Shown here piece by piece: positions 1-64,000 of a stretch of DNA of 64,000 nucleotides (position 1 is the first letter of the stretch; every line of letters starts with the position of its first letter). The notes beneath the pieces are model-generated. The model ran no database searches and was not told where the DNA came from. It worked only from the letters and a program-made list of their open reading frames with translations. The stretch lies in assembly GCF_026342435.1 (NCBI RefSeq), contig NZ_JAPEMT010000001.1:919993-983992 (forward strand), in the 5' to 3' direction. The stretch is from Streptomyces sp. NBC_00237 (GTDB lineage: Bacteria; Actinomycetota; Actinomycetes; Streptomycetales; Streptomycetaceae). The position numbers and the translations under genes were made by a program.

Positions 1-139
1 CCGCCAGGGCGGCGAGGGTGAGCGCGCGGCGCGGGGCCCTGCGGGGGTGGCGGCCGTCGGCGTGGCGGCCGCCCGTGGAGCTGCCGCCCATGGGGAGGGG
101 GCCGCCGGGTATGCCGGGGCGGGGGCGCGGCTGCTGCAT
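1..139 (-). CDS. N-terminus of a putative secreted or membrane-anchored protein (partial)
   Basis: Only the first 46 or so codons are inside the window; the gene runs off the left edge. The ATG at 139 gives a Pro/Gly/Arg-rich leader followed by a basic stretch (RRAPRRALTLAALA) that looks like the n-region and start of the h-region of a signal peptide or signal anchor. An AAGG ribosome-binding sequence lies about 9 bases upstream. A second in-frame ATG at 160 is possible. It is divergent from the TetR gene, so the 250 bp between them could serve both. The mature domain is not visible, so no function is assigned. Confidence 0.5.
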   Translation of the reverse strand, partial: MQQPRPRPGIPGGPLPMGGSSTGGRHADGRHPRRAPRRALTLAALA

Positions 140-266
140 GGGAATCGCCTTCCGCTCCATGCAGCCCTGCCCGTTCTGTCACGGACAGTCCCGACTGCTC
201 CTGTTTGCCCACCCTCCGGCGGAGGGTGCGGGGGCGCTCGCTGGGTGGGCCGAAGGTGGGTTGACG

Positions 267-282
267 TGTGACTCAGGTCACA
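267..282. promoter_or_regulatory. CRP/FNR-like palindrome upstream of the tetR gene
   Basis: TGTGACTCAGGTCACA is a perfect 6-4-6 inverted repeat and fits the TGTGA-N6-TCACA form of Crp-type operators. It overlaps a TTGACG that could act as a -35 box. Binding by Streptomyces Crp is an inference from the motif. Confidence 0.4.
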
Positions 283-301
283 TGGCGATGCGGAAATAAC
301 C

Positions 302-356
302 GGGGACTGCTTCCCCGTTTGGAACTGTGTCCGCAGGAAGTGGGGAAGCGTTCCCC
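302..356. promoter_or_regulatory. Twin GGGGA-N5-TCCCC operators, probable TetR autoregulatory sites
   Basis: Two 15-bp palindromes, GGGGACTGCTTCCCC at 302-316 and GGGGAAGCGTTCCCC at 342-356, share identical outer arms. They lie exactly 40 bp apart, about four helical turns, just ahead of the tetR start at 394. This is the usual layout for two regulator dimers on one face of the DNA. Confidence 0.55.
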
Positions 357-393
357 GTTTTTGCGAGAAGTCCTCAGCAGAAGGAGATCCGCC

Positions 394-1062
394 GTGTCGA
401 GCGGAACCGAAGCACCCGCCGCGCGCAGCCGCGTCCCGCGTCCGCGCGCGGACGCCCTGCGCAACAGGGAGCGGATCGTCGCGGCGGCCCGCGAGATGTT
501 CGTCGAGCACGGTCCTGACGTCCCGCTCGACGAGATCGCCCGCCGCGCGGTGATCGGCAACGCCACCCTCTACCGGCACTTTCCGGACCGTAAGGACCTC
601 ATCCACGACGTCGTGCTGTCCGTGCTGTCCCGGGTCGCCGAGCGCGCCGAGGAAGCCGTCCTCGACGTCGCGGAGGAGCGCGGAGACGCCTTCGGGGCCT
701 TGCGCCGCTTCGTGCACGAGGCCGCCGACGAGCGGATCGGGGCTCTGTGCCCCATGCTGTCCGAGGGCTTCGACAAGAACCACGCGGACCTCCTCGCCGG
801 AAGCGAGCGTCTCGAAATGGCGGTCGAGGACCTCATGGGCCGGGCCCGCAAGGCCGGTCGTCTCCGCGCCGACGTCGCCGTCGGAGACCTCATGGTGGCG
901 CTCTCCCAGCTCACCCGCCCGCTGCCCGGCAGCGCCTGCGTGAACTTCGACCAGTTCGTCCACCGTCATCTGCAGCTGTTCCTCGACGGGCTAGAAGCGC
1001 CCGCACGCTCCGAACTGCCGGGCAGCGCGGCGACCCTGGAAGACCTCCGCCGACCCCAGTGA
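394..1062 (+). CDS. TetR/AcrR family transcriptional regulator
   Basis: The 222-residue protein has the TetR N-terminal helix-turn-helix at about residues 24-70 (RIVAAAREMFVEHG, then IGNATLYRHFPDRKDL), followed by an all-helical ligand-binding domain of usual size. The GTG at 394 is chosen because AAGGAG lies 8 bases upstream; the frame stays open to 268 but without a ribosome-binding site. It precedes a DHA2 drug exporter by 78 bp on the same strand and follows two matching palindromes. It therefore most likely represses itself and the exporter until a toxic ligand binds. The ligand cannot be told from the sequence. Confidence 0.85.
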   Translation: MSSGTEAPAARSRVPRPRADALRNRERIVAAAREMFVEHGPDVPLDEIARRAVIGNATLYRHFPDRKDLIHDVVLSVLSRVAERAEEAVLDVAEERGDAFGALRRFVHEAADERIGALCPMLSEGFDKNHADLLAGSERLEMAVEDLMGRARKAGRLRADVAVGDLMVALSQLTRPLPGSACVNFDQFVHRHLQLFLDGLEAPARSELPGSAATLEDLRRPQ

Positions 1063-1140
1063 CCGGCCACCAGGCCCCTCGTAGCTAACTCCACACACCA
1101 GCGCGGCTCACGCCCGTTTCCTGCCTTTTCGCACCCCTAG

Positions 1141-2688
1141 GTGGCTACTCCCATGCCAAAAACAGACCTCAACCCCTCCCTGTCGGCCGAGTCCATACCC
1201 GACCCCAACCGCTGGAAGGCGCTCGTCTTCATCGCGCTCGCCCAGCTGATGGTGGTCCTGGACGCGACGATCGTGAACATCGCGCTGCCGTCCGCCCAGC
1301 AGGACCTCGGCATCTCCGACGCCAACCGGCAATGGGTCATCACCGCCTACGCGCTCGCCTTCGGCGGTCTGCTGCTCTTCGGCGGACGCATCGCCGACCT
1401 GTGGGGCCGCAAGCGCACCTTCCTCGTCGGCCTGATCGGCTTCGCCGCCGCCTCCGCCCTCGGCGGCGCGGCGACGAGCGAGGCCATGATGCTCGGCTCG
1501 CGCGCCCTCCAGGGCGTCTTCGGCGCCCTCCTGGCGCCCGCCGCGCTCTCGCTCCTGGCGGTGACGTTCACCGACATGAAGGAGCGCGCCAAGGCGTTCG
1601 GCATCTTCGGCGCGATCGCCGGCGGTGGCGGTGCGGTCGGCCTGATCCTGGGCGGCTTCCTCACCGAGTACCTGAACTGGCGCTGGACCTTCTTCGTCAA
1701 CATCCCCTTCGCGGTGGTCGCCGCCCTGGGTGCGTACCTCTTCATCCGTGAGCCCGCGGGCGGCCGCAACCGCGCCCCGCTCGACATCCCCGGCGTGGTG
1801 CTCTCCACCCTCGGCCTGGTGGCCCTGGTGTACGGCTTCACGCGCGCCGAGGGCGACGGCTGGCTGGCCGGGTCGACCCTGGGCCTGTTCGTCGCGGCGA
1901 TCGTCCTGCTGGCCGCCTTCGTGGCCGTCGAGGCACGGGTGAAGCACCCGCTGCTGCCCCTGCGCGTCCTGCTGGAGCGCAACCGCGGCGGCGTCTACGC
2001 CTCGCTGGGCCTCGCCGTCATCTCGATGTTCGGCCTGTTCCTGTTCCTCACGTACTACCTCCAGATCGTGAAGGGCTACTCGCCCGTCATGACCGGCTTC
2101 GCCTTCCTGCCGATGATCGCGGGCATGATCACGGGCTCCACCCAGATCGGCGCCCGCCTGATGACCCGGGTGCCGCCGCGCCTGCTGATGGGCCCCGGCT
2201 TCCTGGTCGCCGCCCTCGGCATGCTGCTCCTGACCCAGCTGGAGATCGGCTCCTCGTACGCCGGTCTGATCCTGCCCGCGCAGCTGCTGCTCGGCCTCGG
2301 CATGGGTACGGCGTTCATGCCCGCCATGTCGCTCGCCACGCACGGCGTCGAGGCGCGGGACGCCGGTGTCGCGTCCGCCATGGTGAACACCTCGCAGCAG
2401 GTGGGCGGCGCGATCGGCACCGCCCTGCTGAACACCATCGCGGCGAGCGCCACCACGGCGTACATCGCGGCGAACGCGGCCGGTGCCACCAACGAGCAGC
2501 TGCTCCAGGCGCAGGCCATGGTGCACGGCTACGCCAGCGCCATCTGGTGGGCGGTCGGCATCCTGGTCGTCTCCGCCGGTATCGCGTTCGCCCTGATCAC
2601 CACGGGGCGTCCGGACACCACGTCGGCGTCCTCCGGCGACGGTCAGGGCGCGGAGGACGAGGTGCGCATCCCCGTGGTCGCGCACTGA
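1141..2688 (+). CDS. DHA2-family (EmrB/QacA type) MFS multidrug exporter
   Basis: The 515-residue protein has the 14-helix layout of drug:H+ antiporter family 2. The first helix carries the D1-type motif LDATIVNIALPSAQ. Motif A (GRIADLWGRKRTF) follows helix 2, and helix 5 has the glycine-rich antiporter motif C region (GGGGAVGLILGG). The last roughly 25 residues are a polar cytoplasmic tail. The start is the GTG at 1141. It probably forms a two-gene unit with the upstream TetR regulator and pumps hydrophobic compounds out with proton influx. Substrate unknown. Confidence 0.85.
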   Translation: MATPMPKTDLNPSLSAESIPDPNRWKALVFIALAQLMVVLDATIVNIALPSAQQDLGISDANRQWVITAYALAFGGLLLFGGRIADLWGRKRTFLVGLIGFAAASALGGAATSEAMMLGSRALQGVFGALLAPAALSLLAVTFTDMKERAKAFGIFGAIAGGGGAVGLILGGFLTEYLNWRWTFFVNIPFAVVAALGAYLFIREPAGGRNRAPLDIPGVVLSTLGLVALVYGFTRAEGDGWLAGSTLGLFVAAIVLLAAFVAVEARVKHPLLPLRVLLERNRGGVYASLGLAVISMFGLFLFLTYYLQIVKGYSPVMTGFAFLPMIAGMITGSTQIGARLMTRVPPRLLMGPGFLVAALGMLLLTQLEIGSSYAGLILPAQLLLGLGMGTAFMPAMSLATHGVEARDAGVASAMVNTSQQVGGAIGTALLNTIAASATTAYIAANAAGATNEQLLQAQAMVHGYASAIWWAVGILVVSAGIAFALITTGRPDTTSASSGDGQGAEDEVRIPVVAH

Positions 2689-2732
2689 CGGAAGCACTGA
2701 CGGAAGCCCCGACAGAAGCACTGACGGAAGCC
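2683..2732. repeat. Short tandem repeat after the exporter gene
   Basis: The unit CTGACGGAAGCM recurs four times (third copy CCGACAGAAGCA), beginning in the last codons and stop of the exporter gene. The copies supply TGA in series. Probably slipped-strand expansion; no function evident. Confidence 0.6.
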
Positions 2733-2767
2733 CTTCTCGGGCATCCCTTCGGCGCCCCCTGTGAACC

Positions 2768-2811
2768 CTGCCCTGGTTCCGCTGATGTGACGGTCAGCGG
2801 AGCCAGGGCAG
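2768..2811. terminator. Bidirectional terminator hairpin between exporter and marR
   Basis: An 18-bp stem with one mismatch (left arm 2768-2785, right arm 2794-2811, 8-base loop) sits between two convergent genes and covers the marR stop codon. There is no T-tract, as is usual in this GC range. Confidence 0.7.
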
Positions 2812-3366
2812 ATCCGCGCCCGTGCCGGTCGGCTCCAGGCCGTCGGCGATGACGCACATGATCTCGCCGAGCTGACGCACCTGTTCCTCGCTGAGCCGGT
2901 CGAAAATGGCTTTTCGTACGAGTGACACGTGTCCCGGCGCGGCCTCCTTGAGGACCTCGAAACCCTCGTCCGTGAGGAAGGCGTTCTGGCCGCGCCTGTC
3001 GGAGGGACAGTCCTGGCGGAGCACCCAGCCGTTCTTCTCCAGCCGGGCGACGGCGTGCGAGAGCCGGGAACGGGTGATCTTCGCGTGCTTCGCCAGCTCC
3101 GTCATCCGCAGCTTGCGCCCCGGCGCCTGCGAGAGCTGCACGAGCAGCCCGTAGTACATGTGCGGCATGCCCACGTCGCGCTGGAGCTGACGGTCAAGGG
3201 TGTCGTCGAGGAGTGTGGTGGCGTGGATGTACGCGCGCCAGACACGCTGTTCCTCGTCGCTGAGCCAGCGCGGCTCGGCGGTGGGGGCGGCAGGTGCGGC
3301 GGATGAGGCGGGCACGGCGGGCATCACGGGTGCCCCTTCGCGGGCCGCGGACTTCTTGCTGCTCAT
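2794..3366 (-). CDS. MarR family transcriptional regulator
   Basis: The 190-residue protein has the MarR winged-helix core in its middle: RKLRMTELAKHAKITRSRLSHAVARLEKNGWV, then the wing with DRRGQNAFLTDEGFEVL. The ATG at 3366 (MSSKKSAAREG) is preferred to an upstream in-frame ATG at 3390, which would lie in the operator. The first 50 residues are Ala/Pro-rich and probably disordered. It is divergently arranged with an extradiol-dioxygenase-like gene, with two near-identical operators between them. It therefore probably represses that gene, and itself, in response to an aromatic or phenolic ligand. Confidence 0.85.
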   Translation of the reverse strand: MSSKKSAAREGAPVMPAVPASSAAPAAPTAEPRWLSDEEQRVWRAYIHATTLLDDTLDRQLQRDVGMPHMYYGLLVQLSQAPGRKLRMTELAKHAKITRSRLSHAVARLEKNGWVLRQDCPSDRRGQNAFLTDEGFEVLKEAAPGHVSLVRKAIFDRLSEEQVRQLGEIMCVIADGLEPTGTGADLPWLR

Positions 3367-3389
3367 GCGCTCCACTCTAAAGCCTCTCA

Positions 3390-3443
3390 TTGAAACTTAA
3401 ACTAGCTCGCGCTAGGCTCTTGCGGTATCGCTTGAAACTTCAA
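3390..3443. promoter_or_regulatory. Pair of MarR operators TTGAAACTTMAA
   Basis: TTGAAACTTAAA at 3390-3401 and TTGAAACTTCAA at 3432-3443 stand 42 bp apart in the 109-bp gap between divergent genes. The second is an inverted repeat (TTGAA-AC-TTCAA). The first sits next to the marR start and the second 33 bp before the dioxygenase start, so one regulator can control both promoters. Confidence 0.6.
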
Positions 3444-3475
3444 ACAAGCAGGTTCCAACAGACCGGAGATCCGCC

Positions 3476-4258
3476 ATGGTGGCCACCTCGGAGCGCATGC
3501 CCGCCCTCTATCTCAGTCACGGCGCGCCGCCACTGGCGGATGACCCGGTCTGGCCGGGTGAACTCGCGGCCTGGTCGGCCGGGCTGCCCCGGCCCACCGC
3601 CATTCTGGTCGTCTCCGCCCACTGGGAGGAGGCGCCGCTGGCGCTCGGGGCCACCGAGACGGTGCCGCTCGTGTACGACTTCTGGGGCTTCCCCGAGCAC
3701 TACTACGCGGTCCGCTACGGGGCCCCGGGCGCACCGGCCCTGGCGGACTCCGTCCGCAAGCTCCTGCGGGGCGCGGGGACGCCCGTTCAGGACGTACCCG
3801 ATCGGGGGCTGGACCACGGAGCGTACGTCCCTCTCGTGGAGATGTTTCCCGGTGCGGACATCCCCGTCCTCCAGGTATCGATGCCGACGCTGGACCCGCA
3901 GAAGCTCATGGACGTCGGGCGCAAGCTGGCACCCCTGCGGGACGAAGGCGTACTGATCGTCGGCAGCGGCTTCTTCACCCACAACCTGGCGGCACTGCGG
4001 CACACCGGCCCTGGTGTGCCGAACTGGTCGGCCGAGTTCGACGACTGGGGGCAGCGGGCGCTGGCCGCCCAAGACGTGGACGCCCTGCTCGACTTCGAGC
4101 ACAAGGCCCCGGCGGGCCGCCTCGCGCACCCCCGTACGGAGCACTTCGCGCCACTGTTCGTGACGCTGGGCGCTGCGGAGGGGGAGCTCGGTGGCGGTCG
4201 CAGCGTCATCGACGGCTTCTGGATGGGCCTGGCGAAGCGCTCGCTCCAGTTCGGCTGA
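3476..4258 (+). CDS. Class III extradiol-type dioxygenase (LigB/DODA family)
   Basis: The 260-residue protein is a typical small member of the family that includes 4,5-DOPA extradiol dioxygenase and E. coli YgiD. Family landmarks are the N-terminal LYLSHGAPP with a metal-ligand His, VVSAHWEE with another, LDHGAYVPLVEMFP, and GSGFFTHNL. These residues bind Fe(II) or Zn(II), and the enzyme opens catecholic rings. The start at 3476 has GGAG eight bases upstream. MarR control from the neighbouring divergent gene suggests a detoxification role for phenolic compounds. The true substrate is unknown. Confidence 0.8.
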   Translation: MVATSERMPALYLSHGAPPLADDPVWPGELAAWSAGLPRPTAILVVSAHWEEAPLALGATETVPLVYDFWGFPEHYYAVRYGAPGAPALADSVRKLLRGAGTPVQDVPDRGLDHGAYVPLVEMFPGADIPVLQVSMPTLDPQKLMDVGRKLAPLRDEGVLIVGSGFFTHNLAALRHTGPGVPNWSAEFDDWGQRALAAQDVDALLDFEHKAPAGRLAHPRTEHFAPLFVTLGAAEGELGGGRSVIDGFWMGLAKRSLQFG

Positions 4259-4271
4259 GCCCTCGGCGGGG

Positions 4272-5294
4272 CTACGGGGCGACCAGCGGCTCACTGATCT
4301 CCACCGCGTACAGGACGGACGACAGGGCGTGCTCGTCGCCCACGTCCAGTGCGGTGTCGGCGAACTTGACCACGTGCTCGTCCCCGTGCGCGGCGGCCCG
4401 CTCGAACACCTCCTCCGGCGTCAGCCCCTGCGCCCTGTCCTGGTAGCCGATCGCCTCGTCGGGCGCGTACATCGCTGTCACCGCGGCGGAAGCCGTCCAG
4501 GCGGCGTGCAGGCTGGGCGTCCACAGCGCCTGCGGCAGGGCGGGCAGCACGCGCAGTACTGCGTTCGGGGCGGTGGAGGCGTGCACCAGCATGGTCTCCT
4601 CGCCGTGCCCGTGCGTGGCGTACCGGTGCACGGCTGCCCGCACCAGCTCGGTCAGCTTCGCGTGCGCCTCCTGAGGCGTCGCGGGAGCCGCCGCCCACAC
4701 CGGCAGCCGGGACACCCGCTCCAGCCGCTGCGGAAAGCCCCCCTCCCGTACGTCAATGGCCGGTACGGCATCCAGCGCCCCGGCGGCACTCGCGGCCCCC
4801 GGCACCGGCTCCACCTCGGGGGCGACGCGGTGGCGGGCGGCCCAGTAGCCGAGCCCGTGCGCCAGCTCGGTCAGCCGGGGCGCGCGCTCCTCGCCGCCCT
4901 CCAGCAGGGCGCGCGCCGCGTGCCCCACCCGGATCACCGGATGGGTGGAGCCGCCGTACATGCCCGGCAGCAGCCGGGGCCACCACTGGGCGAGTACGTC
5001 GCGCCAGGGCCGCTCGGCGAGGAGCCGTTCGAAGTACGCGATCCAGTCGGCCGCCCGGCGCGGATCGCCGAGCGCCTCGGCCCAGTCGCCGTCCGTCACG
5101 CGCGCGTGGGTACCGGGGAAGTCCTCCAGCTTGTCCCGGTACACATCGAGCCAGCGGTGCACGGCCCCCGCCTGCCCCCGCGCGGCGAGCGCCTCGACGG
5201 CCATCGGCGCGTGATTGGTGAGCCGTCCGAGCCGCTCCGGCCCGAAGGAGTGCAGGCGGGTCAGGGCTTCGTCGTAGATCCCGGTGGTGTCCAT
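4272..5294 (-). CDS. Questin oxidase family protein (DUF4243-like)
   Basis: The 340-residue protein starts MDTTGIYDEALTRLHSFGPERLG and contains the family-typical LTNHAPMAVEALAARGQ near residue 28. It has histidines spaced along a helical body, including PVIRVGHAARAL, VHRYATHGHGE and the C-terminal AAHGDEHVVKFADT. The family is named for fungal questin oxidase, a Baeyer-Villiger-type enzyme without an obvious flavin site. Bacterial members are mostly uncharacterised, so activity is not claimed. The start at 5294 is preferred over an upstream ATG without a ribosome-binding sequence. The gene is convergent with the dioxygenase, 13 bp apart. Confidence 0.7.
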   Translation of the reverse strand: MDTTGIYDEALTRLHSFGPERLGRLTNHAPMAVEALAARGQAGAVHRWLDVYRDKLEDFPGTHARVTDGDWAEALGDPRRAADWIAYFERLLAERPWRDVLAQWWPRLLPGMYGGSTHPVIRVGHAARALLEGGEERAPRLTELAHGLGYWAARHRVAPEVEPVPGAASAAGALDAVPAIDVREGGFPQRLERVSRLPVWAAAPATPQEAHAKLTELVRAAVHRYATHGHGEETMLVHASTAPNAVLRVLPALPQALWTPSLHAAWTASAAVTAMYAPDEAIGYQDRAQGLTPEEVFERAAAHGDEHVVKFADTALDVGDEHALSSVLYAVEISEPLVAP

Positions 5295-5799
5295 GCGCCG
5301 GACAGTAGGTGCGCCCGCCACGATCCGTAACGGGCGCGGGACCTAGTCCGCGGGGCGGACGGCCACTGGGCCTGCGGCCCCGGCCCCGGCCCCGCCCCGG
5401 AAGGGGTGGAGCCCTGAAGGCGGGACTCCGGCATTTTGGACATCGGGAGCAACCTCCGGCAGGTGGGAGACGTCTTGGGAGGGGAGAGCGGTCGCCCCGG
5501 GGTGAAAAGGGTGGCACCCAGGGTGATCGACGTCTCACTGGTGAAGTGGGCGTAAGGGTCGGTGGGCTCGGCGGAATCGACTCCCACACCCGCTCTGACC
5601 TGCACTTCTGTGGTGGTTTGGGCCAAGTTTCCGCGCCTGCGGGGCGACAGGGTACTGCAAGATCACGAAATTGAGTGCGGGTGAGGGGAATTCTGTCCGG
5701 ATTCCAGCCGTTGGTTCTTTTGGAAGCAGGGAACCCGAGAGGAGTCCCGGCAGCCACAGCCACACCACACGCGACCTACACACGCAAGGGAGCACCAGC
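5295..5799. other. Long intergenic leader between questin-oxidase gene and hrdD
   Basis: The 505-bp gap holds the sigma-R-type promoter at 5686-5713. A weaker arrangement, GCAAC at 5449 and CGTCTT at 5471 spaced by 17 bp, resembles an ECF (sigma-E-like) promoter but is not strong enough to call. No convincing gene is seen. Confidence 0.5.
5686..5713 (+). promoter_or_regulatory. Sigma-R-type promoter of hrdD
   Basis: GGGAAT (5686-5691), an 18-bp spacer, then GTTG (5710-5713) match the sigma-R consensus GGGAAT-N18-GTT. It lies 87 bp before the hrdD start. The S. coelicolor hrdD gene is reported to have a sigma-R-dependent promoter, so this fits thiol-oxidative-stress induction. Confidence 0.7.
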
Positions 5800-6798
<999 letters not shown>

Positions 6799-6815
6799 GT
6801 ACGACCTCCCCCCCC

Positions 6816-6924
6816 GTACGGCCTCATGCGTTCGCCCCCGTACGGCGTCACGCGTACGACGCCCCCCCGTACGGCGGACGTCACGCGTACGACCCCACCC
6901 GTACGGCCTCGCGGCCGTACGGCA
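6816..6924. repeat. Degenerate GTACGGC repeats with hairpin downstream of hrdD
   Basis: Four loosely repeated units start with GTACGGC, three of which contain TCAYGCGTWCG, separated by C-runs. The last forms a perfect stem-loop, GTACGGCC-TCGC-GGCCGTAC at 6901-6920. It lies directly after the hrdD stop and probably helps end or stabilise the transcript. Confidence 0.5.
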
Positions 6925-6981
6925 CAGACCACGACGCGGCGGCCACCACCCACCCCGGCCGCCGGGTCCTTCCCGGGACGA

Positions 6982-7015
6982 AGCCCCGGCGCATCTCCCC
7001 CCGAGCGCCGGGGCT
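6982..7015. terminator. Terminator hairpin downstream of hrdD
   Basis: AGCCCCGGCG at 6982-6991 and CGCCGGGGCT at 7006-7015 form a perfect 10-bp stem around a 14-base C-rich loop, between convergent hrdD and the WYL regulator gene. Confidence 0.65.
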
Positions 7016-7021
7016 CCCCAC

Positions 7022-7080
7022 CAAGCAGGCCAGCAGGCCGAGCAGTCCAAGCAGGCCGAGCAGTCCAAGCAGGCCAGCAG
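7022..7080. repeat. 18-bp tandem repeat next to the WYL regulator stop
   Basis: Units of CCAAGCAGGCCGAGCAGT repeat about three times, the outer copies altered (GGCCAGCAG). It ends 2 bp before the stop codon of the minus-strand regulator. No function is visible. Confidence 0.6.
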
Positions 7081-7082
7081 GG

Positions 7083-8066
7083 CTACGTGCAGGCGCTGGT
7101 CGCCCGCGCGATGCGAGCGCCCAGCGACGCCAGGTACTCCACCAGGGCGGGCGGCTCCTCGACCCTGAACTCGCAGTCCACCATGGCCAGCCGGACCCCC
7201 ACCCACTCCAGCGAGTCGCCCAGTTCGGCCTCCAGACGACAGGTGTTCTCGCCCGTGGCGACCGGGACCCCCATCGACACGGGCAGCCTCGCCGCGACGA
7301 AGGCGGCGGGCGCGTCGAAGGCGGCCACCAGCCGGAACGGCTCGTTCCGGCCGATCCCGCCGAGTGCTTTCATCGACTGCCGCAGGAAGTCCGCCGCGTT
7401 CCCCGTCGGCAGCCCCCTCGGCACGAATCGGGCCCCCGTCGCGAACGGCTCGCTCACCCGGTCCACCCGGAACGTCCGCCAGTCCTCGCGGTCGATGTCG
7501 TACGCGACCAGGTACCAGCGGCGTCCCGTGCTGACCAGCCGGTGCGGCTCGACGAGGCGCTTGGAGTCGGTGCCGTCGCCGGATCGGTAGGCGAACCGCA
7601 GCCGCTCCTGCCCGGCCGCCGCCCCCGCCATCACCGTCAGCGTCTGCGGATCGATGCTCGCCCCGTCGCCGCTGGTCAGCGGGATCGTCGCGGCCTGGAG
7701 CACCGAGACCTGGTGGCGCAGCCTCGACGGCAGCACCTGCTCCAGCTTGGCGAGCGCCCGCACCGACGCCTCCTCGATGCCCTCGACGGCGTGCCCGGCA
7801 CCTGCCCGCAGGCCCACCGCGATGGCCACCGCCTCCTCGTCGTCCAGCACCAGGGGAGGCATCGCCTTGCCCGCGACCAGGCGGTACCCGCCCTCCGCGC
7901 CCATCGTCGCCTGCACCGGGTACCCCAGGTCGCGGAGCCGGTCGATGTCCCTGCGTACCGTCCGGCGGGAGACGTCGAGACGGTCGGCGAGTTCGCTGCC
8001 CGGCCATTCACGGGGCGTCTGGAGCAGCGAGAGCAATTGCAGCAGCCGTGCCGGTGTGTCGGTCAT
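7083..8066 (-). CDS. YafY-type regulator with HTH_11 and WYL domains
   Basis: The 327-residue protein begins with a DeoR-like helix-turn-helix (LLQLLSLLQTPREWPGSELADRLDVSRRTVRRDIDRLRDLGY) at about residues 7-50. It continues through a linker to a WYL domain around residue 190 (RRWYLVAYDIDREDWRTFRVDRV) and a C-terminal WCX-like extension. WYL domains bind nucleotides or small effectors. ATG 8066 is chosen; an upstream in-frame ATG would lie inside the operator. The gene is divergent from a DHA2 exporter over a 63-bp gap holding a long palindrome, so it most likely controls that exporter. Confidence 0.85.
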   Translation of the reverse strand: MTDTPARLLQLLSLLQTPREWPGSELADRLDVSRRTVRRDIDRLRDLGYPVQATMGAEGGYRLVAGKAMPPLVLDDEEAVAIAVGLRAGAGHAVEGIEEASVRALAKLEQVLPSRLRHQVSVLQAATIPLTSGDGASIDPQTLTVMAGAAAGQERLRFAYRSGDGTDSKRLVEPHRLVSTGRRWYLVAYDIDREDWRTFRVDRVSEPFATGARFVPRGLPTGNAADFLRQSMKALGGIGRNEPFRLVAAFDAPAAFVAARLPVSMGVPVATGENTCRLEAELGDSLEWVGVRLAMVDCEFRVEEPPALVEYLASLGARIARATSACT

Positions 8067-8083
8067 AACACCAAGGATGCGCG

Positions 8084-8112
8084 CGATGTGGGACACAGTG
8101 TGACCTACATCG
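8084..8112. promoter_or_regulatory. 29-bp near-perfect palindrome, operator of the WYL regulator
   Basis: The arms CGATGTGGG and CCTACATCG flank a perfect CACA-G-TGTG core; 12 of 14 positions pair around a single central base. It occupies almost half of the 63-bp divergent intergenic region, where it must overlap both promoters. Confidence 0.6.
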
Positions 8113-8129
8113 GGACTAACGTCTTCGAC

Positions 8130-9743
8130 ATGACATCAGCACCCCCGTCGGGGACTCCCGCAGCGTCTCCGATATCCGCCGCAGCACCCGTGACAGCACC
8201 TGCCGCCGAAGCGCCCGCCCCCGGGGACCGCCGTCGCTGGTTCGCGCTCGCCATCGTGATGACCGCCGCCTTCATGGACCTGGTCGACGTCACCATCGTC
8301 AACATCGCCATCCCCAGCATCCAGGGCAGTCTGGGTGCGACCTTCAGTGCCATCCAGTGGATCACCGCCGGTTACGCGCTCGCGTTCGCGGCGGGGCTCA
8401 TCACGGGCGGCAGGCTCGGCGACATCTACGGCCGCAAGCGGCTGTTCCTCATCGGCATGGGCGGCTTCACCGTCGCCTCCGCGCTCTGCGGCTTCGCCGC
8501 GAACCCGGACGTCCTGGTCGCCTCCCGCATCCTCCAGGGCGCGACGGCGGCGCTGATGGTCCCGCAGGTCCTCTCGATCGTGCACGCCACCTTCCCCGCC
8601 CACGAGCGGGGCAAGGTCTTCGGACTGTTCGGCGCGATCGTCGGCCTCGGCGCGGTGACCGGGCCGCTGCTGGGCGCGCTGCTCACCGAGTGGAACCTCT
8701 TCGGCCTCGAATGGCGTCCGATCTTCCTGATCAACCTGCCCGTCGGCATCGCGGGTCTGATCCTGGGCAGCAAGTTCATCACGGAGTCCAAGGCACCGCG
8801 CGCGCTGAAGCTGGACCTGCCGGGTGTCGCCCTGGTCGTGCTGGGTCTGCTCGCGCTGATCTACCCGCTGACCCGGGGCCGCGAGCTGGACTGGCCGCTG
8901 TGGGGCTACCTGTCGATGGCGGGCAGCCTGGTGATCCTGGTCCTGTTCGTGGTGTACGAGCGGTGGAAGACCCGCCGTGACGGGTCGCCGCTGGTGGAGC
9001 TGTCGCTGTTCAAGGTGAAGAGCTTCGCGGCGGGCATCGCCGTACAGCTGACCTTCGGTGTCTTCAGCGGCATCTTCTTCATGGTGTGGACGCTGTACAT
9101 GCAGATCGGCCTCGGCTGGAGCGCGCTGCGGGCGGGCGTCACCGGCATCCCGTTCTCGATCGCCGTCTCGGTGGCGGCGGGCATCTCCGTGCAGAAGCTG
9201 GTACCGCGCTTCGGGCGCAAGGTGCTCCAGGCGGGCGCGCTGACCATGGCGACGGGACTCCTGCTCTACATCTGGGAGGCCAACCACTTCGGTGCGCAGA
9301 TCTCCTCCTGGCAGATGGCGCTGCCGCTGATCGTCATGGGCCTCGGCATGGGACTGATCGTCGCGCCTTTGACGGACGCGGTGCTGTCCGAGGTGCCCAA
9401 GGAGCACGCGGGCTCGGCCTCGGGCCTGATCAACACGACCGGCCAGACCGGCAACGCGTTCGGCATCGGCCTGGTGTCCGTGGTCTTCTTCGGGGTCATC
9501 GACACCAAGATGGAACTGGCGAAGGGCGCGAAGAGCGCGATCGGGCCCGCGTACGTGGACGCCTTCCAGAGCGCGCTGGGCTGGGTCGTCGGCGTACTGA
9601 TGGTGATCTTCCTGCTGATGTTCGCGCTCCCGAAGAAGACGGCGGGACACGAGGCACCGGAGGCGTCCCCGGGGGAGGACTCCGGTGACCTCGGTGCCGG
9701 TGAGCAGGACGGTATGCGGAAGGAGCCCGCTCTGACGGTCTGA
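8130..9743 (+). CDS. DHA2-family MFS exporter
   Basis: The 537-residue protein has a disordered Ala/Pro-rich N-terminus of about 35 residues, then a 14-helix transporter core. Landmarks are MDLVDVTIVNIAIPSIQGSL (helix 1 motif), GRLGDIYGRKRLF (motif A) and GLGAVTGPLLGALLTEW (motif C region), with a charged acidic tail. No clear ribosome-binding sequence precedes the ATG at 8130, so the transcript may be leaderless or nearly so. The regulator on the other side of the shared palindrome probably controls it. Substrate unknown. Confidence 0.85.
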   Translation: MTSAPPSGTPAASPISAAAPVTAPAAEAPAPGDRRRWFALAIVMTAAFMDLVDVTIVNIAIPSIQGSLGATFSAIQWITAGYALAFAAGLITGGRLGDIYGRKRLFLIGMGGFTVASALCGFAANPDVLVASRILQGATAALMVPQVLSIVHATFPAHERGKVFGLFGAIVGLGAVTGPLLGALLTEWNLFGLEWRPIFLINLPVGIAGLILGSKFITESKAPRALKLDLPGVALVVLGLLALIYPLTRGRELDWPLWGYLSMAGSLVILVLFVVYERWKTRRDGSPLVELSLFKVKSFAAGIAVQLTFGVFSGIFFMVWTLYMQIGLGWSALRAGVTGIPFSIAVSVAAGISVQKLVPRFGRKVLQAGALTMATGLLLYIWEANHFGAQISSWQMALPLIVMGLGMGLIVAPLTDAVLSEVPKEHAGSASGLINTTGQTGNAFGIGLVSVVFFGVIDTKMELAKGAKSAIGPAYVDAFQSALGWVVGVLMVIFLLMFALPKKTAGHEAPEASPGEDSGDLGAGEQDGMRKEPALTV

Positions 9744-9765
9744 CCGGCTGCGGCGGGAGTGCGGC

Positions 9766-9803
9766 GAGAAGCCCGCAGGGTCCTTGGACCCTGCGGGCTT
9801 CTC
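9766..9803. terminator. Perfect 18-bp terminator stem after the exporter gene
   Basis: Arms 9766-9783 and 9786-9803 are perfectly complementary (GAGAAGCCCGCAGGGTCC and its reverse) with only two bases between them, so the RNA loop will open a few pairs. It sits 23 bp after the exporter stop. Confidence 0.8.
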
Positions 9804-9895
9804 GTGTGTCCGGGGGGTGTCCGGCGGACCCTTTCCACCGGGACCAAAGTCCGTTCATGCCCGGATTGGGTCCGGATGTGTTTACTTGCCCTGAC

Positions 9896-9941
9896 GTTCG
9901 GGCGTACGCTGCCAGGGAAACCACAGGTTCGGGCATCGAAC
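9896..9941. promoter_or_regulatory. Repeated GTTCGGGC motifs upstream of the fructose operon
   Basis: GTTCGGGC occurs at 9896 and again at 9927, 31 bp apart. The second is part of the palindrome GTTCG-GGCAT-CGAAC (9927-9941), and a related inverted copy, GTTCATGCCCG, lies near 9853. They end 15 bp before the DeoR-type regulator start and are the best candidates for its operator. Confidence 0.45.
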
Positions 9942-9955
9942 GGACGTAAACCCCT

Positions 9956-10717
9956 ATGTACGCACCGGAACGCCAGCAGGAGATCCTCCGTCTCGCCCGT
10001 GAGGGCGGACGCGTCGACGTGCTGTCCCTGGCCGACACCTTCCAGGTCACCGCCGAGACCGTACGCCGCGACCTCAAGGCCCTCGACCGGGCCGGGCTGC
10101 TGCGCCGCGTGCACGGCGGCGCGATCCCCGTCGGACGGCTCGACTTCGAGCCCGACCTCGCCGAGCGCGAAGCCACCGCAGCCGACGAGAAGGACCGCAT
10201 CGCCCGGGCCGCCGCCGCCGAACTGCCCACCGAGGGCAGCGTCGTCCTGGACGCCGGCACGACGGCCGCCCGGCTCGCCGCGCTCTTCCCGCTGGAGTGC
10301 GACCTGACCGTCGTCACCCACTCCCTGCCGGTCGCGACCCGCCTCGCCGACCACCCGGGGATAGACCTCCACCTGGTCGGCGGCCGGGTCCGGCACCGTA
10401 CGCGCGCCGCCGTGGACGCCTGGGCGCTGCGGGCGTACGGCGAGATCCGCGCCGACGTCGTCTTCGTCGGGGCCAACGGCTTCTCCGTACGGCACGGCCT
10501 GACCACCCCCGACCTCGCCGAAGCGGCAGTGAAGCGGGCGGTGATCGCGGCGGCCCGCCGGGTCGTGCTGCTCGCCGACTCCGCCAAGCACGGGCAGGAG
10601 CACTTCGCGCGGTTCGGGGACCTCGCGGACGTGGACCTGCTGATCACCGACTCCGGGCTCAGCCCCGAGGACGCAGCCGCCATCGAGGCGGCCGGAACCG
10701 AAGTACAGCGGGTCTGA
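9956..10717 (+). CDS. fruR: DeoR family regulator of the fructose PTS operon
   Basis: The 253-residue protein has the DeoR HTH at residues 6-58 (RQQEILRLAREGGRVDVLSLADTFQVTAETVRRDLKALDRAG). The sugar-phosphate-sensing DeoRC domain follows (SVVLDAGTTAARLA, VVTHSLPVA, LVGGRVRHRT, VFVGANGFSVRHGLTTPDLAEAAVKRAVI). It is the first gene ahead of fruK and fruA, separated from fruK by only 25 bp. The expected role is repression relieved by fructose 1-phosphate, inferred from family and context. The ATG at 9956 lacks a strong ribosome-binding sequence. Confidence 0.85.
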   Translation: MYAPERQQEILRLAREGGRVDVLSLADTFQVTAETVRRDLKALDRAGLLRRVHGGAIPVGRLDFEPDLAEREATAADEKDRIARAAAAELPTEGSVVLDAGTTAARLAALFPLECDLTVVTHSLPVATRLADHPGIDLHLVGGRVRHRTRAAVDAWALRAYGEIRADVVFVGANGFSVRHGLTTPDLAEAAVKRAVIAAARRVVLLADSAKHGQEHFARFGDLADVDLLITDSGLSPEDAAAIEAAGTEVQRV

Positions 10718-10753
10718 ACCATGTCTGAAACGGGTCTGAACCATGTCTGAAAC
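10710..10753 (+). repeat. 22-bp tandem duplication across the fruR stop and fruK start
   Basis: Two identical 22-bp units (10710-10731 and 10732-10753), each containing GGGTCTGAACC then ATGTCTGAAAC, lie head to tail. The first copy carries the fruR stop and a first ATG at 10721. The second carries the real fruK ATG at 10743. The first ATG reads nine codons and ends on a TGA at 10748-10750, overlapping the fruK start. Confidence 0.85.
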
Positions 10754-11714
10754 GAGTGCGCGCCCGATGATCCTGACCGTCACCCCCAACCCCAGCCTGG
10801 ACCGCACCTACGAAGTCCCCTCCCTGACGCGGGGTGAAGTGCTGCGGGCCACCTCCGACCGGATGGACCCCGGCGGCAAGGGCGTCAACGTCTCGCGCGC
10901 GGTCGCCGCCGCCGGACACGACACCCTCGCCGTGCTTCCCCTGGGCGGCGCCCCCGGCGCCCTCGTCGCGGAACTCCTGCGCGCGGAGGGCATCGCGGTC
11001 GCCCCTGTGCCGGTGGCGGGACAGACCCGTTCCAACATCTCCGTCGCCGAGCCCGACGGCGCCCTCACCAAGATCAACGCGGCGGGTCCCGAGCTGACCG
11101 CCGCGGAGTCCGAGGCGCTGCTCGCCACGGTGCGCGAGCACTCCGCCGCCGCCGGCTGGATCGCCTGCTGCGGCAGCCTCCCGCGCGGCCTCGCGCCCGA
11201 GTGGTACGCCGACCTGGTGGCACGCGCGCACCAGGCGGGGGCCAGGATCGCGCTCGACACCTCAGGGCCTTCGCTGCTCGCCGCACTGCGCGAGCGGCCG
11301 GACGTGGTCAAGCCGAACGCCGAAGAGCTCGCCGAAGCCGTCGAGCGACCGCTCACGACGGTCGGCGACGCGGTCGACGCGGCCCAGGCGCTGCGCGCGC
11401 TGGGCGCACGGTCGGTGCTCGCCAGCCTGGGCGCCGACGGGCAGCTCCTGGTGACGGAGTCCGGCACCTGGTTCGGCTCGGCCAAGGTCGATGTCGTACG
11501 GAGCAACGTCGGGGCGGGGGACGCCTCGCTCGCCGGGTTCCTGACGGCGGGGGGCGAGGGGCCCGAGGCCCTCGCTTCGGCGGTGGCGCACGGCGCGGCG
11601 GCGGTACGGCTGCCGGGCAGTGTGATGCCGACCCCGGCGGACCTGGACCCGGCTGCGGTGACCGTGACGGCGGACGTCCCGCTGGACCGCGTCCTGACGG
11701 AGCCCACGACATGA
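10743..11714 (+). CDS. fruK: 1-phosphofructokinase
   Basis: The 323-residue PfkB-family kinase converts fructose 1-phosphate made by the PTS to fructose 1,6-bisphosphate. It has the N-terminal TVTPNPSLDRTYEV, the substrate-binding MDPGGKGVNVSRAVAAAG around residue 40, KPNAEEL, and the ATP-site signature RSNVGAGDASLAGFL with the catalytic Asp near residue 258. The start at 10743 is the second of two ATGs produced by a 22-bp duplication; only this one is in frame. Its stop overlaps a small His-rich ORF in ATGA fashion, ahead of fruA. Confidence 0.92.
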   Translation: MSETSARPMILTVTPNPSLDRTYEVPSLTRGEVLRATSDRMDPGGKGVNVSRAVAAAGHDTLAVLPLGGAPGALVAELLRAEGIAVAPVPVAGQTRSNISVAEPDGALTKINAAGPELTAAESEALLATVREHSAAAGWIACCGSLPRGLAPEWYADLVARAHQAGARIALDTSGPSLLAALRERPDVVKPNAEELAEAVERPLTTVGDAVDAAQALRALGARSVLASLGADGQLLVTESGTWFGSAKVDVVRSNVGAGDASLAGFLTAGGEGPEALASAVAHGAAAVRLPGSVMPTPADLDPAAVTVTADVPLDRVLTEPTT

Positions 11715-11803
11715 CCGGCCCGCACCACGGCCACCACGGCCACCACGACTTCCCGCAGCCTGCCGCCCCCCTTCCCGCATCCGTGCAAAGGAGCCCGCGA
11801 TGA
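11711..11803 (+). CDS. Possible 30-residue His-rich leader peptide between fruK and fruA
   Basis: An ATG at 11711 overlaps the fruK stop (ATGA), and the reading frame ends in a TGA that overlaps the fruA ATG (ATGA again). The product starts MTGPHHGHHGHHDFPQPAAP and has seven histidines in residues 5-12. Exact 4-base overlaps at both ends are what coupled translation would produce. The His-rich part, however, comes from a short CCACGG repeat and could be chance. The fruA ribosome-binding sequence (AAAGGAG) lies within its last codons. Confidence 0.35.
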   Translation: MTGPHHGHHGHHDFPQPAAPLPASVQRSPR

Positions 11804-13839
11804 GCCAGATGATCACCGCGGACCTGGTCGACCTCGACCTGGCCGCCGACACCAAACAAGAGGCGACCCGGTCGCTCGCGACCCGGATGGTGGGGCTCGG
11901 CAGGGTCACCGACCTCGACGGTTTCCTCGCCGACGTGGCGGCGCGCGAGGCGCAGATGCCGACCGGCCTGGAGGGCGGCATCGGTATCCCGCACTGCCGC
12001 AGCGCGCACGTCACCGAGCCGACGCTCGCCTTCGGGCGCAGCGCGTCGGGCATCGACTTCGGCGCGGCGGACGGCCCGGCGGACCTGATCTTCCTGATCG
12101 CCGCCCCGGCGGGCGCGGACGACGCCCACCTGACGATCCTCTCCAGCCTGGCGCGGCACCTGATGAACACCGAGTTCACGGACGCGCTGCGGGCGGTGGG
12201 TGACGCGGAGTCGGCGGCGGCACTGATCAGGGGCGACGAGGCTCCGGCCGCACAGGCTGCGCGAGCACCAGCGCAGGAGCCTGCGGAAGCAACAGCACAG
12301 TCACCGGCACAGGCACCAGCACAGGAGCCCGCGCAGGCGGCTCCGCAAGCACCGGCACAGGAGGCCCCGGCCCCCTTCCGTATCGTCGCCGTCACCTCCT
12401 GTCCCACCGGCATCGCGCACACCTACATGGCCGCCGAAGCCCTCGAACAGGCGGGCAACGGCGACGGTGTGCAGCTCACCGTCGAGCCCCAGGGCTCGTC
12501 CGGCTTCACCCGCCTCGACCCGGCCGTCATCGCCGCCGCCGACGCGGTGATCTTCGCCCACGACGTGCCCGTACGGGACCGCGAGCGCTTCGCCGGGAAG
12601 CCGACCGTCGACGTCGGCGTGAAGGCGGGCATCAACCGTCCCCTCGAACTCATCGCGGAGGCCCGGGAGAAGGCCGCCAGGGGAGACGTCTCCGCAGCAC
12701 CTTCCAGGCGGAGCCCTGTAGAAGAGTCGGGGGACGCCGAGGAGAGCTACGGCGCGAAGCTCCGCACTTGGCTGATGAGCGGCGTGAGCTACATGGTGCC
12801 CTTCGTCGCGGCGGGCGGGCTGCTCATCGCCCTCGGCTTCGCGATAGGCGGGTACGGGATCAACAAGGCCCCGTCCGTCATCGAGCACTTCGCCTGGGCC
12901 GACCACACCAGCTGGGCCGCCCTGATGTTCCAGATCGGCGGACTCGCGTTCGGCTTCCTGGTGCCGGTGCTGGCGGGCTACATCGCGTACGGCATGGCCG
13001 ACAGGCCGGGGCTCGTGCCCGGCTTCGTCGGCGGCTCGATCGCCGTGGCCATCAACGCGGGCTTCCTCGGCGGTCTCGTCGCCGGTCTGCTCGCGGGCGG
13101 CACGGTGATGGCGATCCAGCGGGTCAGGATCCCGGCGGCCCTGCGCGGGATCATGCCGGTGGTCGTCATCCCGTTGATCTCCTCGATCGTCGTCGGCTTC
13201 CTGATGTTCCTGGTGATCGGCGAGCCGATCGCGAAGCTCCAGACCGCCCTCACCGACTGGCTCTCCAGCCTCTCCGGCACCAACGCGATCATCCTGGGCG
13301 TCATCCTCGGCTTGATGATGTGCTTCGACCTCGGCGGCCCGCTCAACAAGGTCGCGTACGCCTTCGCGGTCGGCGGCCTCGCCAACCCGAACGACGGCAG
13401 CCTCAAGGTCATGGCCGCCGTGATGGCCGCGGGCATGGTGCCTCCGCTGGCGATGGCGCTCGCCACCACGGTGCGCGGCAGGCTCTTCACCACGACGGAG
13501 CGCGAGAACGGCAAGGCCGCCTGGGTGCTCGGGGCGTCCTTCATCACCGAGGGCGCGATCCCCTTCGCAGCCGCCGACCCGTTGCGCGTCATCCCCGCCT
13601 CCATGGCGGGCGGCGCGGTCACCGGAGCGCTGTCGATGGCCTTCGAGAACACCCTGCGTGCCCCGCACGGCGGTGTGTTCGTGGTGCCGCTGATCGGCAA
13701 CCCGCTGCTGTACCTGGTGGCCATCGCCGCCGGTGTGGGCGTCACCACGGGACTCGTCATCCTCCTCAAGGGGATGCGCAAGCAGCCGGAGGCCGCGCCC
13801 GCGCGGAAGACCGAGGAGAAGGCGCCCGTCGCCGCCTGA
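11800..13839 (+). CDS. fruA: PTS fructose transporter, fused EIIABC
   Basis: The 679-residue membrane protein imports and phosphorylates fructose at position 1. Domain order is EIIA (1-145, phospho-His H65 in GIGIPHCRS), an Ala/Pro/Gln linker (148-191), EIIB (193-300, phospho-Cys C201 in VAVTSCPTGIAHTYMAAEAL), then EIIC (about 320-665) with the membrane helices and the fructose-family GASFITEGAIPFA. AAAGGAG precedes the ATG. It is the last gene of the fruR-fruK-fruA unit, followed by a hairpin at 13878. The linker is built from repeated APAQE-like units, another case of local repeat expansion in this window. Confidence 0.93.
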   Translation: MSQMITADLVDLDLAADTKQEATRSLATRMVGLGRVTDLDGFLADVAAREAQMPTGLEGGIGIPHCRSAHVTEPTLAFGRSASGIDFGAADGPADLIFLIAAPAGADDAHLTILSSLARHLMNTEFTDALRAVGDAESAAALIRGDEAPAAQAARAPAQEPAEATAQSPAQAPAQEPAQAAPQAPAQEAPAPFRIVAVTSCPTGIAHTYMAAEALEQAGNGDGVQLTVEPQGSSGFTRLDPAVIAAADAVIFAHDVPVRDRERFAGKPTVDVGVKAGINRPLELIAEAREKAARGDVSAAPSRRSPVEESGDAEESYGAKLRTWLMSGVSYMVPFVAAGGLLIALGFAIGGYGINKAPSVIEHFAWADHTSWAALMFQIGGLAFGFLVPVLAGYIAYGMADRPGLVPGFVGGSIAVAINAGFLGGLVAGLLAGGTVMAIQRVRIPAALRGIMPVVVIPLISSIVVGFLMFLVIGEPIAKLQTALTDWLSSLSGTNAIILGVILGLMMCFDLGGPLNKVAYAFAVGGLANPNDGSLKVMAAVMAAGMVPPLAMALATTVRGRLFTTTERENGKAAWVLGASFITEGAIPFAAADPLRVIPASMAGGAVTGALSMAFENTLRAPHGGVFVVPLIGNPLLYLVAIAAGVGVTTGLVILLKGMRKQPEAAPARKTEEKAPVAA

Positions 13840-13868
13840 TTCCGTACCGCCCAGTAGTTGACCTTCGA

Positions 13869-14666
13869 TCACCGCACCCGCCCGCGAAGCCCCATCGCTT
13901 CGCGGGCGGTGTTCTTGTCCGCGTACACCTCGCACATGTGGCGGCCGTCCGGGGTCGCCGTGTGCTCGACCTCCCAGAGGCTGAACTCGCTGCCGTCCAT
14001 CAGCAGGAACGCGTGCTCGTACAGCGTGAAGCCCACGTCCCTTCCCTTGACGCGGCACTGCCGCCCGCACACCTGCGTGATCTCGTGCGCCAGGGCGTCC
14101 ATGAGCAGCCTGGCCGTCTCCTCGCCCGGACGGTTCGCGTTCTCCGCGCGGCGCAGGACCCGGCGCGCGTGGTCGGCGGAGTCGTCGGGCACGAAGGAGC
14201 GCCGGGTCTCCGGGCCGGGCCGGGCGAGGAGGGTGGTGAGGGCGTCGGGCTCCTCCTCCGCGTACTCCGGGCACTCGGGGAACATCGGCAGCTCCTCGGG
14301 GTGCGAACCGCCGCGCTGCGCGAGCCGGTTCGCGGCGAGCCTGGCCTCGTCGACGTCCGTGTACAGCTCGTGCTGGACGTGACGGTCGCGCCCCGCGTTG
14401 TGCACCAGCTCCCACAGGGTGAGCGGCGACCCGTCGGCGAGCAGGAACGTGTGCCGGTGCAGGGAGCGGCGCAGGCCGGAACTGTGGTGGGATGAGCGCA
14501 GTGAGGAGTTGTGCGCCAGCGTCGACTGGAGCCGCTCGACCGTCTCGTCGGGCAGGTCGAAGGAGTTCAGGGCACGGCCCAGGAGCCGGCCGAGGTGCTC
14601 CTCGGTGGTTTCGAGGCCATCGTGCTCGTCGAGGCCGTCGCTCTCGTGCTCGTACGGATCGTTCAA
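13869..14666 (-). CDS. DUF6227-like conserved protein of unknown function
   Basis: The 265-residue soluble protein has two similar halves. Each contains a LLADGS/LLMDGS strand, a WELVH or WEVEH motif, and a following YTDVDEARLAANRL or YADKNTAREAMGL helix, so it looks like an internal duplication. The start is the TTG at 14666 (MNDPYEHESDG), with GGAGAAG directly upstream; no ATG or GTG fits as well. I recognise it as the Streptomyces-restricted DUF6227-type family from memory. Nothing indicates a catalytic site. It is convergent with fruA and shares its terminator. Confidence 0.65.
   Translation of the reverse strand: MNDPYEHESDGLDEHDGLETTEEHLGRLLGRALNSFDLPDETVERLQSTLAHNSSLRSSHHSSGLRRSLHRHTFLLADGSPLTLWELVHNAGRDRHVQHELYTDVDEARLAANRLAQRGGSHPEELPMFPECPEYAEEEPDALTTLLARPGPETRRSFVPDDSADHARRVLRRAENANRPGEETARLLMDALAHEITQVCGRQCRVKGRDVGFTLYEHAFLLMDGSEFSLWEVEHTATPDGRHMCEVYADKNTAREAMGLRGRVR
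13878..13909. terminator. Shared terminator hairpin, fruA / DUF6227-like gene
   Basis: CCGCCCGCGAAGC (13878-13890) and its exact complement (13897-13909) form a 13-bp stem with a 6-base loop. It lies within the 3' end of the minus-strand gene, between convergent transcripts. Confidence 0.7.
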
Positions 14667-14815
14667 GGCTTCTCCAGGCCGTCGCCGCGTGTAACGCTCT
14701 CGGAACTCAACGTAGCCGGTGGGTCTGACATCGCGCCCTGGAACGGCACTTATTTGCCAGTGAACGAAGGGCGATGTCCGAGAGGTTCCCGCAAACCGCC
14801 CCCGAAATACCCCAG

Positions 14816-15931
14816 TTACCCGGCTTGGCCCGCCCCGGGGTAGAGATCCTGGTATGCGGGGAACACCCCGCCGGGCCCTTCGACGCCCTCCGCCGCCCGC
14901 ACCGCCTTCACGATCGCCCGCGTCACCGTGTCCGCACCCGCCGCGAGCACCTCGTTCAGGGCGATGGCCGTCAACTGTGCGGCGAATTCCGCGGGGTGCT
15001 CGCCCGTGAGCAGGGGCGACGCCCCCGTGGACAGGGCGAAGACGGTGTCGCCGTCCGTCAGCTGGTGCACCGGACGCAGGGCGCGCGCGAAGCCGTCGTG
15101 CGAGGTGCCCGCCAGCTTGTGCGCCTGCGCGCGGGTGAGCGTGGCGTCGGTGGCGACGACCGCGAGGGTGGTGTTCAGCGGGGGGTGCACGGAGGCGGCG
15201 TACCGTCGCGCGGATTCCTCGCGCGCCTCCTGGGTGCGACGTACCGCCTCCCGGTGCGCCTCCTCGCGCGGGTACGTGACAGGGCCCTGGAGGTACTCCC
15301 CGTACAGCACGCCCGTCAGCGGGTCGACGGGCGAGCCCGCGGCGTTCACCACCACCAGAGCCGCCACCGTCACCCCCGAGTCCAGCCGTACGCTCGCGGT
15401 GCCCACGCCACCCTTGAGGCCGCCCGCCACGGCACCCGTACCGGCGCCCACCGCACCCTGTGCGACCGGGGCACCAGGCGTGGTGCTCGCGGCGTCCTCC
15501 ACGGCGGCGCGTCCCGTCGCCGCGTCCGGCCTGGATCGCCAGTCGCCGCCGCGCCCCAGGTCGAAGAGGCAGGCGGCGGGGACCACCGGCACCACCTGCG
15601 CGGGGTCGAGCCCTATCCGGTAGCCGCGCCGCTGTTCCTCCAGCCAGGCCACCACCCCGGACGCCGCGTCGAGCCCGTACGCGCTGCCGCCCGTGAGGAC
15701 GATCGCGTCGGTGCGCTGCACCAGGTTGCGCGGGTCCAGGGCGTCCGTCTCGCGGGTGCCGGGACCTCCGCCCCGTACGTCCACGGCGGCGGTGAAACCG
15801 CCCTCCGGGGCGAGCACGACCGTGCTTCCCGACAGTGCGAGCGCGCCCTTCGCGCGCGCGTGGCCGACCCGCAGTCCTGCCACGTCGGTCAGAGCGTCGT
15901 TCGTTCCGGGCTTTCCGCCGAGGTCTCCCAT
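14816..15931 (-). CDS. P1 family peptidase (DmpA/L-aminopeptidase-D-esterase type)
   Basis: The 371-residue protein matches the P1/S58 fold of DmpA aminopeptidase. Landmarks are GLRVGHARA, the signature LTGGSAYGLDAASGVVAWLEE, GAVGAGTGAVAGGLKGGVGTAS, and LNTTLAVVATDA, where the precursor is cleaved and a new N-terminal nucleophile (Thr here) is released. DmpA members remove N-terminal D- or L-residues or hydrolyse beta-peptides and amides; the specificity here is unknown. Start ATG at 15931, with AGG-rich sequence upstream. It lies 37 bp after the LtrA gene on the same strand. Confidence 0.85.
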   Translation of the reverse strand: MGDLGGKPGTNDALTDVAGLRVGHARAKGALALSGSTVVLAPEGGFTAAVDVRGGGPGTRETDALDPRNLVQRTDAIVLTGGSAYGLDAASGVVAWLEEQRRGYRIGLDPAQVVPVVPAACLFDLGRGGDWRSRPDAATGRAAVEDAASTTPGAPVAQGAVGAGTGAVAGGLKGGVGTASVRLDSGVTVAALVVVNAAGSPVDPLTGVLYGEYLQGPVTYPREEAHREAVRRTQEAREESARRYAASVHPPLNTTLAVVATDATLTRAQAHKLAGTSHDGFARALRPVHQLTDGDTVFALSTGASPLLTGEHPAEFAAQLTAIALNEVLAAGADTVTRAIVKAVRAAEGVEGPGGVFPAYQDLYPGAGQAG

Positions 15932-15968
15932 GGACCCTGCGTATCACGCGACGTGCGGCGTGAGGAGG

Positions 15969-17168
15969 TCAGGTGAGCTGCGGGGTGCGCAGGCTCGCAC
16001 TGTCCGGCCGGTTCGACAGCAGCACGCCGACCGTGACGGCGACCGCCATGACGATGCCCGCCGCGAGCACTCCCCAGATGCCGAGGAAGGTGCAGGCGAG
16101 CACCAGCACGACCGTGACCGGCATCAGCGCCTTCTCGGCCGCGTCCCGCTTGAAGTGCCGGGCCTGGAGGAGCCAGCAGGTGAACAGGAAGAGCGCGGTG
16201 GGCACCGTCACCGCGGCGGCGGCCGTGACGGAGGAGATGTGCGCCTCGCCGGTGTCCTGTTCGACGGCGACCTCGATTCCCGCTCCGATCGCCGCCGCCG
16301 AGGCGAGGATGAAGAAGTGCCCGTAACCCCATTGGAGGGCCCGTTTCATGGAGGTCAGCCGCTCGTGGGCGGGTGAGGAGAAGTAGATCCACCAGGCGGC
16401 GAACACGATGAGCAGGCCGCCACCGGCGATGGCGAGCAGCTCACCCAGCTCGTCGCGCTCGTCCAGGCCCTTCTGCACGGCGATCGTGGCGGCGGTGATC
16501 GACTCGCCCAGCACGATGATGGTGAACAGGCTGTAGCGCTCGGCGATGTGGTGCGGGTGCCAGGAGGTGCGGAAGCCCTTCTCGGCGAGCGGCGGCACGC
16601 TCAGCTCGGCCAGCACCAGTACCGCGAAGAGGTACGGACGGGCCCCGTCCGGCAGGAAGATCACGGCGACCCAGCCGACTTGGCAGATCGCGAGACCGAG
16701 CGCGTACTTCAGCGCCATGGACCGTTCGGCACCGGTGTTGTGCCGGGCGACCCGCAGCCACTGGAAGGTCATCGCCAGCCGCATCACGACGTACCCGATG
16801 ATGCCGATGGTCCAGTCGCCGTTGTCGAAAGCACGCGGGATCCCGGCGGCGAACACCAGGATGCCCGCGATCTGCACCAGTACGGCGACCCGGTAGAACA
16901 CGTCGTCGTTGTCGTAGGCCGAGGCGAACCAGGTGAAGTTCATCCACGCCCACCAGATGGCGAAGAAGACGAGGAAGTAGCCGAGCACACCGGAGGCGAT
17001 ATGGGCCTCCGCGTCGGCGTGCACCAGGCGCGCACCGGCCTGGGCGACGGCGACCACGAAACACAGGTCGAAGAACAGCTCCAGCGCTGTCGCGGCGCGG
17101 TGTCCCTCCTCGGGACTGCGCGACGTCATCCGGCGCAGCAGGCCGGTGGGTGCGGTCGGATGGCTCAT
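15969..17168 (-). CDS. Low-temperature-requirement protein A (LtrA) family membrane protein
   Basis: The 399-residue protein has about 12 hydrophobic segments and the two family signatures: ALELFFDLCFVVAVAQAGARL near residue 27, and HHIAERYSLFTIIVLGES near residue 210. The family is named from Listeria; its molecular function is unknown. The ATG at 17168 gives a normal length, although its ribosome-binding sequence is weak. It is divergent from pflB across 321 bp, and the Rex-type site at 17295 lies within reach of both promoters, so co-regulation is possible. Confidence 0.85.
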   Translation of the reverse strand: MSHPTAPTGLLRRMTSRSPEEGHRAATALELFFDLCFVVAVAQAGARLVHADAEAHIASGVLGYFLVFFAIWWAWMNFTWFASAYDNDDVFYRVAVLVQIAGILVFAAGIPRAFDNGDWTIGIIGYVVMRLAMTFQWLRVARHNTGAERSMALKYALGLAICQVGWVAVIFLPDGARPYLFAVLVLAELSVPPLAEKGFRTSWHPHHIAERYSLFTIIVLGESITAATIAVQKGLDERDELGELLAIAGGGLLIVFAAWWIYFSSPAHERLTSMKRALQWGYGHFFILASAAAIGAGIEVAVEQDTGEAHISSVTAAAAVTVPTALFLFTCWLLQARHFKRDAAEKALMPVTVVLVLACTFLGIWGVLAAGIVMAVAVTVGVLLSNRPDSASLRTPQLT

Positions 17169-17294
17169 ACGTACCAAGAGACCAGAGGCGGCCGTCGTGC
17201 GCGCGCGGAAGCGGTCCGGCGGGGGGCGGCGGGAGCGGCCTGGGGCGGTCGGGGGAGTCGCTCGCGTACGTGCTCCGTACGCGCCGGACATTCT

Positions 17295-17312
17295 TTGTGA
17301 ATGTATTCACAA
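17295..17312. promoter_or_regulatory. Rex-type operator upstream of pflB
   Basis: TTGTGAATGTATTCACAA is a perfect 8-2-8 inverted repeat and fits the Streptomyces Rex consensus TTGTGAA-N4-TTCACAA at every defined base. It also satisfies the CRP/FNR form TGTGA-N6-TCACA. It lies 177 bp before the pflB ATG and 127 bp before the divergent LtrA start. Rex senses NADH/NAD+ and represses respiratory and fermentative genes. Confidence 0.75.
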
Positions 17313-17489
17313 GCGAACTTGGGACGTAAGTCCCGCCAAAAACCGCAGGTCAGAAGGCCATTACCGAAGCCCGCGCGATGGAAAAGGGGCCTTTCGGTCC
17401 TCGACTGAGGACCATTGCTTCCCGCGGGAGGCACCCGACAGGAGTGGAATGGAGGCACAGCGACGAAGCAGGAACGGAAGGTGCGGACG

Positions 17490-19760
17490 ATGACCACAGC
17501 CCCCGTGGACACGACGGCGACCGAGACGCAGGCGCAGGACGCCTGGGACGGTTTCGAGGACGGACTGTGGCGCGACGCGGTGGACGTCCGCGACTTCGTC
17601 CAGCGGAACTACACCCCGTACGAGGGCGACGCCGCCTTCCTCACCGGAGCCACCGAGCGCACCACCGCCGTGTGGCAGAAGCTCCTGGGCATGTTCCCCG
17701 AGGAGAACGCGAAGGGCGTCTACGACGTCGACGTGTCGACCCCGTCGCGCATCGACGCCTTCGCCCCCGGCTTCATCGACGCCGACAAGGACCTCATCGT
17801 CGGTCTCCAGACCGACGGCGCCCTCAAGCGCGCGATCATGCCCAACGGCGGCTGGCGCATGGTGGAGACGGCCCTCAACGCGTACGGCTACGAGGCCGAT
17901 CCCCAGGTCCGCGACGTCTACACGCACCTGCGCAAGACCCACAACGAGGGCGTCTTCGACGCCTACACCCCCGAGATCCGCGCCTGCCGCTCCTCCGGCA
18001 TCATCACGGGCCTGCCCGACGCGTACGGCCGGGGCCGCATCATCGGCGACTACCGTCGCGTCGCCCTGTACGGCGTCGACCGCCTCATCGAGGCGAAGGA
18101 GGCCGACAAGGCGCGCCTGGGCGAGCAGTGGGCCACCGAGCACGTCATCCGCGACCGCGAGGAGATCTCCGAGCAGATCAAGGCGCTCAAGGAACTCGCG
18201 TCGATGGCCGCTTCGTACGGCTACGACATCTCCGGCCCGGCGACCACCGGCCGCGAGGCCGTCCAGTGGCTGTACTTCGCGTACCTCGCCGCCGTGAAGG
18301 AGCAGAACGGCGCGGCCATGTCGATCGGCCGCATCGACAACTTCCTCGACATCTACCTCCAGCGCGACATCGAGAAGGGCCTCATCACCGAGGAGCAGGC
18401 CCAGGAGTTCATCGACGACTTCGTCATCAAGCTCCGCATCGTCCGCTTCCTGCGCACCCCGGAGTACAACGAGCTCTACTCCGGCGACCCGACCTGGGTG
18501 ACCTGGTCGATGGCGGGCATCGGCGAGGACGGCCGCCCGCTGGTCTCCCGCACCACCTTCCGCGCCCTCCGGACGCTCTACAACCTGGGTCCGGCCCCCG
18601 AGCCCAACCTGACCGTCTTCTGGTCGCAGCAGCTTCCCCAGGGCTTCAAGGAGTACGCCTCGCAGGTCGCCATCGACACCTCGGCGATCCAGTTCGAGTC
18701 CGACGAGCTGATGCGCCCGAAGTACGGCGACGACACCGCCATCGCGTGCTGCGTCTCGGCGATGGCCGTCGGCAAGCAGATGCAGTTCTTCGGCGCCCGC
18801 GTCAACGTCGCCAAGGCGCTGCTGTACGCCATCAACGGCGGCCGGGACGAGAAGTCCGGCAAGACCGTGGTGAAGGGCTTCGAGCCGGTCACCGGCGACC
18901 ACCTCGACTACGAGGACGTCGCCCCGCGCTACGACGCGATGCTGGACTGGCTGGCGAAGACGTACGTCCACGCGCTCAACGTCATTCACTACATGCACGA
19001 CAAGTACGCGTACGAGCGCATCGAGATGGCCCTGCACGACCAGGAGATCCTGCGCACCATGGCCTGCGGCATCGCCGGTCTCTCGGTCGCCGCCGACTCC
19101 CTCTCCGCCATCAAGCACGCCCGCGTGAAGGTGATCCGGGACGAGACGGGCCTCGCGGTCGACTACGAGATCGAGGGCGATTACCCGGCGTACGGCAACA
19201 ACGACGACCGCGCGGACCAGATCGCCCGGCGCATCGTCGAGGACTTCATGAAGAAGATCCGCAAGCACCCGACGTACCGCGACGCCCTGCACACACAGTC
19301 TGTGCTCACGATCACTTCAAACGTGGTCTACGGCAAGAAGACCGGCAACACCCCCGACGGCCGCCGCGCGGGCACCCCGTTCGCCCCCGGCGCCAACCCG
19401 ATGAACGGACGCGACGAGCACGGCTACATCGCCTCCGCCCTGTCGGTCGCGAAGCTGCCCTACGACGACGCCGAGGACGGCATCTCGCTGACGAACACCA
19501 TCACGCCGGACGCGCTCGGCCGCACGGCCGAGGAGCGCGTGGCGAACCTGGCGGGCGTCCTCGACGGCTTCATGGCGAGCAACGGCTTCCACATGAACGT
19601 CAACGTGCTCGACAAGGCAATGCTCGAAGACGCCATGGAGCACCCGGAGAACTACCCGCAGCTGACCATCCGGGTCTCCGGCTACGCGGTCAACTTCGTG
19701 CGGCTGACCCGCGAGCAGCAGCTCGACGTCATCAACCGCACCTTCCACGGCTCGCTCTAG
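17490..19760 (+). CDS. pflB: Pyruvate formate-lyase (formate C-acetyltransferase)
   Basis: The 756-residue glycyl-radical enzyme converts pyruvate and CoA to acetyl-CoA and formate. It is full length (E. coli PflB is 760) and keeps the catalytic pair C420-C421 ([16 protein letters not shown]) and the radical-bearing glycine, about G731, in the C-terminal [17 protein letters not shown] and [23 protein letters not shown] are also typical. The pair of cysteines separates it from glycerol dehydratase and choline TMA-lyase relatives. AAGG lies about 9 bases before ATG 17490. The matching activase follows. The radical enzyme is destroyed by oxygen, so its presence implies use under micro-oxic or anoxic conditions. 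Confidence 0.93.
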
Positions 19761-19808
19761 GGCCCCGCCCGCCAGCGCCCCGCCCGCATCCTCGCGGGCC
19801 CCCGGATC

Positions 19809-19861
19809 CGTACGGCGCCGGGACCGATCCCCCTGACCACACCCGGTCCCGGCGCCGTACG
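19809..19861 (+). terminator. Perfect 18-bp inverted repeat between pflB and pflA
   Basis: CGTACGGCGCCGGGACCG (19809-19826) and its exact complement (19844-19861) enclose a 17-base loop, followed by an A-run. It ends 36 bp before pflA. It may act as a partial terminator or RNA-stability element, giving far more lyase than activase. Confidence 0.65.
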
Positions 19862-19897
19862 AAAACGTTTCTCCGCCCCTCCCAGGAGGTTCCTGCC

Positions 19898-20725
19898 ATG
19901 ACCGCCGTACTGCTCGGAACGGATATCCCCGTACGGGCCGCCGTCCCCGCCGCGCCCGAGGGCGCGACCCCGGCCGGTGCCGCCACCCAGCGGCCCATCA
20001 GCGGCTCGGTGCACTCCTGGGACCTGTCCACCGGCGTCGACGGCCCCGGCACCCGCTTCGTCACGTTCCTCTCCGGCTGCCCGCTGACCTGCCTGTACTG
20101 CCACAACCCCGACACCATGAAGATGCGCAACGGGAAGCGGTACGCGGCGGACGACATCGTCGCGGAGGCGGCCAAGTACACGACGTTCATCCGGGCGTCC
20201 GGCGGCGGTGCCACGATCAGCGGCGGCGAACCCCTCCTCCAGCCGGTCTTCGCGGGCGAGCTCTTCCACCGCTTCAAGCACGAACTCGGCCTGCACACCG
20301 CCCTGGACACCTCCGGCTACCTGGGCGCGCGCGCCACCGACGCGATGCTGCGCGACGTCGATCTCGTCCTCCTGGACATCAAGTCCTGGGACCCGGCCAC
20401 GTACACGAAGGTCACCGGCCGCGAACTGGCCCCCACTCTCGACTTCGCCCGCCGCCTGGCCGCCCTCGACAAGCAGGTGCACGTACGTTTCGTCCTCGTG
20501 CCGGGCCTGACGGGCGACCCGGCCAACGTCGAGGGCGTCGCCGCCTTCGCCGCCTCCCTGGGCGTGGTCTCGCGGGTCGACGTCCTTCCCTTCCACAAGC
20601 TGGGCGAGGCCAAGTGGGAGGCCCTCGGCAAGACCTTCACCCTGCACGACACCCCGTCCCCCGGTCCGGCCGAAGTGGCGGCGGCCCGCGAGATCTTCCA
20701 GGGGCACGGCCTGTACGCCGTTTGA
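19898..20725 (+). CDS. pflA: Pyruvate formate-lyase activating enzyme (radical SAM)
   Basis: The 275-residue radical-SAM protein has the canonical C61-x3-C65-x2-C68 motif (SGCPLTCLYCHNPDTM) for its [4Fe-4S] cluster, and ASGGGATISGGEPLLQP for SAM binding. The C-terminal DVLPFHKLGEAKWEALG is typical of PflA. It installs the glycyl radical on PflB. The N-terminus is about 30 residues longer than in E. coli and Ala/Pro-rich. AGGAGG lies ideally before the ATG. The electron donor is flavodoxin or ferredoxin in other bacteria; the ferredoxin-like gene at 24265 is a candidate by proximity only. Confidence 0.93.
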   Translation: MTAVLLGTDIPVRAAVPAAPEGATPAGAATQRPISGSVHSWDLSTGVDGPGTRFVTFLSGCPLTCLYCHNPDTMKMRNGKRYAADDIVAEAAKYTTFIRASGGGATISGGEPLLQPVFAGELFHRFKHELGLHTALDTSGYLGARATDAMLRDVDLVLLDIKSWDPATYTKVTGRELAPTLDFARRLAALDKQVHVRFVLVPGLTGDPANVEGVAAFAASLGVVSRVDVLPFHKLGEAKWEALGKTFTLHDTPSPGPAEVAAAREIFQGHGLYAV

Positions 20726-20735
20726 GTGCGCCAAG

Positions 20736-20758
20736 GGGTGAAAAATACCCTTTCGCCC
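20736..20758. promoter_or_regulatory. Imperfect inverted repeat ahead of the respiratory operon
   Basis: GGGTGAAA and TTTCGCCC (7 of 8 positions pair) flank AATACCC, starting 10 bp after the pflA stop and ending 12 bp before the next start. The local A/T content is unusually high. It could be an operator or a short terminator. Confidence 0.35.
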
Positions 20759-20770
20759 TAATTTGATGGA

Positions 20771-21904
20771 GTGACCGAGCCCTCACCACTGACACCGGAC
20801 CCGACACCGCCCCCCAGCCCCGGGGGCGTCCCCCCTGCGGCCCCCGGCGGAGCCGCACCGCTCGGTTCCCCCCGTCCCACCCTCTCGGTGACCCGACGCG
20901 CCACCCTCGTCGCCACAGCGGTGTCAGCGCTCCTCGTCCTCGCCATCTACTTCGGCAGCAGAATGCTGAGGGACTTCGACTCCGCCCTCCTCCCCTACGC
21001 CGTCGCCACGATCTTCCTCGCCTTCGGCGTCGCCTACCGCTACACCGTCTGGGTCTCCGCCCCCGGCGCCCGCCGCCTCTTCACCAAGGGCTGGGGCAGC
21101 CTCTTCTCCGCCGAGAACTTCCGCAAGGCCCCCACCGCGCTCCCCAGGATGATCGCGACCTACCTCGGCTTCCAGAAGTTCCTCGGCGCCCGCAGCCACG
21201 CCCGCTGGGCCGCTCACCAGCTCATCTTCTGGGGCTGCATCCTCGCCGCCGCGATCACCTTCCCCCTCACCTGGGGCTGGTTCACCTTCACGTCCTCGAC
21301 CGGCTCGGGCCCCGGCTACGAGATGCGCGTCTGGGGCTTCAAGGTCCTCGGCTACGACTCCGCCAGCCTCATCGGCTGGCTGATGTTCCACGGCCTCGAC
21401 GTCGCCGCCGTACTGGTCATCCCCGGAGCCTCGTACTTCCTGTGGCGGCGGATGAAGGACCGAGGCGCGATGACAGGACAGCGCTTCGCCTACGACCTGG
21501 TCCCGCTCATCGCGCTCATCGTCATCTCGGTCACCGGCCTGCTCCTGACCTTCTCCTCGATCTTCCTGCACGGCGGCGGCTACGAGTTCCTGGCGCTCCT
21601 GCACATGGTCTCGGTGGTCTTCACCCTCATCTACGTCCCCTTCGGGAAGTTCTTCCACATCGTGCAGCGGCCCGCGGCCGTCGGTATGCAGCTCTTCAAG
21701 TACACGGCGAGGCAGCAGGACGAGGTCTTCCACTGCCGCCGCTGCGACACCCCGATCGACACCGCGCCGTACGTCGAGAACCTCGAAGCCACCATGCGCG
21801 ACCTGAAGCTCGACTTCGCCGAATGGGCCGAGTACTGCCCCCGCTGCAAGCGCGAGCTGCGCGGCAACGCCTACCTCTCGCACGTCAAGAAGGGCTTCAA
21901 GTGA
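20771..21904 (+). CDS. Cytochrome-b-like (NarI/DsrM-type) membrane subunit with C-terminal zinc ribbon
   Basis: The 377-residue protein has about six transmembrane helices, several carrying histidines suited to heme b: AAHQLIFWG, LMFHGLDVA, LLHMVSV and GKFFHIVQ. A cytoplasmic C-terminus then holds two CxxC pairs (FHCRRCDTPID and YCPRCKREL), which look like a rubredoxin-like or zinc knuckle. This arrangement suits a quinol-oxidising anchor for the oxidoreductase encoded next. The GTG at 20771 has a poor ribosome-binding site, and the first 38 residues are Pro/Ala-rich, so a later start is possible. Its stop overlaps the next gene as GTGA. Confidence 0.65.
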   Translation: MTEPSPLTPDPTPPPSPGGVPPAAPGGAAPLGSPRPTLSVTRRATLVATAVSALLVLAIYFGSRMLRDFDSALLPYAVATIFLAFGVAYRYTVWVSAPGARRLFTKGWGSLFSAENFRKAPTALPRMIATYLGFQKFLGARSHARWAAHQLIFWGCILAAAITFPLTWGWFTFTSSTGSGPGYEMRVWGFKVLGYDSASLIGWLMFHGLDVAAVLVIPGASYFLWRRMKDRGAMTGQRFAYDLVPLIALIVISVTGLLLTFSSIFLHGGGYEFLALLHMVSVVFTLIYVPFGKFFHIVQRPAAVGMQLFKYTARQQDEVFHCRRCDTPIDTAPYVENLEATMRDLKLDFAEWAEYCPRCKRELRGNAYLSHVKKGFK

Positions 21905-24258
21905 CCGCGCAAGACGTCCCGTTGGGGCCGACCGTCCGGAGCGCGAAGCCCGCCCCGCCGGGCGGACGCATCCCGCTCGACCCCGCCATCTCCCCGCCCG
22001 GCACCCGGGGCTTCCGCGACGCGGGCGGCATCCCCGCCGACCAGTGGCACGCCGACCAGAACGGCGAGACCCTCGTCCCCACCCACTGCTGCTTCTGCGG
22101 CGTGCAGTGCGGCATGTATCTGCGCGTCGACAAGGGCGGCAAGGTCTTCGGCGTCGAGCCGCGCAACCACGACATCAACCGGATGCGGCTGTGCCCCAAG
22201 GGCATCAACGCCTACCAGCAGGTCAACCACCCCGACCGCCTGACCGCCCCCCTGATGCGCCGCTCCCGCGACGAGGAGTTCGAGGAGGTCTCCTGGGAGG
22301 AGGCCCTCGACTTCACCGTCTCCGAGATCCGGCGCATCCAACAGGCGTACGGCAACGACGCGTTCGGCCTGCTCGGCGGCGCGAGCCTCTTCTCCGAGAA
22401 GACGTATCTGGTCGGCAAGTTCGCCCGGGTCGCCCTCAGGACGAAGCACGTCGACTACAACGGCCGCCTGTGCATGGTCTCCGCCGCCGGGGCCAACAAG
22501 CTCGCCTTCGGCATCGACCGCGCGGGCAACCCCTTCTCCGACATCCTCCTCACCGACTGCCTGCTCATCGCGGGCTCCAACGTCGGCGAGTGCTTCCCGG
22601 TGATGACCCAGTACCTGTGGGGTGCGCGCGACCGGGGTGCGGTGCTGATCGTGGTCGACCCGCGCGAGACGGCCGTCGCCCGCACCGCCGACATCCACGT
22701 CGCCCTCAAACCCGGCACTGACTCCGCGTTCTTCAACGCCGTCCTGCACGTCGTCGTGCGCGAAGAGCTGGTCGACGAGGCGTATCTCGCGGCGTACGCC
22801 ACCGGCTGGGACGAGGTGAAGGCCAAGGCCGCCGAGTACCCGCCCGAGCGCTCCGCCGGGATCTGCGGGGTCCCCGCCGCCCAGATCGAACAGGTCGCCC
22901 GGGTCTTCGCGGGCGCGGGCAAGGCGATGGCCTGGCACGCGCGCGGCATCGAGCACCACTCGCAGGGTGTCGAGAACTGCCTCTCCGTCATCAACCTCTG
23001 CGTCGCCACCGGCAACATCGGCAAGCCAGGGGCCGGTTACGGCACGATCACCGGCCAGGGCAACGGACAGGGCGGGCGCGAGCACGGCCAGAAGTCCGAC
23101 ATGCTGCCCGGCGGCCGCTCCATCATGAACGCCGAGCACCGCCGCCAGATCTGCGAGATCTGGGGCATCGAGGAGTCCGAACTCCCGGCGGCGGGAACCT
23201 CGATGATGGAGATGGTCTGGCAGATGCGGCGCGGCGAGATCCGCGGCCTGATCGGCATCTGCAACAACCCCTTCGTCTCCCTGCCCAACTACCGGGTGAC
23301 GAAGGAGGGTTACGACGCGACGGAGTTCCACGCCCAGTTCGACTTCTTCCTCTCCGAGACGGCCGCCAACGCGCACGTCGTCTTCCCCGTCACCACCTGG
23401 GCCGAGGACGAGGGCGTGATGGCCAACGCCGAGGCCCGCGTCGTCAAGCACAACAAGGCCCAGGAACCCCCGGCGGGCGTCCGCACCGACACCTGGGTGA
23501 TGTGCCAGCTCGCCCAACGCCTCGGCGTGGGCGACAAGTTCGCCTTCGCCGGCTCCCGCGAGGTCTTCGACGAACTCCGCGTCGCCTCCTCCGGCACCGT
23601 CAACGACTACTACGGCATCACCTACGAGCGCCTGGAGGAGACCGGCGGCATCGCCTGGCCCTGCCCGGACACCGAGCACCCCGGCACCCCCCGCCTCTTC
23701 GAGGACGGGAGGACCTGGCACCCCGACGGCAAGATCCACCTCCAGGCCGTCGAGTGGCACCAGCCGATGGACCCGTACGACGACGAGTTCCCGATGTCCC
23801 TCACCACGGGCCGTACCGTCGCGCACTTCCTCTCCGGCAACCAGACCCGCCGCGTGGGCGCGCTCGTCGAGCAGACTCCGCGCCCCTGGGTGGAGGTGCA
23901 CCCCTCGCACGGCTTCCAGAACGGCGATCCGGTACGGGTCGTCACCCGCCGGGGCAGTGCCGTCTTCCCGGCCCTGGTCACCGAGGCGATCCGCCCCGAC
24001 ACCTTCTTCGTCCCGTACCACTGGCCCGCCCCGACGGCCGCGAACATCCTCACCATCGACGCCCTCGACCCCCGCTCCAAGATCCCGGAGTACAAGGTCT
24101 GCGCCTGCCGCATCGAGCGCGCCGAGTCGATCGACGAGGTCCCGGCCCCACCCGTCGCCCCCGGCCACGTGGCGTACCCGGAGACGCAGGTCTCCCGCAC
24201 CGACACCCTGCCGCCCACCGCCCCACAGGGCAGGGCGACCGCAGAAGAGAGGCGCTGA
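21901..24258 (+). CDS. NasA-like molybdopterin oxidoreductase (nitrate reductase or formate dehydrogenase)
   Basis: The 785-residue Mo-bisMGD enzyme carries an N-terminal [4Fe-4S] motif C63-x2-C66-x3-C70...C98 and the Moco-binding domains. The likely Mo ligand is C191 in NGRLCMVSAAGANK, which resembles RLCM of assimilatory nitrate reductases. Formate dehydrogenases instead have Sec or Cys in RV(U/C)H. GYGTITGQGNGQGG and the C-terminal dinucleotide-binding domain (TGRTVAHFLSGNQTRR) are present. There is no Tat signal, so it is cytoplasmic. A NarK-type transporter in the same operon favours nitrate reduction; the pfl genes next door keep formate oxidation open. Confidence 0.8.
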   Translation: MTAQDVPLGPTVRSAKPAPPGGRIPLDPAISPPGTRGFRDAGGIPADQWHADQNGETLVPTHCCFCGVQCGMYLRVDKGGKVFGVEPRNHDINRMRLCPKGINAYQQVNHPDRLTAPLMRRSRDEEFEEVSWEEALDFTVSEIRRIQQAYGNDAFGLLGGASLFSEKTYLVGKFARVALRTKHVDYNGRLCMVSAAGANKLAFGIDRAGNPFSDILLTDCLLIAGSNVGECFPVMTQYLWGARDRGAVLIVVDPRETAVARTADIHVALKPGTDSAFFNAVLHVVVREELVDEAYLAAYATGWDEVKAKAAEYPPERSAGICGVPAAQIEQVARVFAGAGKAMAWHARGIEHHSQGVENCLSVINLCVATGNIGKPGAGYGTITGQGNGQGGREHGQKSDMLPGGRSIMNAEHRRQICEIWGIEESELPAAGTSMMEMVWQMRRGEIRGLIGICNNPFVSLPNYRVTKEGYDATEFHAQFDFFLSETAANAHVVFPVTTWAEDEGVMANAEARVVKHNKAQEPPAGVRTDTWVMCQLAQRLGVGDKFAFAGSREVFDELRVASSGTVNDYYGITYERLEETGGIAWPCPDTEHPGTPRLFEDGRTWHPDGKIHLQAVEWHQPMDPYDDEFPMSLTTGRTVAHFLSGNQTRRVGALVEQTPRPWVEVHPSHGFQNGDPVRVVTRRGSAVFPALVTEAIRPDTFFVPYHWPAPTAANILTIDALDPRSKIPEYKVCACRIERAESIDEVPAPPVAPGHVAYPETQVSRTDTLPPTAPQGRATAEERR

Positions 24259-24264
24259 CCAGCC

Positions 24265-24864
24265 ATGATGGGTAAAACGATCTTCATCGACCCGGGTCGC
24301 TGCATCGGCTGCCAGGCATGTGTCTCGGCCTGCCGCGAATGCGACTCGCACCGGGGCAAGTCGATGATCCACCTCGACTACACCGAGCCCGGTCAATCCG
24401 TCGCCTCCCTTCCCACCGTCTGCATGCACTGCGAGGACCCGGTCGCACCCTGCGCCGAGGTCTGTCCCGCCGAGGCGATCCTGATCACCGCCGACGGGGT
24501 GGTGCAGCAGGCCGACACCACCCGCTGCATCGGCTGCGGGAACTGCGTGAACGCCTGCCCCTTCGGCGTCCCCAAGATCGATCTGGAAGCCAAGCTCCAG
24601 ATGAAGTGCAACCTCTGTTACGACCGCACCGCCTACGGGCTCGCGCCCATGTGCGCCACGGTCTGCCCGACCGGGGCCCTCTTCTACGGAACGCTCGAAG
24701 AGCTCCAGGCCGAGCGACCCGGCGTCCAGGTCGCCGACTCCTTCGCGTTCGGCGACGTGATGGTCTCCACCGGGGTCGCCATGGTCGTCCCCGCCGACAA
24801 GGTCCAGTGGCCGGTGCCCGGCGGGCTCCCGGTCGTCGAGGTGAACGGAGTCGACGTCCGATGA
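24265..24864 (+). CDS. Four-cluster ferredoxin-like electron-transfer subunit (NrfC/HybA type)
   Basis: The 199-residue protein carries 17 cysteines arranged for four [4Fe-4S] clusters: CIGCQACVSAC at residues 13-23, CMHCEDPVAPCAEVCP, CIGCGNCVNACP, and CNLCYDR...CATVCP. This is the usual electron-wire subunit of Mo-bisMGD oxidoreductases, here between the catalytic subunit and the membrane or Rieske partner. It starts at one of two adjacent ATGs (24265 or 24268), 6 bp after the preceding stop. Its own stop overlaps the Rieske start as ATGA, which suggests equimolar synthesis. No signal peptide, so cytoplasmic. Confidence 0.88.
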   Translation: MMGKTIFIDPGRCIGCQACVSACRECDSHRGKSMIHLDYTEPGQSVASLPTVCMHCEDPVAPCAEVCPAEAILITADGVVQQADTTRCIGCGNCVNACPFGVPKIDLEAKLQMKCNLCYDRTAYGLAPMCATVCPTGALFYGTLEELQAERPGVQVADSFAFGDVMVSTGVAMVVPADKVQWPVPGGLPVVEVNGVDVR

Positions 24865-25547
24865 GCACAGTCCAGCCACCGTCCCCCGGGGACACCCGGG
24901 TCCCCGAGGACGCCGACGCCGCACAGGCCGCACTCCACGACCGGATCAGCGCCGACTCCCTCACCTCCCGCCGCGACTATCTCCGGATCGTCGCCACCGT
25001 CTCCGGCGGCCTCGCCGTCGGCGGCCTGGCGGTCGCCGGGGGAGTACTGCACCGGCACGGCGACCCCGAGGGCGACGGCGCCCCGGAGCCGAAGAGGATC
25101 GCCGAGGGCCTGCCGCCCGGCGAGTCGATCGCCTTCCGCTACCCCGGCGACGAGGACCGGGCCGTCGCCGTCCGCCTCGACGACGGCTCCCTCGTCGGCT
25201 ACTCCGCCGTCTGTACGCACCTGGCCTGCGCGGTCCTGTGGCGCAAGGAACGCGGCTCCGAGGGCGAGCTGTACTGCCCCTGCCACGAGGGCGTCTTCGA
25301 CGCCCGCACCGGCGAGGTCACCGCAGGGCCGCCGCCCCGCGGCCTGCCCAAGGTGGTGGTCGTCGAGGAGGTCGACGGCAGCATCTGGGCGATCGGCACC
25401 ACCCGCTCCGGCGAGAGCGTCGAGGACGGCCTGTGCCGCCAGATCATCGACGAACGCCCCGAGTTCGCGGCCCGGATCGGCTGCCCGGGTGCGGCCCCGC
25501 GCCGCAACCCGCAGGCCGAACCCCGCCAGCCGAGCAGGCAGACATGA
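24861..25547 (+). CDS. Rieske [2Fe-2S] protein with Tat-type signal anchor
   Basis: The 228-residue protein begins with about 35 hydrophilic residues, then a twin-arginine motif SRRDYLR and a Gly/Ala-rich hydrophobic segment (residues 44-63), so the Rieske domain should be outside the membrane. Cluster ligands are C118 and H120 (CTHLAC) and C139 and H142 (CPCHEGVF), with C123 and C141 as the stabilising disulfide. A basic Pro-rich tail with two more cysteines ends the protein. It may take electrons from quinol like the Rieske subunit of bc complexes. Its pairing with a cytoplasmic molybdoenzyme is unusual. Confidence 0.87.
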   Translation: MSTVQPPSPGDTRVPEDADAAQAALHDRISADSLTSRRDYLRIVATVSGGLAVGGLAVAGGVLHRHGDPEGDGAPEPKRIAEGLPPGESIAFRYPGDEDRAVAVRLDDGSLVGYSAVCTHLACAVLWRKERGSEGELYCPCHEGVFDARTGEVTAGPPPRGLPKVVVVEEVDGSIWAIGTTRSGESVEDGLCRQIIDERPEFAARIGCPGAAPRRNPQAEPRQPSRQT

Positions 25548-25948
25548 GCGAACCGACCCCGACCCCGCCCCCGAACGCGGCCCCCGCCCCGGGCGTCCCG
25601 CCGCGCCCCGTCTACCACCCCGGCAGCGCCGACCCCCGGCTGAACCGCCCGGTTCACGAGCGCTACCCCCAGATCCGCGCGACCAGCGGTTACGGCGACC
25701 CCCGTATTCGCCACACCGGCCCCGGCCCCGGCGCGGGAACCGAGCAGGAGCCCGAACGCGCCGCCACGTTCAACGCCCGCCTCACGCTCGCCATGACGGT
25801 CGTCATCGGCCAGCTCTGGGCGCTGTTCATCACCGTCAACGAGTGGATGAAGGGCGACACCACCACCGCCTGGTGGGGTGCGGGCTTCCTCTGCCTCTCC
25901 TTCGTGGTCGTCCTCCTCCTCTGGCTCATCGACCCCAAGGACCGGTGA
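25544..25948 (+). CDS. Small two-helix membrane protein of the oxidoreductase operon
   Basis: The 134-residue protein has an 80-residue Pro-rich hydrophilic N-terminus (with DPRLNRPVHERYPQIRATSGYGDPRIRH), then two hydrophobic helices (LTLAMTVVIGQLWALFITV and AGFLCLSFVVVLLLWLI) joined by a short Lys/Asp loop. The start overlaps the Rieske stop as ATGA, and the stop lies 5 bp before the NarK-like gene. I do not recognise a named family. Position suggests an assembly or anchor subunit of the surrounding complex. Confidence 0.7.
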   Translation: MSEPTPTPPPNAAPAPGVPPRPVYHPGSADPRLNRPVHERYPQIRATSGYGDPRIRHTGPGPGAGTEQEPERAATFNARLTLAMTVVIGQLWALFITVNEWMKGDTTTAWWGAGFLCLSFVVVLLLWLIDPKDR

Positions 25949-25953
25949 CTCCC

Positions 25954-27375
25954 ATGGCCACACCCACCGGCGTCCCCGCCCCGGGCGGCGACACCTACAA
26001 GCCGGGCACCACGATCACCGACTGGCGGCCCGAGGACGCGTCCTTCTGGCAGTCCACCGGACGCAAGGTCGCCAACCGCAACCTGTGGATCTCGGTCCCC
26101 GCCCTGATGCTGGGCTTCGTCGTCTGGCAGGTCTGGTCGGTGACCGTCGTCAAGCTCGGCGACGTCGGCTTCGGCTTCTCCAAGGCGCAGCTGTTCTGGC
26201 TGACCGCCATCCCCGGCATCACCGGCGGCACCTTCCGGATCCTCTACACCTTCATCGGGCCGATCTTCGGAGAGCGGAAGTTCACCGCGTTCTCCACGAT
26301 CATCCTGATCGCCCCGCTGCTCTGGCTCGGCTTCGCTCTCCAGGACACCTCCACCCCGTACTGGGAGATGGCCCTGATCGCCGCCGTCTGCGGACTCGGC
26401 GGCGCGAACTTCGCCTCCTCCATGGCGAACATCGGCTTCTTCTTCCCCAAGCGGGAGAAGGGCAACGCCAACGGCATGAACGGCGGCCTCGGAAACCTCG
26501 GCGTCTCCGTCGTCCAGCTGATCGCCCCGCTCGTCGTCACCGCCGCCGTCCTGGGCCCCCCGGCCGGTGCGGCGCTGACCAGCAAGAAGACCGGTGACGA
26601 CGTCTGGCTCCAGAACGGCGCGTTCCTCTGGGTTCCGCTGCTGGTGATCATGGCGCTGCTGGCCTGGTTCCTGATGAACGACCTCAAGGTCGCCGCCGCC
26701 CCGTTCAGCGAGCAGAAGGTCATCTTCAAGCGGAAGCACAACTGGCTGATGACCTGGCTGTACGTCGGAACCTTCGGCTCCTTCATCGGCTTCGCCGCCG
26801 CCCTGCCGAACCTGATCAACACCACGTTCACACCGATCAACTCGGCCTACTCGGCGACCACGTACGCCTGGATCGGCCCGTTCATCGGGGCCCTCGCCCG
26901 CTGGGGCGGCGGCTGGCTCTCCGACAAGATGGGCGGTGCCCGCGTCACCATGCTGTCGTTCGTCGGCATGGGCGTGGCGCTGATCGTCGTGATCAACGCC
27001 CTGCCCGGCGGCGGCGACAACGGCAACTTCTGGGTCTTCTACGCGGGCTTCCTCGTCGCGTTCTTCTTCTGTGGCCTGGGCAACGGCTCGACCTTCCGGC
27101 AGATCCCGGTGATCTTCCGCAACCAGCACCTGATGGAGGTGGCGGGCAAGGGCGAGGCGGCGCAGGCGAAGGCGCTCAAGCAGTCGGAGATGGAGTCGGG
27201 CGCGGTCACCGGCTTCAGCTCGGCCATCGCGGCCTACGGCTTCTTCTTCATCCCGGCGATGTTCGCGAACTTCCCCGTCGTGAACTCGCTCTGGGTCTTC
27301 GTGGGCTTCTACGTGACCTGCCTGGTGGTCTGCTGGTGGTTCTACGCCCGCAAGAACGCCGAAGCCCCCAGCTGA
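25954..27375 (+). CDS. narK: NarK-type nitrate/nitrite transporter (MFS)
   Basis: The 473-residue protein has 12 predicted helices and the nitrate-porter signatures NGGLGNLGVSVVQL (helix 5) and CGLGNGSTFRQIPVIF (helix 11). Arginines sit at the expected places (PGITGGTFRILYTF). It imports nitrate or exchanges nitrate for nitrite. It closes the operon begun by the b-type subunit and is the strongest hint that the molybdoenzyme handles nitrate. An in-frame GTG at 25945 is an alternative start with closer AAGGA spacing. Followed by a 15-bp tandem repeat. Confidence 0.88.
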   Translation: MATPTGVPAPGGDTYKPGTTITDWRPEDASFWQSTGRKVANRNLWISVPALMLGFVVWQVWSVTVVKLGDVGFGFSKAQLFWLTAIPGITGGTFRILYTFIGPIFGERKFTAFSTIILIAPLLWLGFALQDTSTPYWEMALIAAVCGLGGANFASSMANIGFFFPKREKGNANGMNGGLGNLGVSVVQLIAPLVVTAAVLGPPAGAALTSKKTGDDVWLQNGAFLWVPLLVIMALLAWFLMNDLKVAAAPFSEQKVIFKRKHNWLMTWLYVGTFGSFIGFAAALPNLINTTFTPINSAYSATTYAWIGPFIGALARWGGGWLSDKMGGARVTMLSFVGMGVALIVVINALPGGGDNGNFWVFYAGFLVAFFFCGLGNGSTFRQIPVIFRNQHLMEVAGKGEAAQAKALKQSEMESGAVTGFSSAIAAYGFFFIPAMFANFPVVNSLWVFVGFYVTCLVVCWWFYARKNAEAPS

Positions 27376-27486
27376 CCGGCCTTGAGCTGACCGGCCTCCA
27401 CTCGACCGGCCACCACCTGACCGGCCACCACCTGACCGGCCACCACCTGACCGGCCGCCACCTGACCGGCCTCCACCCGACCGGGG
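27373..27486. repeat. 15-bp minisatellite downstream of narK
   Basis: About seven tandem copies of CTGACCGGCCACCAC, with small changes in the outer copies, begin at the narK stop codon. CTGACCGGCC can form overlapping weak hairpins. No spacers, so not a CRISPR array. Confidence 0.8.
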
Positions 27487-27520
27487 CCCCCGCCCCGTAC
27501 CGTCGCCGTACTCTGGAGGA

Positions 27521-27706
27521 ATGAGCACCTCCGACCCCGCCCCCGAGCAGGCCCCGCGTCCCCGGCCCAAGCTGGTCTTCGACGACCCGCTGGACCAGCA
27601 GTCCTCGGACGACACCGATCGGGGCTGGGGAGAGCGGCCCGCCGGGGGCGGTGGCGCGGCGGACCTCGCCCGCTTCCTGGACGAGAAGCCGCCCCACCAC
27701 CTCTGA
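27521..27706 (+). CDS. Small conserved acidic protein of unknown function
   Basis: A 61-residue hydrophilic protein beginning MSTSDPAPEQAPRPRPKLVF, with a central DDPLDQQSSDDTDRGWGE and a C-terminal LARFLDEKPPHHL. I recall very similar small proteins in many Streptomyces, which supports it as a real gene; function unknown. GGAGG lies directly before the ATG (spacing short). It is convergent with mscL, with a hairpin between them. Confidence 0.75.
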   Translation: MSTSDPAPEQAPRPRPKLVFDDPLDQQSSDDTDRGWGERPAGGGGAADLARFLDEKPPHHL

Positions 27707-27709
27707 GCC

Positions 27710-27742
27710 GACCGCAGCAGCCGCCTCGCGGCGGCCTCGGTC
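27710..27742. terminator. Bidirectional hairpin between convergent small gene and mscL
   Basis: GACCG...CGGTC encloses GCCGCC-TCGC-GGCGGC, an 11-bp stem interrupted by one internal loop, in the 43-bp gap between convergent stops. Confidence 0.6.
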
Positions 27743-27749
27743 CGCCGCG

Positions 27750-28223
27750 CTACGGGGTGCTGTGCCCCGACCCGCGCTGCGCCACGAGCGCGTCCCGGAT
27801 CTCCTTGAGGACCTCGATCTCGGTGATCTCCATGACCTCGGAGGTCGCCTCCTTCGCCTTCTCGTGGGCCGCCCTCCTGGCGAGGTACTTCGCCATCGGC
27901 AGCACCATCAGGAAGTACACGACCGCGGCGGTGATCAGGAAGCTCAGAACCGCGCTGAGCACCGAGCCCCACATGATCTGGATGCCGTCCACCGAGCCGT
28001 CCGCCAGCTTGGCGCAGGTCCCCTTCAGGCAGGAGCTGTAGCTCTCCAGGTCCTTCGTGCCGAAGGCGCCGACGATCGGGTTGATCACGCCCTTCACGAC
28101 CGAGTTCACGATGTTGGTGAACGCGGCGCCGATGACGACGGCGACCGCCAGATCGATCACGTTGCCGCGCATCAGGAAGGCTTTGAAGCCTTCCAGCAGG
28201 CTGGTCTTCTCGTCGTTGCTCAC
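27750..28223 (-). CDS. mscL: Large-conductance mechanosensitive channel
   Basis: The 157-residue protein has the MscL pattern: N-terminal amphipathic segment LLEGFKAFLMRGNVIDLAVAVVIGAAF leading into TM1 (gate region), a periplasmic loop, TM2 (SVLSFLITAAVVYFLMVLPM), and a charged cytoplasmic helix (RRAAHEKAKEATSEVMEITEIEVLKEIRDALVAQ). It opens under membrane tension to release solutes in osmotic downshock. The start is the GTG at 28223 (GTGAGCAACGAC). The loop is somewhat longer than in E. coli and contains two cysteines. Confidence 0.93.
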   Translation of the reverse strand: MSNDEKTSLLEGFKAFLMRGNVIDLAVAVVIGAAFTNIVNSVVKGVINPIVGAFGTKDLESYSSCLKGTCAKLADGSVDGIQIMWGSVLSAVLSFLITAAVVYFLMVLPMAKYLARRAAHEKAKEATSEVMEITEIEVLKEIRDALVAQRGSGHSTP

Positions 28224-28361
28224 CAGGGAGCCTCTTTTCGCATGTGCAGGGGGCAGTGCAAACTTCTCCGCAACTCTCGGCAGCACCGGTCGCCGCTGTC
28301 CAATCCGGCAACTCGTATCGGTGACCCCACTGCTCGTCAGCGCGAATAGGCGATCTCGCCG

Positions 28362-28925
28362 TCAACACAGCGTCACCGCCAGCCGGGACGTCGCTCCCGC
28401 GCCCGCCAACTGCGCGGCGGTCGCGCGGGGAACGGACAGCACCACCAGTGCCCCGCCGTCCGCCGAAGTCTCCCCCGATTTCGGCACGTCAGTCACTCGG
28501 ACTCCGGCCGCCACCACCTCGGCGCGCGAACTCCGGCCGCCACTGGGTGAGTTGGCGGAGGCGATCACATCGACCCGGTCCCCGCGCCTCAGCAGCCGTA
28601 CGGTCTCCGCGTCCGCGATCCGTACCGGCGCTGACACCATCTCCGCGCGCGGGACCGCCCGCCGGTGCTTCGGGCCCGCGTCCTGCGCCGCCTCCGTGTG
28701 CGCGTCGGCGCGCTCCGTGGGGCGCGGCGTCGCGACGGCCAACGCGGCGGCGGACACCGCGAGTCCGACGACCACCGCCCGTCGCCTGCGCCGCACCGCC
28801 CGCCGCAGCCAGTGCCTGCAGCCGCCCCCTCGCACCCGCAACGGAGCGAAATCGGGCACGCCGCACGGCTCGGGCGCGGACGGCGCGGGGAGGGGCAGCG
28901 GGGGAGGAGAAGCAAGCGACAACAC
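28362..28925 (-). CDS. SAF/CpaB-like membrane-anchored protein
   Basis: The 187-residue protein has a basic stretch (RHWLRRAVRRRRRAVVVGLAVSAAALAVATPRP) that forms a single N-terminal membrane anchor near residues 50-68. An extracytoplasmic domain follows with RRAVPRAEMVSAPVRIADAETVRLLRRGDRVDVIASANS, typical of SAF domains in Flp pilus protein CpaB/RcpC. No other pilus genes lie nearby, so it may be an orphan family member. The GTG start at 28925 has no strong ribosome-binding sequence. It lies on the same strand as mscL and mtnP. Confidence 0.7.
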   Translation of the reverse strand: MLSLASPPPLPLPAPSAPEPCGVPDFAPLRVRGGGCRHWLRRAVRRRRRAVVVGLAVSAAALAVATPRPTERADAHTEAAQDAGPKHRRAVPRAEMVSAPVRIADAETVRLLRRGDRVDVIASANSPSGGRSSRAEVVAAGVRVTDVPKSGETSADGGALVVLSVPRATAAQLAGAGATSRLAVTLC

Positions 28926-29063
28926 GGAGAATCACCACCGGATCACGAGGAGTGTGCGCTCTGGACGCCCCTCACGATCCACGTTCCGCGCCGATCCCGC
29001 TGAGCCCTGTGGACAGCCCTCACGTTGTGGAAAACTCGCTCACCCCTTCGGGTTCGCCCGGGG

Positions 29064-29906
29064 TCAGGGCAGTGCGATCCCCGTCTCGATCCCGTCCAGC
29101 GCATGCGCGCACAGGCAGTCGCGCGACGCGTTCTCCGGCAGCCCCGCCACCGCGTCGAACAGCACCCCGCGCAGCCGGTCCACGTTCGCCCCGAACACCT
29201 TCAGGACCTCCTCGTGGCTCACGCCCTCGCCCGTCTCCGCACCCGCGTCCAGGTCCGTGACCAGCGTCATCGACGTGTAGCAGAGCCCCAGTTCACGCGC
29301 GAGCACGGCCTCCGGGTGCCCGGTCATGCCGACCACCGACCAGCCCATCGACGCGTGCCACACCGATTCCGCGCGGGTCGAGAAGCGCGGGCCCTCGACC
29401 ACCACCAGCGTCCCGCCGTCGACCGGCTCCCAGTCCCGCCCGCGCGCCGCCGCGAGCGCGGCTTCGCGGCCCACCGGGCAGTACGGGTCGGCGAACGACA
29501 TGTGCACGACCTCGGGCAGCGTCCCGCCGACGGGCGTCTCGCCGTCGTAGTACGTCTGAGCCCTGGCCTTCGTACGGTCCACCAGCTGGTCCGGCACCAG
29601 CAGCGTGCCCGGACCGAACTCGGCCCGCAGCCCGCCCACCGCGCACGGCCCGAGCACCTGGCGCGCACCCACCGAACGCAGCGCCCACAGGTTGGCCCGG
29701 TAGTTGATGCGGTGCGGCGGAAGGTGGTGACCGCGCCCGTGACGGGGCAGGAACGCCACCCTGCGGCCCGCGATCTCACCGAGGAAGAGGGAGTCGCTGG
29801 GGCTGCCGTACGGGGTGTCCACCTGTACCTCGGTCACGTCCTCCAGGAAGGAGTAGAAGCCCGAGCCGCCGATGACACCGATCTCTGCCTGCGCTGCGTT
29901 CACCAT
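29064..29906 (-). CDS. mtnP: S-methyl-5'-thioadenosine phosphorylase
   Basis: The 280-residue PNP/MTAP-family enzyme splits methylthioadenosine, the by-product of polyamine and SAM-dependent pathways, to adenine and 5-methylthioribose 1-phosphate. Phosphate and nucleoside-site landmarks are IGVIGGSGFY, LPRHGRGHHLPPHRINYRANLWAL, VVEGPRFSTRAES and VGMTGHPEAVLARELGLCY. The ATG at 29906 is used; GTG 29903 is a near alternative. It probably has its own promoter, because a strong terminator and a short repeat lie just upstream. Confidence 0.9.
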   Translation of the reverse strand: MVNAAQAEIGVIGGSGFYSFLEDVTEVQVDTPYGSPSDSLFLGEIAGRRVAFLPRHGRGHHLPPHRINYRANLWALRSVGARQVLGPCAVGGLRAEFGPGTLLVPDQLVDRTKARAQTYYDGETPVGGTLPEVVHMSFADPYCPVGREAALAAARGRDWEPVDGGTLVVVEGPRFSTRAESVWHASMGWSVVGMTGHPEAVLARELGLCYTSMTLVTDLDAGAETGEGVSHEEVLKVFGANVDRLRGVLFDAVAGLPENASRDCLCAHALDGIETGIALP

Positions 29907-29927
29907 GGCCGCCAGCCTAGTTCCCGG

Positions 29928-29975
29928 CCCGGGAACACCGAGGCCCGGGAACACCGAGGCCCGGGAACACCGAAG
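29928..29975. repeat. Three 16-bp direct repeats upstream of mtnP
   Basis: CCCGGGAACACCGAGG occurs three times head to tail (the last ends GAAG), starting 21 bp before the mtnP start. CCCGGG makes each unit partly palindromic. Confidence 0.75.
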
Positions 29976-30007
29976 TCCCCGCTGTCGCAAGCGACGGCGG
30001 GGACTTC
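29972..30007 (-). terminator. Terminator of the fmdB-family gene
   Basis: GAAGTCCCCGCTGTCGC and GCGACGGCGGGGACTTC form a 17-bp stem with a single G-U pair and a two-base centre, 24 bp after the minus-strand fmdB-type stop and before mtnP. Confidence 0.8.
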
Positions 30008-30031
30008 GGGAAAGCGGTGAAGGCAGGTGCC

Positions 30032-30400
30032 TCAGGCGGCCGAGGACGACCCCGAGGAGGAGCTCGAAGAGCTCGAAGAGGACGACGACGAAGCCGCCGA
30101 CGACGAGGACGCCGACGACGAAGCCGCGGGCTTCGCGTCCGAGCCACCGCTCGACGACGAGGACGACGTAGACGCAGCGGTCTTCGAGGCAGAGGACGAC
30201 GCCGTCGTGCTGCTCGACGAGGAGCCGCGGCTGTCGTTCCGGTAGAAACCGGAGCCCTTGAAGACGATGCCGACCGCGGAGAAGACCTTCTTCAGGCGTC
30301 CCTTGCAGGCCGGGCACTCGGTCAGTGCGTCATCGGTGAACTTCTGCACTGCTTCGAGGCCCTCGCCGCATGCGGTGCACTGGTACTGGTAGGTCGGCAC
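30032..30400 (-). CDS. FmdB-family zinc ribbon protein with polyserine tail
   Basis: The 122-residue protein has an N-terminal zinc ribbon with two CxxC pairs (YQCTACGEGLEAVQKF and TECPACKGRLKKVFSAVGIVFKGSGFYRND), the FmdB/regulatory-domain type. It is followed by roughly 65 residues that are mostly serine with some alanine. The GTG start at 30400 has AGGAGG upstream. A CIRCE element lies 10 bp ahead of the start, so HrcA heat-shock repression is expected. The function of the family is unknown; the polyserine tail is probably disordered. Confidence 0.85.
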   Translation of the reverse strand: MPTYQYQCTACGEGLEAVQKFTDDALTECPACKGRLKKVFSAVGIVFKGSGFYRNDSRGSSSSSTTASSSASKTAASTSSSSSSGGSDAKPAASSSASSSSAASSSSSSSSSSSSSGSSSAA

Positions 30401-30409
30401 TTGCTCCTC

Positions 30410-30436
30410 CTGGCACTCTCACTCGTTGAGTGCTAA
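30410..30436 (-). promoter_or_regulatory. CIRCE element (HrcA operator)
   Basis: CTGGCACTC-N9-GAGTGCTAA matches the CIRCE consensus TTAGCACTC-N9-GAGTGCTAA with the exact spacer and 16 of 18 bases. The CTGGCACTC half is the form I associate with actinobacterial heat-shock genes. It lies just upstream of the fmdB-type gene and after the MFS gene stop. Confidence 0.8.
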
Positions 30437-30466
30437 CGACGGTCCATAGTGACGTATTCCGCTGGA

Positions 30467-31759
30467 TCAGTCCACCGTGACCGGTACGCGGTGACCCACA
30501 CCACGTGCGGCCACCCGTCCCGACGACTGCGGCAACAGGCGCGAGCGCAGCACCACGAGCACCGCCAGGGCGAGCACCATGCCGCCCAGCGGCACCAGGA
30601 ATCCAGCGCTGGAGCCATGCGCGTCCGTCAGCCGTCCGGCCACCGTCACGGCCATGGCCTGCCCGAACGCCACCGCACCGGTCAGCCAGGTGAACGCCTC
30701 GGTGCGCGCGGTGGCGGGCACCAGCGTCTCGACCATGGTGTAGCCGGTGATCAGTGCGGGCGCGATGCACAGGCCGACCAGCAGCCCCAGGCCCGCGAGC
30801 AGCGGCACGGAGTGCACCGCCCACAGCCCGGAGGCGACCAGCGTCAGGCCGACGTACCCGGCCATCAGACGGCGGCGCGGCCCGATCTTCCAGGCGATGG
30901 TGCCGCAGACGATGCCCGCCAGCATGTTGCCGCCCGCGAAGATGCCGTACAGCAGCCCGTTGATGCCCGGGTTGCCCGCCTCCTGCGCGAACGCGGTGAG
31001 CGAGACCTGCATGCCGCCGAAGACGGAACCGATGCCCAGGAAGGCCACCGCGAGCACCCGTACGCCGGGAATGGCGAGCGCGGAGACGTGCTTGACCTTG
31101 GCCCCACCGGCACGACGGCTCGGCACCGGCTGGGTGCCGCGCTGGGCCGCGAAGAACAGGCCACCGGCCAGGGTGAGCGTCGCCTCGGCGATCAGGCCCG
31201 CAGCGGGGTGCACACCCGTGCACAGCGCGGTCGCCAGCACCGGGCCGACCACGAACGTGAACTCGTCCGTGACCGACTCGAAGGCGGCGGCCGTCGACAT
31301 CAGCGGCGAGCCCTCCAGCTTGGCCGCCCAGCGCGCCCGCACCATGGGCCCCACCTGGGGCACCGAGGCACCGGCGGGGACGGCGGCGACGAACAGCGCC
31401 CACAGGGGCGCGTCGGCGAGTGCGAGCGCCGTCAGGGCGCTCACGGACGCCGCGTGCACCAGTACGCCGGGGATGAGCACCGCGCGTTGCCCGAAGCGGT
31501 CCGCGAGCTTGCCGCTCTGCGGCGCGAACAGTGCCATCGAGACACCGGTGACGGCGGCGACGATGCCCGCGCTGCCGTACGAGCCCGTGGTGTGCTGCAC
31601 CAGCAGCACGATGCCGATGGTCAGCATCGCGAAGGGCTGCCGGGCCAGGAACCCGGGGATCAGATAGCTCCACACCCCGGGGGTGCGCAGCAGCTGCCCG
31701 TACCCGGGGCGCTTGGACGTGTCGGTCTTCGGGGCGTCGGTCGTGACCGTGTTCGTCAC
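30467..31759 (-). CDS. MFS transporter (12-helix)
   Basis: The 430-residue protein has 12 hydrophobic helices and an MFS motif-A-like loop APQSGKLADRFGQRAVL after helix 2. The remainder follows the YfcJ/SetA-like exporter pattern, including LTDAHGSSAGFLVPL near the end. The GTG at 31759 is chosen for its AAAGG sequence upstream; the frame stays open further but crosses a perfect palindrome at 31801-31817 that is more likely an operator. Substrate unknown. The downstream fmdB-type gene on the same strand appears to have its own control. Confidence 0.78.
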   Translation of the reverse strand: MTNTVTTDAPKTDTSKRPGYGQLLRTPGVWSYLIPGFLARQPFAMLTIGIVLLVQHTTGSYGSAGIVAAVTGVSMALFAPQSGKLADRFGQRAVLIPGVLVHAASVSALTALALADAPLWALFVAAVPAGASVPQVGPMVRARWAAKLEGSPLMSTAAAFESVTDEFTFVVGPVLATALCTGVHPAAGLIAEATLTLAGGLFFAAQRGTQPVPSRRAGGAKVKHVSALAIPGVRVLAVAFLGIGSVFGGMQVSLTAFAQEAGNPGINGLLYGIFAGGNMLAGIVCGTIAWKIGPRRRLMAGYVGLTLVASGLWAVHSVPLLAGLGLLVGLCIAPALITGYTMVETLVPATARTEAFTWLTGAVAFGQAMAVTVAGRLTDAHGSSAGFLVPLGGMVLALAVLVVLRSRLLPQSSGRVAARGVGHRVPVTVD

Positions 31760-31800
31760 GGCCCTTGCCTTTCTGCCGCCTGGTAGCGCATTCCCCTTTG

Positions 31801-31817
31801 CGCGTACGTCGTACGCG
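31801..31817. promoter_or_regulatory. Perfect 17-bp palindrome upstream of the MFS gene
   Basis: CGCGTACG-T-CGTACGCG lies 42 bp before the MFS start. The position fits an operator; no regulator gene is adjacent. Confidence 0.4.
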
Positions 31818-31885
31818 GGCACGCGGAGCGTGCGGAAGCCGCCGAGAGCTGTCCTCTTGCGCAGGACCGGCGGTAGATACCAGGC

Positions 31886-31903
31886 GCCCCCCGTGGTGGG
31901 GGC
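31886..31903 (-). terminator. Short hairpin after the antiporter gene
   Basis: On the minus strand GCCCCC-ACCAC-GGGGGGC forms a compact 6-bp GC stem about 65 bp past the antiporter stop. Confidence 0.4.
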
Positions 31904-31967
31904 AGGCCGCCGTGCGGTCGCGCCAGCCCTGCGTCAGGCAGAGTTGGTCGATCAATTCACCTTCATG

Positions 31968-33539
31968 CTACAGGGGCTTTTGCTCGGTCGCCCTTGCTTT
32001 CGCTGTCACCGGCCTCAGTGACTTCGCCGTCACCGGCCGTGGTGCCGGCTCCCCGCCCGTACCGAGCCAGTCCGCCAGCTTGCCGCCCTGGCCGACCGCC
32101 CGCAGCCGCCGCTCGGCGGCGTCCCGTACCGGATCGGTTGCCACCACCAGGAGCTCGTCCCCGCGCCGCAGCACCGTCGTCGGCAGCGGTACGAAGCTCG
32201 TCCCGTCCCGTACGACGAGGGTGACGGCGGCGCCCGGCGGCAGCCGCAGCTCCGCGACCTCGACGCCGTGCATCCGGGACTCCTCCGGAATGGCCACCGA
32301 CAGAAGGTGCCCGCGCAGCCTCTCCAGGGGGGCGGATTCGATGCCCAGGTCGGCGGTCTCCCCGCCGTCCCCCAGGTTCAGCCGCCGTGCCAGCCAGGGG
32401 AGGGTCGGTCCTTGCACCAGCGTGTAGACCACGACCAGCACGAAGACGATGTTGAAGATCTGGTCGCTGCCCTCGACGCCGCCCACCATCGGAATGGTGG
32501 CCAGCACGATGGGCACCGCCCCGCGCAGCCCCGCCCAGGACAGGAGCACCTGTTCGCGCATGGACGTACCGAAGGGCAGCAGGCTGATCAGTACGGACGT
32601 GGGCCTGGCCACCATCGTCAGGACCAGGCCGACGATGATCGCGGGCCAGATGTCGTCGAGCAGTTCGTGCGGGGTGACCAGCAGGCCGAGCAGGACGAAC
32701 ATGCCGATCTGCGCGATCCAGCCGAGCCCGTCGGCGAAGCCTCGGGTGGCAGGCCAGTGCGGGAGCTTGGAATTACCCATGATCATCGCGGCCAGGTAGA
32801 CCGCCAGGAAGCCGGAGCCGTGCGCCATGGCGCCCGCGGCGTACGCGGTGACCGCGATGGCCATCACTGCGATCGGGTACAGGCCGGAGGCGGGCAGCGC
32901 CACGCTGCGCAGGCCCAGGGAGCCGAGCCAGCCGACCGCGAGCCCGATGGCCGCGCCGATCGCCAGCTCCAGGGCTATCTCGCCCACCAGGGCGTACCAG
33001 GAGTCCACAGGGCCGGCCGTGGAGAACGCGACGACCAGGATGACCACCGGGGCGTCGTTGAAGCCGGACTCGGCCTCCAGGACGCCCGTCAGGCGTGCGG
33101 GAAGCGGCACCTTGCGCAGCACCGAGAAGACGGCCGCCGCGTCCGTCGAGGAGACCACCGCGCCGATGATCAGCGACTGCCGCCAGTCCAGGCCCACCAG
33201 GTAGTGCGCACCTGCCGCCGTGATCCCCACGCTCACCGCGACGCCGAGGGTCGACATGACGACCGCCGAGGGCAACGCGGGTTTGACCTCCTTCCACTTC
33301 GTGCCCAGGCCGCCCTCGGCCAGGATCACGACCAGCGCGGCATAGCCGATCACCTGGGTCAGCTCGGCGTTGTCGAACGCGACGTTGCCGATGCCGTCCT
33401 GGCCCAGCGCGATGCCGATGCCGAGGTAGATCAGCAGGCTGGGGAGCCCACTGCGCGAGGACAGCCGGACCGCCGCCACAGCGACGAGAAGTACGACCGC
33501 GCAGATGAGCAGGAGTTCATTGAGCTGGTGGACAGTCAG
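31968..33539 (-). CDS. CPA1-type K+(Na+)/H+ antiporter with C-terminal TrkA_C domain
   Basis: The protein has about 12 membrane helices of the NhaP class: SGLPSLLIYLGIGIALGQDGIG, AVVSSTDAAAVFSVL, ESGFNDAPVVILVV with the ion-binding Asp, and SWAGLRGAVPIVLATIPM. A roughly 85-residue cytoplasmic TrkA_C/RCK-like domain follows (GVEVAELRLPPGAAVTLVVRDG). Starting at GTG 33479 would remove half of helix 1. In frame upstream, a CTG at 33539 has AAAGGA 7 bases ahead and gives TVHQLNELLLICAVVLLVAVAAV, a proper first helix. CTG is therefore my preferred start (523 residues). It extrudes cations in exchange for protons. Confidence 0.85.
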   Translation of the reverse strand: MTVHQLNELLLICAVVLLVAVAAVRLSSRSGLPSLLIYLGIGIALGQDGIGNVAFDNAELTQVIGYAALVVILAEGGLGTKWKEVKPALPSAVVMSTLGVAVSVGITAAGAHYLVGLDWRQSLIIGAVVSSTDAAAVFSVLRKVPLPARLTGVLEAESGFNDAPVVILVVAFSTAGPVDSWYALVGEIALELAIGAAIGLAVGWLGSLGLRSVALPASGLYPIAVMAIAVTAYAAGAMAHGSGFLAVYLAAMIMGNSKLPHWPATRGFADGLGWIAQIGMFVLLGLLVTPHELLDDIWPAIIVGLVLTMVARPTSVLISLLPFGTSMREQVLLSWAGLRGAVPIVLATIPMVGGVEGSDQIFNIVFVLVVVYTLVQGPTLPWLARRLNLGDGGETADLGIESAPLERLRGHLLSVAIPEESRMHGVEVAELRLPPGAAVTLVVRDGTSFVPLPTTVLRRGDELLVVATDPVRDAAERRLRAVGQGGKLADWLGTGGEPAPRPVTAKSLRPVTAKARATEQKPL

Positions 33540-33756
33540 GGGCCGGTCCTTTCCTGGGGCCAGCCGGATCGTTCCTCCAGCGGCAGGGCATACGGGCGAG
33601 GTAGTTTCATTACCTTACCTAATCTTTGATGCTTCCTTAACGCGTTTCCCCAACTGCCTCACTGAGGGCTTCAGGAGACCGAGTCAGGAGCGGCACGGGG
33701 CTGCGCCTATGGTGGCTCCAGCACTCCAGGACCACCCTGCCCCTCTAAGGACAGCG

Positions 33757-36663
33757 ATGCCCGCCACCCCCACCGCCCCTTCCGCTGCTCCCGCAGGCAA
33801 GAAAAAGAAGAGGGGGCGCGCCCGCCTGCTCATCATCGTGCTGGTGCTGGCGATTGTCGCGGGCGTCGGTTACGGCACGTACTGGAGCGTCAGCACCGTA
33901 CGGGCCTCGTTCCCGCAGACCAGCGGCGAGCTGACGATCGACGGGCTCTCGCAGCCGGTCGACATCAAGCGCGACGCCAACGGCATCCCGCAGATCTACG
34001 CCTCCACGGACGCCGACCTCTTCCGCGCCCAGGGCTACGTCCAGGCACAGGACCGCTTCTGGGAGATGGACGTCCGCCGTCACATGACGTCGGGACGCCT
34101 CTCCGAGATGTTCGGTTCGGGCCAGGTCGAGACGGACGCCTTCCTGCGCACCCTCGGGTGGCGGCAGGTCGCGCAGCAGGAGTACGACACCAAGCTGTCG
34201 CCGGAGACCAAGAAGCACCTCCAGGCGTACGCGGCGGGCGTCAACCAGTACCTGAAGGGTCGCTCCGGCAAGGACATCTCCGTCGAGTACGCGGCCCTCG
34301 GCTTCACCACGGACTACACCGTCGAGGAGTGGACCCCGGTCGACTCGGTGGCCTGGCTCAAGGCGATGGCGTGGGACCTGCGCGGCAACATGCAGGACGA
34401 GATCGACCGCTCGCTGATGACGAGCCGCCTCGACAAGAAGCAGATCGACGAGCTGTACCCGAAGTACCCCTTCGACCGGCACAGGCCGATCGTCGAGGAG
34501 AACCTCGCCAAGGGCGGCTCCTCGGGCAGCGCCAACGGCCTCGGTACGGGTGCGAGGGGTGCGTCGGCCAACGGCACGGGCAACGGCACGAGCACGGGCA
34601 CGGGCAGCAGCACGGCACCCGGCACCGGCGCAGGCGGCAGCGCGGGCCGCAACGCAAGCACCCGTACGGGCACCGGAACCGGCACCAGTACTGGTGCGAG
34701 CGGCAACTCCGCCGTCGGCTCCGCCCAGGGCATGCAGGCCCAGCTCTCGCGGATCTCCGACAACCTCGACAGGATCCCGGCCCTGCTCGGCCCGAGCGGC
34801 AACGGCATCGGCTCGAACTCCTGGGTCATCGCCGGGTCGAAGACCACCACGGGCAAGCCCCTGCTGGCCAACGACCCGCACCTCGCCCCGCAGATGCCGT
34901 CCCTCTGGTACCAGATGGGCCTGCACTGCCGAGAGACCTCCTCGCAGTGCCAGTACGACACCGCGGGCTACACCTTCTCCGGCATGCCGGGCGTGGTCAT
35001 CGGCCACAACCAGAACATCGCCTGGGGCATGACCAACCTCGGTGCCGACGTCTCCGACCTGTTCCTGGAGAAGGTCGGCCCGAACAACACGTACCTGTAC
35101 GACAACAAGGAAAAGCCCTTCAAGACCCGCGTCGAGACCATCAAGGTCGCGGGCGGCGAGAGCAAGAAGATCACCGTCCGCTCCACCGACAACGGCCCCC
35201 TGGTCTCCGACCGCAGCGGCGAGATGGAGTCGGTCGGCCGCAAGGCCCCCGTCACCAACGCCGCCCCCGACCGGGGCAACGGCTACGCGGTCTCCCTGAA
35301 GTGGACCGCCCTGGAGCCGGGCAAGTCCATGGACGCCGTCTTCGAGATGAACAAGGCCAAGGACTTCAAGGAGTTCCAGGCCGCCGCGAAGCACTTCGAG
35401 GTGCCGTCGCAGAACCTCATCTACGCCGACACCGCGGGCAACATCGGCTACCAGGCCCCGGGCACCATCCCGATCCGCAAGGGCGGCCGCGACGGCCGCC
35501 TCCCCGCCGCGGGCTGGGAGTCGAAGAACGGCTGGCAGGGCTACATCCCGCAGGCCGAGATGCCGTACGAGTACAACCCCAAGCGCGGCTTTATCGTCAC
35601 CGCCAACCAGGCCGTGATCGACACCAAGAAGTTCCCGTACCTCCTCACCGAGGACTGGGGCTACGGCGCCCGTTCGCAGCGCATCAACGACCTGATCGAG
35701 TCCAAGACCAAGGACGGCGGCAAGATCAGCTCGGACGACATGCGCACCATGCAGATGGACAACAGCAGCGAGATCGCCAAGCTGCTCACCCCCTACCTGC
35801 TGAAGATCGACATCGACGACCCGGCCGTCCGCGAGGCGCAGAAGCTCCTGGAGGGCTGGGACTACACCCAGGAGACCGACTCGGCGGCCGCCGCGTACTT
35901 CAACGGCGTCTGGCGCAACGTCCTCAAGCTCGCCTTCGGCAACAAGATGCCGAAGGAACTGCGGGTCAAGGGCCAGTGCCTGTACGTGCGCTCCGCCGAC
36001 GGCCCCGTCGACGACCTCGCCAAGCCCACCCGCGAGTGCGGCGAGCGCGACGCGGACTCCGCGCAGCCCGACGGCGGCGACCGCTGGTTCGAGGTCGTGC
36101 GCACCCTCGTCAAGGACGAGAAGAACGACTGGTGGTCCTCGCCCGCCTCCCGCACCGACAAGGCCACCACGACCCGCGACGAGCTGTTCGCGCGGGCCAT
36201 GGAGGACGCCCGCTGGGAGCTCACCGCCAAGCTCGGCAAGAACATCAAGACCTGGAACTGGGGCCGCCTGCACCAGCTCACGCTGACGAACCAGACCCTC
36301 GGCACCGAGGGCCCCGGCTTCATCCAGCACCTGCTCAACCGAGGCCCCTGGAACCTCGGCGGCGGCGAGGCGGCCGTCAACGCCACCGGCTGGAACGCGG
36401 CAGGCGGCTACGAGGTTGTCTGGGTCCCCTCCATGCGGATGGTCGTGAACCTCAGCGACCTCGACAAGTCCCGCTGGATCAACCTGACCGGCGCCTCCGG
36501 CCACGCCTACAACACCAACTACAGCGACCAGACCGAGAAGTGGGCCAAGGGCGAACTGCTCGACTGGTCCTTCAGCAAGGCGGCCGTCGACAAGTCCACC
36601 GTCGACACCCTGGTGCTGAAGCCCGGCACGGAGGTCACTCCGGGGGAGCAGCCGACTCCCTAG
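33757..36663 (+). CDS. Penicillin acylase family protein (Ntn hydrolase), membrane-anchored
   Basis: The 968-residue precursor has a Lys/Arg-rich N-terminus and one membrane anchor (LLIIVLVLAIVAGVGYGTYW). The alpha-chain region begins DIKRDANGIPQIYASTDADLFRAQGYVQAQDRFWEMD. A Gly/Thr/Ser low-complexity spacer covers about residues 253-320. The beta chain is predicted to begin at the autocatalytic Ser, S353, in IGSNSWVIAGSKT. Later landmarks are DPHLAPQMPSLWYQ, SGMPGVVIGHNQNIAWGMTN and NLIYADTAGNIGYQ. Such enzymes hydrolyse amide bonds of beta-lactams or acyl-homoserine lactones; the substrate here is unknown. The 3' end overlaps the convergent gene by 29 bp. Confidence 0.9.
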   Translation: MPATPTAPSAAPAGKKKKRGRARLLIIVLVLAIVAGVGYGTYWSVSTVRASFPQTSGELTIDGLSQPVDIKRDANGIPQIYASTDADLFRAQGYVQAQDRFWEMDVRRHMTSGRLSEMFGSGQVETDAFLRTLGWRQVAQQEYDTKLSPETKKHLQAYAAGVNQYLKGRSGKDISVEYAALGFTTDYTVEEWTPVDSVAWLKAMAWDLRGNMQDEIDRSLMTSRLDKKQIDELYPKYPFDRHRPIVEENLAKGGSSGSANGLGTGARGASANGTGNGTSTGTGSSTAPGTGAGGSAGRNASTRTGTGTGTSTGASGNSAVGSAQGMQAQLSRISDNLDRIPALLGPSGNGIGSNSWVIAGSKTTTGKPLLANDPHLAPQMPSLWYQMGLHCRETSSQCQYDTAGYTFSGMPGVVIGHNQNIAWGMTNLGADVSDLFLEKVGPNNTYLYDNKEKPFKTRVETIKVAGGESKKITVRSTDNGPLVSDRSGEMESVGRKAPVTNAAPDRGNGYAVSLKWTALEPGKSMDAVFEMNKAKDFKEFQAAAKHFEVPSQNLIYADTAGNIGYQAPGTIPIRKGGRDGRLPAAGWESKNGWQGYIPQAEMPYEYNPKRGFIVTANQAVIDTKKFPYLLTEDWGYGARSQRINDLIESKTKDGGKISSDDMRTMQMDNSSEIAKLLTPYLLKIDIDDPAVREAQKLLEGWDYTQETDSAAAAYFNGVWRNVLKLAFGNKMPKELRVKGQCLYVRSADGPVDDLAKPTRECGERDADSAQPDGGDRWFEVVRTLVKDEKNDWWSSPASRTDKATTTRDELFARAMEDARWELTAKLGKNIKTWNWGRLHQLTLTNQTLGTEGPGFIQHLLNRGPWNLGGGEAAVNATGWNAAGGYEVVWVPSMRMVVNLSDLDKSRWINLTGASGHAYNTNYSDQTEKWAKGELLDWSFSKAAVDKSTVDTLVLKPGTEVTPGEQPTP

Positions 36664-37360
36664 CACCAGCACTGGTGCTTCCGCCCGCACCAGCACAGGT
36701 GCCACCGCTGTCACCAGCACCGGTGCCTCCGCCAGCACCAGCACCGGTGCTCGCGAAGCGCCTGACGCCCTCGGGTGTCACCACCGCGTGAACGGGGTGG
36801 TCGTGGGGTTCCACCGGAACCTCCGCGACCACCTCGTTCGCGTACAGCAGCACCACCAGGTGCGCGCCGCTGCCCTCCAGCCGCGCCAGCACCCTGTCGT
36901 ACGACCCCCCGCCGCGCCCCATCCGCATCCCCCGCGCGTCCACCGCGAGCCCCGGCAGCAGCACCGCCCGCGCCTCCCGCACGGCGTCCGTGCCGAGCCT
37001 CGGCCCCGCGGGCTCCAGGAGCCCGCGCCCGGCCCGTACGAGCCCCTCAGAGCCCCCGTACGCCGCCCAGTCCAGGTCGTTGTCCTCCAGCAGTACGGGC
37101 AGCAGCACGCGCACCCCACGGGCGTGCAGAGCGTCCAGGAGCGCCCGTGTGCCGGGCTCCCGCCCGATCGAGACGTACGCGGCCACCGTCGAGGCCCCGG
37201 CCAGCTCCGGCAGCTCCAGCGCCCGCCGGGCGAGAACCGCGGCGGCCCACGCTGCGTCCTCCTGGGACAACAGCCTCCGCCGCTCCAGGAGTTCACGCCG
37301 CAGCGCCTGCTTCTGCGCCGCCTTCTCCTCGGCCCGGCCGGTCATCTCCCCAGCGCTCAC
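36635..37360 (-). CDS. 5-formyltetrahydrofolate cyclo-ligase
   Basis: The roughly 241-residue MTHFS-family enzyme makes 5,10-methenyl-THF from folinic acid with ATP. Landmarks are KQALRRELLERRRLLS, VAAYVSIGREPGTRALLDALHARG, LPVLLEDNDLDWAAYGG, the C-terminal signature LLPGLAVDARGMRMGRGGGSYDRVL, and VPVEPHDHPVHAVVTPEGVRRF. After that natural end, about 40 extra Gly/Ala/Thr-rich residues are coded by palindromic repeats and run into the convergent acylase gene. The start is uncertain: GTG 37366, GTG 37360 or ATG 37345. Confidence 0.87.
   Translation of the reverse strand: MSAGEMTGRAEEKAAQKQALRRELLERRRLLSQEDAAWAAAVLARRALELPELAGASTVAAYVSIGREPGTRALLDALHARGVRVLLPVLLEDNDLDWAAYGGSEGLVRAGRGLLEPAGPRLGTDAVREARAVLLPGLAVDARGMRMGRGGGSYDRVLARLEGSGAHLVVLLYANEVVAEVPVEPHDHPVHAVVTPEGVRRFASTGAGAGGGTGAGDSGGTCAGAGGSTSAGARESAAPPE
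36664..36760. repeat. Palindromic CACCAGCACYGGTGC repeats
   Basis: Four imperfect copies of CACCAGCACYGGTGC, spaced about 23-27 bp, lie just after the acylase stop. Each contains a GCAC/GTGC palindrome, so serial hairpins are possible. On the minus strand they are translated as the Gly/Ala/Thr tail of the cyclo-ligase. Confidence 0.7.
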
Positions 37361-37448
37361 GGTCACTTCACCTTCACAATTCGCTCGAACAGTAACAAAA
37401 AGGCCGGAACCCGACCTACCCTGAGTCCTCGGCCGATATCGTTCCGAC

Positions 37449-38351
37449 ATGACTCAGGCTCACCCCAGGATCAGTAAGGCTGTCATCCCGGCAGCGGGTC
37501 TCGGCACCCGCTTCCTGCCCGCCACCAAGGCGACGCCCAAGGAGATGCTCCCGGTCGTCGACAAGCCCGCCATCCAGTACGTGGTCGAGGAGGCCGCAGC
37601 GGCGGGTCTGTCCGACGTGCTGATGGTCACCGGCCGCAACAAGCGCCCTCTTGAGGACCACTTCGACCGCAACTACGAGCTGGAGTCCGCCCTCACCAAG
37701 AAGGGCGACGCGGGCCGCCTGGCGAAGGTCCAGGAGTCCAGCGACCTCGCGACCATGCACTACGTCCGCCAGGGTGACCCCAAGGGCCTCGGGCACGCCG
37801 TCCTGTGCGCCGCCCCGCACGTCGGCGAGGAGCCCTTCGCGGTCCTCCTCGGCGACGACCTGATCGACCCGCGCGACCCCCTGCTCTCCCGCATGGTGGA
37901 GATCCAGGAGCGGCACGGCGGCAGCGTCATCGCCCTCATGGAGGTCGACCCCGAGCAGATCCACCTCTACGGCTGCGCGGCCGCCGACCCCACCGCCGAC
38001 GGCGACGTCGTACGGGTGACCGGGCTGGTCGAGAAGCCGGAGCCCGCCGAGGCCCCCAGCAACCTGGCGATCATCGGCCGGTACGTCCTGGACCCGGCGA
38101 TCTTCGCGATACTGCGGGAGACCGAGCCGGGCCGGGGCGGCGAGATCCAGCTCACCGACGCCCTCCAGAAGCTCGCCGCCGACGAGAAGGTCGGCGGCCC
38201 CGTCCACGGCGTGGTCTTCAAGGGCCGCCGCTATGACACCGGGGACCGCGGAGACTATCTTCGGGCGATTGTCAGACTCGCGTGCGAACGTGAGGACCTG
38301 GGCCCGGACTTCCAGACCTGGCTTCGCCGTTACGTCACCGAGGAGATGTAG
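37449..38351 (+). CDS. galU: UTP-glucose-1-phosphate uridylyltransferase
   Basis: The 300-residue nucleotidyltransferase makes UDP-glucose. It has the N-terminal signature KAVIPAAGLGTRFLPATKATPKEMLPVVDKPAIQYVVEEA, LMVTGRNKRPLEDHFDRNYELE, and the sugar/metal-site region FAVLLGDDLID. YDTGDRGDYLRAIVRLAC lies near the C-terminus. Length is normal for bacterial GalU. It starts the plus-strand run to moeA, whose start lies only 3 bp after its stop, so the two are probably co-transcribed. A 90-bp leader separates it from the divergent cyclo-ligase gene. Confidence 0.95.
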   Translation: MTQAHPRISKAVIPAAGLGTRFLPATKATPKEMLPVVDKPAIQYVVEEAAAAGLSDVLMVTGRNKRPLEDHFDRNYELESALTKKGDAGRLAKVQESSDLATMHYVRQGDPKGLGHAVLCAAPHVGEEPFAVLLGDDLIDPRDPLLSRMVEIQERHGGSVIALMEVDPEQIHLYGCAAADPTADGDVVRVTGLVEKPEPAEAPSNLAIIGRYVLDPAIFAILRETEPGRGGEIQLTDALQKLAADEKVGGPVHGVVFKGRRYDTGDRGDYLRAIVRLACEREDLGPDFQTWLRRYVTEEM

Positions 38352-38354
38352 CAC

Positions 38355-39710
38355 GTGAGCACCACCGAAGCACCGCCCGCCACCGTCGGCGACGAGGACG
38401 GCCCCGACCGCGTCTGGTCGGTGGACGAGCACCTGGACGACGTCCTGGGCACGATTCGCCCTTTGGAGCCCATCGAGCTCCAACTCCCCGACGCCCAGGG
38501 CTGCGTCCTCGTCGAGGACGTCACCGTCCGCGTCTCGCTGCCGCCCTTCGACAACAGCTCGATGGACGGGTACGCGGTCCGGGTGGCCGACGTCGCGGGC
38601 GCGAGCACGGAGTTCCCCGCCGTGCTCACCGTGATCGGCGACGTGGCGGCGGGCTCCGGTGGCGCGCAGAAGCTCGACGTCGGGCCCGGCGAGGCCGCCC
38701 GCATCATGACCGGCGCCCCGCTGCCGCCGGGCGCCGAGGCCGTCGTCCCGGTCGAGTGGACCGACGGCGGCAGCGGCGGCGGCCCCGCCACCGCCTTCCG
38801 GTCCGCCGGGGCCCATCCGCAGGACTCCTCGGGCGAGGTCCGCGTGCACCGCCCCGCGAAGGCCCGCGCGCACGTCCGCGCGGCGGGCAGCGACGTCAAG
38901 GCCGGTGACACCGCCCTCGAAGCGGGTACGGTGCTCGGCCCGCCCCAGATCGGCCTGCTCGCCGCCATCGGCCGGGCCACCGTCCTGGTCCGCCCGCGCC
39001 CCCGCGTGGTCGTCATGTCCACCGGCTCCGAGCTGGTCCAGCCCGGCGAGGAGCTCGCCGAGGGCCAGATCTACGACTCCAACAGCTTCGCCCTCACCGC
39101 CGCCGCCCGCGACGCCGGAGCCATCGCCTACCGGGTCGGTGCCGTCACCGACGACGCCGACGAACTCCGCGCCACCATCGAGGACCAGCTCGTCCGCGCC
39201 GACCTCCTGGTCACCACCGGAGGCGTCAGCGTCGGTGCGTACGACGTCGTCAAGGAGGCCCTGTCCTCGGTCTCCGACGAGGACGAGCCGGGCAGCGGCG
39301 TCGACTTCCGCAAGCTCGCCATGCAGCCAGGCAAGCCCCAGGGCTTCGGCTCGATCGGTCCCGACCACACCCCGCTGCTGGCCCTCCCCGGCAACCCGGT
39401 CTCCTCGTACGTCTCCTTCGAGCTGTTCGTGCGCCCCGCCATCCGCGCCCTGATGGCCCTCCCGGACGTCCACCGGCCGACCGCCCGCGCCACCCTCACG
39501 ACGGACGAAGCCCTCACGTCCCCCGCCGGGAAGCGCCAGTTCCTGCGCGGGGTGTACGACGGAGCCTCCGGCACGGTCACCCCTGTGGGCGGATCGGGCT
39601 CCCACCTGGTCGCCGCCCTCGCGCACGCCGACTGCCTGCTCGTCGTCCCCGAGGACACCACCTCCCTGGCCCCCGGAAGCGAGGTGGACGTGGTCCTGCT
39701 CACGCGCTGA
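38355..39710 (+). CDS. moeA: MoeA/gephyrin-like protein (molybdopterin molybdotransferase or Glp)
   Basis: The 451-residue protein has the full MoeA fold: DNSSMDGYAVR near residue 60, IMTGAPLPPGAEAVVPVEW, the GSELVQPGEELAEGQIYDSN loop, VTTGGVSVGAYDVVKEAL, LAMQPGKPQGFG and LLALPGNPVSSYVSFELFVRP. MoeA inserts molybdate into adenylated molybdopterin. A MoeA-like paralogue called Glp works in corynebacterial cell division with the membrane protein GLPR. Since a GLPR/SepX homologue lies 2 kb downstream, this copy may be Glp rather than, or as well as, MoeA. The GTG at 38355 follows galU by 3 bp. Confidence 0.9.
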   Translation: MSTTEAPPATVGDEDGPDRVWSVDEHLDDVLGTIRPLEPIELQLPDAQGCVLVEDVTVRVSLPPFDNSSMDGYAVRVADVAGASTEFPAVLTVIGDVAAGSGGAQKLDVGPGEAARIMTGAPLPPGAEAVVPVEWTDGGSGGGPATAFRSAGAHPQDSSGEVRVHRPAKARAHVRAAGSDVKAGDTALEAGTVLGPPQIGLLAAIGRATVLVRPRPRVVVMSTGSELVQPGEELAEGQIYDSNSFALTAAARDAGAIAYRVGAVTDDADELRATIEDQLVRADLLVTTGGVSVGAYDVVKEALSSVSDEDEPGSGVDFRKLAMQPGKPQGFGSIGPDHTPLLALPGNPVSSYVSFELFVRPAIRALMALPDVHRPTARATLTTDEALTSPAGKRQFLRGVYDGASGTVTPVGGSGSHLVAALAHADCLLVVPEDTTSLAPGSEVDVVLLTR

Positions 39711-39809
39711 GGGGTCTGTGGCGGTACGGTGTCTGCCGCTGCGTCGAGGAATCGGCCGAGGCAACGACTGCCGGGCCCACGGACCGGCGCCTGATCGCAA
39801 GGCGGGTAA

Positions 39810-40289
39810 ATGAGTACGCAAGGCAGCCTGACGCACATCGACGAGGCCGGCGCGGCCAGGATGGTGGACGTCTCCGAGAAGGACGTCACCGCCCGCACCG
39901 CCAGGGCGAGCGGCCGCGTCCTCGTCGCGCCCCGGGTGATCGAGCTGCTGCGCGGCGAGGGCGTCCCCAAGGGCGACGCCCTCGCCACCGCCCGCATCGC
40001 GGGCATCATGGGCGCGAAGCGCACCCCGGACCTGATCCCGCTCTGCCATCCGCTCGCCGTCTCCGGCGTCAAGGTCGAACTGACCGTCGCCGACGACGCC
40101 GTGGAGATCCTCGCCACGGTAAAGACCACGGACCGTACGGGCGTCGAGATGGAGGCCCTCACGGCCGTCACCGTCGCCGCCCTCACCGTGATCGACATGG
40201 TGAAGGCCGTCGACAAGGGCGCGGTCATCACGGACGTACGCGTCGAGGAGAAGACCGGCGGCAAGTCCGGCGACTGGACGCGCGCATGA
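39810..40289 (+). CDS. moaC: Cyclic pyranopterin monophosphate synthase MoaC
   Basis: The 159-residue protein carries all MoaC signatures: LTHIDEAGAARMVDVSEKDVT at the N-terminus, ARIAGIMGAKRTPDLIPLCHPL in the middle, the KTTDRTGVEMEALTAVTVAALTVIDMVKAVDKG stretch with the catalytic Lys and Asp, and a typical C-terminus ending SGDWTRA. With MoaA it forms cPMP, the first molybdenum-cofactor intermediate. About 100 bp of leader with possible stem-loops separates it from moeA. Its stop overlaps moaB as ATGA. Confidence 0.95.
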   Translation: MSTQGSLTHIDEAGAARMVDVSEKDVTARTARASGRVLVAPRVIELLRGEGVPKGDALATARIAGIMGAKRTPDLIPLCHPLAVSGVKVELTVADDAVEILATVKTTDRTGVEMEALTAVTVAALTVIDMVKAVDKGAVITDVRVEEKTGGKSGDWTRA

Positions 40290-41011
40290 GCACCCGGACC
40301 GCCACCGACGCGCACCCGAACACCCCGGACACCGCTCCCTTCCAGGCGTCCACCAACCTGCGGCCCGACGCCCCCGCCGACACCGAGGCCGCCCGCCACT
40401 CCGAGGCGCACGCCCACCCGGACGCCGTACCGGGACCGGTCTCCGAGCCCGGCTACCAGCCCGGGTTCCCGGGCGAGCCCATGCACGCGGGCCCCGACGT
40501 CCACCCGTACCGCGCGCTCGTCATCACCGCCTCCAACCGCGCCTCCGCCGGGGTCTACGCCGACCGGGGCGGCCCGATCGTCGCCGCGGGGCTGACCCGG
40601 ATGGGATTCACGGTCACCGGACCCGAGGTGGTCCCCGACGGCGAGCCCGTCGAGGCGGCCCTGCGCGACGGCGTGCTCTTCGCGTACGACGTCATCGTCA
40701 CCACGGGCGGTACGGGCATCTCGCCCACCGACCGCACCCCCGACGCCACCCGCCGCGTCCTCGACTACGAGATCCCCGGCATCCCCGAGGCGATCCGCGC
40801 CGAGGGCCGCCCGCACGTGCCCACCGCGTCCCTCTCCCGGGGCCTCGCCGGGGTCGCGGGCGGCAGCACCCTGATCGTCAACCTGCCGGGCTCCACCGGA
40901 GGCGTCCGCGACGGCCTCGCCGTCCTGGACCGCATCCTGCTGCACGCCGTCGACCAGCTGCGCGGCGGCGACCACCCGGGACCCACCGGTACCCCCGGGG
41001 GGATCAACTGA
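40286..41011 (+). CDS. moaB: MoaB/Mog-type molybdopterin-binding protein with N-terminal extension
   Basis: Residues 75-241 form a MogA/MoaB domain: YRALVITASNRASAGVYADRGGPIVAAGLTRMG, YDVIVTTGGTGISPTDRTPDATRRVLDYEIPG, and VNLPGSTGGVRDGLAVLDRIL. It adenylates molybdopterin before metal insertion. The first 74 residues are Ala/Pro/His-rich, look disordered and are not part of the family. A later start is therefore possible, but the ATGA overlap with moaC supports the long form. It is directly followed by a GNAT gene. Confidence 0.9.
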   Translation: MSTRTATDAHPNTPDTAPFQASTNLRPDAPADTEAARHSEAHAHPDAVPGPVSEPGYQPGFPGEPMHAGPDVHPYRALVITASNRASAGVYADRGGPIVAAGLTRMGFTVTGPEVVPDGEPVEAALRDGVLFAYDVIVTTGGTGISPTDRTPDATRRVLDYEIPGIPEAIRAEGRPHVPTASLSRGLAGVAGGSTLIVNLPGSTGGVRDGLAVLDRILLHAVDQLRGGDHPGPTGTPGGIN

Positions 41012-41028
41012 ACAGCGTCGCCTGGCCC

Positions 41029-41628
41029 GTGGAACTGACGGACGGGGACGTCGTCCTGCGCCCGATAAAACTGCGCGACCAGCGGGCCTGGCGCGAGGTC
41101 AACCGCCGCAACCGGGACTGGCTGCGCCCCTGGGAGGCGACCATTCCGCCGCCCGCGCCCACCGGCCCGGTCGCGCACCGCCCGACGTACCGTCAAATGG
41201 TTCGCCACCTGCGGGCGGAGGCGAACGCGGGCCGGATGCTGCCCTTCGTCATCGAGTACCAGGGGCAGCTGGTCGGCCAGTTGACGGTCGCCGGGATCAC
41301 CTGGGGCTCGATGTGCTCGGGGCACGTCGGCTACTGGGTGGACCGCGACGTCGCAGGACGCGGCGTCATGCCGACCGCCGTCGCGCTCGCCGTGGACCAC
41401 TGTTTCCGCAGCGTCGGACTGCACCGCATAGAGGTGTGCATTCGCCCGGAGAACGCCCCCAGCCGCCGCGTCGTCGAGAAACTCGGCTTCCGCGAGGAGG
41501 GCCTGCGCCCGCGCTATCTGCACATCGACGGCGCCTGGCGCGACCACCTCGTGTTCGCCCTGACCTCGGAAGAGGTTCCCGAGGGCGTCCTCGGCCGCTG
41601 GCGCCGCAGGTCCGCCTCGCAGAAGTGA
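41029..41628 (+). CDS. RimJ/RimL-type GNAT N-acetyltransferase
   Basis: The protein has the RimJ pattern: LTDGDVVLRPIKLRDQRAWREVNRRNRDWLRPWEATIP, the acetyl-CoA loop region GYWVDRDVAGRGVMPTAVALAVDHCF, and GLHRIEVCIRPENAPSRRVVEKLGFREEGLRPRYLHIDGAWRDHLVFAL. It should acetylate a protein N-terminus. GTG 41029 is the first standard start. A CTG at 41008 overlaps the moaB stop (CTGA), has GGGGG upstream and adds seven plausible residues, so CTG may be the real start. It sits between the moco genes and sepX on the same strand. Confidence 0.85.
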   Translation: MELTDGDVVLRPIKLRDQRAWREVNRRNRDWLRPWEATIPPPAPTGPVAHRPTYRQMVRHLRAEANAGRMLPFVIEYQGQLVGQLTVAGITWGSMCSGHVGYWVDRDVAGRGVMPTAVALAVDHCFRSVGLHRIEVCIRPENAPSRRVVEKLGFREEGLRPRYLHIDGAWRDHLVFALTSEEVPEGVLGRWRRRSASQK

Positions 41629-41785
41629 CACCGGGCCCCGGCGCACCCATAAATCAAACAAGTGCTCGAATTTGATCGCCTGTGCAATCCCGGACGTCAA
41701 AAAAGTTCGGAATATCAGACAGATACGCCCGACACACCGGCCCAATTGGCGGATGCCCCCTCCAGGCCCCTCTACGGTGTGGGGT

Positions 41786-42988
41786 GTGAGCAGCAGCGGC
41801 CTGATCTACGCAGTCATCGTCGGGGCCTGGGCCGCCTACTTGGTGCCGATGTGGCTCCGCAGGCAGGACGAACTCAACGAAGCTCGTCCGACGGAACGCT
41901 TCAGCACCGCCATCCGGCTGCTGTCGGGACGCGCGTCCATGGAGCGCCGGTACGCCAAGGAGCTCCAGCAGCGCGACGGCGGCGCGGGCGGCAGCGAAGG
42001 CACGGAGCCCAGCGACCCCGACGCATCGTCAGACGCGGACCCGGTGACCGACTCGGTCGACGTCCGCGCCTTCGCCGCGCCCTCGGCCAGGTCCGAGCGC
42101 AGGGCGGAGCGCCGCGTCGAACCCCCGGCCCCCCAGGAGCCGGTCCGCGACCAGCAGCCCCCGCGCGAGCGGGAGCGGGAGCCCGAACGGGAACGCCAGC
42201 GCCCCGCGAAGCTCTCCCCGGCCGCCGTCGAGCGCGCCCGCCGCTCCAAGGTGCTGGCCCGTCGCCGCCGCACCACCGTCCTGCTCTTCGCCGCCTTCAC
42301 GCTCGGCGCGATCGTCGCCGCCGTCGGCGGACTCCGCCACCTGTGGGCCCCCGGCATCCCGGCGGTCCTGCTCAGCACGTACATCGTGCATCTGCGCGGC
42401 CAGGAGAAGCGCCGCTTCGCCTTCACCATGGACCGCCGACGGGCCGAACTCGCCGCGCAGCGCCTCCGCGAGCAGCGCACCCAGCACGTCCGCCGCCCGG
42501 TCCCGTCGCCGTCCTCGGACCAGCCCCAGCGCCACCACGCGCACCAGGGCCACCAGCCGCACGCACGTACCGAGGCGGACGACCGCCCGGAGCCCGAGCC
42601 CGCCCCGGCCGTCTCCCCCCAGGAGGCGGGCCGCCGCGCCCTCGTCGAGCAGACCGACCACGCCGAGTGGGTCGACCAGCAGCGCGAGCGCGAGCGCGGC
42701 GCGGCCCGTGGCGAGAGCTGGGAGCCCGTCCCGGTCCCGCTCCCCACGTACGTGACCGCCCCCGTCGCACCGCGCGCCACCGGCGAACTGGACCTCGGCG
42801 CTCCGGGCACCTGGAGCTCCGCCCGCTCCAGCACCGCCGACCCGTCGACCCCCGCCGCCTCGGCCGACGACCGCCCCGCGCAGGGCGCCCGCCGCCCGCA
42901 GACGGGCCGCCGCTCCCGCGACCGGGGCCGGACGCCGCTCTTCGACCAGTACGACGAGGACGACCGGCCGCGCGCCGCCAACGAGTGA
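41786..42988 (+). CDS. sepX: SepX/GLPR-like membrane protein of cell division and polar growth
   Basis: The 400-residue protein starts with one membrane helix (SSSGLIYAVIVGAWAAYLVPMWLRRQDELNEARPTERFSTAIRLLSGR). A long charged segment rich in Glu/Arg follows, then two close helices around residues 165-200 (TVLLFAAFTLGAIVAAVGGL and GIPAVLLSTYIVHLRGQEKRR), and a disordered tail. This matches the actinobacterial family containing Streptomyces SepX and the corynebacterial gephyrin receptor GLPR, from memory. GTG 41786 is used because the family begins right at this helix. An AT-rich 150-bp region upstream probably carries its own promoter. Confidence 0.72.
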   Translation: MSSSGLIYAVIVGAWAAYLVPMWLRRQDELNEARPTERFSTAIRLLSGRASMERRYAKELQQRDGGAGGSEGTEPSDPDASSDADPVTDSVDVRAFAAPSARSERRAERRVEPPAPQEPVRDQQPPREREREPERERQRPAKLSPAAVERARRSKVLARRRRTTVLLFAAFTLGAIVAAVGGLRHLWAPGIPAVLLSTYIVHLRGQEKRRFAFTMDRRRAELAAQRLREQRTQHVRRPVPSPSSDQPQRHHAHQGHQPHARTEADDRPEPEPAPAVSPQEAGRRALVEQTDHAEWVDQQRERERGAARGESWEPVPVPLPTYVTAPVAPRATGELDLGAPGTWSSARSSTADPSTPAASADDRPAQGARRPQTGRRSRDRGRTPLFDQYDEDDRPRAANE

Positions 42989-43099
42989 GCCGCCCGGACC
43001 CGACTCCGGGAGACCCGCCGCAGGTGGGGGGCCCGGGAGGGGGCGAGGAATGGATTTCCGAGCACCCCGCAAGAGGTGCTAGAGTTCATCTCGTTGCAA

Positions 43100-43173
43100 G
43101 GGCCTGTGGCGCAGTCTGGTAGCGCACCTCGTTCGCATCGAGGGGGTCTGGGGTTCAAATCCCCACAGGTCCA
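43100..43173 (+). tRNA. tRNA-Ala(CGC)
   Basis: A complete 74-nt cloverleaf: acceptor stem GGGCCTG/CAGGTCC with the G3-U70 pair that identifies alanine tRNAs, D-stem GCGC/GCGC, anticodon stem CCTCG/CGAGG with loop TTCGCAT (anticodon CGC), and T-arm TGGGG-TTCAAAT-CCCCA. The discriminator is A. CCA is not encoded. Confidence 0.95.
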
Positions 43174-43183
43174 CAACAACAAG

Positions 43184-43221
43184 AAAGATCCCGCCCGATC
43201 GGAAGATCGGGCGGGATCTTT
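43184..43221. terminator. Strong terminator after tRNA-Ala
   Basis: AAAGATCCCGCCCGATC (43184-43200) and its exact complement (43205-43221) form a 17-bp stem capped by GGAA, with A/T flanks that give a U-tract on either strand. It is 10 bp past the tRNA. Confidence 0.9.
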
Positions 43222-43292
43222 CGTATGTGCCCGGCGCGCCCGGGCAGTTGGGGCCGGTCCATGGACCGGCCCCTTTTCTCGTGGGAGACGGG

Positions 43293-43778
43293 TTACGCGA
43301 GCGGCTTGGTGAAGCAGCGGCTCTCGTCGGTGTGGCGGTAGAGGCCGAAGCGGGCGTCGAGGGGGACGGCCGTGTAGCCGGTCGACAGGTAGAGGGCGAC
43401 AGCCTCGGGCTGTTCGGTGCCGGTCTCCAGGACCATGCGGGTGCGGCCCGCGGCGCGGGCGTCGGCCTCCAGGAGGGCCAGGACGCGGCGGGCGAGACCG
43501 AGGCCGCGGGCGGCCGGTATGACGTACATCCGCTTGAGTTCGGCGTCGCCGTCGGCGTAGTTCTCGTCGTTCGCGTGCTGGGCGCGCCAGCCGCCGGTGG
43601 CCACCGGGAAGCCCTCGGCGTCGTACGCGATCAGGTAGAGGCCGTGGGGCGGGGTGAACATGGCCGGGTCGAGGGGGGTCAGGTCGCCGTCGCCGTAGCG
43701 CTCGGCGTATTCGAGCTGGACATCGGCGTTGAGCTTGACGGCGTCGGGGTGGTCGTAGGCGACGGGGCGGATTTCCAT
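43293..43778 (-). CDS. GNAT family N-acetyltransferase
   Basis: The 161-residue single-domain acetyltransferase has the acetyl-CoA motif as ELKRMYVIPAARGLGLARRVLALLEADARAAG near residue 95, followed by TRMVLETGTEQPEAVALYLSTGYTAV. The closing segment ARFGLYRHTDESRCFTKPL is often seen in the small-molecule GNATs of actinomycetes. The start ATG at 43778 leaves 61 bp to the divergent exonuclease gene. The substrate is unknown. It faces the tRNA terminator, so it is insulated from that transcript. Confidence 0.87.
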   Translation of the reverse strand: MEIRPVAYDHPDAVKLNADVQLEYAERYGDGDLTPLDPAMFTPPHGLYLIAYDAEGFPVATGGWRAQHANDENYADGDAELKRMYVIPAARGLGLARRVLALLEADARAAGRTRMVLETGTEQPEAVALYLSTGYTAVPLDARFGLYRHTDESRCFTKPLA

Positions 43779-43839
43779 GGGGTGAGGGTACGAGGGGTGT
43801 GGGAGTGGGTTTCGGGTGGTGGGTCGGTAGGGTTTTTGG

Positions 43840-44640
43840 ATGCTCACTGTGACCAGCGTGAATGTGAATGGCCTGCGGGCCGCCGCCAAGAAGGGCTTCG
43901 TGCCGTGGCTGGCGGAGACCGGTGCCGACGTGGTGTGCCTTCAGGAGGTACGGGCCGAGGCCGAGCAGCTCCCGGAGGAGGTACGGGCGCCGGAGGGGTG
44001 GCACGTGGTGCTCGCGCCCGCGGCGGCGAAGGGGCGGGCCGGGGTGGCGGTGTACTCGCGGCAGCAGCCGGAGCGGGTGCAGGTGGGGTTCGGGAGCGAG
44101 GAGTTCGACGGGAGCGGGCGGTATGTGGAGATCGATCTGCCGGGGGTGACGGTGGCGAGTCTGTATCTGCCGTCGGGAGAGGTGGAGACGGAGAAGCAGG
44201 ACGAGAAGTACCGCTTCATGGATGAGTTCCTGCTGTATCTGGTGGCGCTGAAGGAGCGGGCGGCGGCGGACGGGCGTGAGGTCGTGGTGTGCGGGGACTG
44301 GAACATCGCGCACCAGGAGGCCGACCTGAAGAACTGGCGGGCGAACCGGAAGTCGTCCGGGTTCCTGCCCGAGGAGCGGGAGTGGCTCGGGCGGGTCTTC
44401 GAGGAGGCCGGTTACGTCGATGTGGTCAGGAAGCTGCATCCGGGCGTGGAGGGGCCGTACTCGTGGTGGTCGTACCGGGGGCGGGCCTTCGACAATGATT
44501 CAGGGTGGAGGATCGACCTTGCCGTCGCGACGCCGGGGCTTGCGGGGCGTGCGGTGAAGGGCTTCGTGGAGCGAGCCGCGAGCCACGGTGAGCGGTGGTC
44601 GGACCATGCGCCGGTCACGGTGGTCTTCAACGGCTGGTGA
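43840..44640 (+). CDS. xthA: Exodeoxyribonuclease III / AP endonuclease
   Basis: The 266-residue EEP-family nuclease shows the expected order of active-site motifs: TSVNVNGLRAAAKKGFVPWL, VCLQEVRAEAEQLPEE with the metal-binding Glu, VCGDWNIAHQEADLKNWRANRKSSGF with catalytic Asp/Asn, WSYRGRAFDNDSGWRIDLAVATPGL, and the terminal WSDHAPVTVVF with the catalytic His. It cuts DNA at abasic sites and trims 3' blocking groups. Length is normal. A terminator hairpin follows at 44648. Confidence 0.93.
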   Translation: MLTVTSVNVNGLRAAAKKGFVPWLAETGADVVCLQEVRAEAEQLPEEVRAPEGWHVVLAPAAAKGRAGVAVYSRQQPERVQVGFGSEEFDGSGRYVEIDLPGVTVASLYLPSGEVETEKQDEKYRFMDEFLLYLVALKERAAADGREVVVCGDWNIAHQEADLKNWRANRKSSGFLPEEREWLGRVFEEAGYVDVVRKLHPGVEGPYSWWSYRGRAFDNDSGWRIDLAVATPGLAGRAVKGFVERAASHGERWSDHAPVTVVFNGW

Positions 44641-44647
44641 GTGTGAC

Positions 44648-44679
44648 GCGGGGCGTCCGGTCGGTTCCGTACGCCCCGC
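44648..44679 (+). terminator. Terminator after the exonuclease gene
   Basis: GCGGGGCGT (44648-44656) pairs perfectly with ACGCCCCGC (44671-44679) around a 14-base loop, 8 bp after the stop. Confidence 0.65.
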
Positions 44680-44685
44680 TGGGAT

Positions 44686-45099
44686 TCAGCTGGGGTGGGG
44701 TGACGCGGGGGCGTTCCCGACGGTGAAGGACAGACGGGAGACATCGGGCCCGGTCAGGCGCTCGGGGCCGCCTCCGCAGCGTCCCTTCGAGACGGTGATC
44801 CGGACAGCGTTGTGAAGCAGGAGTTCCCGGGTCACTGCGGCATCCGGGGCGACCGTCCGGCGGTACTGATCGACGGCGTATTCGTCGAGCCAGTCGGACC
44901 GCATTCCGGACGGTGCCGGGCATGCCTCGCCTCGGGCCGTGGCGCGGAACACGTAGTCGTCGTGGGGATAGCCCTTTCGTGCAGCGAGGTACATGCGGCC
45001 GTGGCAGCCTGCGCGGTGCGCCACCCCGGTCAGCAGGGAGGTCGTTGCCCTGCGAGGGCTGCGGCATCGACAGGTGTTCGTATGCAATCCATGCAACAC
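44686..45099 (-). pseudogene. Degenerate C-terminal fragment of a large serine recombinase
   Basis: The readable frame encodes RRATTSLLTGVAHRAGCHGR, MYLAARKGYPHDDYVF, GEACPAPSGMRSDWLDEYAV, and ends SRLSFTVGNAP. This has the order of the zinc-ribbon region and C-terminus of large serine integrases (LLTGVAHCxxCGGRMY, then CPAP). The catalytic domain is absent, and two zinc cysteines appear replaced (HRAGC for CAGC, YVF for YVC). The family call is by pattern recognition only. It is a remnant of an integrated element rather than an active gene. Confidence 0.6.
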
Positions 45100-45132
45100 C
45101 GGTACTCGTCGGCGCCCCTCGTGCTGTGTGGG

Positions 45133-47178
45133 TCAGAAGGCCGGGCGGGCGATGACCTGGGAGCCCTGCTGCCAGACGACCGCGCCCGCAGCCGTGGTGG
45201 CGCGCCAGAACCGGGAGGAGCCCGCGGTGGCCCGGTAGTGGTCGTTGCCCGTGGCGCGGTCCAGTGCGACGACGGTCGCGTCGTCGTTCACCGGTACGTA
45301 TATCCCGCCGGAGGCGAGGAGCGGCGTCGCGTCGCTGAGCGGCTTCACGCTGTCGTCCGTCGTCCAGACGTCGTCGCCGCTGGTCAGGTCGAGGGCCCGG
45401 ATGCGGGAGTTGTCCACGGCGTAGCACCTGCCGTCGGCTGCGGACGGGGGGCCGAACGGGTCCAGTGCGAAGGGGCCGTTGGTGCCCGCGCGCTCGGCGG
45501 TCCACTTCTGTTCGCCCGTGCGCAGGTCTCCGGCCCACAGGGATGAGCCGGAGAGCAGGGCCAACCGGCCGGTGATGCAGGGGAGCCGGGCGGCCTTGGC
45601 GGTGGTGTTGTGCTGCCAGGAGGGGCGGCCGGTCGTGGTGTCGAAGGCGTGGACGCGGCCGTCCTCGGCGGCGACGAGGAGACGGGTGCTGCCCGCTGTG
45701 GCCAGGGTGGCGCCGGAAGGGGCCGGGGTCTGCCAGCGGAGCGTGCCGTCCTCGGCGGATACGGCGACGATGCGGCCGGTACGCGTCAGTGCGTACACGG
45801 CGTCGTCGTCGGCGGCCAGGATGCGGGTGAGGTGGGCCGCTGTGGTGGTGTGCCAGGTCGGACTGCCCGTCTCCGGGTGCAGGCGGACCAGGCGGGAGGC
45901 GGGGTCCAGGGCGTACGGGTGGGGGGCGGGCACGGGGGCGCCGCCGGTGCCGTGGCGGTACGTCCAGCGAGGGGTGCCGGTCGTCGGGTCGAGGGCGGCG
46001 ACGGTGCGGTCCGGGCGGGCGACGAGGATCAGGCCGCCGGCGGTGAGCGGGCCGAACTCGGCGTTGGGGTCGGCGTTCTCGTACCGCCAGGCGGGGGGCG
46101 GGGCGGTGCCGGGCTTGCCCGTCCAGAGGGGGAGGGCGGTGGCTTGGTCCTCCTTGCTGGGGAGCAGGAGGGCGGTGGTGGTTCCGGCGGCGGCGAGGAG
46201 GGCGGCGGAGCCCAGGCCGACGAGGAGTCCGCGGCGGGTGGGGGGTGTGGTGCGCAGGTCGCCGGGGCGCAGGCCGGAGACCTCGACGGTGCGGGTTTCG
46301 AGGGCCGCGATGTCCCGGGTCACGTCTTCCGGGAGCCAGTCCTCGGGCTTGCGGAGGGGGAGCCGGGCGGCGAGCTGTGCGGCGGTGGGGCGGGCGGCCG
46401 GGTCCTTGGCGAGGCAGGCGGTGAGGAGGGGGCGGAGGGCGGGAGGAGTGTGGGAGAGGTCCGGTTCTTCGTGCGCGATGGCGTACGCGGCGATGGAGAA
46501 GTCGTCGCCGAAGGCGTGGTGGCCGCCGGCGGCGTAGGCGAGGAGGGAGCCGAGGACGAAGACGTCGGTGGGTGCGGTGATGTCGCCGCCGAGGACCTGT
46601 TCCGGGGACATGTAGCCGGGGGAGCCGGGGTTCTGGCCGGTGATGGTGAGGGCGGTGCGTTCGGTGGTGCGGGCGATGCCGAAGTCGACGACGCGGGGGC
46701 CGTCGGAGGCCAGGAGGACGTTGGAGGGCTTCAGGTCGCGGTGGACGACTCCGGCGGAGTGGAGGGTTTCCAGGGCGCGGGCGAGGGCGGCGGCGAGGGC
46801 GCGTACGGCTTCCTCGGGGAGGGGGCCTCTTCGGTCCACGGCCGTGGAGAGGGTCGGGCCGGGGACGAACTCGCCTGCGAACCAGGGGGGTTGGGTGGCG
46901 AGGTCGTGGGCCAGGACCTTGGCGACGTAGGGGCTGGTGGCGGCGGTGGCGGCTTCGATCTCGCGGCGGAAGCGGGTGAGGAGGTGGGGGTCGCGGGCGA
47001 GGTCGGGGCGGAGGGTTTTGACGGCGGCGAGGTGGGGGGTTCGTTGCCGTCGGCGGGGGTGGGGCTGGGTGCGGCCCAGGTAGACCGTGCCCATGCCGCC
47101 TGCGCCGAGGACTCCGAGGAGTTCGTAGGGGCCGAGGTGGGTGGGGTCCTGGGGGGTGAGGGGGGTGGTGAGGGTCAT
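45133..47178 (-). CDS. Ser/Thr protein kinase with PQQ-type beta-propeller sensor (active kinase)
   Basis: The 681-residue protein has an N-terminal Hanks-type kinase with intact motifs: GAGGMGTVYLG at residues 25-35, Lys54 in AAVKTL, HRDLKPSN with D148, DFGIAR with D165, and YMSPEQ. A proposed membrane helix follows at about 318-343 (GLLVGLGSAALLAAAGTTTALLL). The C-terminal half has repeated PQQ-like blades (VAALDPTTGTPRWTYRHG, IVAVSAEDGTLRWQTP, VHAFDTTTGRPSWQHN), predicted to lie outside the cell. The last and most downstream of three related genes on this strand. ATG 47178. Confidence 0.88.
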   Translation of the reverse strand: MTLTTPLTPQDPTHLGPYELLGVLGAGGMGTVYLGRTQPHPRRRQRTPHLAAVKTLRPDLARDPHLLTRFRREIEAATAATSPYVAKVLAHDLATQPPWFAGEFVPGPTLSTAVDRRGPLPEEAVRALAAALARALETLHSAGVVHRDLKPSNVLLASDGPRVVDFGIARTTERTALTITGQNPGSPGYMSPEQVLGGDITAPTDVFVLGSLLAYAAGGHHAFGDDFSIAAYAIAHEEPDLSHTPPALRPLLTACLAKDPAARPTAAQLAARLPLRKPEDWLPEDVTRDIAALETRTVEVSGLRPGDLRTTPPTRRGLLVGLGSAALLAAAGTTTALLLPSKEDQATALPLWTGKPGTAPPPAWRYENADPNAEFGPLTAGGLILVARPDRTVAALDPTTGTPRWTYRHGTGGAPVPAPHPYALDPASRLVRLHPETGSPTWHTTTAAHLTRILAADDDAVYALTRTGRIVAVSAEDGTLRWQTPAPSGATLATAGSTRLLVAAEDGRVHAFDTTTGRPSWQHNTTAKAARLPCITGRLALLSGSSLWAGDLRTGEQKWTAERAGTNGPFALDPFGPPSAADGRCYAVDNSRIRALDLTSGDDVWTTDDSVKPLSDATPLLASGGIYVPVNDDATVVALDRATGNDHYRATAGSSRFWRATTAAGAVVWQQGSQVIARPAF

Positions 47179-47214
47179 CTTGGGCCGCCGGGGGTGGGGT
47201 TGGGGGTACGGGGG

Positions 47215-49446
47215 TCAGGCCGGGTCGAGGGGGAAGGCGGTGGTGGTGGTCTTGTCGTGGAGGTAGAGGGTGGTGGTGTCGGCGGTGAGGCGGCGGTGGA
47301 CGTCGGTGTCGTCGCTGGGGACGGCGTAGGTCCAGGCCACCTTGTGGGTGCGGGTGTCGACGGCGTGGAGGGCCACCGTGTTGGTGCCCGTGAGGTAGAC
47401 GCGTTCGCCGCGGACCACGGGGCGGGCCAGGAGGTAGTCGACCTCGGAGGACACGTCGCAGCCCCAGGAGGGGGCGCCTGTCCTGGCGTCGAAGGTGAAG
47501 AGGCGGAGGCGGTTCCGGCCGGTGGTGGGGGACCGTTCCGGGGAGTGGGCGATCAGGTACACGGTGCCGTTCGCGACCTCCGGGGAGCCCCAGTGGGTCC
47601 ACCTGCCGGGGCCGGGCGTCTCCTTGCGCCACACCACCGTGCCGCGCGCCGCGTCCACCGCGACCAGGCCCTTCTGCCCGGTGAGATAGACGCGTTCGGT
47701 GTCGGCGGCGGAGGGCGGGGTGTGGTCCTCGGGCTCGTTGCCGGTGGCGACGCGCTGGAGGAGGCGTCCGGTGTCCGCCGCGTACAGGTCGACGGACGCG
47801 CCCCGCAGGATCGCCAGGCGGCCGCCGGAGAAGTGGGCGGGCGGGGTCGGGTCGGAGTCGGGGTCCAGGTCCGGGACGTGGGGGGCGACGGTCGACCGGG
47901 TGCGCCACAGTTCGCGGCCGTCGGCGGTGGCGTACGCGGCGATCGTCTTGAGCCTGGAGTCCGCGAGGTAGAGCGCGTCGTCGGTGGCGGTGAGGAGGTG
48001 CACCGGGTCGAGTGACGGCCTGCCGAGCGGGCCGAGGACCTTCGCGGTGCCCTTCCTCGGGTCGAGGGAGGTGAGCGGTCCCGGCTCGGAGCCGGCGAGG
48101 ACGTCGTCGGGGTGAAGGGTCGCGAGGAGGCGCTCCCCCTTGCCGTCCTTGCCGCCGCCCACCCGGGCCACCACGCTGAACGACTCACGCTCCCACAGGG
48201 GGTTCCCGGTACGGGCGTCCAGTGTGGTCATCCGGTAGGCGTTGGTGTCCAGGTAGGCCAGCGCCCCGCCCGCCTGGACCGGCATGTTCCGGAAGAGGGA
48301 ATCGACGCCGTGCGCCCGGCTCCAGAGGGGGGTGGGCGGGGTGCCGGGCGGGCGCTTCCTCGGGCCGGTCGACGCGGCCGGACGCTTCGGGTCGTCGCTG
48401 CGGGCGTACGCGTACCAGCCGGTCCCCAGCGCCGCCGCGCCGAGCGCGGCCCCGCCCAGTGCGAAGAGCCTGCGCCGGGACGGGCCGGGGGAGGGGGAGT
48501 CGGCGACGGTCACGGGGGCGGAGGGGGGCGGGGCGGGCGTGCGGGACGTCCGTACCGTCCACACCTCGGACGTACGACGCCCGATCTCGGCCAGTACGGG
48601 GTCGGGCAGCACGTCGCCGAAGGCGGCCGTGGAACCGGCGCGCAGCCGGGTCGCGAGGTCGGCCGGGCGGGGTCGGGCGGCGGGGTCCTTGACGAGGCAG
48701 GAGAGGAGGACGGCGTGCAGGCCCTCGGCGAGCGCGGTCGCGAACTGAGGGTCCCCGTAACGGATCTGGTAGAGGATCTCGGCCGCCGAGCCCGTGCCGA
48801 AGGGAGGCCAGCCGGTCGCCGCGCAGACGAGTACCGAGCCGAGGGCGAAGACGTCGCCCGGGCCGTCGTGCTCGCTGCCGCCCGCCTGTTCGGGGGACAT
48901 GAACTGCGGGGTGCCGACGGCCTGTCCGGTGCTGGTCAGGCGGTTCGCGCCGAGCGCTCGGGCGATGCCGAAGTCGATGATGCGGGGGCCGGAGGCGGTG
49001 AGGATGATGTTGGAGGGCTTGAGGTCGCGGTGCACGATTCCGGACCGGTGGATGACCTCCAGCGAGGAGGCGAGGTGCGCGCCGATCGCCCGCACGGTCG
49101 CCTCGGGAAGCGGTGCCTGGAGGAGTTGCAGGGCGTCGTCGAGGGACGGGCCGAGCAGGTACTCGGTGGCCAGCCAGGGGCGCGCGCCCGCCGGGTCGCA
49201 GTCGACGACCTGCGCGCCGTGCGCCGCGCCGATGGAGCGGGCGGCCTCCGCTTCGAGGTGGAAGCGGGTGCGGAACTGGGGTTCGCGGGCCAGTTCCTCG
49301 TGCACGGTCTTCAGGGCGACCGTCCGGCCGCCCCGGGTGCGGGCCAGGTAGACCGTGCCCATGCCGCCGCTGCCGAGGCGGCCGACGAGGGTGTGGCCGC
49401 CGATCTCCTCGGGGTCGTCGTGGGTCAACGGGGCTATGACGGACAT
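47215..49446 (-). CDS. Ser/Thr protein kinase with PQQ-type beta-propeller sensor (active kinase)
   Basis: The 743-residue paralogue of the downstream gene has intact kinase residues: GSGGMGTVYLAR at 25-36, Lys46 in VALKTV, HRDLKPSN with D141, DFGIAR with D158, and FMSPEQ. After a Pro-rich juxtamembrane stretch comes a single helix (LFALGGAALGAAALGTGWYAYA, near 327-348). PQQ blades follow (MTTLDARTGNPLWERE, IAAYATADGRELWRTR, LVAVDAARGTVVWRKE, LFTFDARTGAPSWGCD). Start ATG 49446, preceded by an 18-bp minisatellite. It lies 36 bp upstream of the next kinase and is probably co-transcribed. Confidence 0.88.
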   Translation of the reverse strand: MSVIAPLTHDDPEEIGGHTLVGRLGSGGMGTVYLARTRGGRTVALKTVHEELAREPQFRTRFHLEAEAARSIGAAHGAQVVDCDPAGARPWLATEYLLGPSLDDALQLLQAPLPEATVRAIGAHLASSLEVIHRSGIVHRDLKPSNIILTASGPRIIDFGIARALGANRLTSTGQAVGTPQFMSPEQAGGSEHDGPGDVFALGSVLVCAATGWPPFGTGSAAEILYQIRYGDPQFATALAEGLHAVLLSCLVKDPAARPRPADLATRLRAGSTAAFGDVLPDPVLAEIGRRTSEVWTVRTSRTPAPPPSAPVTVADSPSPGPSRRRLFALGGAALGAAALGTGWYAYARSDDPKRPAASTGPRKRPPGTPPTPLWSRAHGVDSLFRNMPVQAGGALAYLDTNAYRMTTLDARTGNPLWERESFSVVARVGGGKDGKGERLLATLHPDDVLAGSEPGPLTSLDPRKGTAKVLGPLGRPSLDPVHLLTATDDALYLADSRLKTIAAYATADGRELWRTRSTVAPHVPDLDPDSDPTPPAHFSGGRLAILRGASVDLYAADTGRLLQRVATGNEPEDHTPPSAADTERVYLTGQKGLVAVDAARGTVVWRKETPGPGRWTHWGSPEVANGTVYLIAHSPERSPTTGRNRLRLFTFDARTGAPSWGCDVSSEVDYLLARPVVRGERVYLTGTNTVALHAVDTRTHKVAWTYAVPSDDTDVHRRLTADTTTLYLHDKTTTTAFPLDPA

Positions 49447-49457
49447 CAGGTGGTCCT

Positions 49458-49560
49458 CGTCGGTCGGGTGGGGTCCGTCGGTCGGGTGGGGTCCGCCGGT
49501 CGCGTGAGGTCCGTCGGGCGTGTGGTGTCCGTCGGTCGTGTGGTGTCCGTCGGGCGTGCC
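49458..49560. repeat. 18-bp minisatellite between two kinase genes
   Basis: About six copies with an exact 18-bp period (CGGTCGGGTGGGGTCCGT and variants) fill most of the 139-bp gap, immediately upstream of the middle kinase start. The ribosome-binding region of that gene therefore lies at the edge of the repeat. Confidence 0.8.
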
Positions 49561-49585
49561 GGGCTCGTCCGCGGTGTCGTGCCCA

Positions 49586-52033
49586 TCAGTCGAGAGCGAG
49601 CGCGTAGACGTGGTGGCCGCGGAACGCGAGGAGCGTGCGGCCCGCGATCTTGGCGCTGTAGACGGGGAAGTCGGGCTGGGCGCCGCCCTTCACGGACTCG
49701 CCGCGGTCCGTGAACTTCCAGCGCAGCGTGCCGTCCTGGGCGTCGAACGCGGTGAGCTGAGTGGCTCCGAGCGACACGACCGTGCGGCCGGATTCGCTGA
49801 CGCTGACCGCGTTGACGCCCCTGCTGGGTTCTTCCGTCGGCTGCATCCACCGCTGGGTGCCGGTCCTGGTGTCGAGGGCGAGCACCGTGGTCTGGTTGCT
49901 CCCGACGTACAGGGTCTCGCCGTGCACCTTGCCGTTGCCGAAGCCCCAGGGGTCCAGGCCGATCCCCTGCGGGGTCGCGGGGGTGCGCCACAGACTCTTG
50001 CCGGTGCTGAGGTCGAACGCGGCGATGTGCTCGCCGGTCGCGCCGAACAGGGGGCCGGTCGGGCCGACGGTGATTCCGGCGTGCTCGCGTACGTCCTTGA
50101 ACTCCTTGGCCCAGAGCTGCCTTCCGGTCCTGCGGTCCAGGAGCAGCACGTGCTGAAGGCCCTTGCGCTGCTTCTTCACGGCGGGTGGGACGACGAGGGA
50201 CACGTCGCGCAGGAGGAGGCCCTCGGGGCGGACCGCGAGGGGGCGGAAGATCCGGGAGCCGAGGTCGTCGGCGACCTTGGAGCGCCAGAGTTCCCTGCGG
50301 GCGGCCATGTCGTACGCGAGGACGTACTGCATGAGCTCGCCCTTCGCGTCGCGGCCCGAGACGTCGAGCCAGACGACGGGTCCTTCGGCGGTGATCTGGT
50401 GGTTCACCAGCGCGCGCTCGTCGCCGAGGACGGTCTTGAACGGCAGGCGGCGCTTCACCACGCCGGTCCGGGCGTCGAACCAGACGAAGCCCCCCTTCAG
50501 CTGGTCCACGACGAAGCAGTGCCGGTCGTCGACGGGGAACGCGGCGGCGTGGACGTTCAGGGACTTCTGGGTCCACAGGACGCGGCCGGTGCGGATGTCG
50601 ACGCCCGTGCTGGGCAGGTCCTTGCCGGTGAGTACGAGGACCTGGTTGCGCCAGATGCATATCTGCGTGGCGTCGGGGTTCTCGCCAGCGCGGGGGTCGG
50701 CGGCGAGGGTGTGGCGGTAGTGCCAGAGGGGGGCGGGGGAGGTGCCCGGAAGCTGTGGCTCGGGGGCGGGGGCGGGTGTTCCCGTTTCCCTGCGGGTGTC
50801 GTTCGAGGTGAGGGCGTAGGTGGTGCCTGCGCCGAGGGCGATCCCGGCGGCTCCGGCGAGGAGGGAGGTGAGGAGGGTGCGGCGGGGGAGTCCCTGGGCG
50901 ACGGGCGGGGCGTGGCTTCCCCCCTGGCCGGGGGAGGTGGGGGCCGAGTCGAGGGTCGTACGGGGGTGGGGCGGGGCTCCGTCGGTGGGGGTGGCGGTAC
51001 GGGGGACGGGCATGGCTCCGTCGGTGGGGGTGGCGGTACGGGGGACGGGCATGGCTCCGTCGGTGGGGGTGGCGGCCCCGGGGGCGGGGGGCCCGAGGGG
51101 GGTGGGTGGAGGGTCCTGGGGGAGCGGGGGTGCTTCCAGGGAGAGGACGGCGGAGGCTTGGGTGGAGAGGGCGGTGAGGAGGCGGCCCGGGAGCCAGCCC
51201 TGGGCGGTCAGGGTCGCGGGGGTGTCCGGGGCGAGGAGAGCGGCCAGCTCCGGCGGGGTCGGGCGGGCCTGGGGGGAGGCGGCCAGACAGTGGGAGAGGA
51301 GCGGGCGCAGGGCCTCCGGGGCGGAGGCGAGGTTCGGGGCGGCGGTGAAGTCCGGGGTGGCGGAGGCCGGTCCACCGGGGAACGGGGAGACGCCAGGGAA
51401 GGGGGAGGCGCCGGTGGCCGCGTACGCGAGGAGGTGGCCCAGGACGAAGACGTCGGAGGCGGGGGTGGGACGGCCGCCGGAGGCTTGTTCCGGGGTCAAG
51501 TAGCCCAGGGTGACGGAGAGCTGGCCGTTCGCGCCGCGCTGTGCGGAGGCCGCGGCGCCCAGTGCGCCGAAGGCCGTGAGGCGGGGGCCGTCCGCCGCCA
51601 GGAGGACGGTGTCGGCGGAGAGGCCCTGGTGGACCGCGCCCGTGGAGTGCACCCGGGTCAGGGCTTCGGCGAGGGCCGCGCCCAGGACCCGTACCGCACG
51701 CTCGGGCAGCGGGCCCGCGAGCGCGACGGCCTCGCCCAGGGTGAGGGAGGGGACGTAACCCCGGGCGGTCCACAGGTCGTCGCCGGTGGTGCGGGAGTCG
51801 AGGAGGGTCTGCACCCAGCCGCCCGCGAGCCGCCCGCCGGTCTCCGCCTCGGTCGCGAACTGCCGTCGGAACGCGGGCAGGGGGGCGAGTTCGGGTCTGG
51901 CGCGGGTGACGAGGGCGGTGCTGCCGTCGGGGGCGTGGGCGAGGTACTGGACGGAGCTGGCCGTCTCGCGGAAGCGGACCAGTGTGCGGTAAGGGCCTAT
52001 CTGGGCCGGATCGTCCTTGTGCAGCGCTTCCAT
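49586..52033 (-). CDS. Pseudokinase fused to PQQ-type beta-propeller
   Basis: The 815-residue protein aligns with its two neighbours but has lost every catalytic residue. The glycine loop is FRETASSVQYLAH, the ATP lysine is missing (STALVTRARPE), HRDLKPSN has become HQGLSADT (residues 135-142), and DFG has become AFG (154-156). The fold markers GYLTPEQ and SDVFVLGHLLAYAATG remain, so it is a pseudokinase rather than a decayed gene. A Pro/Ala linker with a 13-residue repeat (TPTDGAMPVPRTA) precedes a membrane helix (LLTSLLAGAAGIALGAGTTYAL) and the propeller. It may regulate or scaffold the two active kinases. Confidence 0.85.
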   Translation of the reverse strand: MEALHKDDPAQIGPYRTLVRFRETASSVQYLAHAPDGSTALVTRARPELAPLPAFRRQFATEAETGGRLAGGWVQTLLDSRTTGDDLWTARGYVPSLTLGEAVALAGPLPERAVRVLGAALAEALTRVHSTGAVHQGLSADTVLLAADGPRLTAFGALGAAASAQRGANGQLSVTLGYLTPEQASGGRPTPASDVFVLGHLLAYAATGASPFPGVSPFPGGPASATPDFTAAPNLASAPEALRPLLSHCLAASPQARPTPPELAALLAPDTPATLTAQGWLPGRLLTALSTQASAVLSLEAPPLPQDPPPTPLGPPAPGAATPTDGAMPVPRTATPTDGAMPVPRTATPTDGAPPHPRTTLDSAPTSPGQGGSHAPPVAQGLPRRTLLTSLLAGAAGIALGAGTTYALTSNDTRRETGTPAPAPEPQLPGTSPAPLWHYRHTLAADPRAGENPDATQICIWRNQVLVLTGKDLPSTGVDIRTGRVLWTQKSLNVHAAAFPVDDRHCFVVDQLKGGFVWFDARTGVVKRRLPFKTVLGDERALVNHQITAEGPVVWLDVSGRDAKGELMQYVLAYDMAARRELWRSKVADDLGSRIFRPLAVRPEGLLLRDVSLVVPPAVKKQRKGLQHVLLLDRRTGRQLWAKEFKDVREHAGITVGPTGPLFGATGEHIAAFDLSTGKSLWRTPATPQGIGLDPWGFGNGKVHGETLYVGSNQTTVLALDTRTGTQRWMQPTEEPSRGVNAVSVSESGRTVVSLGATQLTAFDAQDGTLRWKFTDRGESVKGGAQPDFPVYSAKIAGRTLLAFRGHHVYALALD
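50975..51075. repeat. 39-bp in-frame repeat within the pseudokinase linker
   Basis: Two full and one partial 39-bp copies encode TPTDGAMPVPRTA in series. The copies are nearly identical at DNA level, so the expansion is recent. Confidence 0.8.
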
Positions 52034-52118
52034 GTGGAACTACCCCCAACTGTCACTGTCGCCCCAGTCGTTGTCACGGACCGCTTTAGGCACAGGGGTT
52101 CGATCTTAGGGGGAGGGG

Positions 52119-53006
52119 TCAGTCCGACGCGGGGCGGGTTTTTGTGCGTGGTGGCGGGAGGTGGCGGTCCAGGGCCATCGAGAGTTCCGCCTCGACCACG
52201 CTCTTGGCCAGCGGGCGCAGGCGTTGCGGGTCGGCGTCGTGGGTGGTGACCAGGCCGATGAACATCCGCGCGAGTACGTCCGCGTGCTCGCGGACCTGGA
52301 GGCCCGCGGCCATGACCTCGGAGAGCGGGACGCCCTCGCGGACCAGGGCCGCCGAGACGTCGAGCAGGCGGCGGCTGATGTGGACGATCTCGTCGCCGTC
52401 GACGGCGAGATAGCCGAGCGCGAGCGCGGAGGCGAGGTTCTCGGGGGTGACCTCGCCCTCGAAGTAGTCGGCGAGCTGCTCGGGGGTGAGGCGGACCGGG
52501 GTCTCCTCGGTGGGCTCCTGCGGGGTGCCGAGGGCGAGGAGTTCGCCCATGTCGCGACCGCTGTCGAAGGTGGAGGCGAGGTCGGCGATGCCGGTGAGGG
52601 TGTGGCCGCGCTCCAAGAGGGCGGAGATGGTGCGCAGACGGGCCAGGTGGTGGTCGTTGTACCAGGCGATGCGGCCCTCGCGGCGGGGCGGGCCGATGAG
52701 CTTGCGCTCGCGGTAGAAGCGGAGGGTGCGGACGGGGATGCCGGCGGCCTCGGCCAGCTCCTCCATGCGGTACTCGCGGTACGGGCGGTCCTTGCGCTCC
52801 TCGCGCTCCTCCTGGCCCTTGCGGTCCTCCCGGGCCTCGCGGTCCTCCCGGTCCTCGCGGTGCGGGCGCGGCTGGTCGGCCCGTGTGTCCTCGGCGGCCG
52901 GGCGTGGCCGGTCGTCGCGGGTTTCCTTGTGTTCGCCGCCCTGTGCGGGGCCCTGTTCGGGGATTTCCGGTGCTTCTTCCACGCCCGGAAGCCTATTCCG
53001 TACCAC
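52119..53006 (-). CDS. MerR family regulator with charged N-terminal extension
   Basis: The winged-helix MerR domain starts near residue 78 (YRMEELAEAAGIPVRTLRFYRERKLIGPPRREGRIAWYNDHHLARLRTISALLERGHTLTGIADL). An effector domain without an obvious metal-binding Cys set follows. The first roughly 75 residues consist of acidic/basic repeats (EDREDREAREDRKGQEEREERKDR) and are probably disordered. GTG 53006 gives 295 residues; GTG 52982 is a plausible later start. It is divergent from the monooxygenase operon over 125 bp and is the natural candidate for its regulator. Confidence 0.85.
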   Translation of the reverse strand: MVRNRLPGVEEAPEIPEQGPAQGGEHKETRDDRPRPAAEDTRADQPRPHREDREDREAREDRKGQEEREERKDRPYREYRMEELAEAAGIPVRTLRFYRERKLIGPPRREGRIAWYNDHHLARLRTISALLERGHTLTGIADLASTFDSGRDMGELLALGTPQEPTEETPVRLTPEQLADYFEGEVTPENLASALALGYLAVDGDEIVHISRRLLDVSAALVREGVPLSEVMAAGLQVREHADVLARMFIGLVTTHDADPQRLRPLAKSVVEAELSMALDRHLPPPRTKTRPASD

Positions 53007-53131
53007 CGGTAACTCGTCCCGTCGTACCCCTACCGATCAGTACGCCACTGCTCTACTCTCCCAACCATGCCAGTGATTGCTGGCGGAGTTGCTGGGTTGC
53101 GAGGTGTAGTCGAGTGCGGGAGGCGTCGGGC

Positions 53132-54667
53132 ATGACCGAGTTCGAGCACGAGCATGTACGAGTGGCGGTGATCGGGTCCGGGTTCGGGGGCCTGGGGGCC
53201 GCGGTCCGGCTGCGCAGGGAAGGGATCACCGACTTCGTCGTGCTGGAGCGGGCGGATTCGGTGGGCGGGACCTGGCGGGACAACAGCTATCCCGGCTGCG
53301 CGTGCGACGTGCCGTCCCACCTCTACTCCTTCTCCTTCGCGCCCAACCCCGAGTGGCCGCGCACCTTTTCCGGGCAGGAGCACATCCGCGCGTACCTGGA
53401 GCACGTGACGGACACCTTCGGGCTCCGCCCGCACATCCGCCTCAACCACGAGGTGACGATGATGACCTGGGACGCCGAGAAGCTCTGGTGGAGGATCGAG
53501 GCGGCCAACGGCACCACGCTCGTCGCGGACGTCGTCGTGTCGGCGACCGGTCCGCTCTCCGACCCCAAGACCCCCGACATCCCGGGCCTCGACACCTTCC
53601 CCGGGAAGGTCTTCCACTCCGCGCGGTGGGACCACGACTACGACCTCGGGGGCAAGCGGGTCGCGATGATCGGGACCGGCGCGTCCGCGATCCAGATCGT
53701 CCCCGCGATCCAGTCGGAGGTCGGCAGTCTCACCCTCTTCCAGCGGACCCCGCCGTGGGTGATGCCGCGCGCCGACCGCGCGATCACCGGCGCGGAACGC
53801 TGGCTGCACCGGACGGTCCCGGCCACGGGCAAGGCCCGGCGCGGGCTGCTGTGGGGCATCCGCGAGCTCCAGGTGCAGGCGTTCACCAAGCGGCCGAACG
53901 AACTCGGCTTCATCGAGAACATAGCCAAGGCCAACATGGCGAAGTCGATCAAGGACCCCGCGCTGAGGGCCAAGTTGACCCCCGACTACCGGATCGGCTG
54001 CAAGCGCATCCTGTTGTCGAGTACGTACTATCCGGCTCTGGCCGAGCCCCATGTGGACGTCGTCGCGTCCGGGCTGAGTGAGGTGCGCGGCTCGACCGTC
54101 GTCGCCGCCGACGGCACGGAGGCCGAGGTCGACGCGATCATCTTCGGTACGGGATTCCACGTGACGGACATGCCGATCGCCGACCGGGTGGTCGGGGCCG
54201 ACGGCATCACCCTCGCCGAGGCGTGGAAGGGCGGCATGGAGTCGCTGCGCGGCGCGACCGCCGTCGGGTTCCCGAACTGGATGACGATCATCGGCCCGAA
54301 CACGGGTCTCGGGAACTCGTCGATGATCCTGATGATCGAGGCCCAGCTCAGCTATCTCGCCGACTACATGCGGCAGTTGGACGTCCTGGGCGGTCGGGTG
54401 GCACTGTCCGCACGGCCCTCCGCCGTCGGCGCGTGGAACCGCCGCGTGCAGGAGCGCATGAAGCGGACGGTCTGGAACACCGGCGGCTGCGACAGCTGGT
54501 ACCTGGACGCGAACGGCCGCAACACGACGGTGTGGCCGGGCACGACCTCGGAGTTCCGGCGGGCGACGCGGGAGGTCAACCTCGCGGAGTACGAGGTGGT
54601 GCGCGCCGAGGCCCCTTCCCCCGTCGAGGACGCCGCCCCCGCCGAGGCCGAGGAGGCGGTCGCGTGA
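53132..54667 (+). CDS. Type I Baeyer-Villiger monooxygenase (FAD/NADPH)
   Basis: The 511-residue flavoprotein has the FAD-binding GSGFGG at residues 15-20 and VVLERADSVGGTWRDNSYPGC. The Baeyer-Villiger signature is FPGKVFHSARWD near residues 155-166 (consensus FxGxxxHxxxWP/D). A second Rossmann motif for NADPH (IGTGASAIQI) lies near 180, with IIFGTGFHVTD later. It inserts oxygen next to a ketone to form an ester or lactone. GGGAGG precedes the ATG. Stop and next start overlap as GTGA. The hydrolase and SDR downstream could open the ester and supply or reduce the ketone. Confidence 0.88.
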   Translation: MTEFEHEHVRVAVIGSGFGGLGAAVRLRREGITDFVVLERADSVGGTWRDNSYPGCACDVPSHLYSFSFAPNPEWPRTFSGQEHIRAYLEHVTDTFGLRPHIRLNHEVTMMTWDAEKLWWRIEAANGTTLVADVVVSATGPLSDPKTPDIPGLDTFPGKVFHSARWDHDYDLGGKRVAMIGTGASAIQIVPAIQSEVGSLTLFQRTPPWVMPRADRAITGAERWLHRTVPATGKARRGLLWGIRELQVQAFTKRPNELGFIENIAKANMAKSIKDPALRAKLTPDYRIGCKRILLSSTYYPALAEPHVDVVASGLSEVRGSTVVAADGTEAEVDAIIFGTGFHVTDMPIADRVVGADGITLAEAWKGGMESLRGATAVGFPNWMTIIGPNTGLGNSSMILMIEAQLSYLADYMRQLDVLGGRVALSARPSAVGAWNRRVQERMKRTVWNTGGCDSWYLDANGRNTTVWPGTTSEFRRATREVNLAEYEVVRAEAPSPVEDAAPAEAEEAVA

Positions 54668-55608
54668 CCACGGAACGCGGGCTTGGCGTAAGGGGGCACG
54701 GCGTGGACGTAGGGGAACACTGCCTGGATCTGCGGGAGTTGACCGTCACCTCCGCCGACGGCGCGCGGCTCCACGTCGAGGTGTACGGGGCGGAGGACGC
54801 GCCCCCGGTCGTGCTGGCGCACGGCTGGACGTGCTCGATCGGCTTCTGGGACGCCCAGATCCGGGACCTCTCCCGGGACTTCCGGGTCATCGCGTACGAC
54901 CAGCGGGGTCACGGCCGCTCACCGGCCTCCGCCGCGTACTCCGCGGAAGGTCTCGCCGACGACCTGGAGGCCGTGCTCGCCGCGACCCTCGCACCCGGGG
55001 AGAAGGCGGTCGTCGCCGGGCACTCCATGGGCGGCATGACGATCATGGCAGCCGCCGGGCGGCCCGGGGTTGCCGAGCACGCGGCGGCGGTACTGCTGTG
55101 CAGCACGGGCAGTTCGCGCCTGGTCGCGGAGGCGCTGGTGGTGCCGCTGCGGGCGGGGCGGCTGCGGACCCGCCTGACGCGGTCCGTGCTGGGCGCGAAG
55201 GCCCCGCTGGGCCCGGTCACGCCCGTCTCCAAGGTGTTCCTCAAGTACGCCACGATGGGGCGCGGGGCGGCCCCGGACCGGGTCGCGGCGTGCGCGCGGA
55301 TCGTGCACGCGTGCCCGAAGGGGGTGCGGGTCGGCTGGTCGCACGTACTCGCGGAACTCGATATCGCCTCCCGGGTAAGGGAGTTGGCGGTGCCGGTGGC
55401 CGTGATCGCGGGCACGGACGACCGGCTCACGCCGCCCAAGCTCGCCCGGGAGATCGAGGCGTCGCTGCGCCGGTCGCTGGGGCTGACCCTGCTCGCCGGG
55501 GTGGGGCACATGTCGCCGGTGGAGGCACCGGAGGCCGTGAGCGGGAAGATCCGGCAGTTGGTCACGGAGTACGTGGTGGGCGCGGAACAACAGGAGGAAG
55601 TCGCATGA
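54664..55608 (+). CDS. Alpha/beta hydrolase
   Basis: The 314-residue enzyme has the oxyanion-hole region VVLAHGWTCSIGFWD, the IAYDQRGHGRSPAS strand, the nucleophile elbow GHSMGGM with Ser121, a late Asp in IAGTDDRLTPPKLAREI, and the catalytic His in LAGVGHMSPVEAPEAV. The triad is complete. It starts at a GTG overlapping the monooxygenase stop and ends by overlapping the SDR start as ATGA. An esterase or lactonase acting on the Baeyer-Villiger product is the simplest reading of this order; the substrate is not known. Confidence 0.88.
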   Translation: MTTERGLGVRGHGVDVGEHCLDLRELTVTSADGARLHVEVYGAEDAPPVVLAHGWTCSIGFWDAQIRDLSRDFRVIAYDQRGHGRSPASAAYSAEGLADDLEAVLAATLAPGEKAVVAGHSMGGMTIMAAAGRPGVAEHAAAVLLCSTGSSRLVAEALVVPLRAGRLRTRLTRSVLGAKAPLGPVTPVSKVFLKYATMGRGAAPDRVAACARIVHACPKGVRVGWSHVLAELDIASRVRELAVPVAVIAGTDDRLTPPKLAREIEASLRRSLGLTLLAGVGHMSPVEAPEAVSGKIRQLVTEYVVGAEQQEEVA

Positions 55609-56483
55609 GCTACAGCCTTGAGGGACAGGTCGCGGTCGTCACGGGCGGGGCCCGGGGCGTGGGCGAACTGCTCGCCCGCAAACTCTCCGCGCGCGGGGCG
55701 AACATCGCCCTGGTCGGCCTGGAGCCGGAGCTGCTGAAGGACGTCACCGGGCGGCTGCACACCGAGAGCGACTGGTGGTACGCGGACGTCACGGACCACG
55801 AGGCGATGGCGCGCGTGGCGGAGGAGGTGAAGGAGCGCTTCGGGAAGGTCGACATCGTCGTCGCGAACGCGGGCGTGGCGTCCGGGGGCCCCTTCATCGA
55901 CTCCGACCCGGAGGCGTGGCGGCGGGTCATCGAGGTCAACCTGGTGGGCGGAGCCGTCACCGCCCGCGCCTTCCTCCCCGTACTGATGGAGAGCCGGGGC
56001 TACTTCCTCCAGATCGCCTCCCTCGCCGCGATCACCCCGGCCCCGATGATGAGCGCGTACTGCGCCTCGAAGTCGGGCGTCGAGGCGTTCGCGCACTGCC
56101 TGCGGGCCGAGGTCGGCTACCGGGGAGTGCGGGTGGGCGTCGGCTATTTCTCGTGGACCGACACGGACATGGTGCGCGGCGCGGACCAGGACGACGTCAT
56201 GCGCGAACTGCGCCAGCGCCTCCCGTGGCCGTCCAACCGGACGTACCCGCTGGGCCCGGCCGTGGACCGCATCGTCGCGGGCATCGAACGCCGCTCGCAC
56301 CACGTGTACGCGCAGTGGTGGCTGCGCGGGATGCAGTCGGTGCGCGGCTACCTGCCCGGGGTCATCGGAACGGTCGGCCAGCGCGAGATGCGCCGCTTCG
56401 CACCGCGCCTGGAGGGAGTGAGCAAGGGCCTCGTGGGCGCGGGGGGCGCGGCGGACGAGTCGACGCGGGGCGTGGGGGTGTAG
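55605..56483 (+). CDS. Short-chain dehydrogenase/reductase
   Basis: The 292-residue SDR has the NAD(P)-binding VVTGGARGVGELLAR near residue 14, IVVANAGVASGG, IASLAAITPAPMMSAYCASKSGVEAF with the catalytic Tyr152 and Lys156, and a longer C-terminal part (about 60 residues beyond the core) ending in Gly/Ala. AGGAGG precedes the ATG, which overlaps the hydrolase stop. It is the last gene of the monooxygenase operon. It may oxidise an alcohol to the ketone that the monooxygenase uses. Confidence 0.9.
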   Translation: MSYSLEGQVAVVTGGARGVGELLARKLSARGANIALVGLEPELLKDVTGRLHTESDWWYADVTDHEAMARVAEEVKERFGKVDIVVANAGVASGGPFIDSDPEAWRRVIEVNLVGGAVTARAFLPVLMESRGYFLQIASLAAITPAPMMSAYCASKSGVEAFAHCLRAEVGYRGVRVGVGYFSWTDTDMVRGADQDDVMRELRQRLPWPSNRTYPLGPAVDRIVAGIERRSHHVYAQWWLRGMQSVRGYLPGVIGTVGQREMRRFAPRLEGVSKGLVGAGGAADESTRGVGV

Positions 56484-56525
56484 GGACCGACCGAGGGGTG
56501 GGGCTTGGTGGGCCCCACCCCGGGG

Positions 56526-56948
56526 TCACAACCGCTTCAGGCCGACGTACTGGAGCGCGGCGAACCCGCCGACCGTCAGGGCCTGGAGCACGATCCAGGC
56601 CGTGCCGACGCCGGTCGGGGACAGCGTGCCGGAGATCGCCACCGCCAGACTGAGCACGACCCACAGCAGGTTGGCCGCGATGACGGCGGCCAGAGCCGTG
56701 CGGCTGACGTCCTTGCGCGTACCGGCGGCCAGCACTCCCAGTGCGTAGAGGAGCAGGAACGCCCCGACCGGGTACTGGACCGCCGTCGTGACGCCGAACC
56801 AGGATTCGAGGGTCGTGGCGAGGCCCAGGTAGGCGATGCCGTTGAGGCCGGTGACCGCTGCGTCCAGCTTGAGCGCGAGCCGGGCGAAACCGTCGGGTGC
56901 GGCGGTCCTCGCGGAGGAGGTCAGGTCGTCGTACTGCGTCGTGGCCAC
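56526..56948 (-). CDS. Four-helix integral membrane protein, unknown function
   Basis: The 140-residue protein has a short polar N-terminus and four hydrophobic helices (LDAAVTGLNGIAYLGLATTL, VQYPVGAFLLLYALGVLAAG, ALAAVIAANLLWVVLSLAVAI, GTAWIVLQALTVGGFAALQYVGL). The GTG at 56948 with AAGGG upstream is preferred; ATG 56969 is also in frame. It resembles the small SPW/DoxX-like membrane proteins often seen in actinomycetes, but I cannot assign a family. It is convergent with the SDR, 42 bp apart. Confidence 0.7.
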   Translation of the reverse strand: MATTQYDDLTSSARTAAPDGFARLALKLDAAVTGLNGIAYLGLATTLESWFGVTTAVQYPVGAFLLLYALGVLAAGTRKDVSRTALAAVIAANLLWVVLSLAVAISGTLSPTGVGTAWIVLQALTVGGFAALQYVGLKRL

Positions 56949-57650
56949 TGTCGAATTCCCTTCGTGCATACAGGAGTTGGGGGGTGCGGACGGCGACCTG
57001 TGCGTGGCCGCCGTCCGCTCCTGAAAGGTATGCAGGGGCGGGAATTGCCTCAATTACCTGCTAGGTAAGGGGCGTACGTCTCGACGGGACCCGCACCCCC
57101 AGCAAGGCGCCCGCCCCGGCGCCGCCCCTTGGGCTCCGCCTCCGCCTAGCCCCCTCGGGCTCCGCTTCCCTAGCCTCCTTGGGCGGCGGGGCCAGCCCCC
57201 TCCGCCTCCGCCTCGTCCCCTTGGGCGGCGGGGCCGCCCCCCGGGGGCGGAACGGGCGGGCAAGGGGGCGGCCCCTCTCGCTCCGGGCCCGCCCCGGTGC
57301 CGCCCGCCGTTACCTCGCCCCATGGGTGCGCCGCACCCCGGTGCGCCTGCGGCGGGCCGCCCCAGACCCTTCCCCAAGCTCTCAACTTCGTTCGAGCAGG
57401 GGAGACCCCATCCTTCACCTAAACTCGCGAGGCTTGGGGTTCGGATGTGCGGGTGCGTGGGGGCTGGGCGCGCAGTTCCCCGCGCCCCTAACAGCCCCAG
57501 CGGAGCCGGGAGCGCACCCGCGGCGGAGCCGCACAGTGACACAGGCCCGCGCCCCTAAAGGGGCACGTCCACGCAGGCCCTCGCGGAGCCGGGAGCGCAC
57601 GCGCGGCCGGGCCGCGCAGTGATGCGGCCCCGCGCCCCCAAGGGGCGGAC
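56949..57650. repeat. 700-bp repeat-rich gene-free gap
   Basis: No convincing gene. From about 57110 to 57310 the sequence repeats CTCCGCCTCCGCCT and CCTTGGGCGGCGGGGCC (twice). From about 57440 to 57650 it carries GCGCAGTTCCCCGCGCCCCT followed by AGGGGC-type palindromes, a motif I recall as common between Streptomyces genes, with several degenerate copies ending CCGCGCAGTGAT. The many GC hairpins can end transcription from both sides. Confidence 0.6.
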
Positions 57651-60600
57651 CTAGCGGGGCGGGAGTCGGGGGCGGCGTTTGTCGGGGACGGTGGAGTAGT
57701 CGGGTGGGGCCGCCGCCGGGGTCGTCGCGAGGAGGTCCAGGGCCAGCTTCACCGCGTCGTCCAGGACCGCGTAGCGGCCTTCCGCCCAGTCCAGTGGGGT
57801 GCGCAGGGCCTCGATGTCCGGGGCGACGCCGTGGTTTTCGACGGCCCAGCCGTATTCGTCGAACCAGGCCGCGTTCATCGGGACCGTGATGACCGTGCCG
57901 TCGCCGAGCGGGTGGCGGCCGGTCATGCCCACCACGCCGCCCCACGTGCGCTGGCCGACCACAGGGCCCAGCGAGAGCAGACGGAAAGCGGCGGTGATCA
58001 TGTCGCCGTCGGACGAGGTCGCCTCGTCGGCGAGGGCCACGACCGGGCCCCGGGGGGCGTTGGAGGCGTAGGAGACGGGTTGGGCGTCGCGGGTCAGGTC
58101 CCAGCCGAGGATGCGGCGGGTGAGCTTCTCGATGACGAGCTCGCTGATGTTGCCGCCCGCGTTTCCGCGTACGTCGACGATCAGGGCCGGGCGGGAGACC
58201 TCCAGGCGGAGGTCCCGGTTGAACTGGGCCCAGCCCGAGCCGCCCATGTCCGGGATGTGGAGGTAGCCGCACTTGCCGCCGCTCAGGTCCCGGACGACTT
58301 CGCGGCGTTTGGCCACCCAGTCCTGATAGCGGAGCGGGCGTTCGTCGACGAGGGGTACGACCGCGATGCGGCGGGGGCGGACCTCCTGGGGAGGGGTGGC
58401 CTCCGGGAGGAAGGTCAGTTCGACCGTGGTGCCGCCTGCGGCCGAGAGGAGCGGGAAGGGGCCCGCCACCGGGTCCACCGGGCGGCCGTCCACATGGGTG
58501 AGGATCGCGCCCACCCGGATTCCCGTACCGGCGAGGGGCGAGCGGGCCTTCGAGTCGGACGAGTCGCCCGGCAGGATGCGCGAGACGGTCCAATTGCCGT
58601 CCTTGACGTAGAAGTTCGCGCCCAGGAGGCCCATCGCGCGCTGGTAGTGCGGCGGGCCCTCGTTGCGGCGGGCGGCGGCCACGTACGCGTGGGACGTGCC
58701 CAGTTCGCCGAGCACTTCGCGCAGCAGGTCCGCGAACTCGTCGGGGGAGGCCACCCGTTCGACGAGCGGGCGGTACTGGTCGAGGACTCCGGGCCAGTCG
58801 ATGCCGCCCATGTCCGGTTCCCAGAAGTAGGAGTTGATGATGCGGCCCGCTTCGGCGTAGGACTGGCGCCACTCCGCGCCGGGATCCACGTCGTGCAGGA
58901 TGCGGCGCAGGTCCAGGTGGACGGTGGAGTCGTTGTCGCCGCGTTCCGTGGCGGGGACGGCGCGGATCTCGCCGTCCTCGACGATGACCAGGCGCGTGCC
59001 GTCGCCGCTGATGGCGAACCATTCGAGGTCGTCGGCCAGTTCCGTCTTACGCGCCTTGGCGAGGTCGAAGTGTTCCAGCGTGGGGCGGCCCGAGGTGTCG
59101 GCGGGGTTCGCGAAGGTCTCGCCGAGGGCCCCGGAGATCGGCCAGCGCAGCCAGACCAGGCCGCCCCCGCTCACGGCGGAGAGGGACGAGTACTTGGAGG
59201 CCGCCACGGGGAAGGGGGTGACGCGGTTCGCGAGGCCCTCGACCTCGACGGTCACCGTTCCGTCGCCTTCGGAGGCGTCGTCGGGGTCCAGCCCGCCCGC
59301 CGCCGGGCGGCCGTCGGGCGAGAGCGCGAAGGGGGAGGGGGTCGCGGAGGAGAGGGGGACGAGGTACGGGCGGCAGCCGAGAGGGAAGGAGAGGTCGCCC
59401 GTGTGGACGTCGTACACCGGGTCGAAACCGCGCCAGGAGAGGAAGGCGAGGTAGCGGCCGTCGCTGGTGAAGACGGGGTTCTCGTCCTCGAAGCGGCCGT
59501 TGGTGACGTCCACGATGAGGGTCGTCGCGCCACCCGTCGTTCCCTGGCCCTCCCTGGGCTGGATCCGCGCCATCTTGATCTGGCGCAGCGAGCGGCCGAT
59601 GCCCGGGTGCGACCAGGTCAGCCACGCCCCGTCGGGGGAGAAGGCCAGGTCGCGGACCGGGCCGTTCAGGGAGCGGATCACCTCGGTGAGGGATTCCTCG
59701 CCCTCGGTGACGTTGAGGATCAGGAGGCGGCCGTCGTGGGAGGCCACGGCGATCCGCGTGCCGTCCGGGTCCGCCACCAGCTCGTGCACGCGGCCCAGTT
59801 GGCCGGAGGCGAGGCGGCGCGCGCCCCCCGCCCCGGCCGCCCGGGGGAGGTACGCGATCTCGACGGCGTCCTCGCCCTCCGCGTCCGTGACGAAGGCGAC
59901 CTGGCCGCTGGGGCCCAGCATCTCCGGGAGCCGGACCCGTACCCCCGGCGTGTCCGCGATCGTACGGGCCGGGCCGTCGCGGTGGGTCAGCCAGTACAGG
60001 CTGCCCCGGACGGAGACCGCGCTCGCCCGTCCGGTGGCGTCGACGGCGAGGCCGCCCACGTGGCCCGCCGCCGGGATCTGGTACGCGCGGCGGCCGGTGC
60101 GGGGGCCGCCGAGGCGGACGTCCAGCTTGCGCGGGGTCCCGGTGGGCGAGAAGTCGTCGACGAGCCAGAGGTCGCCCGCGCACTGGTAGACGACGCGGGT
60201 GCCGTCGGCGGAGGCGGACGCGTGCCGGGCGTAGAAGGCGTCGTGGTCGGTGTGGCGGCGCAGGTCGGAGCCGTCGGGGCGGCAGGAGTAGAGGTTGCCC
60301 ACGCCCTCGTGGTCGGAGAGGAACGCGATCCGGTCGCCCACGAACATCGGCGAGGACAGGTGCCCGTTCAGGTCCGGGAGGAGGCGTTCGCCGTGCAGCC
60401 ACAGGCGGCCCGTCGCGCCGCCCCGGTAGCGCTTCCAGGCGGCGGGCTCGTGCGGGGGAGTGCCCGTGAGGAGGAGCGTGCGGCGTTCGCCGGTGCAGTC
60501 GGGGAGGGTGTCCGTGACGGCGAGGTCGGAGACCGGGCCCCAGGGGAGCCTGCCGCCGGGGCTGCCGTCCGTGGGGAGGGTGTAGGCCCAGGAGAAGTAC

Positions 60601-61043
60601 GAGAAGGGCTGGCCGTGGGAGGAGACGGCGAGGATCTGGCCGTCCGGGGTCCAGCCGCAGACCCGGGCGTCCACCGAGCCCCAGTAGGAGAGGCGTCGCG
60701 AGGGGCCGCCTTCGACGGGGACCACGTGGATTTCGGGGTCCAGGCTGCGCCACGTCGTGTACGCGAGGTGCCGCCCGTCCGGGGAGAAGCGCGGGTGCCC
60801 GACCCGGGTGCGGTCCACGGTCAGCCGCCAGGCCCGGCCCGGGGTCTGCCCGGCGGGGGCGAGGGGGGCCACCCAGAGGTCGTCCTCGGCGACGAAGGCG
60901 AGGGTGTCGCCGTGGAGGTGCGGGAAACGGAGGTAGGCGGGGGCGGGGTGGTCGGGGGTGGGCTCCCGGGCGGATTCCCGGGCGGATTCCCGGGCGGACT
61001 CCCGGGCGGATTCCTGGGTGGACTCCTCTGTGGGCACTCGCAT
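57651..61043 (-). CDS. Tricorn-type protease (S41 family)
   Basis: The 1130-residue cytosolic protease has two N-terminal beta-propellers built from WD40/PD40-like repeats (GHPRFSPDGRHLAYTTW, MFVGDRIAFLSDHEGVGNLYSC, FTSDGRYLAFLSWRGFD). A PDZ domain follows near residue 830 (GTGIRVGAILTHVDGRPVD), then the C-terminal S41 catalytic domain (LIVDVRGNAGGN and ADEATSSDGDMITAAF, nucleophile about S1011). It cuts peptides released by the proteasome or other proteases into short products. The N-terminus carries four ESAR tetrapeptide repeats. ATG 61043. On the same strand and 71 bp after the SsgA-like gene. Confidence 0.92.
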   Translation of the reverse strand: MRVPTEESTQESARESARESARESAREPTPDHPAPAYLRFPHLHGDTLAFVAEDDLWVAPLAPAGQTPGRAWRLTVDRTRVGHPRFSPDGRHLAYTTWRSLDPEIHVVPVEGGPSRRLSYWGSVDARVCGWTPDGQILAVSSHGQPFSYFSWAYTLPTDGSPGGRLPWGPVSDLAVTDTLPDCTGERRTLLLTGTPPHEPAAWKRYRGGATGRLWLHGERLLPDLNGHLSSPMFVGDRIAFLSDHEGVGNLYSCRPDGSDLRRHTDHDAFYARHASASADGTRVVYQCAGDLWLVDDFSPTGTPRKLDVRLGGPRTGRRAYQIPAAGHVGGLAVDATGRASAVSVRGSLYWLTHRDGPARTIADTPGVRVRLPEMLGPSGQVAFVTDAEGEDAVEIAYLPRAAGAGGARRLASGQLGRVHELVADPDGTRIAVASHDGRLLILNVTEGEESLTEVIRSLNGPVRDLAFSPDGAWLTWSHPGIGRSLRQIKMARIQPREGQGTTGGATTLIVDVTNGRFEDENPVFTSDGRYLAFLSWRGFDPVYDVHTGDLSFPLGCRPYLVPLSSATPSPFALSPDGRPAAGGLDPDDASEGDGTVTVEVEGLANRVTPFPVAASKYSSLSAVSGGGLVWLRWPISGALGETFANPADTSGRPTLEHFDLAKARKTELADDLEWFAISGDGTRLVIVEDGEIRAVPATERGDNDSTVHLDLRRILHDVDPGAEWRQSYAEAGRIINSYFWEPDMGGIDWPGVLDQYRPLVERVASPDEFADLLREVLGELGTSHAYVAAARRNEGPPHYQRAMGLLGANFYVKDGNWTVSRILPGDSSDSKARSPLAGTGIRVGAILTHVDGRPVDPVAGPFPLLSAAGGTTVELTFLPEATPPQEVRPRRIAVVPLVDERPLRYQDWVAKRREVVRDLSGGKCGYLHIPDMGGSGWAQFNRDLRLEVSRPALIVDVRGNAGGNISELVIEKLTRRILGWDLTRDAQPVSYASNAPRGPVVALADEATSSDGDMITAAFRLLSLGPVVGQRTWGGVVGMTGRHPLGDGTVITVPMNAAWFDEYGWAVENHGVAPDIEALRTPLDWAEGRYAVLDDAVKLALDLLATTPAAAPPDYSTVPDKRRPRLPPR
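60961..61025. repeat. 12-bp repeat coding ESAR units in the tricorn N-terminus
   Basis: Five copies of CGGGCGGATTCC or close variants encode ESARESARESARESAR near residue 10 of the protease, upstream of its first propeller. The array keeps the frame and begins about 18 bp inside the start codon. Confidence 0.8.
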
Positions 61044-61114
61044 GCCCTCATGCTTTCCGCGCCAGGGGGGCCCGGCAACTCGTACGGCGGGATCTTTGGG
61101 GCGGGGCGTGCCCC

Positions 61115-61549
61115 TCAGGCGTACGTCCGTCGCAGGAACCGCACCAGTGGCGCGCTGTCCAGCTGCAACAGCAGCACCCCCTGTTCCGCGTGCAGCTCCA
61201 GCACCACCTGCACCCGCCCGCACGGCCAGATCCGTACGTCCCCCTGCTCGGTGGGAGCGCGCAGCCCCGCTTCGAGGAGCGCGCGGGGGAAGGCCCAGGC
61301 GGGGCGGGCCTCGCCGGGGCCGCCCGGGCCCGGCACCGGCAGCTCGATGCTCACCGTGTGCCGGTCGCCCGCCGGGGCGTGGCGCAGGAGGACGGGGAGG
61401 AGGGTGGGGACCGGGGCGTCGGTGACGAGGTTCGCGCGCAGCCGGACCTCCAGGGCGGGCCGCGCACCGCTCTCGGCGGCGGTGGCCTCGGCGGCGGCGC
61501 TCTCAGCGTCGGAGCCCCCGAGGGGACGGTCCTCAACGGTGCGGGACAT
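61115..61549 (-). CDS. SsgA-like (SALP) sporulation and cell-division regulator
   Basis: The 144-residue protein matches the SsgA/SsgB family: LEVRLRANLVTDAPVPTLLPVLLRH at the start of the domain, the HTVSIELPVP strand, WAFPRALLEAGLRAPTEQGDVRIWPC, VQVVLELHAEQGVLLLQLDSAPLVRFLRRTYA at the end. SALPs are restricted to morphologically complex actinomycetes and steer septum placement and spore-wall processes. The N-terminal 30 residues are Ala/Glu-rich. GAGGTGAGG lies before ATG 61549. Which of the seven or so paralogues this is cannot be told. Confidence 0.85.
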   Translation of the reverse strand: MSRTVEDRPLGGSDAESAAAEATAAESGARPALEVRLRANLVTDAPVPTLLPVLLRHAPAGDRHTVSIELPVPGPGGPGEARPAWAFPRALLEAGLRAPTEQGDVRIWPCGRVQVVLELHAEQGVLLLQLDSAPLVRFLRRTYA

Positions 61550-61599
61550 GGCCCGCCTCCTCACCTCGTACGGACGCAGCACTCACATTCGCGGCAATT

Positions 61600-61612
61600 G
61601 ACATCTAATGTC
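61600..61612. promoter_or_regulatory. GACAT-CTA-ATGTC palindrome between ssgA-like and nikMN genes
   Basis: A perfect 5-3-5 inverted repeat inside an A/T-rich island, overlapping a TTGACA, lies about 50 bp upstream of the SsgA-like start. It could be an operator for a developmental regulator; none is assigned. Confidence 0.3.
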
Positions 61613-61684
61613 CCATATTTTGCCGGAGGTGATTGTCGAGACTTTGGGTGCTGCTTGCGAGGGGTAGTTATGGGCAGGGGGCTT

Positions 61685-61701
61685 TTGCGACGCCTTTGCA
61701 A
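61685..61701 (+). promoter_or_regulatory. Nur-type box upstream of the nickel transporter
   Basis: TTGCGA-CGCCT-TTGCAA has the hexamer-N5-hexamer form of the S. coelicolor Nur box (TTGCAA-N5-TTGCAA) with one mismatch. TATCAT at 61710-61715 can serve as -10, so the box would overlap the promoter. It lies 70 bp before the nikMN start. Confidence 0.65.
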
Positions 61702-61770
61702 TAACTCCCTATCATCGAACGGTTGTCCGCCCTGAACGCTCCGTAGCGGTTCGAACCCGGGAGTTCCGCC

Positions 61771-62838
61771 ATGCATGTCCCCGACGGATTCATCAACGCC
61801 CCCGTCTCCGTGGCGGCGGGAGCCGCCGCCGTCGCCGCCGTCGGGCTCAGCCTGCGCGGAGCCCGCCGCGAGCTCAGCGACGAGCGGGCGGCGCCCCTCG
61901 CGGGCCTCGTCGCCGCGTTCGTCTTCGCGGTGCAGATGCTGAACTTCCCCGTCGCGGCCGGGACGAGCGGGCACCTCCTGGGCGGGGCCCTGGCCGCGAT
62001 ACTCGTCGGGCCCTGGACCGGAATCCTCTGCATAGCGGTCGTCCTCCTGATGCAGGGCGTGCTGTTCGCGGACGGCGGCCTCACCGCGCTCGGCGTGAAC
62101 ATCACGACCATGGGCGTCGTGACCGTCCTCGTCTCGTACGGGATCTTCCGCGGCCTCGTGAAGGTTCTCCCCCGGCGGCGGCGCACGGTCACGGCGTCGG
62201 CCTTCGTCGCCGCGCTCGTGTCGGTGCCCGCCGCTGCCGCCTTCTTCACCCTCCTGTACGCGCTCGGCGGGACGACCGAGGTCCCCGTCGGGAAGGTGCT
62301 GACCGCCATGGTCGGCGTACACGTCCTGATCGGCGTCGGCGAGGCCGCGATCACCGCGCTCACCGTCGGCGCGGTGCTGGCGGTCCGGCCGGACCTGGTG
62401 TTCGGGGCGCGGGGGATCGGCGCGCCGCTGAAGCTGCGGGTGGGGGGTGAGCTGGTGGACGCCCCGGCTCCGGCTTCCGGCACGGCCGCCGTTCCGGTCG
62501 CCGCCCGGTCCGCGCGCCGCTTCTGGGGGGTCGGGCTGGTCTCCGCGCTCGCCCTCGCCGGGTTCGTCTCCCTCTACGCCTCCACCAGCCCCGACGGGCT
62601 GGAGAAGGTCGCCGCCGACCAGGGCATCGACAAGGGTGCGAAGCCGCACGCCGCCGAGGACTCGCCGCTCGCCGACTACACCGTCAAGGCCCTCGGCGAG
62701 GGCTCGCTGTCGAGCGGGCTCGCCGGGGTCATCGGGGTCGGCGTGACCGTGGCGGTCGGCAGCGGGGTCTTCTGGGCGGTGCGCAGGCGGCGTGCCGAGT
62801 CCGCTTCCGATTCAGGCGCCGCACGGGTCGACGCCTGA
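61771..62838 (+). CDS. nikMN: Nickel ECF transporter substrate-specific component NikMN (CbiM/CbiN fusion)
   Basis: The 355-residue membrane protein starts MHVPDGFINAP, the metal-binding N-terminus (Met1, His2) of CbiM/NikM proteins. It contains NFPVAAGTSGHLLGGALAAILVGPWTG, VLLMQGVLFADGGLTALGVNITTMG, and VGVHVLIGVGEAAITAL. The last 100 residues form a CbiN/NikN-like segment with the PDGLE motif (TSPDGLEKVAADQGI) and one helix. The MHVPDG start and the Nur-type box upstream favour nickel over cobalt. GGGAG precedes ATG 61771. It forms an operon with the T and A components that follow. Confidence 0.88.
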   Translation: MHVPDGFINAPVSVAAGAAAVAAVGLSLRGARRELSDERAAPLAGLVAAFVFAVQMLNFPVAAGTSGHLLGGALAAILVGPWTGILCIAVVLLMQGVLFADGGLTALGVNITTMGVVTVLVSYGIFRGLVKVLPRRRRTVTASAFVAALVSVPAAAAFFTLLYALGGTTEVPVGKVLTAMVGVHVLIGVGEAAITALTVGAVLAVRPDLVFGARGIGAPLKLRVGGELVDAPAPASGTAAVPVAARSARRFWGVGLVSALALAGFVSLYASTSPDGLEKVAADQGIDKGAKPHAAEDSPLADYTVKALGEGSLSSGLAGVIGVGVTVAVGSGVFWAVRRRRAESASDSGAARVDA

Positions 62839-62839
62839 C

Positions 62840-63607
62840 ATGGGCGCCGGTCACGCCCACGCGCTCTACCGGCAGGGCCACAGCCCCGTGCACGCGCTGC
62901 CGCCGCACTGCAAACTCGTCGCCGTGTTCGGCTTCGTGGTGGTCGTCGTCTCGACGCCCCGGGAGGCCGTGTGGGCTTTCGGGGCGTACGCCGTGCTGCT
63001 CGCGGCCGTCGCGTACGCGGCCGGGGTCCCGGCCCGTCATGTGCTGACCCGGATGCTCGTCGAGGTGCCGTTCGTGGCCTTCGCCGTACTGATGCCGTTC
63101 GTGGCGGAGGGCGAGCGGGTGGAGGTCGCGGGGGTCTCGGTGAGCGTGCCGGGGCTGTGGGGGGCCTTCAACATCCTGGCGAAGGGGACGCTGGGGGTGG
63201 CGGCGTCCGTACTGCTCGCTTCGACGACGGAGCTGCGTGAACTGCTCTACGGATTGCAGAAGTTGAGGCTGCCGTCGCTGCTGGTGCAGATCGCGACGTT
63301 CATGATCCGGTACGGGGACGTCATCGCCGGTGAGCTGAAGCGGATGTCCATCGCCCGGCGGTCCCGGGGCTTCGAGGCGCGGGGCGTACGGCAGTGGGGG
63401 GTGCTGGCGAAGACGGCCGGGGCCTTGTTCATCCGGTCGTACGAGAGGGGGGAACGGGTGCATCTGGCGATGGTGAGCAGGGGGTACACCGGGGTGATGC
63501 CGGTACTGGACGACGCCGAGGCGTCACGGGAACAGTGGGTTCGGGCCGGGGCGCTGCCGGGGGCTGCGCTGCTGGTGTGTCTGACGGGATGGGTGTGGGT
63601 GCTGTGA
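62840..63607 (+). CDS. nikQ: ECF transporter T component (CbiQ/NikQ family)
   Basis: The 255-residue protein has about six membrane helices and the two Ala-Arg-Gly-type coupling motifs of T components: the first region near RMSIARRSRGFE and the second near HLAMVSRGYTG, which contact the ATPases. The N-terminal SPVHALPPHCKLVAVFGFVVVVVS is also typical of CbiQ. It begins 1 bp after the nikMN stop and ends overlapping the ATPase start as GTGA, so the three are translated together. It transmits ATPase movement to NikM. Confidence 0.88.
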   Translation: MGAGHAHALYRQGHSPVHALPPHCKLVAVFGFVVVVVSTPREAVWAFGAYAVLLAAVAYAAGVPARHVLTRMLVEVPFVAFAVLMPFVAEGERVEVAGVSVSVPGLWGAFNILAKGTLGVAASVLLASTTELRELLYGLQKLRLPSLLVQIATFMIRYGDVIAGELKRMSIARRSRGFEARGVRQWGVLAKTAGALFIRSYERGERVHLAMVSRGYTGVMPVLDDAEASREQWVRAGALPGAALLVCLTGWVWVL

Positions 63608-64000
63608 GCGTTGCTTCGTTGGCCGTGAAAGGGCTCGCGTATGCCTATCCGGACGGGCACCAGGCGCTGTTCGGGGTGGACCTGAGGGTCGAGAAGGGGG
63701 AGCGGGTCGCACTTCTCGGGCCGAACGGGGCGGGGAAGACCACCCTGGTCCTCCACCTGAACGGGATCCTGACGGCGGGGGCGGGGGTGGTGGAAGTTGA
63801 TGGACTGCCGGTCGTCAAGCGTCACTTGGCGGAGATCCGGCGGCGGGTCGGCATCGTCTTCCAGGACCCCGACGACCAGCTGTTCATGCCGACGGTCCGG
63901 GAGGACGTGGCGTTCGGCCCTGCGGCGGCCGGGCTGCGGGGGGCCGCGCTGGAGTCGTGCGTGCGGGAGGCGCTGGAGCGGGTGGGGATGGAGGCTTACG
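63604..64000 (+). CDS. nikO: ECF transporter ATPase (CbiO/NikO family), partial
   Basis: The first 132 residues are inside the window; the gene continues past the right edge. It starts at a GTG overlapping the nikQ stop. The ABC ATPase hallmarks visible are LAYAYPDGHQALFGVDLRVEKGE, the Walker A motif LLGPNGAGKTTLVLHLNG, and the Q-loop GIVFQDPDDQLFMPTVREDVAFGPAAAGL, the last very typical of CbiO. The signature motif and Walker B lie outside. It powers nickel uptake with NikMN and NikQ. Confidence 0.92.
   Translation, partial: MSVASLAVKGLAYAYPDGHQALFGVDLRVEKGERVALLGPNGAGKTTLVLHLNGILTAGAGVVEVDGLPVVKRHLAEIRRRVGIVFQDPDDQLFMPTVREDVAFGPAAAGLRGAALESCVREALERVGMEAY

Follow-up and report, generated by a model that had tools for sequence, protein, structure and literature searches.

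Streptomyces are regarded as strictly aerobic. They do not grow without oxygen despite carrying many anaerobic genes, a situation described as the "anaerobic paradox" (PMC5069765). A locus that bears on how soil Streptomyces survive without oxygen lies in the window analysed here, a stretch of 64,000 nucleotides from Streptomyces sp. NBC_00237, and it raises the question of which enzymes its two gene blocks encode and whether these blocks belong together. A Rex-type operator, PflB, PflA and a six-gene molybdenum (Mo) block follow one another in this order, and every reading frame is intact (Table 1). A sequence-only reading of this DNA had described 4-bp overlaps throughout 20771-25547; of the five junctions in the second block, three have such an overlap (b/Mo, Fe-S/Rieske and Rieske/small protein), while the Mo and Fe-S genes are separated by a 6-bp gap and the small protein and NarK genes by a 5-bp gap. 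Only 45 bp lie between PflA and the b subunit, so that the two blocks could be co-transcribed. Sigma-70-type promoters (0) and simple terminators (2) between 16000 and 29000 were not above the level of shuffled sequence.

Table 1. Features of the locus and edges of the variable site (positions in the window)
Feature	Position	Strand	Remarks
LtrA, divergent, left edge of variable site	15969..17291	-	true start probably near 17168
Rex-type operator, perfect, TTGTGAATGTATTCACAA	17295..17312		no mismatch; the genome has two perfect sites, this being one; consensus from PMC5355995
PflB, pyruvate formate-lyase, 756 aa	17490..19760	+	TIGR01255 above cut-off; Cys-Cys and radical Gly
PflA, radical-SAM PFL activase, 275 aa	19898..20725	+	TIGR02493 above cut-off; CxxxCxxC
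Membrane b-type subunit, distantly QmoC-like	20771..21904	+	conserved His; C-terminal CxxC...CPxC domain
Mo-bisMGD catalytic subunit, NasC-related	21901..24258	+	GRLCMVSAAG at the active site; N-terminus without visible hydrophobic signal
DmsB/FdhB-type Fe-S subunit, 199 aa	24265..24864	+	profile matches
Rieske protein	24861..25547	+	twin-arginine motif SRRDYL; hydrophobic segment at N-terminus
Small membrane protein, 134 aa	25544..25948	+	no family match
NarK/NarU-type nitrate/nitrite transporter, 473 aa	25954..27375	+	TIGR00886 and NF011608 matches, both below cut-off
MscL, right edge of variable site	27750..28286	-	start uncertain

Judged by its translations, the first block is a pyruvate formate-lyase (PFL) with its own activase. 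PflB reaches 1156.7 bits against the equivalog model TIGR01255 (cut-off 994.2) and PflA 277.3 bits against TIGR02493 (cut-off 231.75). The PflB translation contains the Cys-Cys pair (IACCVSAM) and the radical-glycine stretch (RVSGYAVNF), and that of PflA contains CxxxCxxC; the earlier description of both genes as intact, with these PflB motifs, is borne out. A 1115-aa frame (17378-20725) might suggest a PflB-PflA fusion, but PflB is read in another frame and there are therefore two genes. A conserved leader peptide upstream of pflB was likewise discarded, the ATG being often kept among relatives and its frame not. Among the matches listed, no title of an open-licence paper dealt with PFL function in Streptomyces or with the Mo/Rieske/b operon of the second block.

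As for the relation between the two blocks, they share one modular site of the Streptomyces chromosome, which in related genomes is also found in Mo-only and PFL-only versions. The combination, put forward in the sequence-only reading as one not known as described, is also present in other Streptomyces (in 34 of the 80 named loci that have a full PflB), and PFL lies near OsdR and Nar2, by numbering, in the annotation of S. lividans/S. coelicolor. S. spiroverticillatus is closely related to the window. Of the 150 Streptomyces genomes sampled, 34 carry the Mo operon, and in 13 of these PFL lies next to it. The second block is, by its distribution, a separate operon conserved in actinobacteria: it is present in nine further actinobacterial families (families as labelled), and PFL is absent from 19 of 19 loci of its relatives outside Streptomyces. 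Co-occurrence above chance, which a functional link had led the earlier reading to expect, was not found, with the Mo operon in 15/55 genomes with PFL and 19/95 without it (p=0.32; Fisher, uncorrected for phylogeny); of the hypoxia module proposed there, the fermentation and electron-disposal reading and the Rex front can be kept, and the link between the halves is weakened. The Rex signal goes with PFL (and, elsewhere in the genome, with adhE) and not with the Mo operon: none of 19 Mo-operon loci lacking pfl genes has a site, even at ≤3 mismatches. Many Mo operons occur where there is no PFL, and a Rex site is then lacking as well, so that the two halves may be tied by location alone. It is conceivable, if on balance unlikely, that the site is a hotspot collecting unrelated genes and that the blocks are functionally untied, as the missing genus-wide co-occurrence and the single-block versions of the site would suggest; on the other hand, the variable genes of the site comprise many of anaerobic or nitrogen-oxide metabolism (NarK, NirBD, CbiX, DcuAB, PFL), and PflB proteins of two separate clades are encoded beside the Mo operon.

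The Mo operon probably encodes a membrane-bound, quinol-linked nitrate reductase. Its catalytic subunit has a Cys-Met active site like NasA and E. coli NapA (Cys-His in FdhF), shared by 53 of 54 members of the Mo-subunit family, together with the NasA-type GQGNGQGGREHG motif. In a tree with few outgroups it groups with NasA of the same genome (support 0.991), the Mo-operon clade being set apart from NasA with a support of only 0.653. It is 46% identical to a NasC-like paralogue of this genome that has the Cys-Met site in common and is located near a NirB-like gene. The family models used name the reductase above no cut-off: the subunit scores 761.5 against the NasC model NF047855 (cut-off 1100; the paralogue, with 819.3, is also short) and 567.1 against the formate dehydrogenase model TIGR01591 (cut-off 666.25). 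No NarG above the TIGR01580 cut-off was found in the genome (best E 1.6e-7). As regards a Tat signal, the window protein has no hydrophobic N-terminal segment, and an RR-type match within the first 70 aa occurs in 7 of 54 family members.

The frame assigned earlier to a b-type subunit is intact, but it has no Pfam match and its likeness to QmoC/TmcC is weak (35.5 bits against the curated QmoC model, cut-off 300); His 149, 278 and 296 are invariant and His 207 nearly so in 21 sequences, and the structure prediction, from an alignment of 32 sequences of close relatives, gave a pLDDT of 46.7 and a pTM of 0.26. NarK falls 0.1 bit short of the TIGR00886 cut-off (311.6 against 311.7) and scores 424.7 bits against NF011608 (cut-off 836). 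In relatives, NarK, HPP, nitrite reductases and siroheme chelatase are among the genes next to the operon, NirBD occurs in 17 of 48 PFL+Mo loci, and the operon is distributed inversely to NarG (NarG in 4/34 genomes with it versus 45/116 without it, p=0.003; Fisher, uncorrected for phylogeny).

A nitrate reductase of this kind could also be driven by quinol for nitrogen assimilation, its place beside PFL being incidental, which we consider rather improbable. The grouping with assimilatory NasA would fit such a role, as would the neighbours at distant loci (an HPP-type gene in six, nitrite reductase in three), and only one of 20 distant genomes (G399) has a further match of >40% identity outside the operon family. 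Some distant actinobacteria have the operon near an assimilatory-type nitrite reductase, so that its role in them may be assimilatory. In the genome studied here, however, the NasC-like paralogue near the NirB-like gene is already available, the inverse distribution with NarG points elsewhere, and in Streptomyces the operon is accompanied by PFL, NirBD and DcuAB.

The regulation of the locus can be approached through its operator. The palindrome TTGTGAATGTATTCACAA, an 18-bp match to TTGTGAANNNNTTCACAA upstream of pflB, agrees with the Rex consensus without mismatch, whereas shuffling the window leads one to expect 0.16 matches at ≤3 mismatches; the earlier description of the locus as Rex-fronted thus holds as a predicted site ahead of pflB. 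The genome has ten sites at ≤2 mismatches, against one for a reversed-pattern control, and the other perfect site stands before adhE, whose product scores 1360 bits against NF010378 (cut-off 951). A rex gene is present (NF003992, 332.4 bits, cut-off 226), and weaker sites precede Rex and NuoA, both above cut-off, and a partial CydA with a family match below cut-off. The sites before rex, cydA and an AtpI-like frame have the letters of S. avermitilis footprints published in PMC5355995.

The operator was also sought in 56 further Streptomyces genomes, chosen for carrying adhE, linked PFL or the Mo operon. Twenty-two perfect sites occur in 15 of them and none in the control; 17 of the 22 precede pflB (nine, at 181-201 bp) or adhE (eight, at 107-192 bp), and the 13 genomes with neither pflB nor adhE have none. 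No perfect site was found before pflB in 33 of the 42 PFL-carrying genomes, nor before adhE in 30 of the 38 AdhE-carrying ones, and among the 57 genomes scanned, counting the one studied here, seven have both genes so preceded. A site at ≤1 mismatch is present at 14 of 21 Streptomyces PFL loci; the operator is absent from 7/21 and 17/34 PFL loci and from 10/10 further stretches with PflB, and those without it take in a whole subclade as well as clade C. Moreover, PFL is found in 38 of 39 genomes with AdhE versus 17 of 111 without it (p=4e-21; 150 genomes, Fisher, uncorrected for phylogeny); thus 38 of the 150 have both, and AdhE is absent from 17 of 55 with PFL. The first half would therefore probably serve a Rex-controlled formate/ethanol fermentation. 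Binding of the palindrome by a Crp/Fnr-type protein and not by Rex appears quite unlikely. In favour of it, the palindrome formally matches TGTGA-N6-TCACA, the same pattern by which Rex sites were sought in S. aureus (PMC2883068). Against it, the perfect sites keep the 14 positions that are fixed in the longer Rex consensus while the inner four vary among loci, and this genome has sites letter-identical to S. avermitilis Rex footprints before rex and cydA.

The formate that would be so produced leads back to the second half, for which formate oxidation, nitrate reduction or both had been proposed, and where nitrate reduction is now favoured. A quinone-linked formate dehydrogenase that oxidises formate from the adjoining PFL is a very improbable reading of the Mo operon and, given active site and tree, not our first choice: the adjacency in 13 of 34 genomes, the best PDB sequence matches of the Mo subunit (formate dehydrogenases) and the failure of four other Mo-enzyme matches tested in this genome to pass TIGR01591 are outweighed by a Cys-Met site in place of the Cys/Sec-His of FdhF-type enzymes, the NasA-type motif, the grouping with NasA and not FdhF, the nitrate/nitrite neighbours, the relatives outside Streptomyces that all lack PFL, and an FdhF/YdeP-family protein with Cys-His encoded elsewhere in the genome.

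From these data, the locus is likely to combine, as two functional modules of one modular site, a Rex-controlled PFL/AdhE fermentation and a membrane nitrate reductase. At low NADH, Rex would repress pflBA; when oxygen is exhausted, NADH would rise and Rex come off its site. PFL, together with an AdhE that is encoded elsewhere and also fronted by a Rex site, would then convert pyruvate to formate, acetyl-CoA and ethanol, regenerating NAD+. In the nitrate reductase predicted from the downstream six-gene operon, menaquinol would be oxidised at the b-type subunit, with the Rieske protein outside, and electrons would reach the NasC-like Mo subunit in the cytoplasm by way of the Fe-S subunit, while NarK would import nitrate and export nitrite. 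As only 45 bp separate pflA from the operon in this strain, transcription from the Rex promoter probably also runs on into the operon, which would make the whole a hypoxia-survival package. A more far-reaching proposal, which we regard as doubtful, is that the operon represents an undescribed class of energy-conserving nitrate reductase with a built-in Q-cycle, one menaquinol electron passing to the Rieske protein of the complex on the outside and the other across the membrane by the b haems to the cytoplasmic NasC-type Mo centre, in Streptomyces Rex-coupled to PFL/AdhE and letting hyphae ferment. PFL and AdhE with predicted Rex sites offer a concrete fermentative route for Streptomyces; the Mo operon, if rightly read as a nitrate reductase, would contribute an enzyme of that kind with Rieske and b-type partners of its own.

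Among known systems, the closest regulatory parallel is the Rex regulon of Staphylococcus aureus, in which a repressor released by NADH controls pflBA, adhE and nitrate genes through the operator TTGTGAA-N4-TTCACAA (PMC2883068; PMC5355995). S. aureus puts these genes to anaerobic metabolism, and the nitrate enzyme predicted here differs from NarGHI and lacks a Rex site of its own. The Streptomyces Rex targets given in the available part of PMC5355995 are cyd, nuo, atp, rex-hem, wblE and aveR, pflB and adhE not being among them. In the OsdR dormancy region of S. coelicolor, a putative PFL (SCO0206, so annotated) lies near the Nar2 nitrate reductase and a transporter (PMC6302529; PMC5069765), but there the reductase is NarGHJI, control is by OsdR and PflA is annotated as a pseudogene fragment (PMC6302529). 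Assimilatory NasC/NasA share the Cys-Met site with the Mo subunit, which however falls below the NasC cut-off and has Fe-S, Rieske and membrane b-type partners of its own. Nitrate reduction by Nar1 (NarGHI) of S. coelicolor also needs a Rieske/cytochrome b complex, the bcc-aa3 supercomplex (PMC7931247), whereas here the Rieske and b-type genes sit inside the reductase operon. Finally, the haloarchaeal nar operon unites nitrate reductase (narGH), Rieske (narB) and cytochrome b (narC) genes, and a Q-cycle has been proposed for it (PMC2483277; PMC4683180); its NarG belongs to a different Mo lineage with the active site outside, whereas the Mo subunit of the present locus is NasC-like, without a recognised signal, and its b subunit distantly QmoC-like.

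PflB and PflA, both of which exceed curated equivalog cut-offs, and all the genes of the second block (the Mo operon) are intact and lie where the sequence-only reading had placed them, with 45 bp between PflA and the b subunit. The 4-bp overlaps claimed from 20771 to 25547 hold at three of the block's five junctions, the other two being gaps of 5-6 bp. The description of the island as Rex-fronted was borne out, as the operator TTGTGAATGTATTCACAA matches perfectly TTGTGAANNNNTTCACAA, the Rex motif worked out in S. avermitilis, where the available portion of the source counts 36 Rex sites, the best ones carrying one mismatch (PMC5355995).

Features of the window and their coordinates
Feature	Coordinates	Remark
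Rex-type operator	17295-17312	
Leader element, GGAGTG-N-AATGGA-like	17440-17493	40-50 nt before pflB
pflB	17490-19760	
pflA	19898-20725	
Mo operon	20771-27375	b-type subunit, Mo-bisMGD enzyme, Fe-S protein, Tat-Rieske, small membrane protein, NarK, in this order
15-bp tandem repeat GCCACCACCTGACCG	27364-27484	eight copies, spanning the narK end and the sequence directly 3'
Large penicillin-amidase family protein	33505-36663	1052 aa; ordinary

The window's own genome holds 10 operator sites at up to two mismatches, against one for a reversed-pattern control, and its two perfect operators lie upstream of pflB and of adhE (AdhE identified by NF010378, 1360 bits against a cut-off of 951). Weaker sites precede rex and nuoA, whose products score above cut-off, a partial cydA, whose family match falls below it, an AtpI-like frame and a pyridine-nucleotide-oxidoreductase-like gene. 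The sites at cydA, rex and the AtpI-like frame are letter-identical to S. avermitilis footprints, and a fourth to the wblE footprint, as given in the accessible part of that study (PMC5355995). Among 56 other sampled Streptomyces, picked for adhE, linked PFL (beside the Mo operon) or the Mo operon, 22 perfect operators were found across 15 genomes (control 0), nine of them 181-201 bp before pflB and eight 107-192 bp before adhE. Five lie elsewhere (G024:C68:27109, G006:C9:158182, G146:C12:188862, G117:C1:4724269 and G074:C1:1131044). Within this set, a perfect operator is absent from all 13 genomes with neither a PFL nor an AdhE gene, from the front of pflB in 33/42 PFL genomes and from the front of adhE in 30/38 AdhE genomes, although some genomes have one-mismatch sites. 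Furthermore, AdhE, searched with its N-terminal 439 aa and accepted at at least 67% identity in frames of at least 880 aa, occurs in 39 of 150 Streptomyces genomes; 38 of these have a near full-length PFL, the exception (G034) carrying PFL fragments. PFL itself occurs in 58/150, or 55 once the fragment-only G034, G042 and G087 are dropped. In short, pflB and adhE have a common operator in one species group and co-occur strongly, and a role in fermentation would follow from the established chemistry of the two encoded enzymes.

The relation between PFL and the Mo operon is looser. A single chromosomal site, running from peptidase S58/LtrA to MscL, is occupied by the Mo operon on its own, by NarK-PFL on its own (four loci, L084-L087) or by the two together. 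The Mo enzyme is present in 34 genomes (the own one, 32 others at 84-90% and a partial one at 72%) and adjoins PFL in 13 of them. In the best 80 of 391 relatives from named genomes, all Streptomyces and biased towards those of the window, full PflB lies upstream of the Mo operon in 34 loci, PFL is absent from 32, the contig is too short in five, and PflA stands with PflB missing, split or off contig in nine; the operator at up to one mismatch occurs in 17/34, 0/32, 0/5 and 1/9 of these, respectively. PflA is retained and PflB not found in L142 (S. candidus, closely related to the window), L197, L073 and L079, suggesting a decaying PFL unit. In a tree of 65 PflB sequences (matches above 600 aa; L162 and L204 left out), clade A, which includes the window, has 14/21 linked and the operator in 17, clade B 34/35 linked and the operator in 14, and clade C 0/9 linked and no operator. 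Since clades A and B are both linked, two PFL lineages adjoin the same Mo operon, either because each joined it independently or because one replaced the other. A whole clade B subclade of linked loci is without the Rex site, including L055, L059, L060 and L062, where none is found at up to three mismatches. Most loci of clades A and B retain the leader element. In the window it begins a frame of 14 codons that ends on a stop codon overlapping the start of pflB, but relatives do not conserve this frame.

The functional link proposed between the two blocks did not find the expected co-occurrence: among 150 Streptomyces, the Mo operon is in 15/55 genomes with PFL versus 19/95 without (p=0.32), an absent genus-wide association that counts against a tight tie. 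Counting for a shared role, NarG is in 29/55 genomes with PFL versus 20/95 without (p=1e-4) and is distributed inversely to the Mo operon (4/34 with versus 45/116 without, p=0.003), all these p-values ignoring shared ancestry. PFL and NarG lie 5-53 kb apart in 8/29 genomes with both, contig breaks concealing some.

As to the fate of formate, four own-genome Mo-enzyme matches were tested besides that of the window (L138/L139 left out): a NasC-like, an FdhF/YdeP-family, a BisC-like and a weak one. None of the four reaches the TIGR01591 cut-off, and PFL formate is therefore probably exported from the cell; it may instead be oxidised by the YdeP relative, which has Cys-His and scores 956 bits against a subfamily cut-off of 582.

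Across 21 b subunits, four Cys as well as His 149, 278 and 296 are fully conserved and His 207 almost fully; this subunit would ligate haem and oxidise menaquinol. Both Rieske cluster motifs occur in all 46 called Rieske proteins (the remaining Mo loci yielded no call), with [ST]RR in 43 and a looser RR motif in 45, and the Rieske protein would sit outside. The Mo site is predicted to be cytoplasmic, because neither the Mo nor the Fe-S subunit of the window has a recognised signal and NarK is present. Alternatively, the Mo subunits may be exported together with the Tat-Rieske protein, as in arsenite oxidase AioAB.

Across the phylum, the b subunit matches in 29/396 genomes: six marginal (E 5e-5 to 8e-4), three Streptomyces and 20 in nine further families. 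Eighteen of these 20 gave 19 distant loci, with Mo subunit identity of 49-66%; 18 of them keep b, Mo, Fe-S and Rieske in this order, the L098 contig ending inside Mo, and PflB is in none within the stretches examined, some contigs being short. Beside the distant operons lie a TM_HPP-type gene (six loci), an NIR_SIR nitrite/sulphite reductase (three) and MoeA (three), families tested by Pfam on one member per cluster and otherwise assigned by clustering; in plants, one HPP protein whose affinity for nitrite has been measured is a candidate nitrite transporter, according to the available part of that study (PMC4137279). Over 122 Streptomyces loci, overlapping and with some short contigs (some genomes stand under both handle and name), NirBD is at the site in 17/48 PFL+Mo loci, CbiX in 14/48 and DcuAB in 5/48; each is in 0/58 Mo-only loci and 0/9 with PflA but no full PflB, and NirBD and CbiX are in 2/7 PFL-only loci. 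Such neighbours suggest a connection with nitrogen oxides. The anaerobic C4-dicarboxylate transporter DcuA/DcuB, between NarK and PflB in L056, L057, L061, L179 and L208, hints at fumarate or succinate traffic. At the Mo gene start of L067 (9192-9341), L169 and L206, a short piece matches the opposite strand, a small inversion or an assembly fault.

In a tree with few outgroups, the Mo subunit clusters with NasA of the own genome (0.991) and separately from FdhF and NapA of E. coli; the Mo-operon clade excluding NasA has a support of 0.653. Met follows the Mo-ligand Cys in 53/54 Mo subunits, as in NasA and NapA, whereas FdhF has His. As far as the open papers listed show, this actinobacterial operon of a putative NasC-type nitrate reductase, with Rieske and QmoC-like membrane subunits, would be new, as is the modular LtrA-MscL site; in the portions available, S. 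lividans and S. coelicolor annotation numbers PFL near OsdR and Nar2 (PMC6302529, PMC5069765). In S. aureus, pflBA and adhE are known to be governed by Rex, according to the available parts of the sources (PMC5355995, PMC2883068), and, as far as the open papers listed show, the Rex-fronted pflB/adhE pair predicted here would be new for a Streptomyces group.
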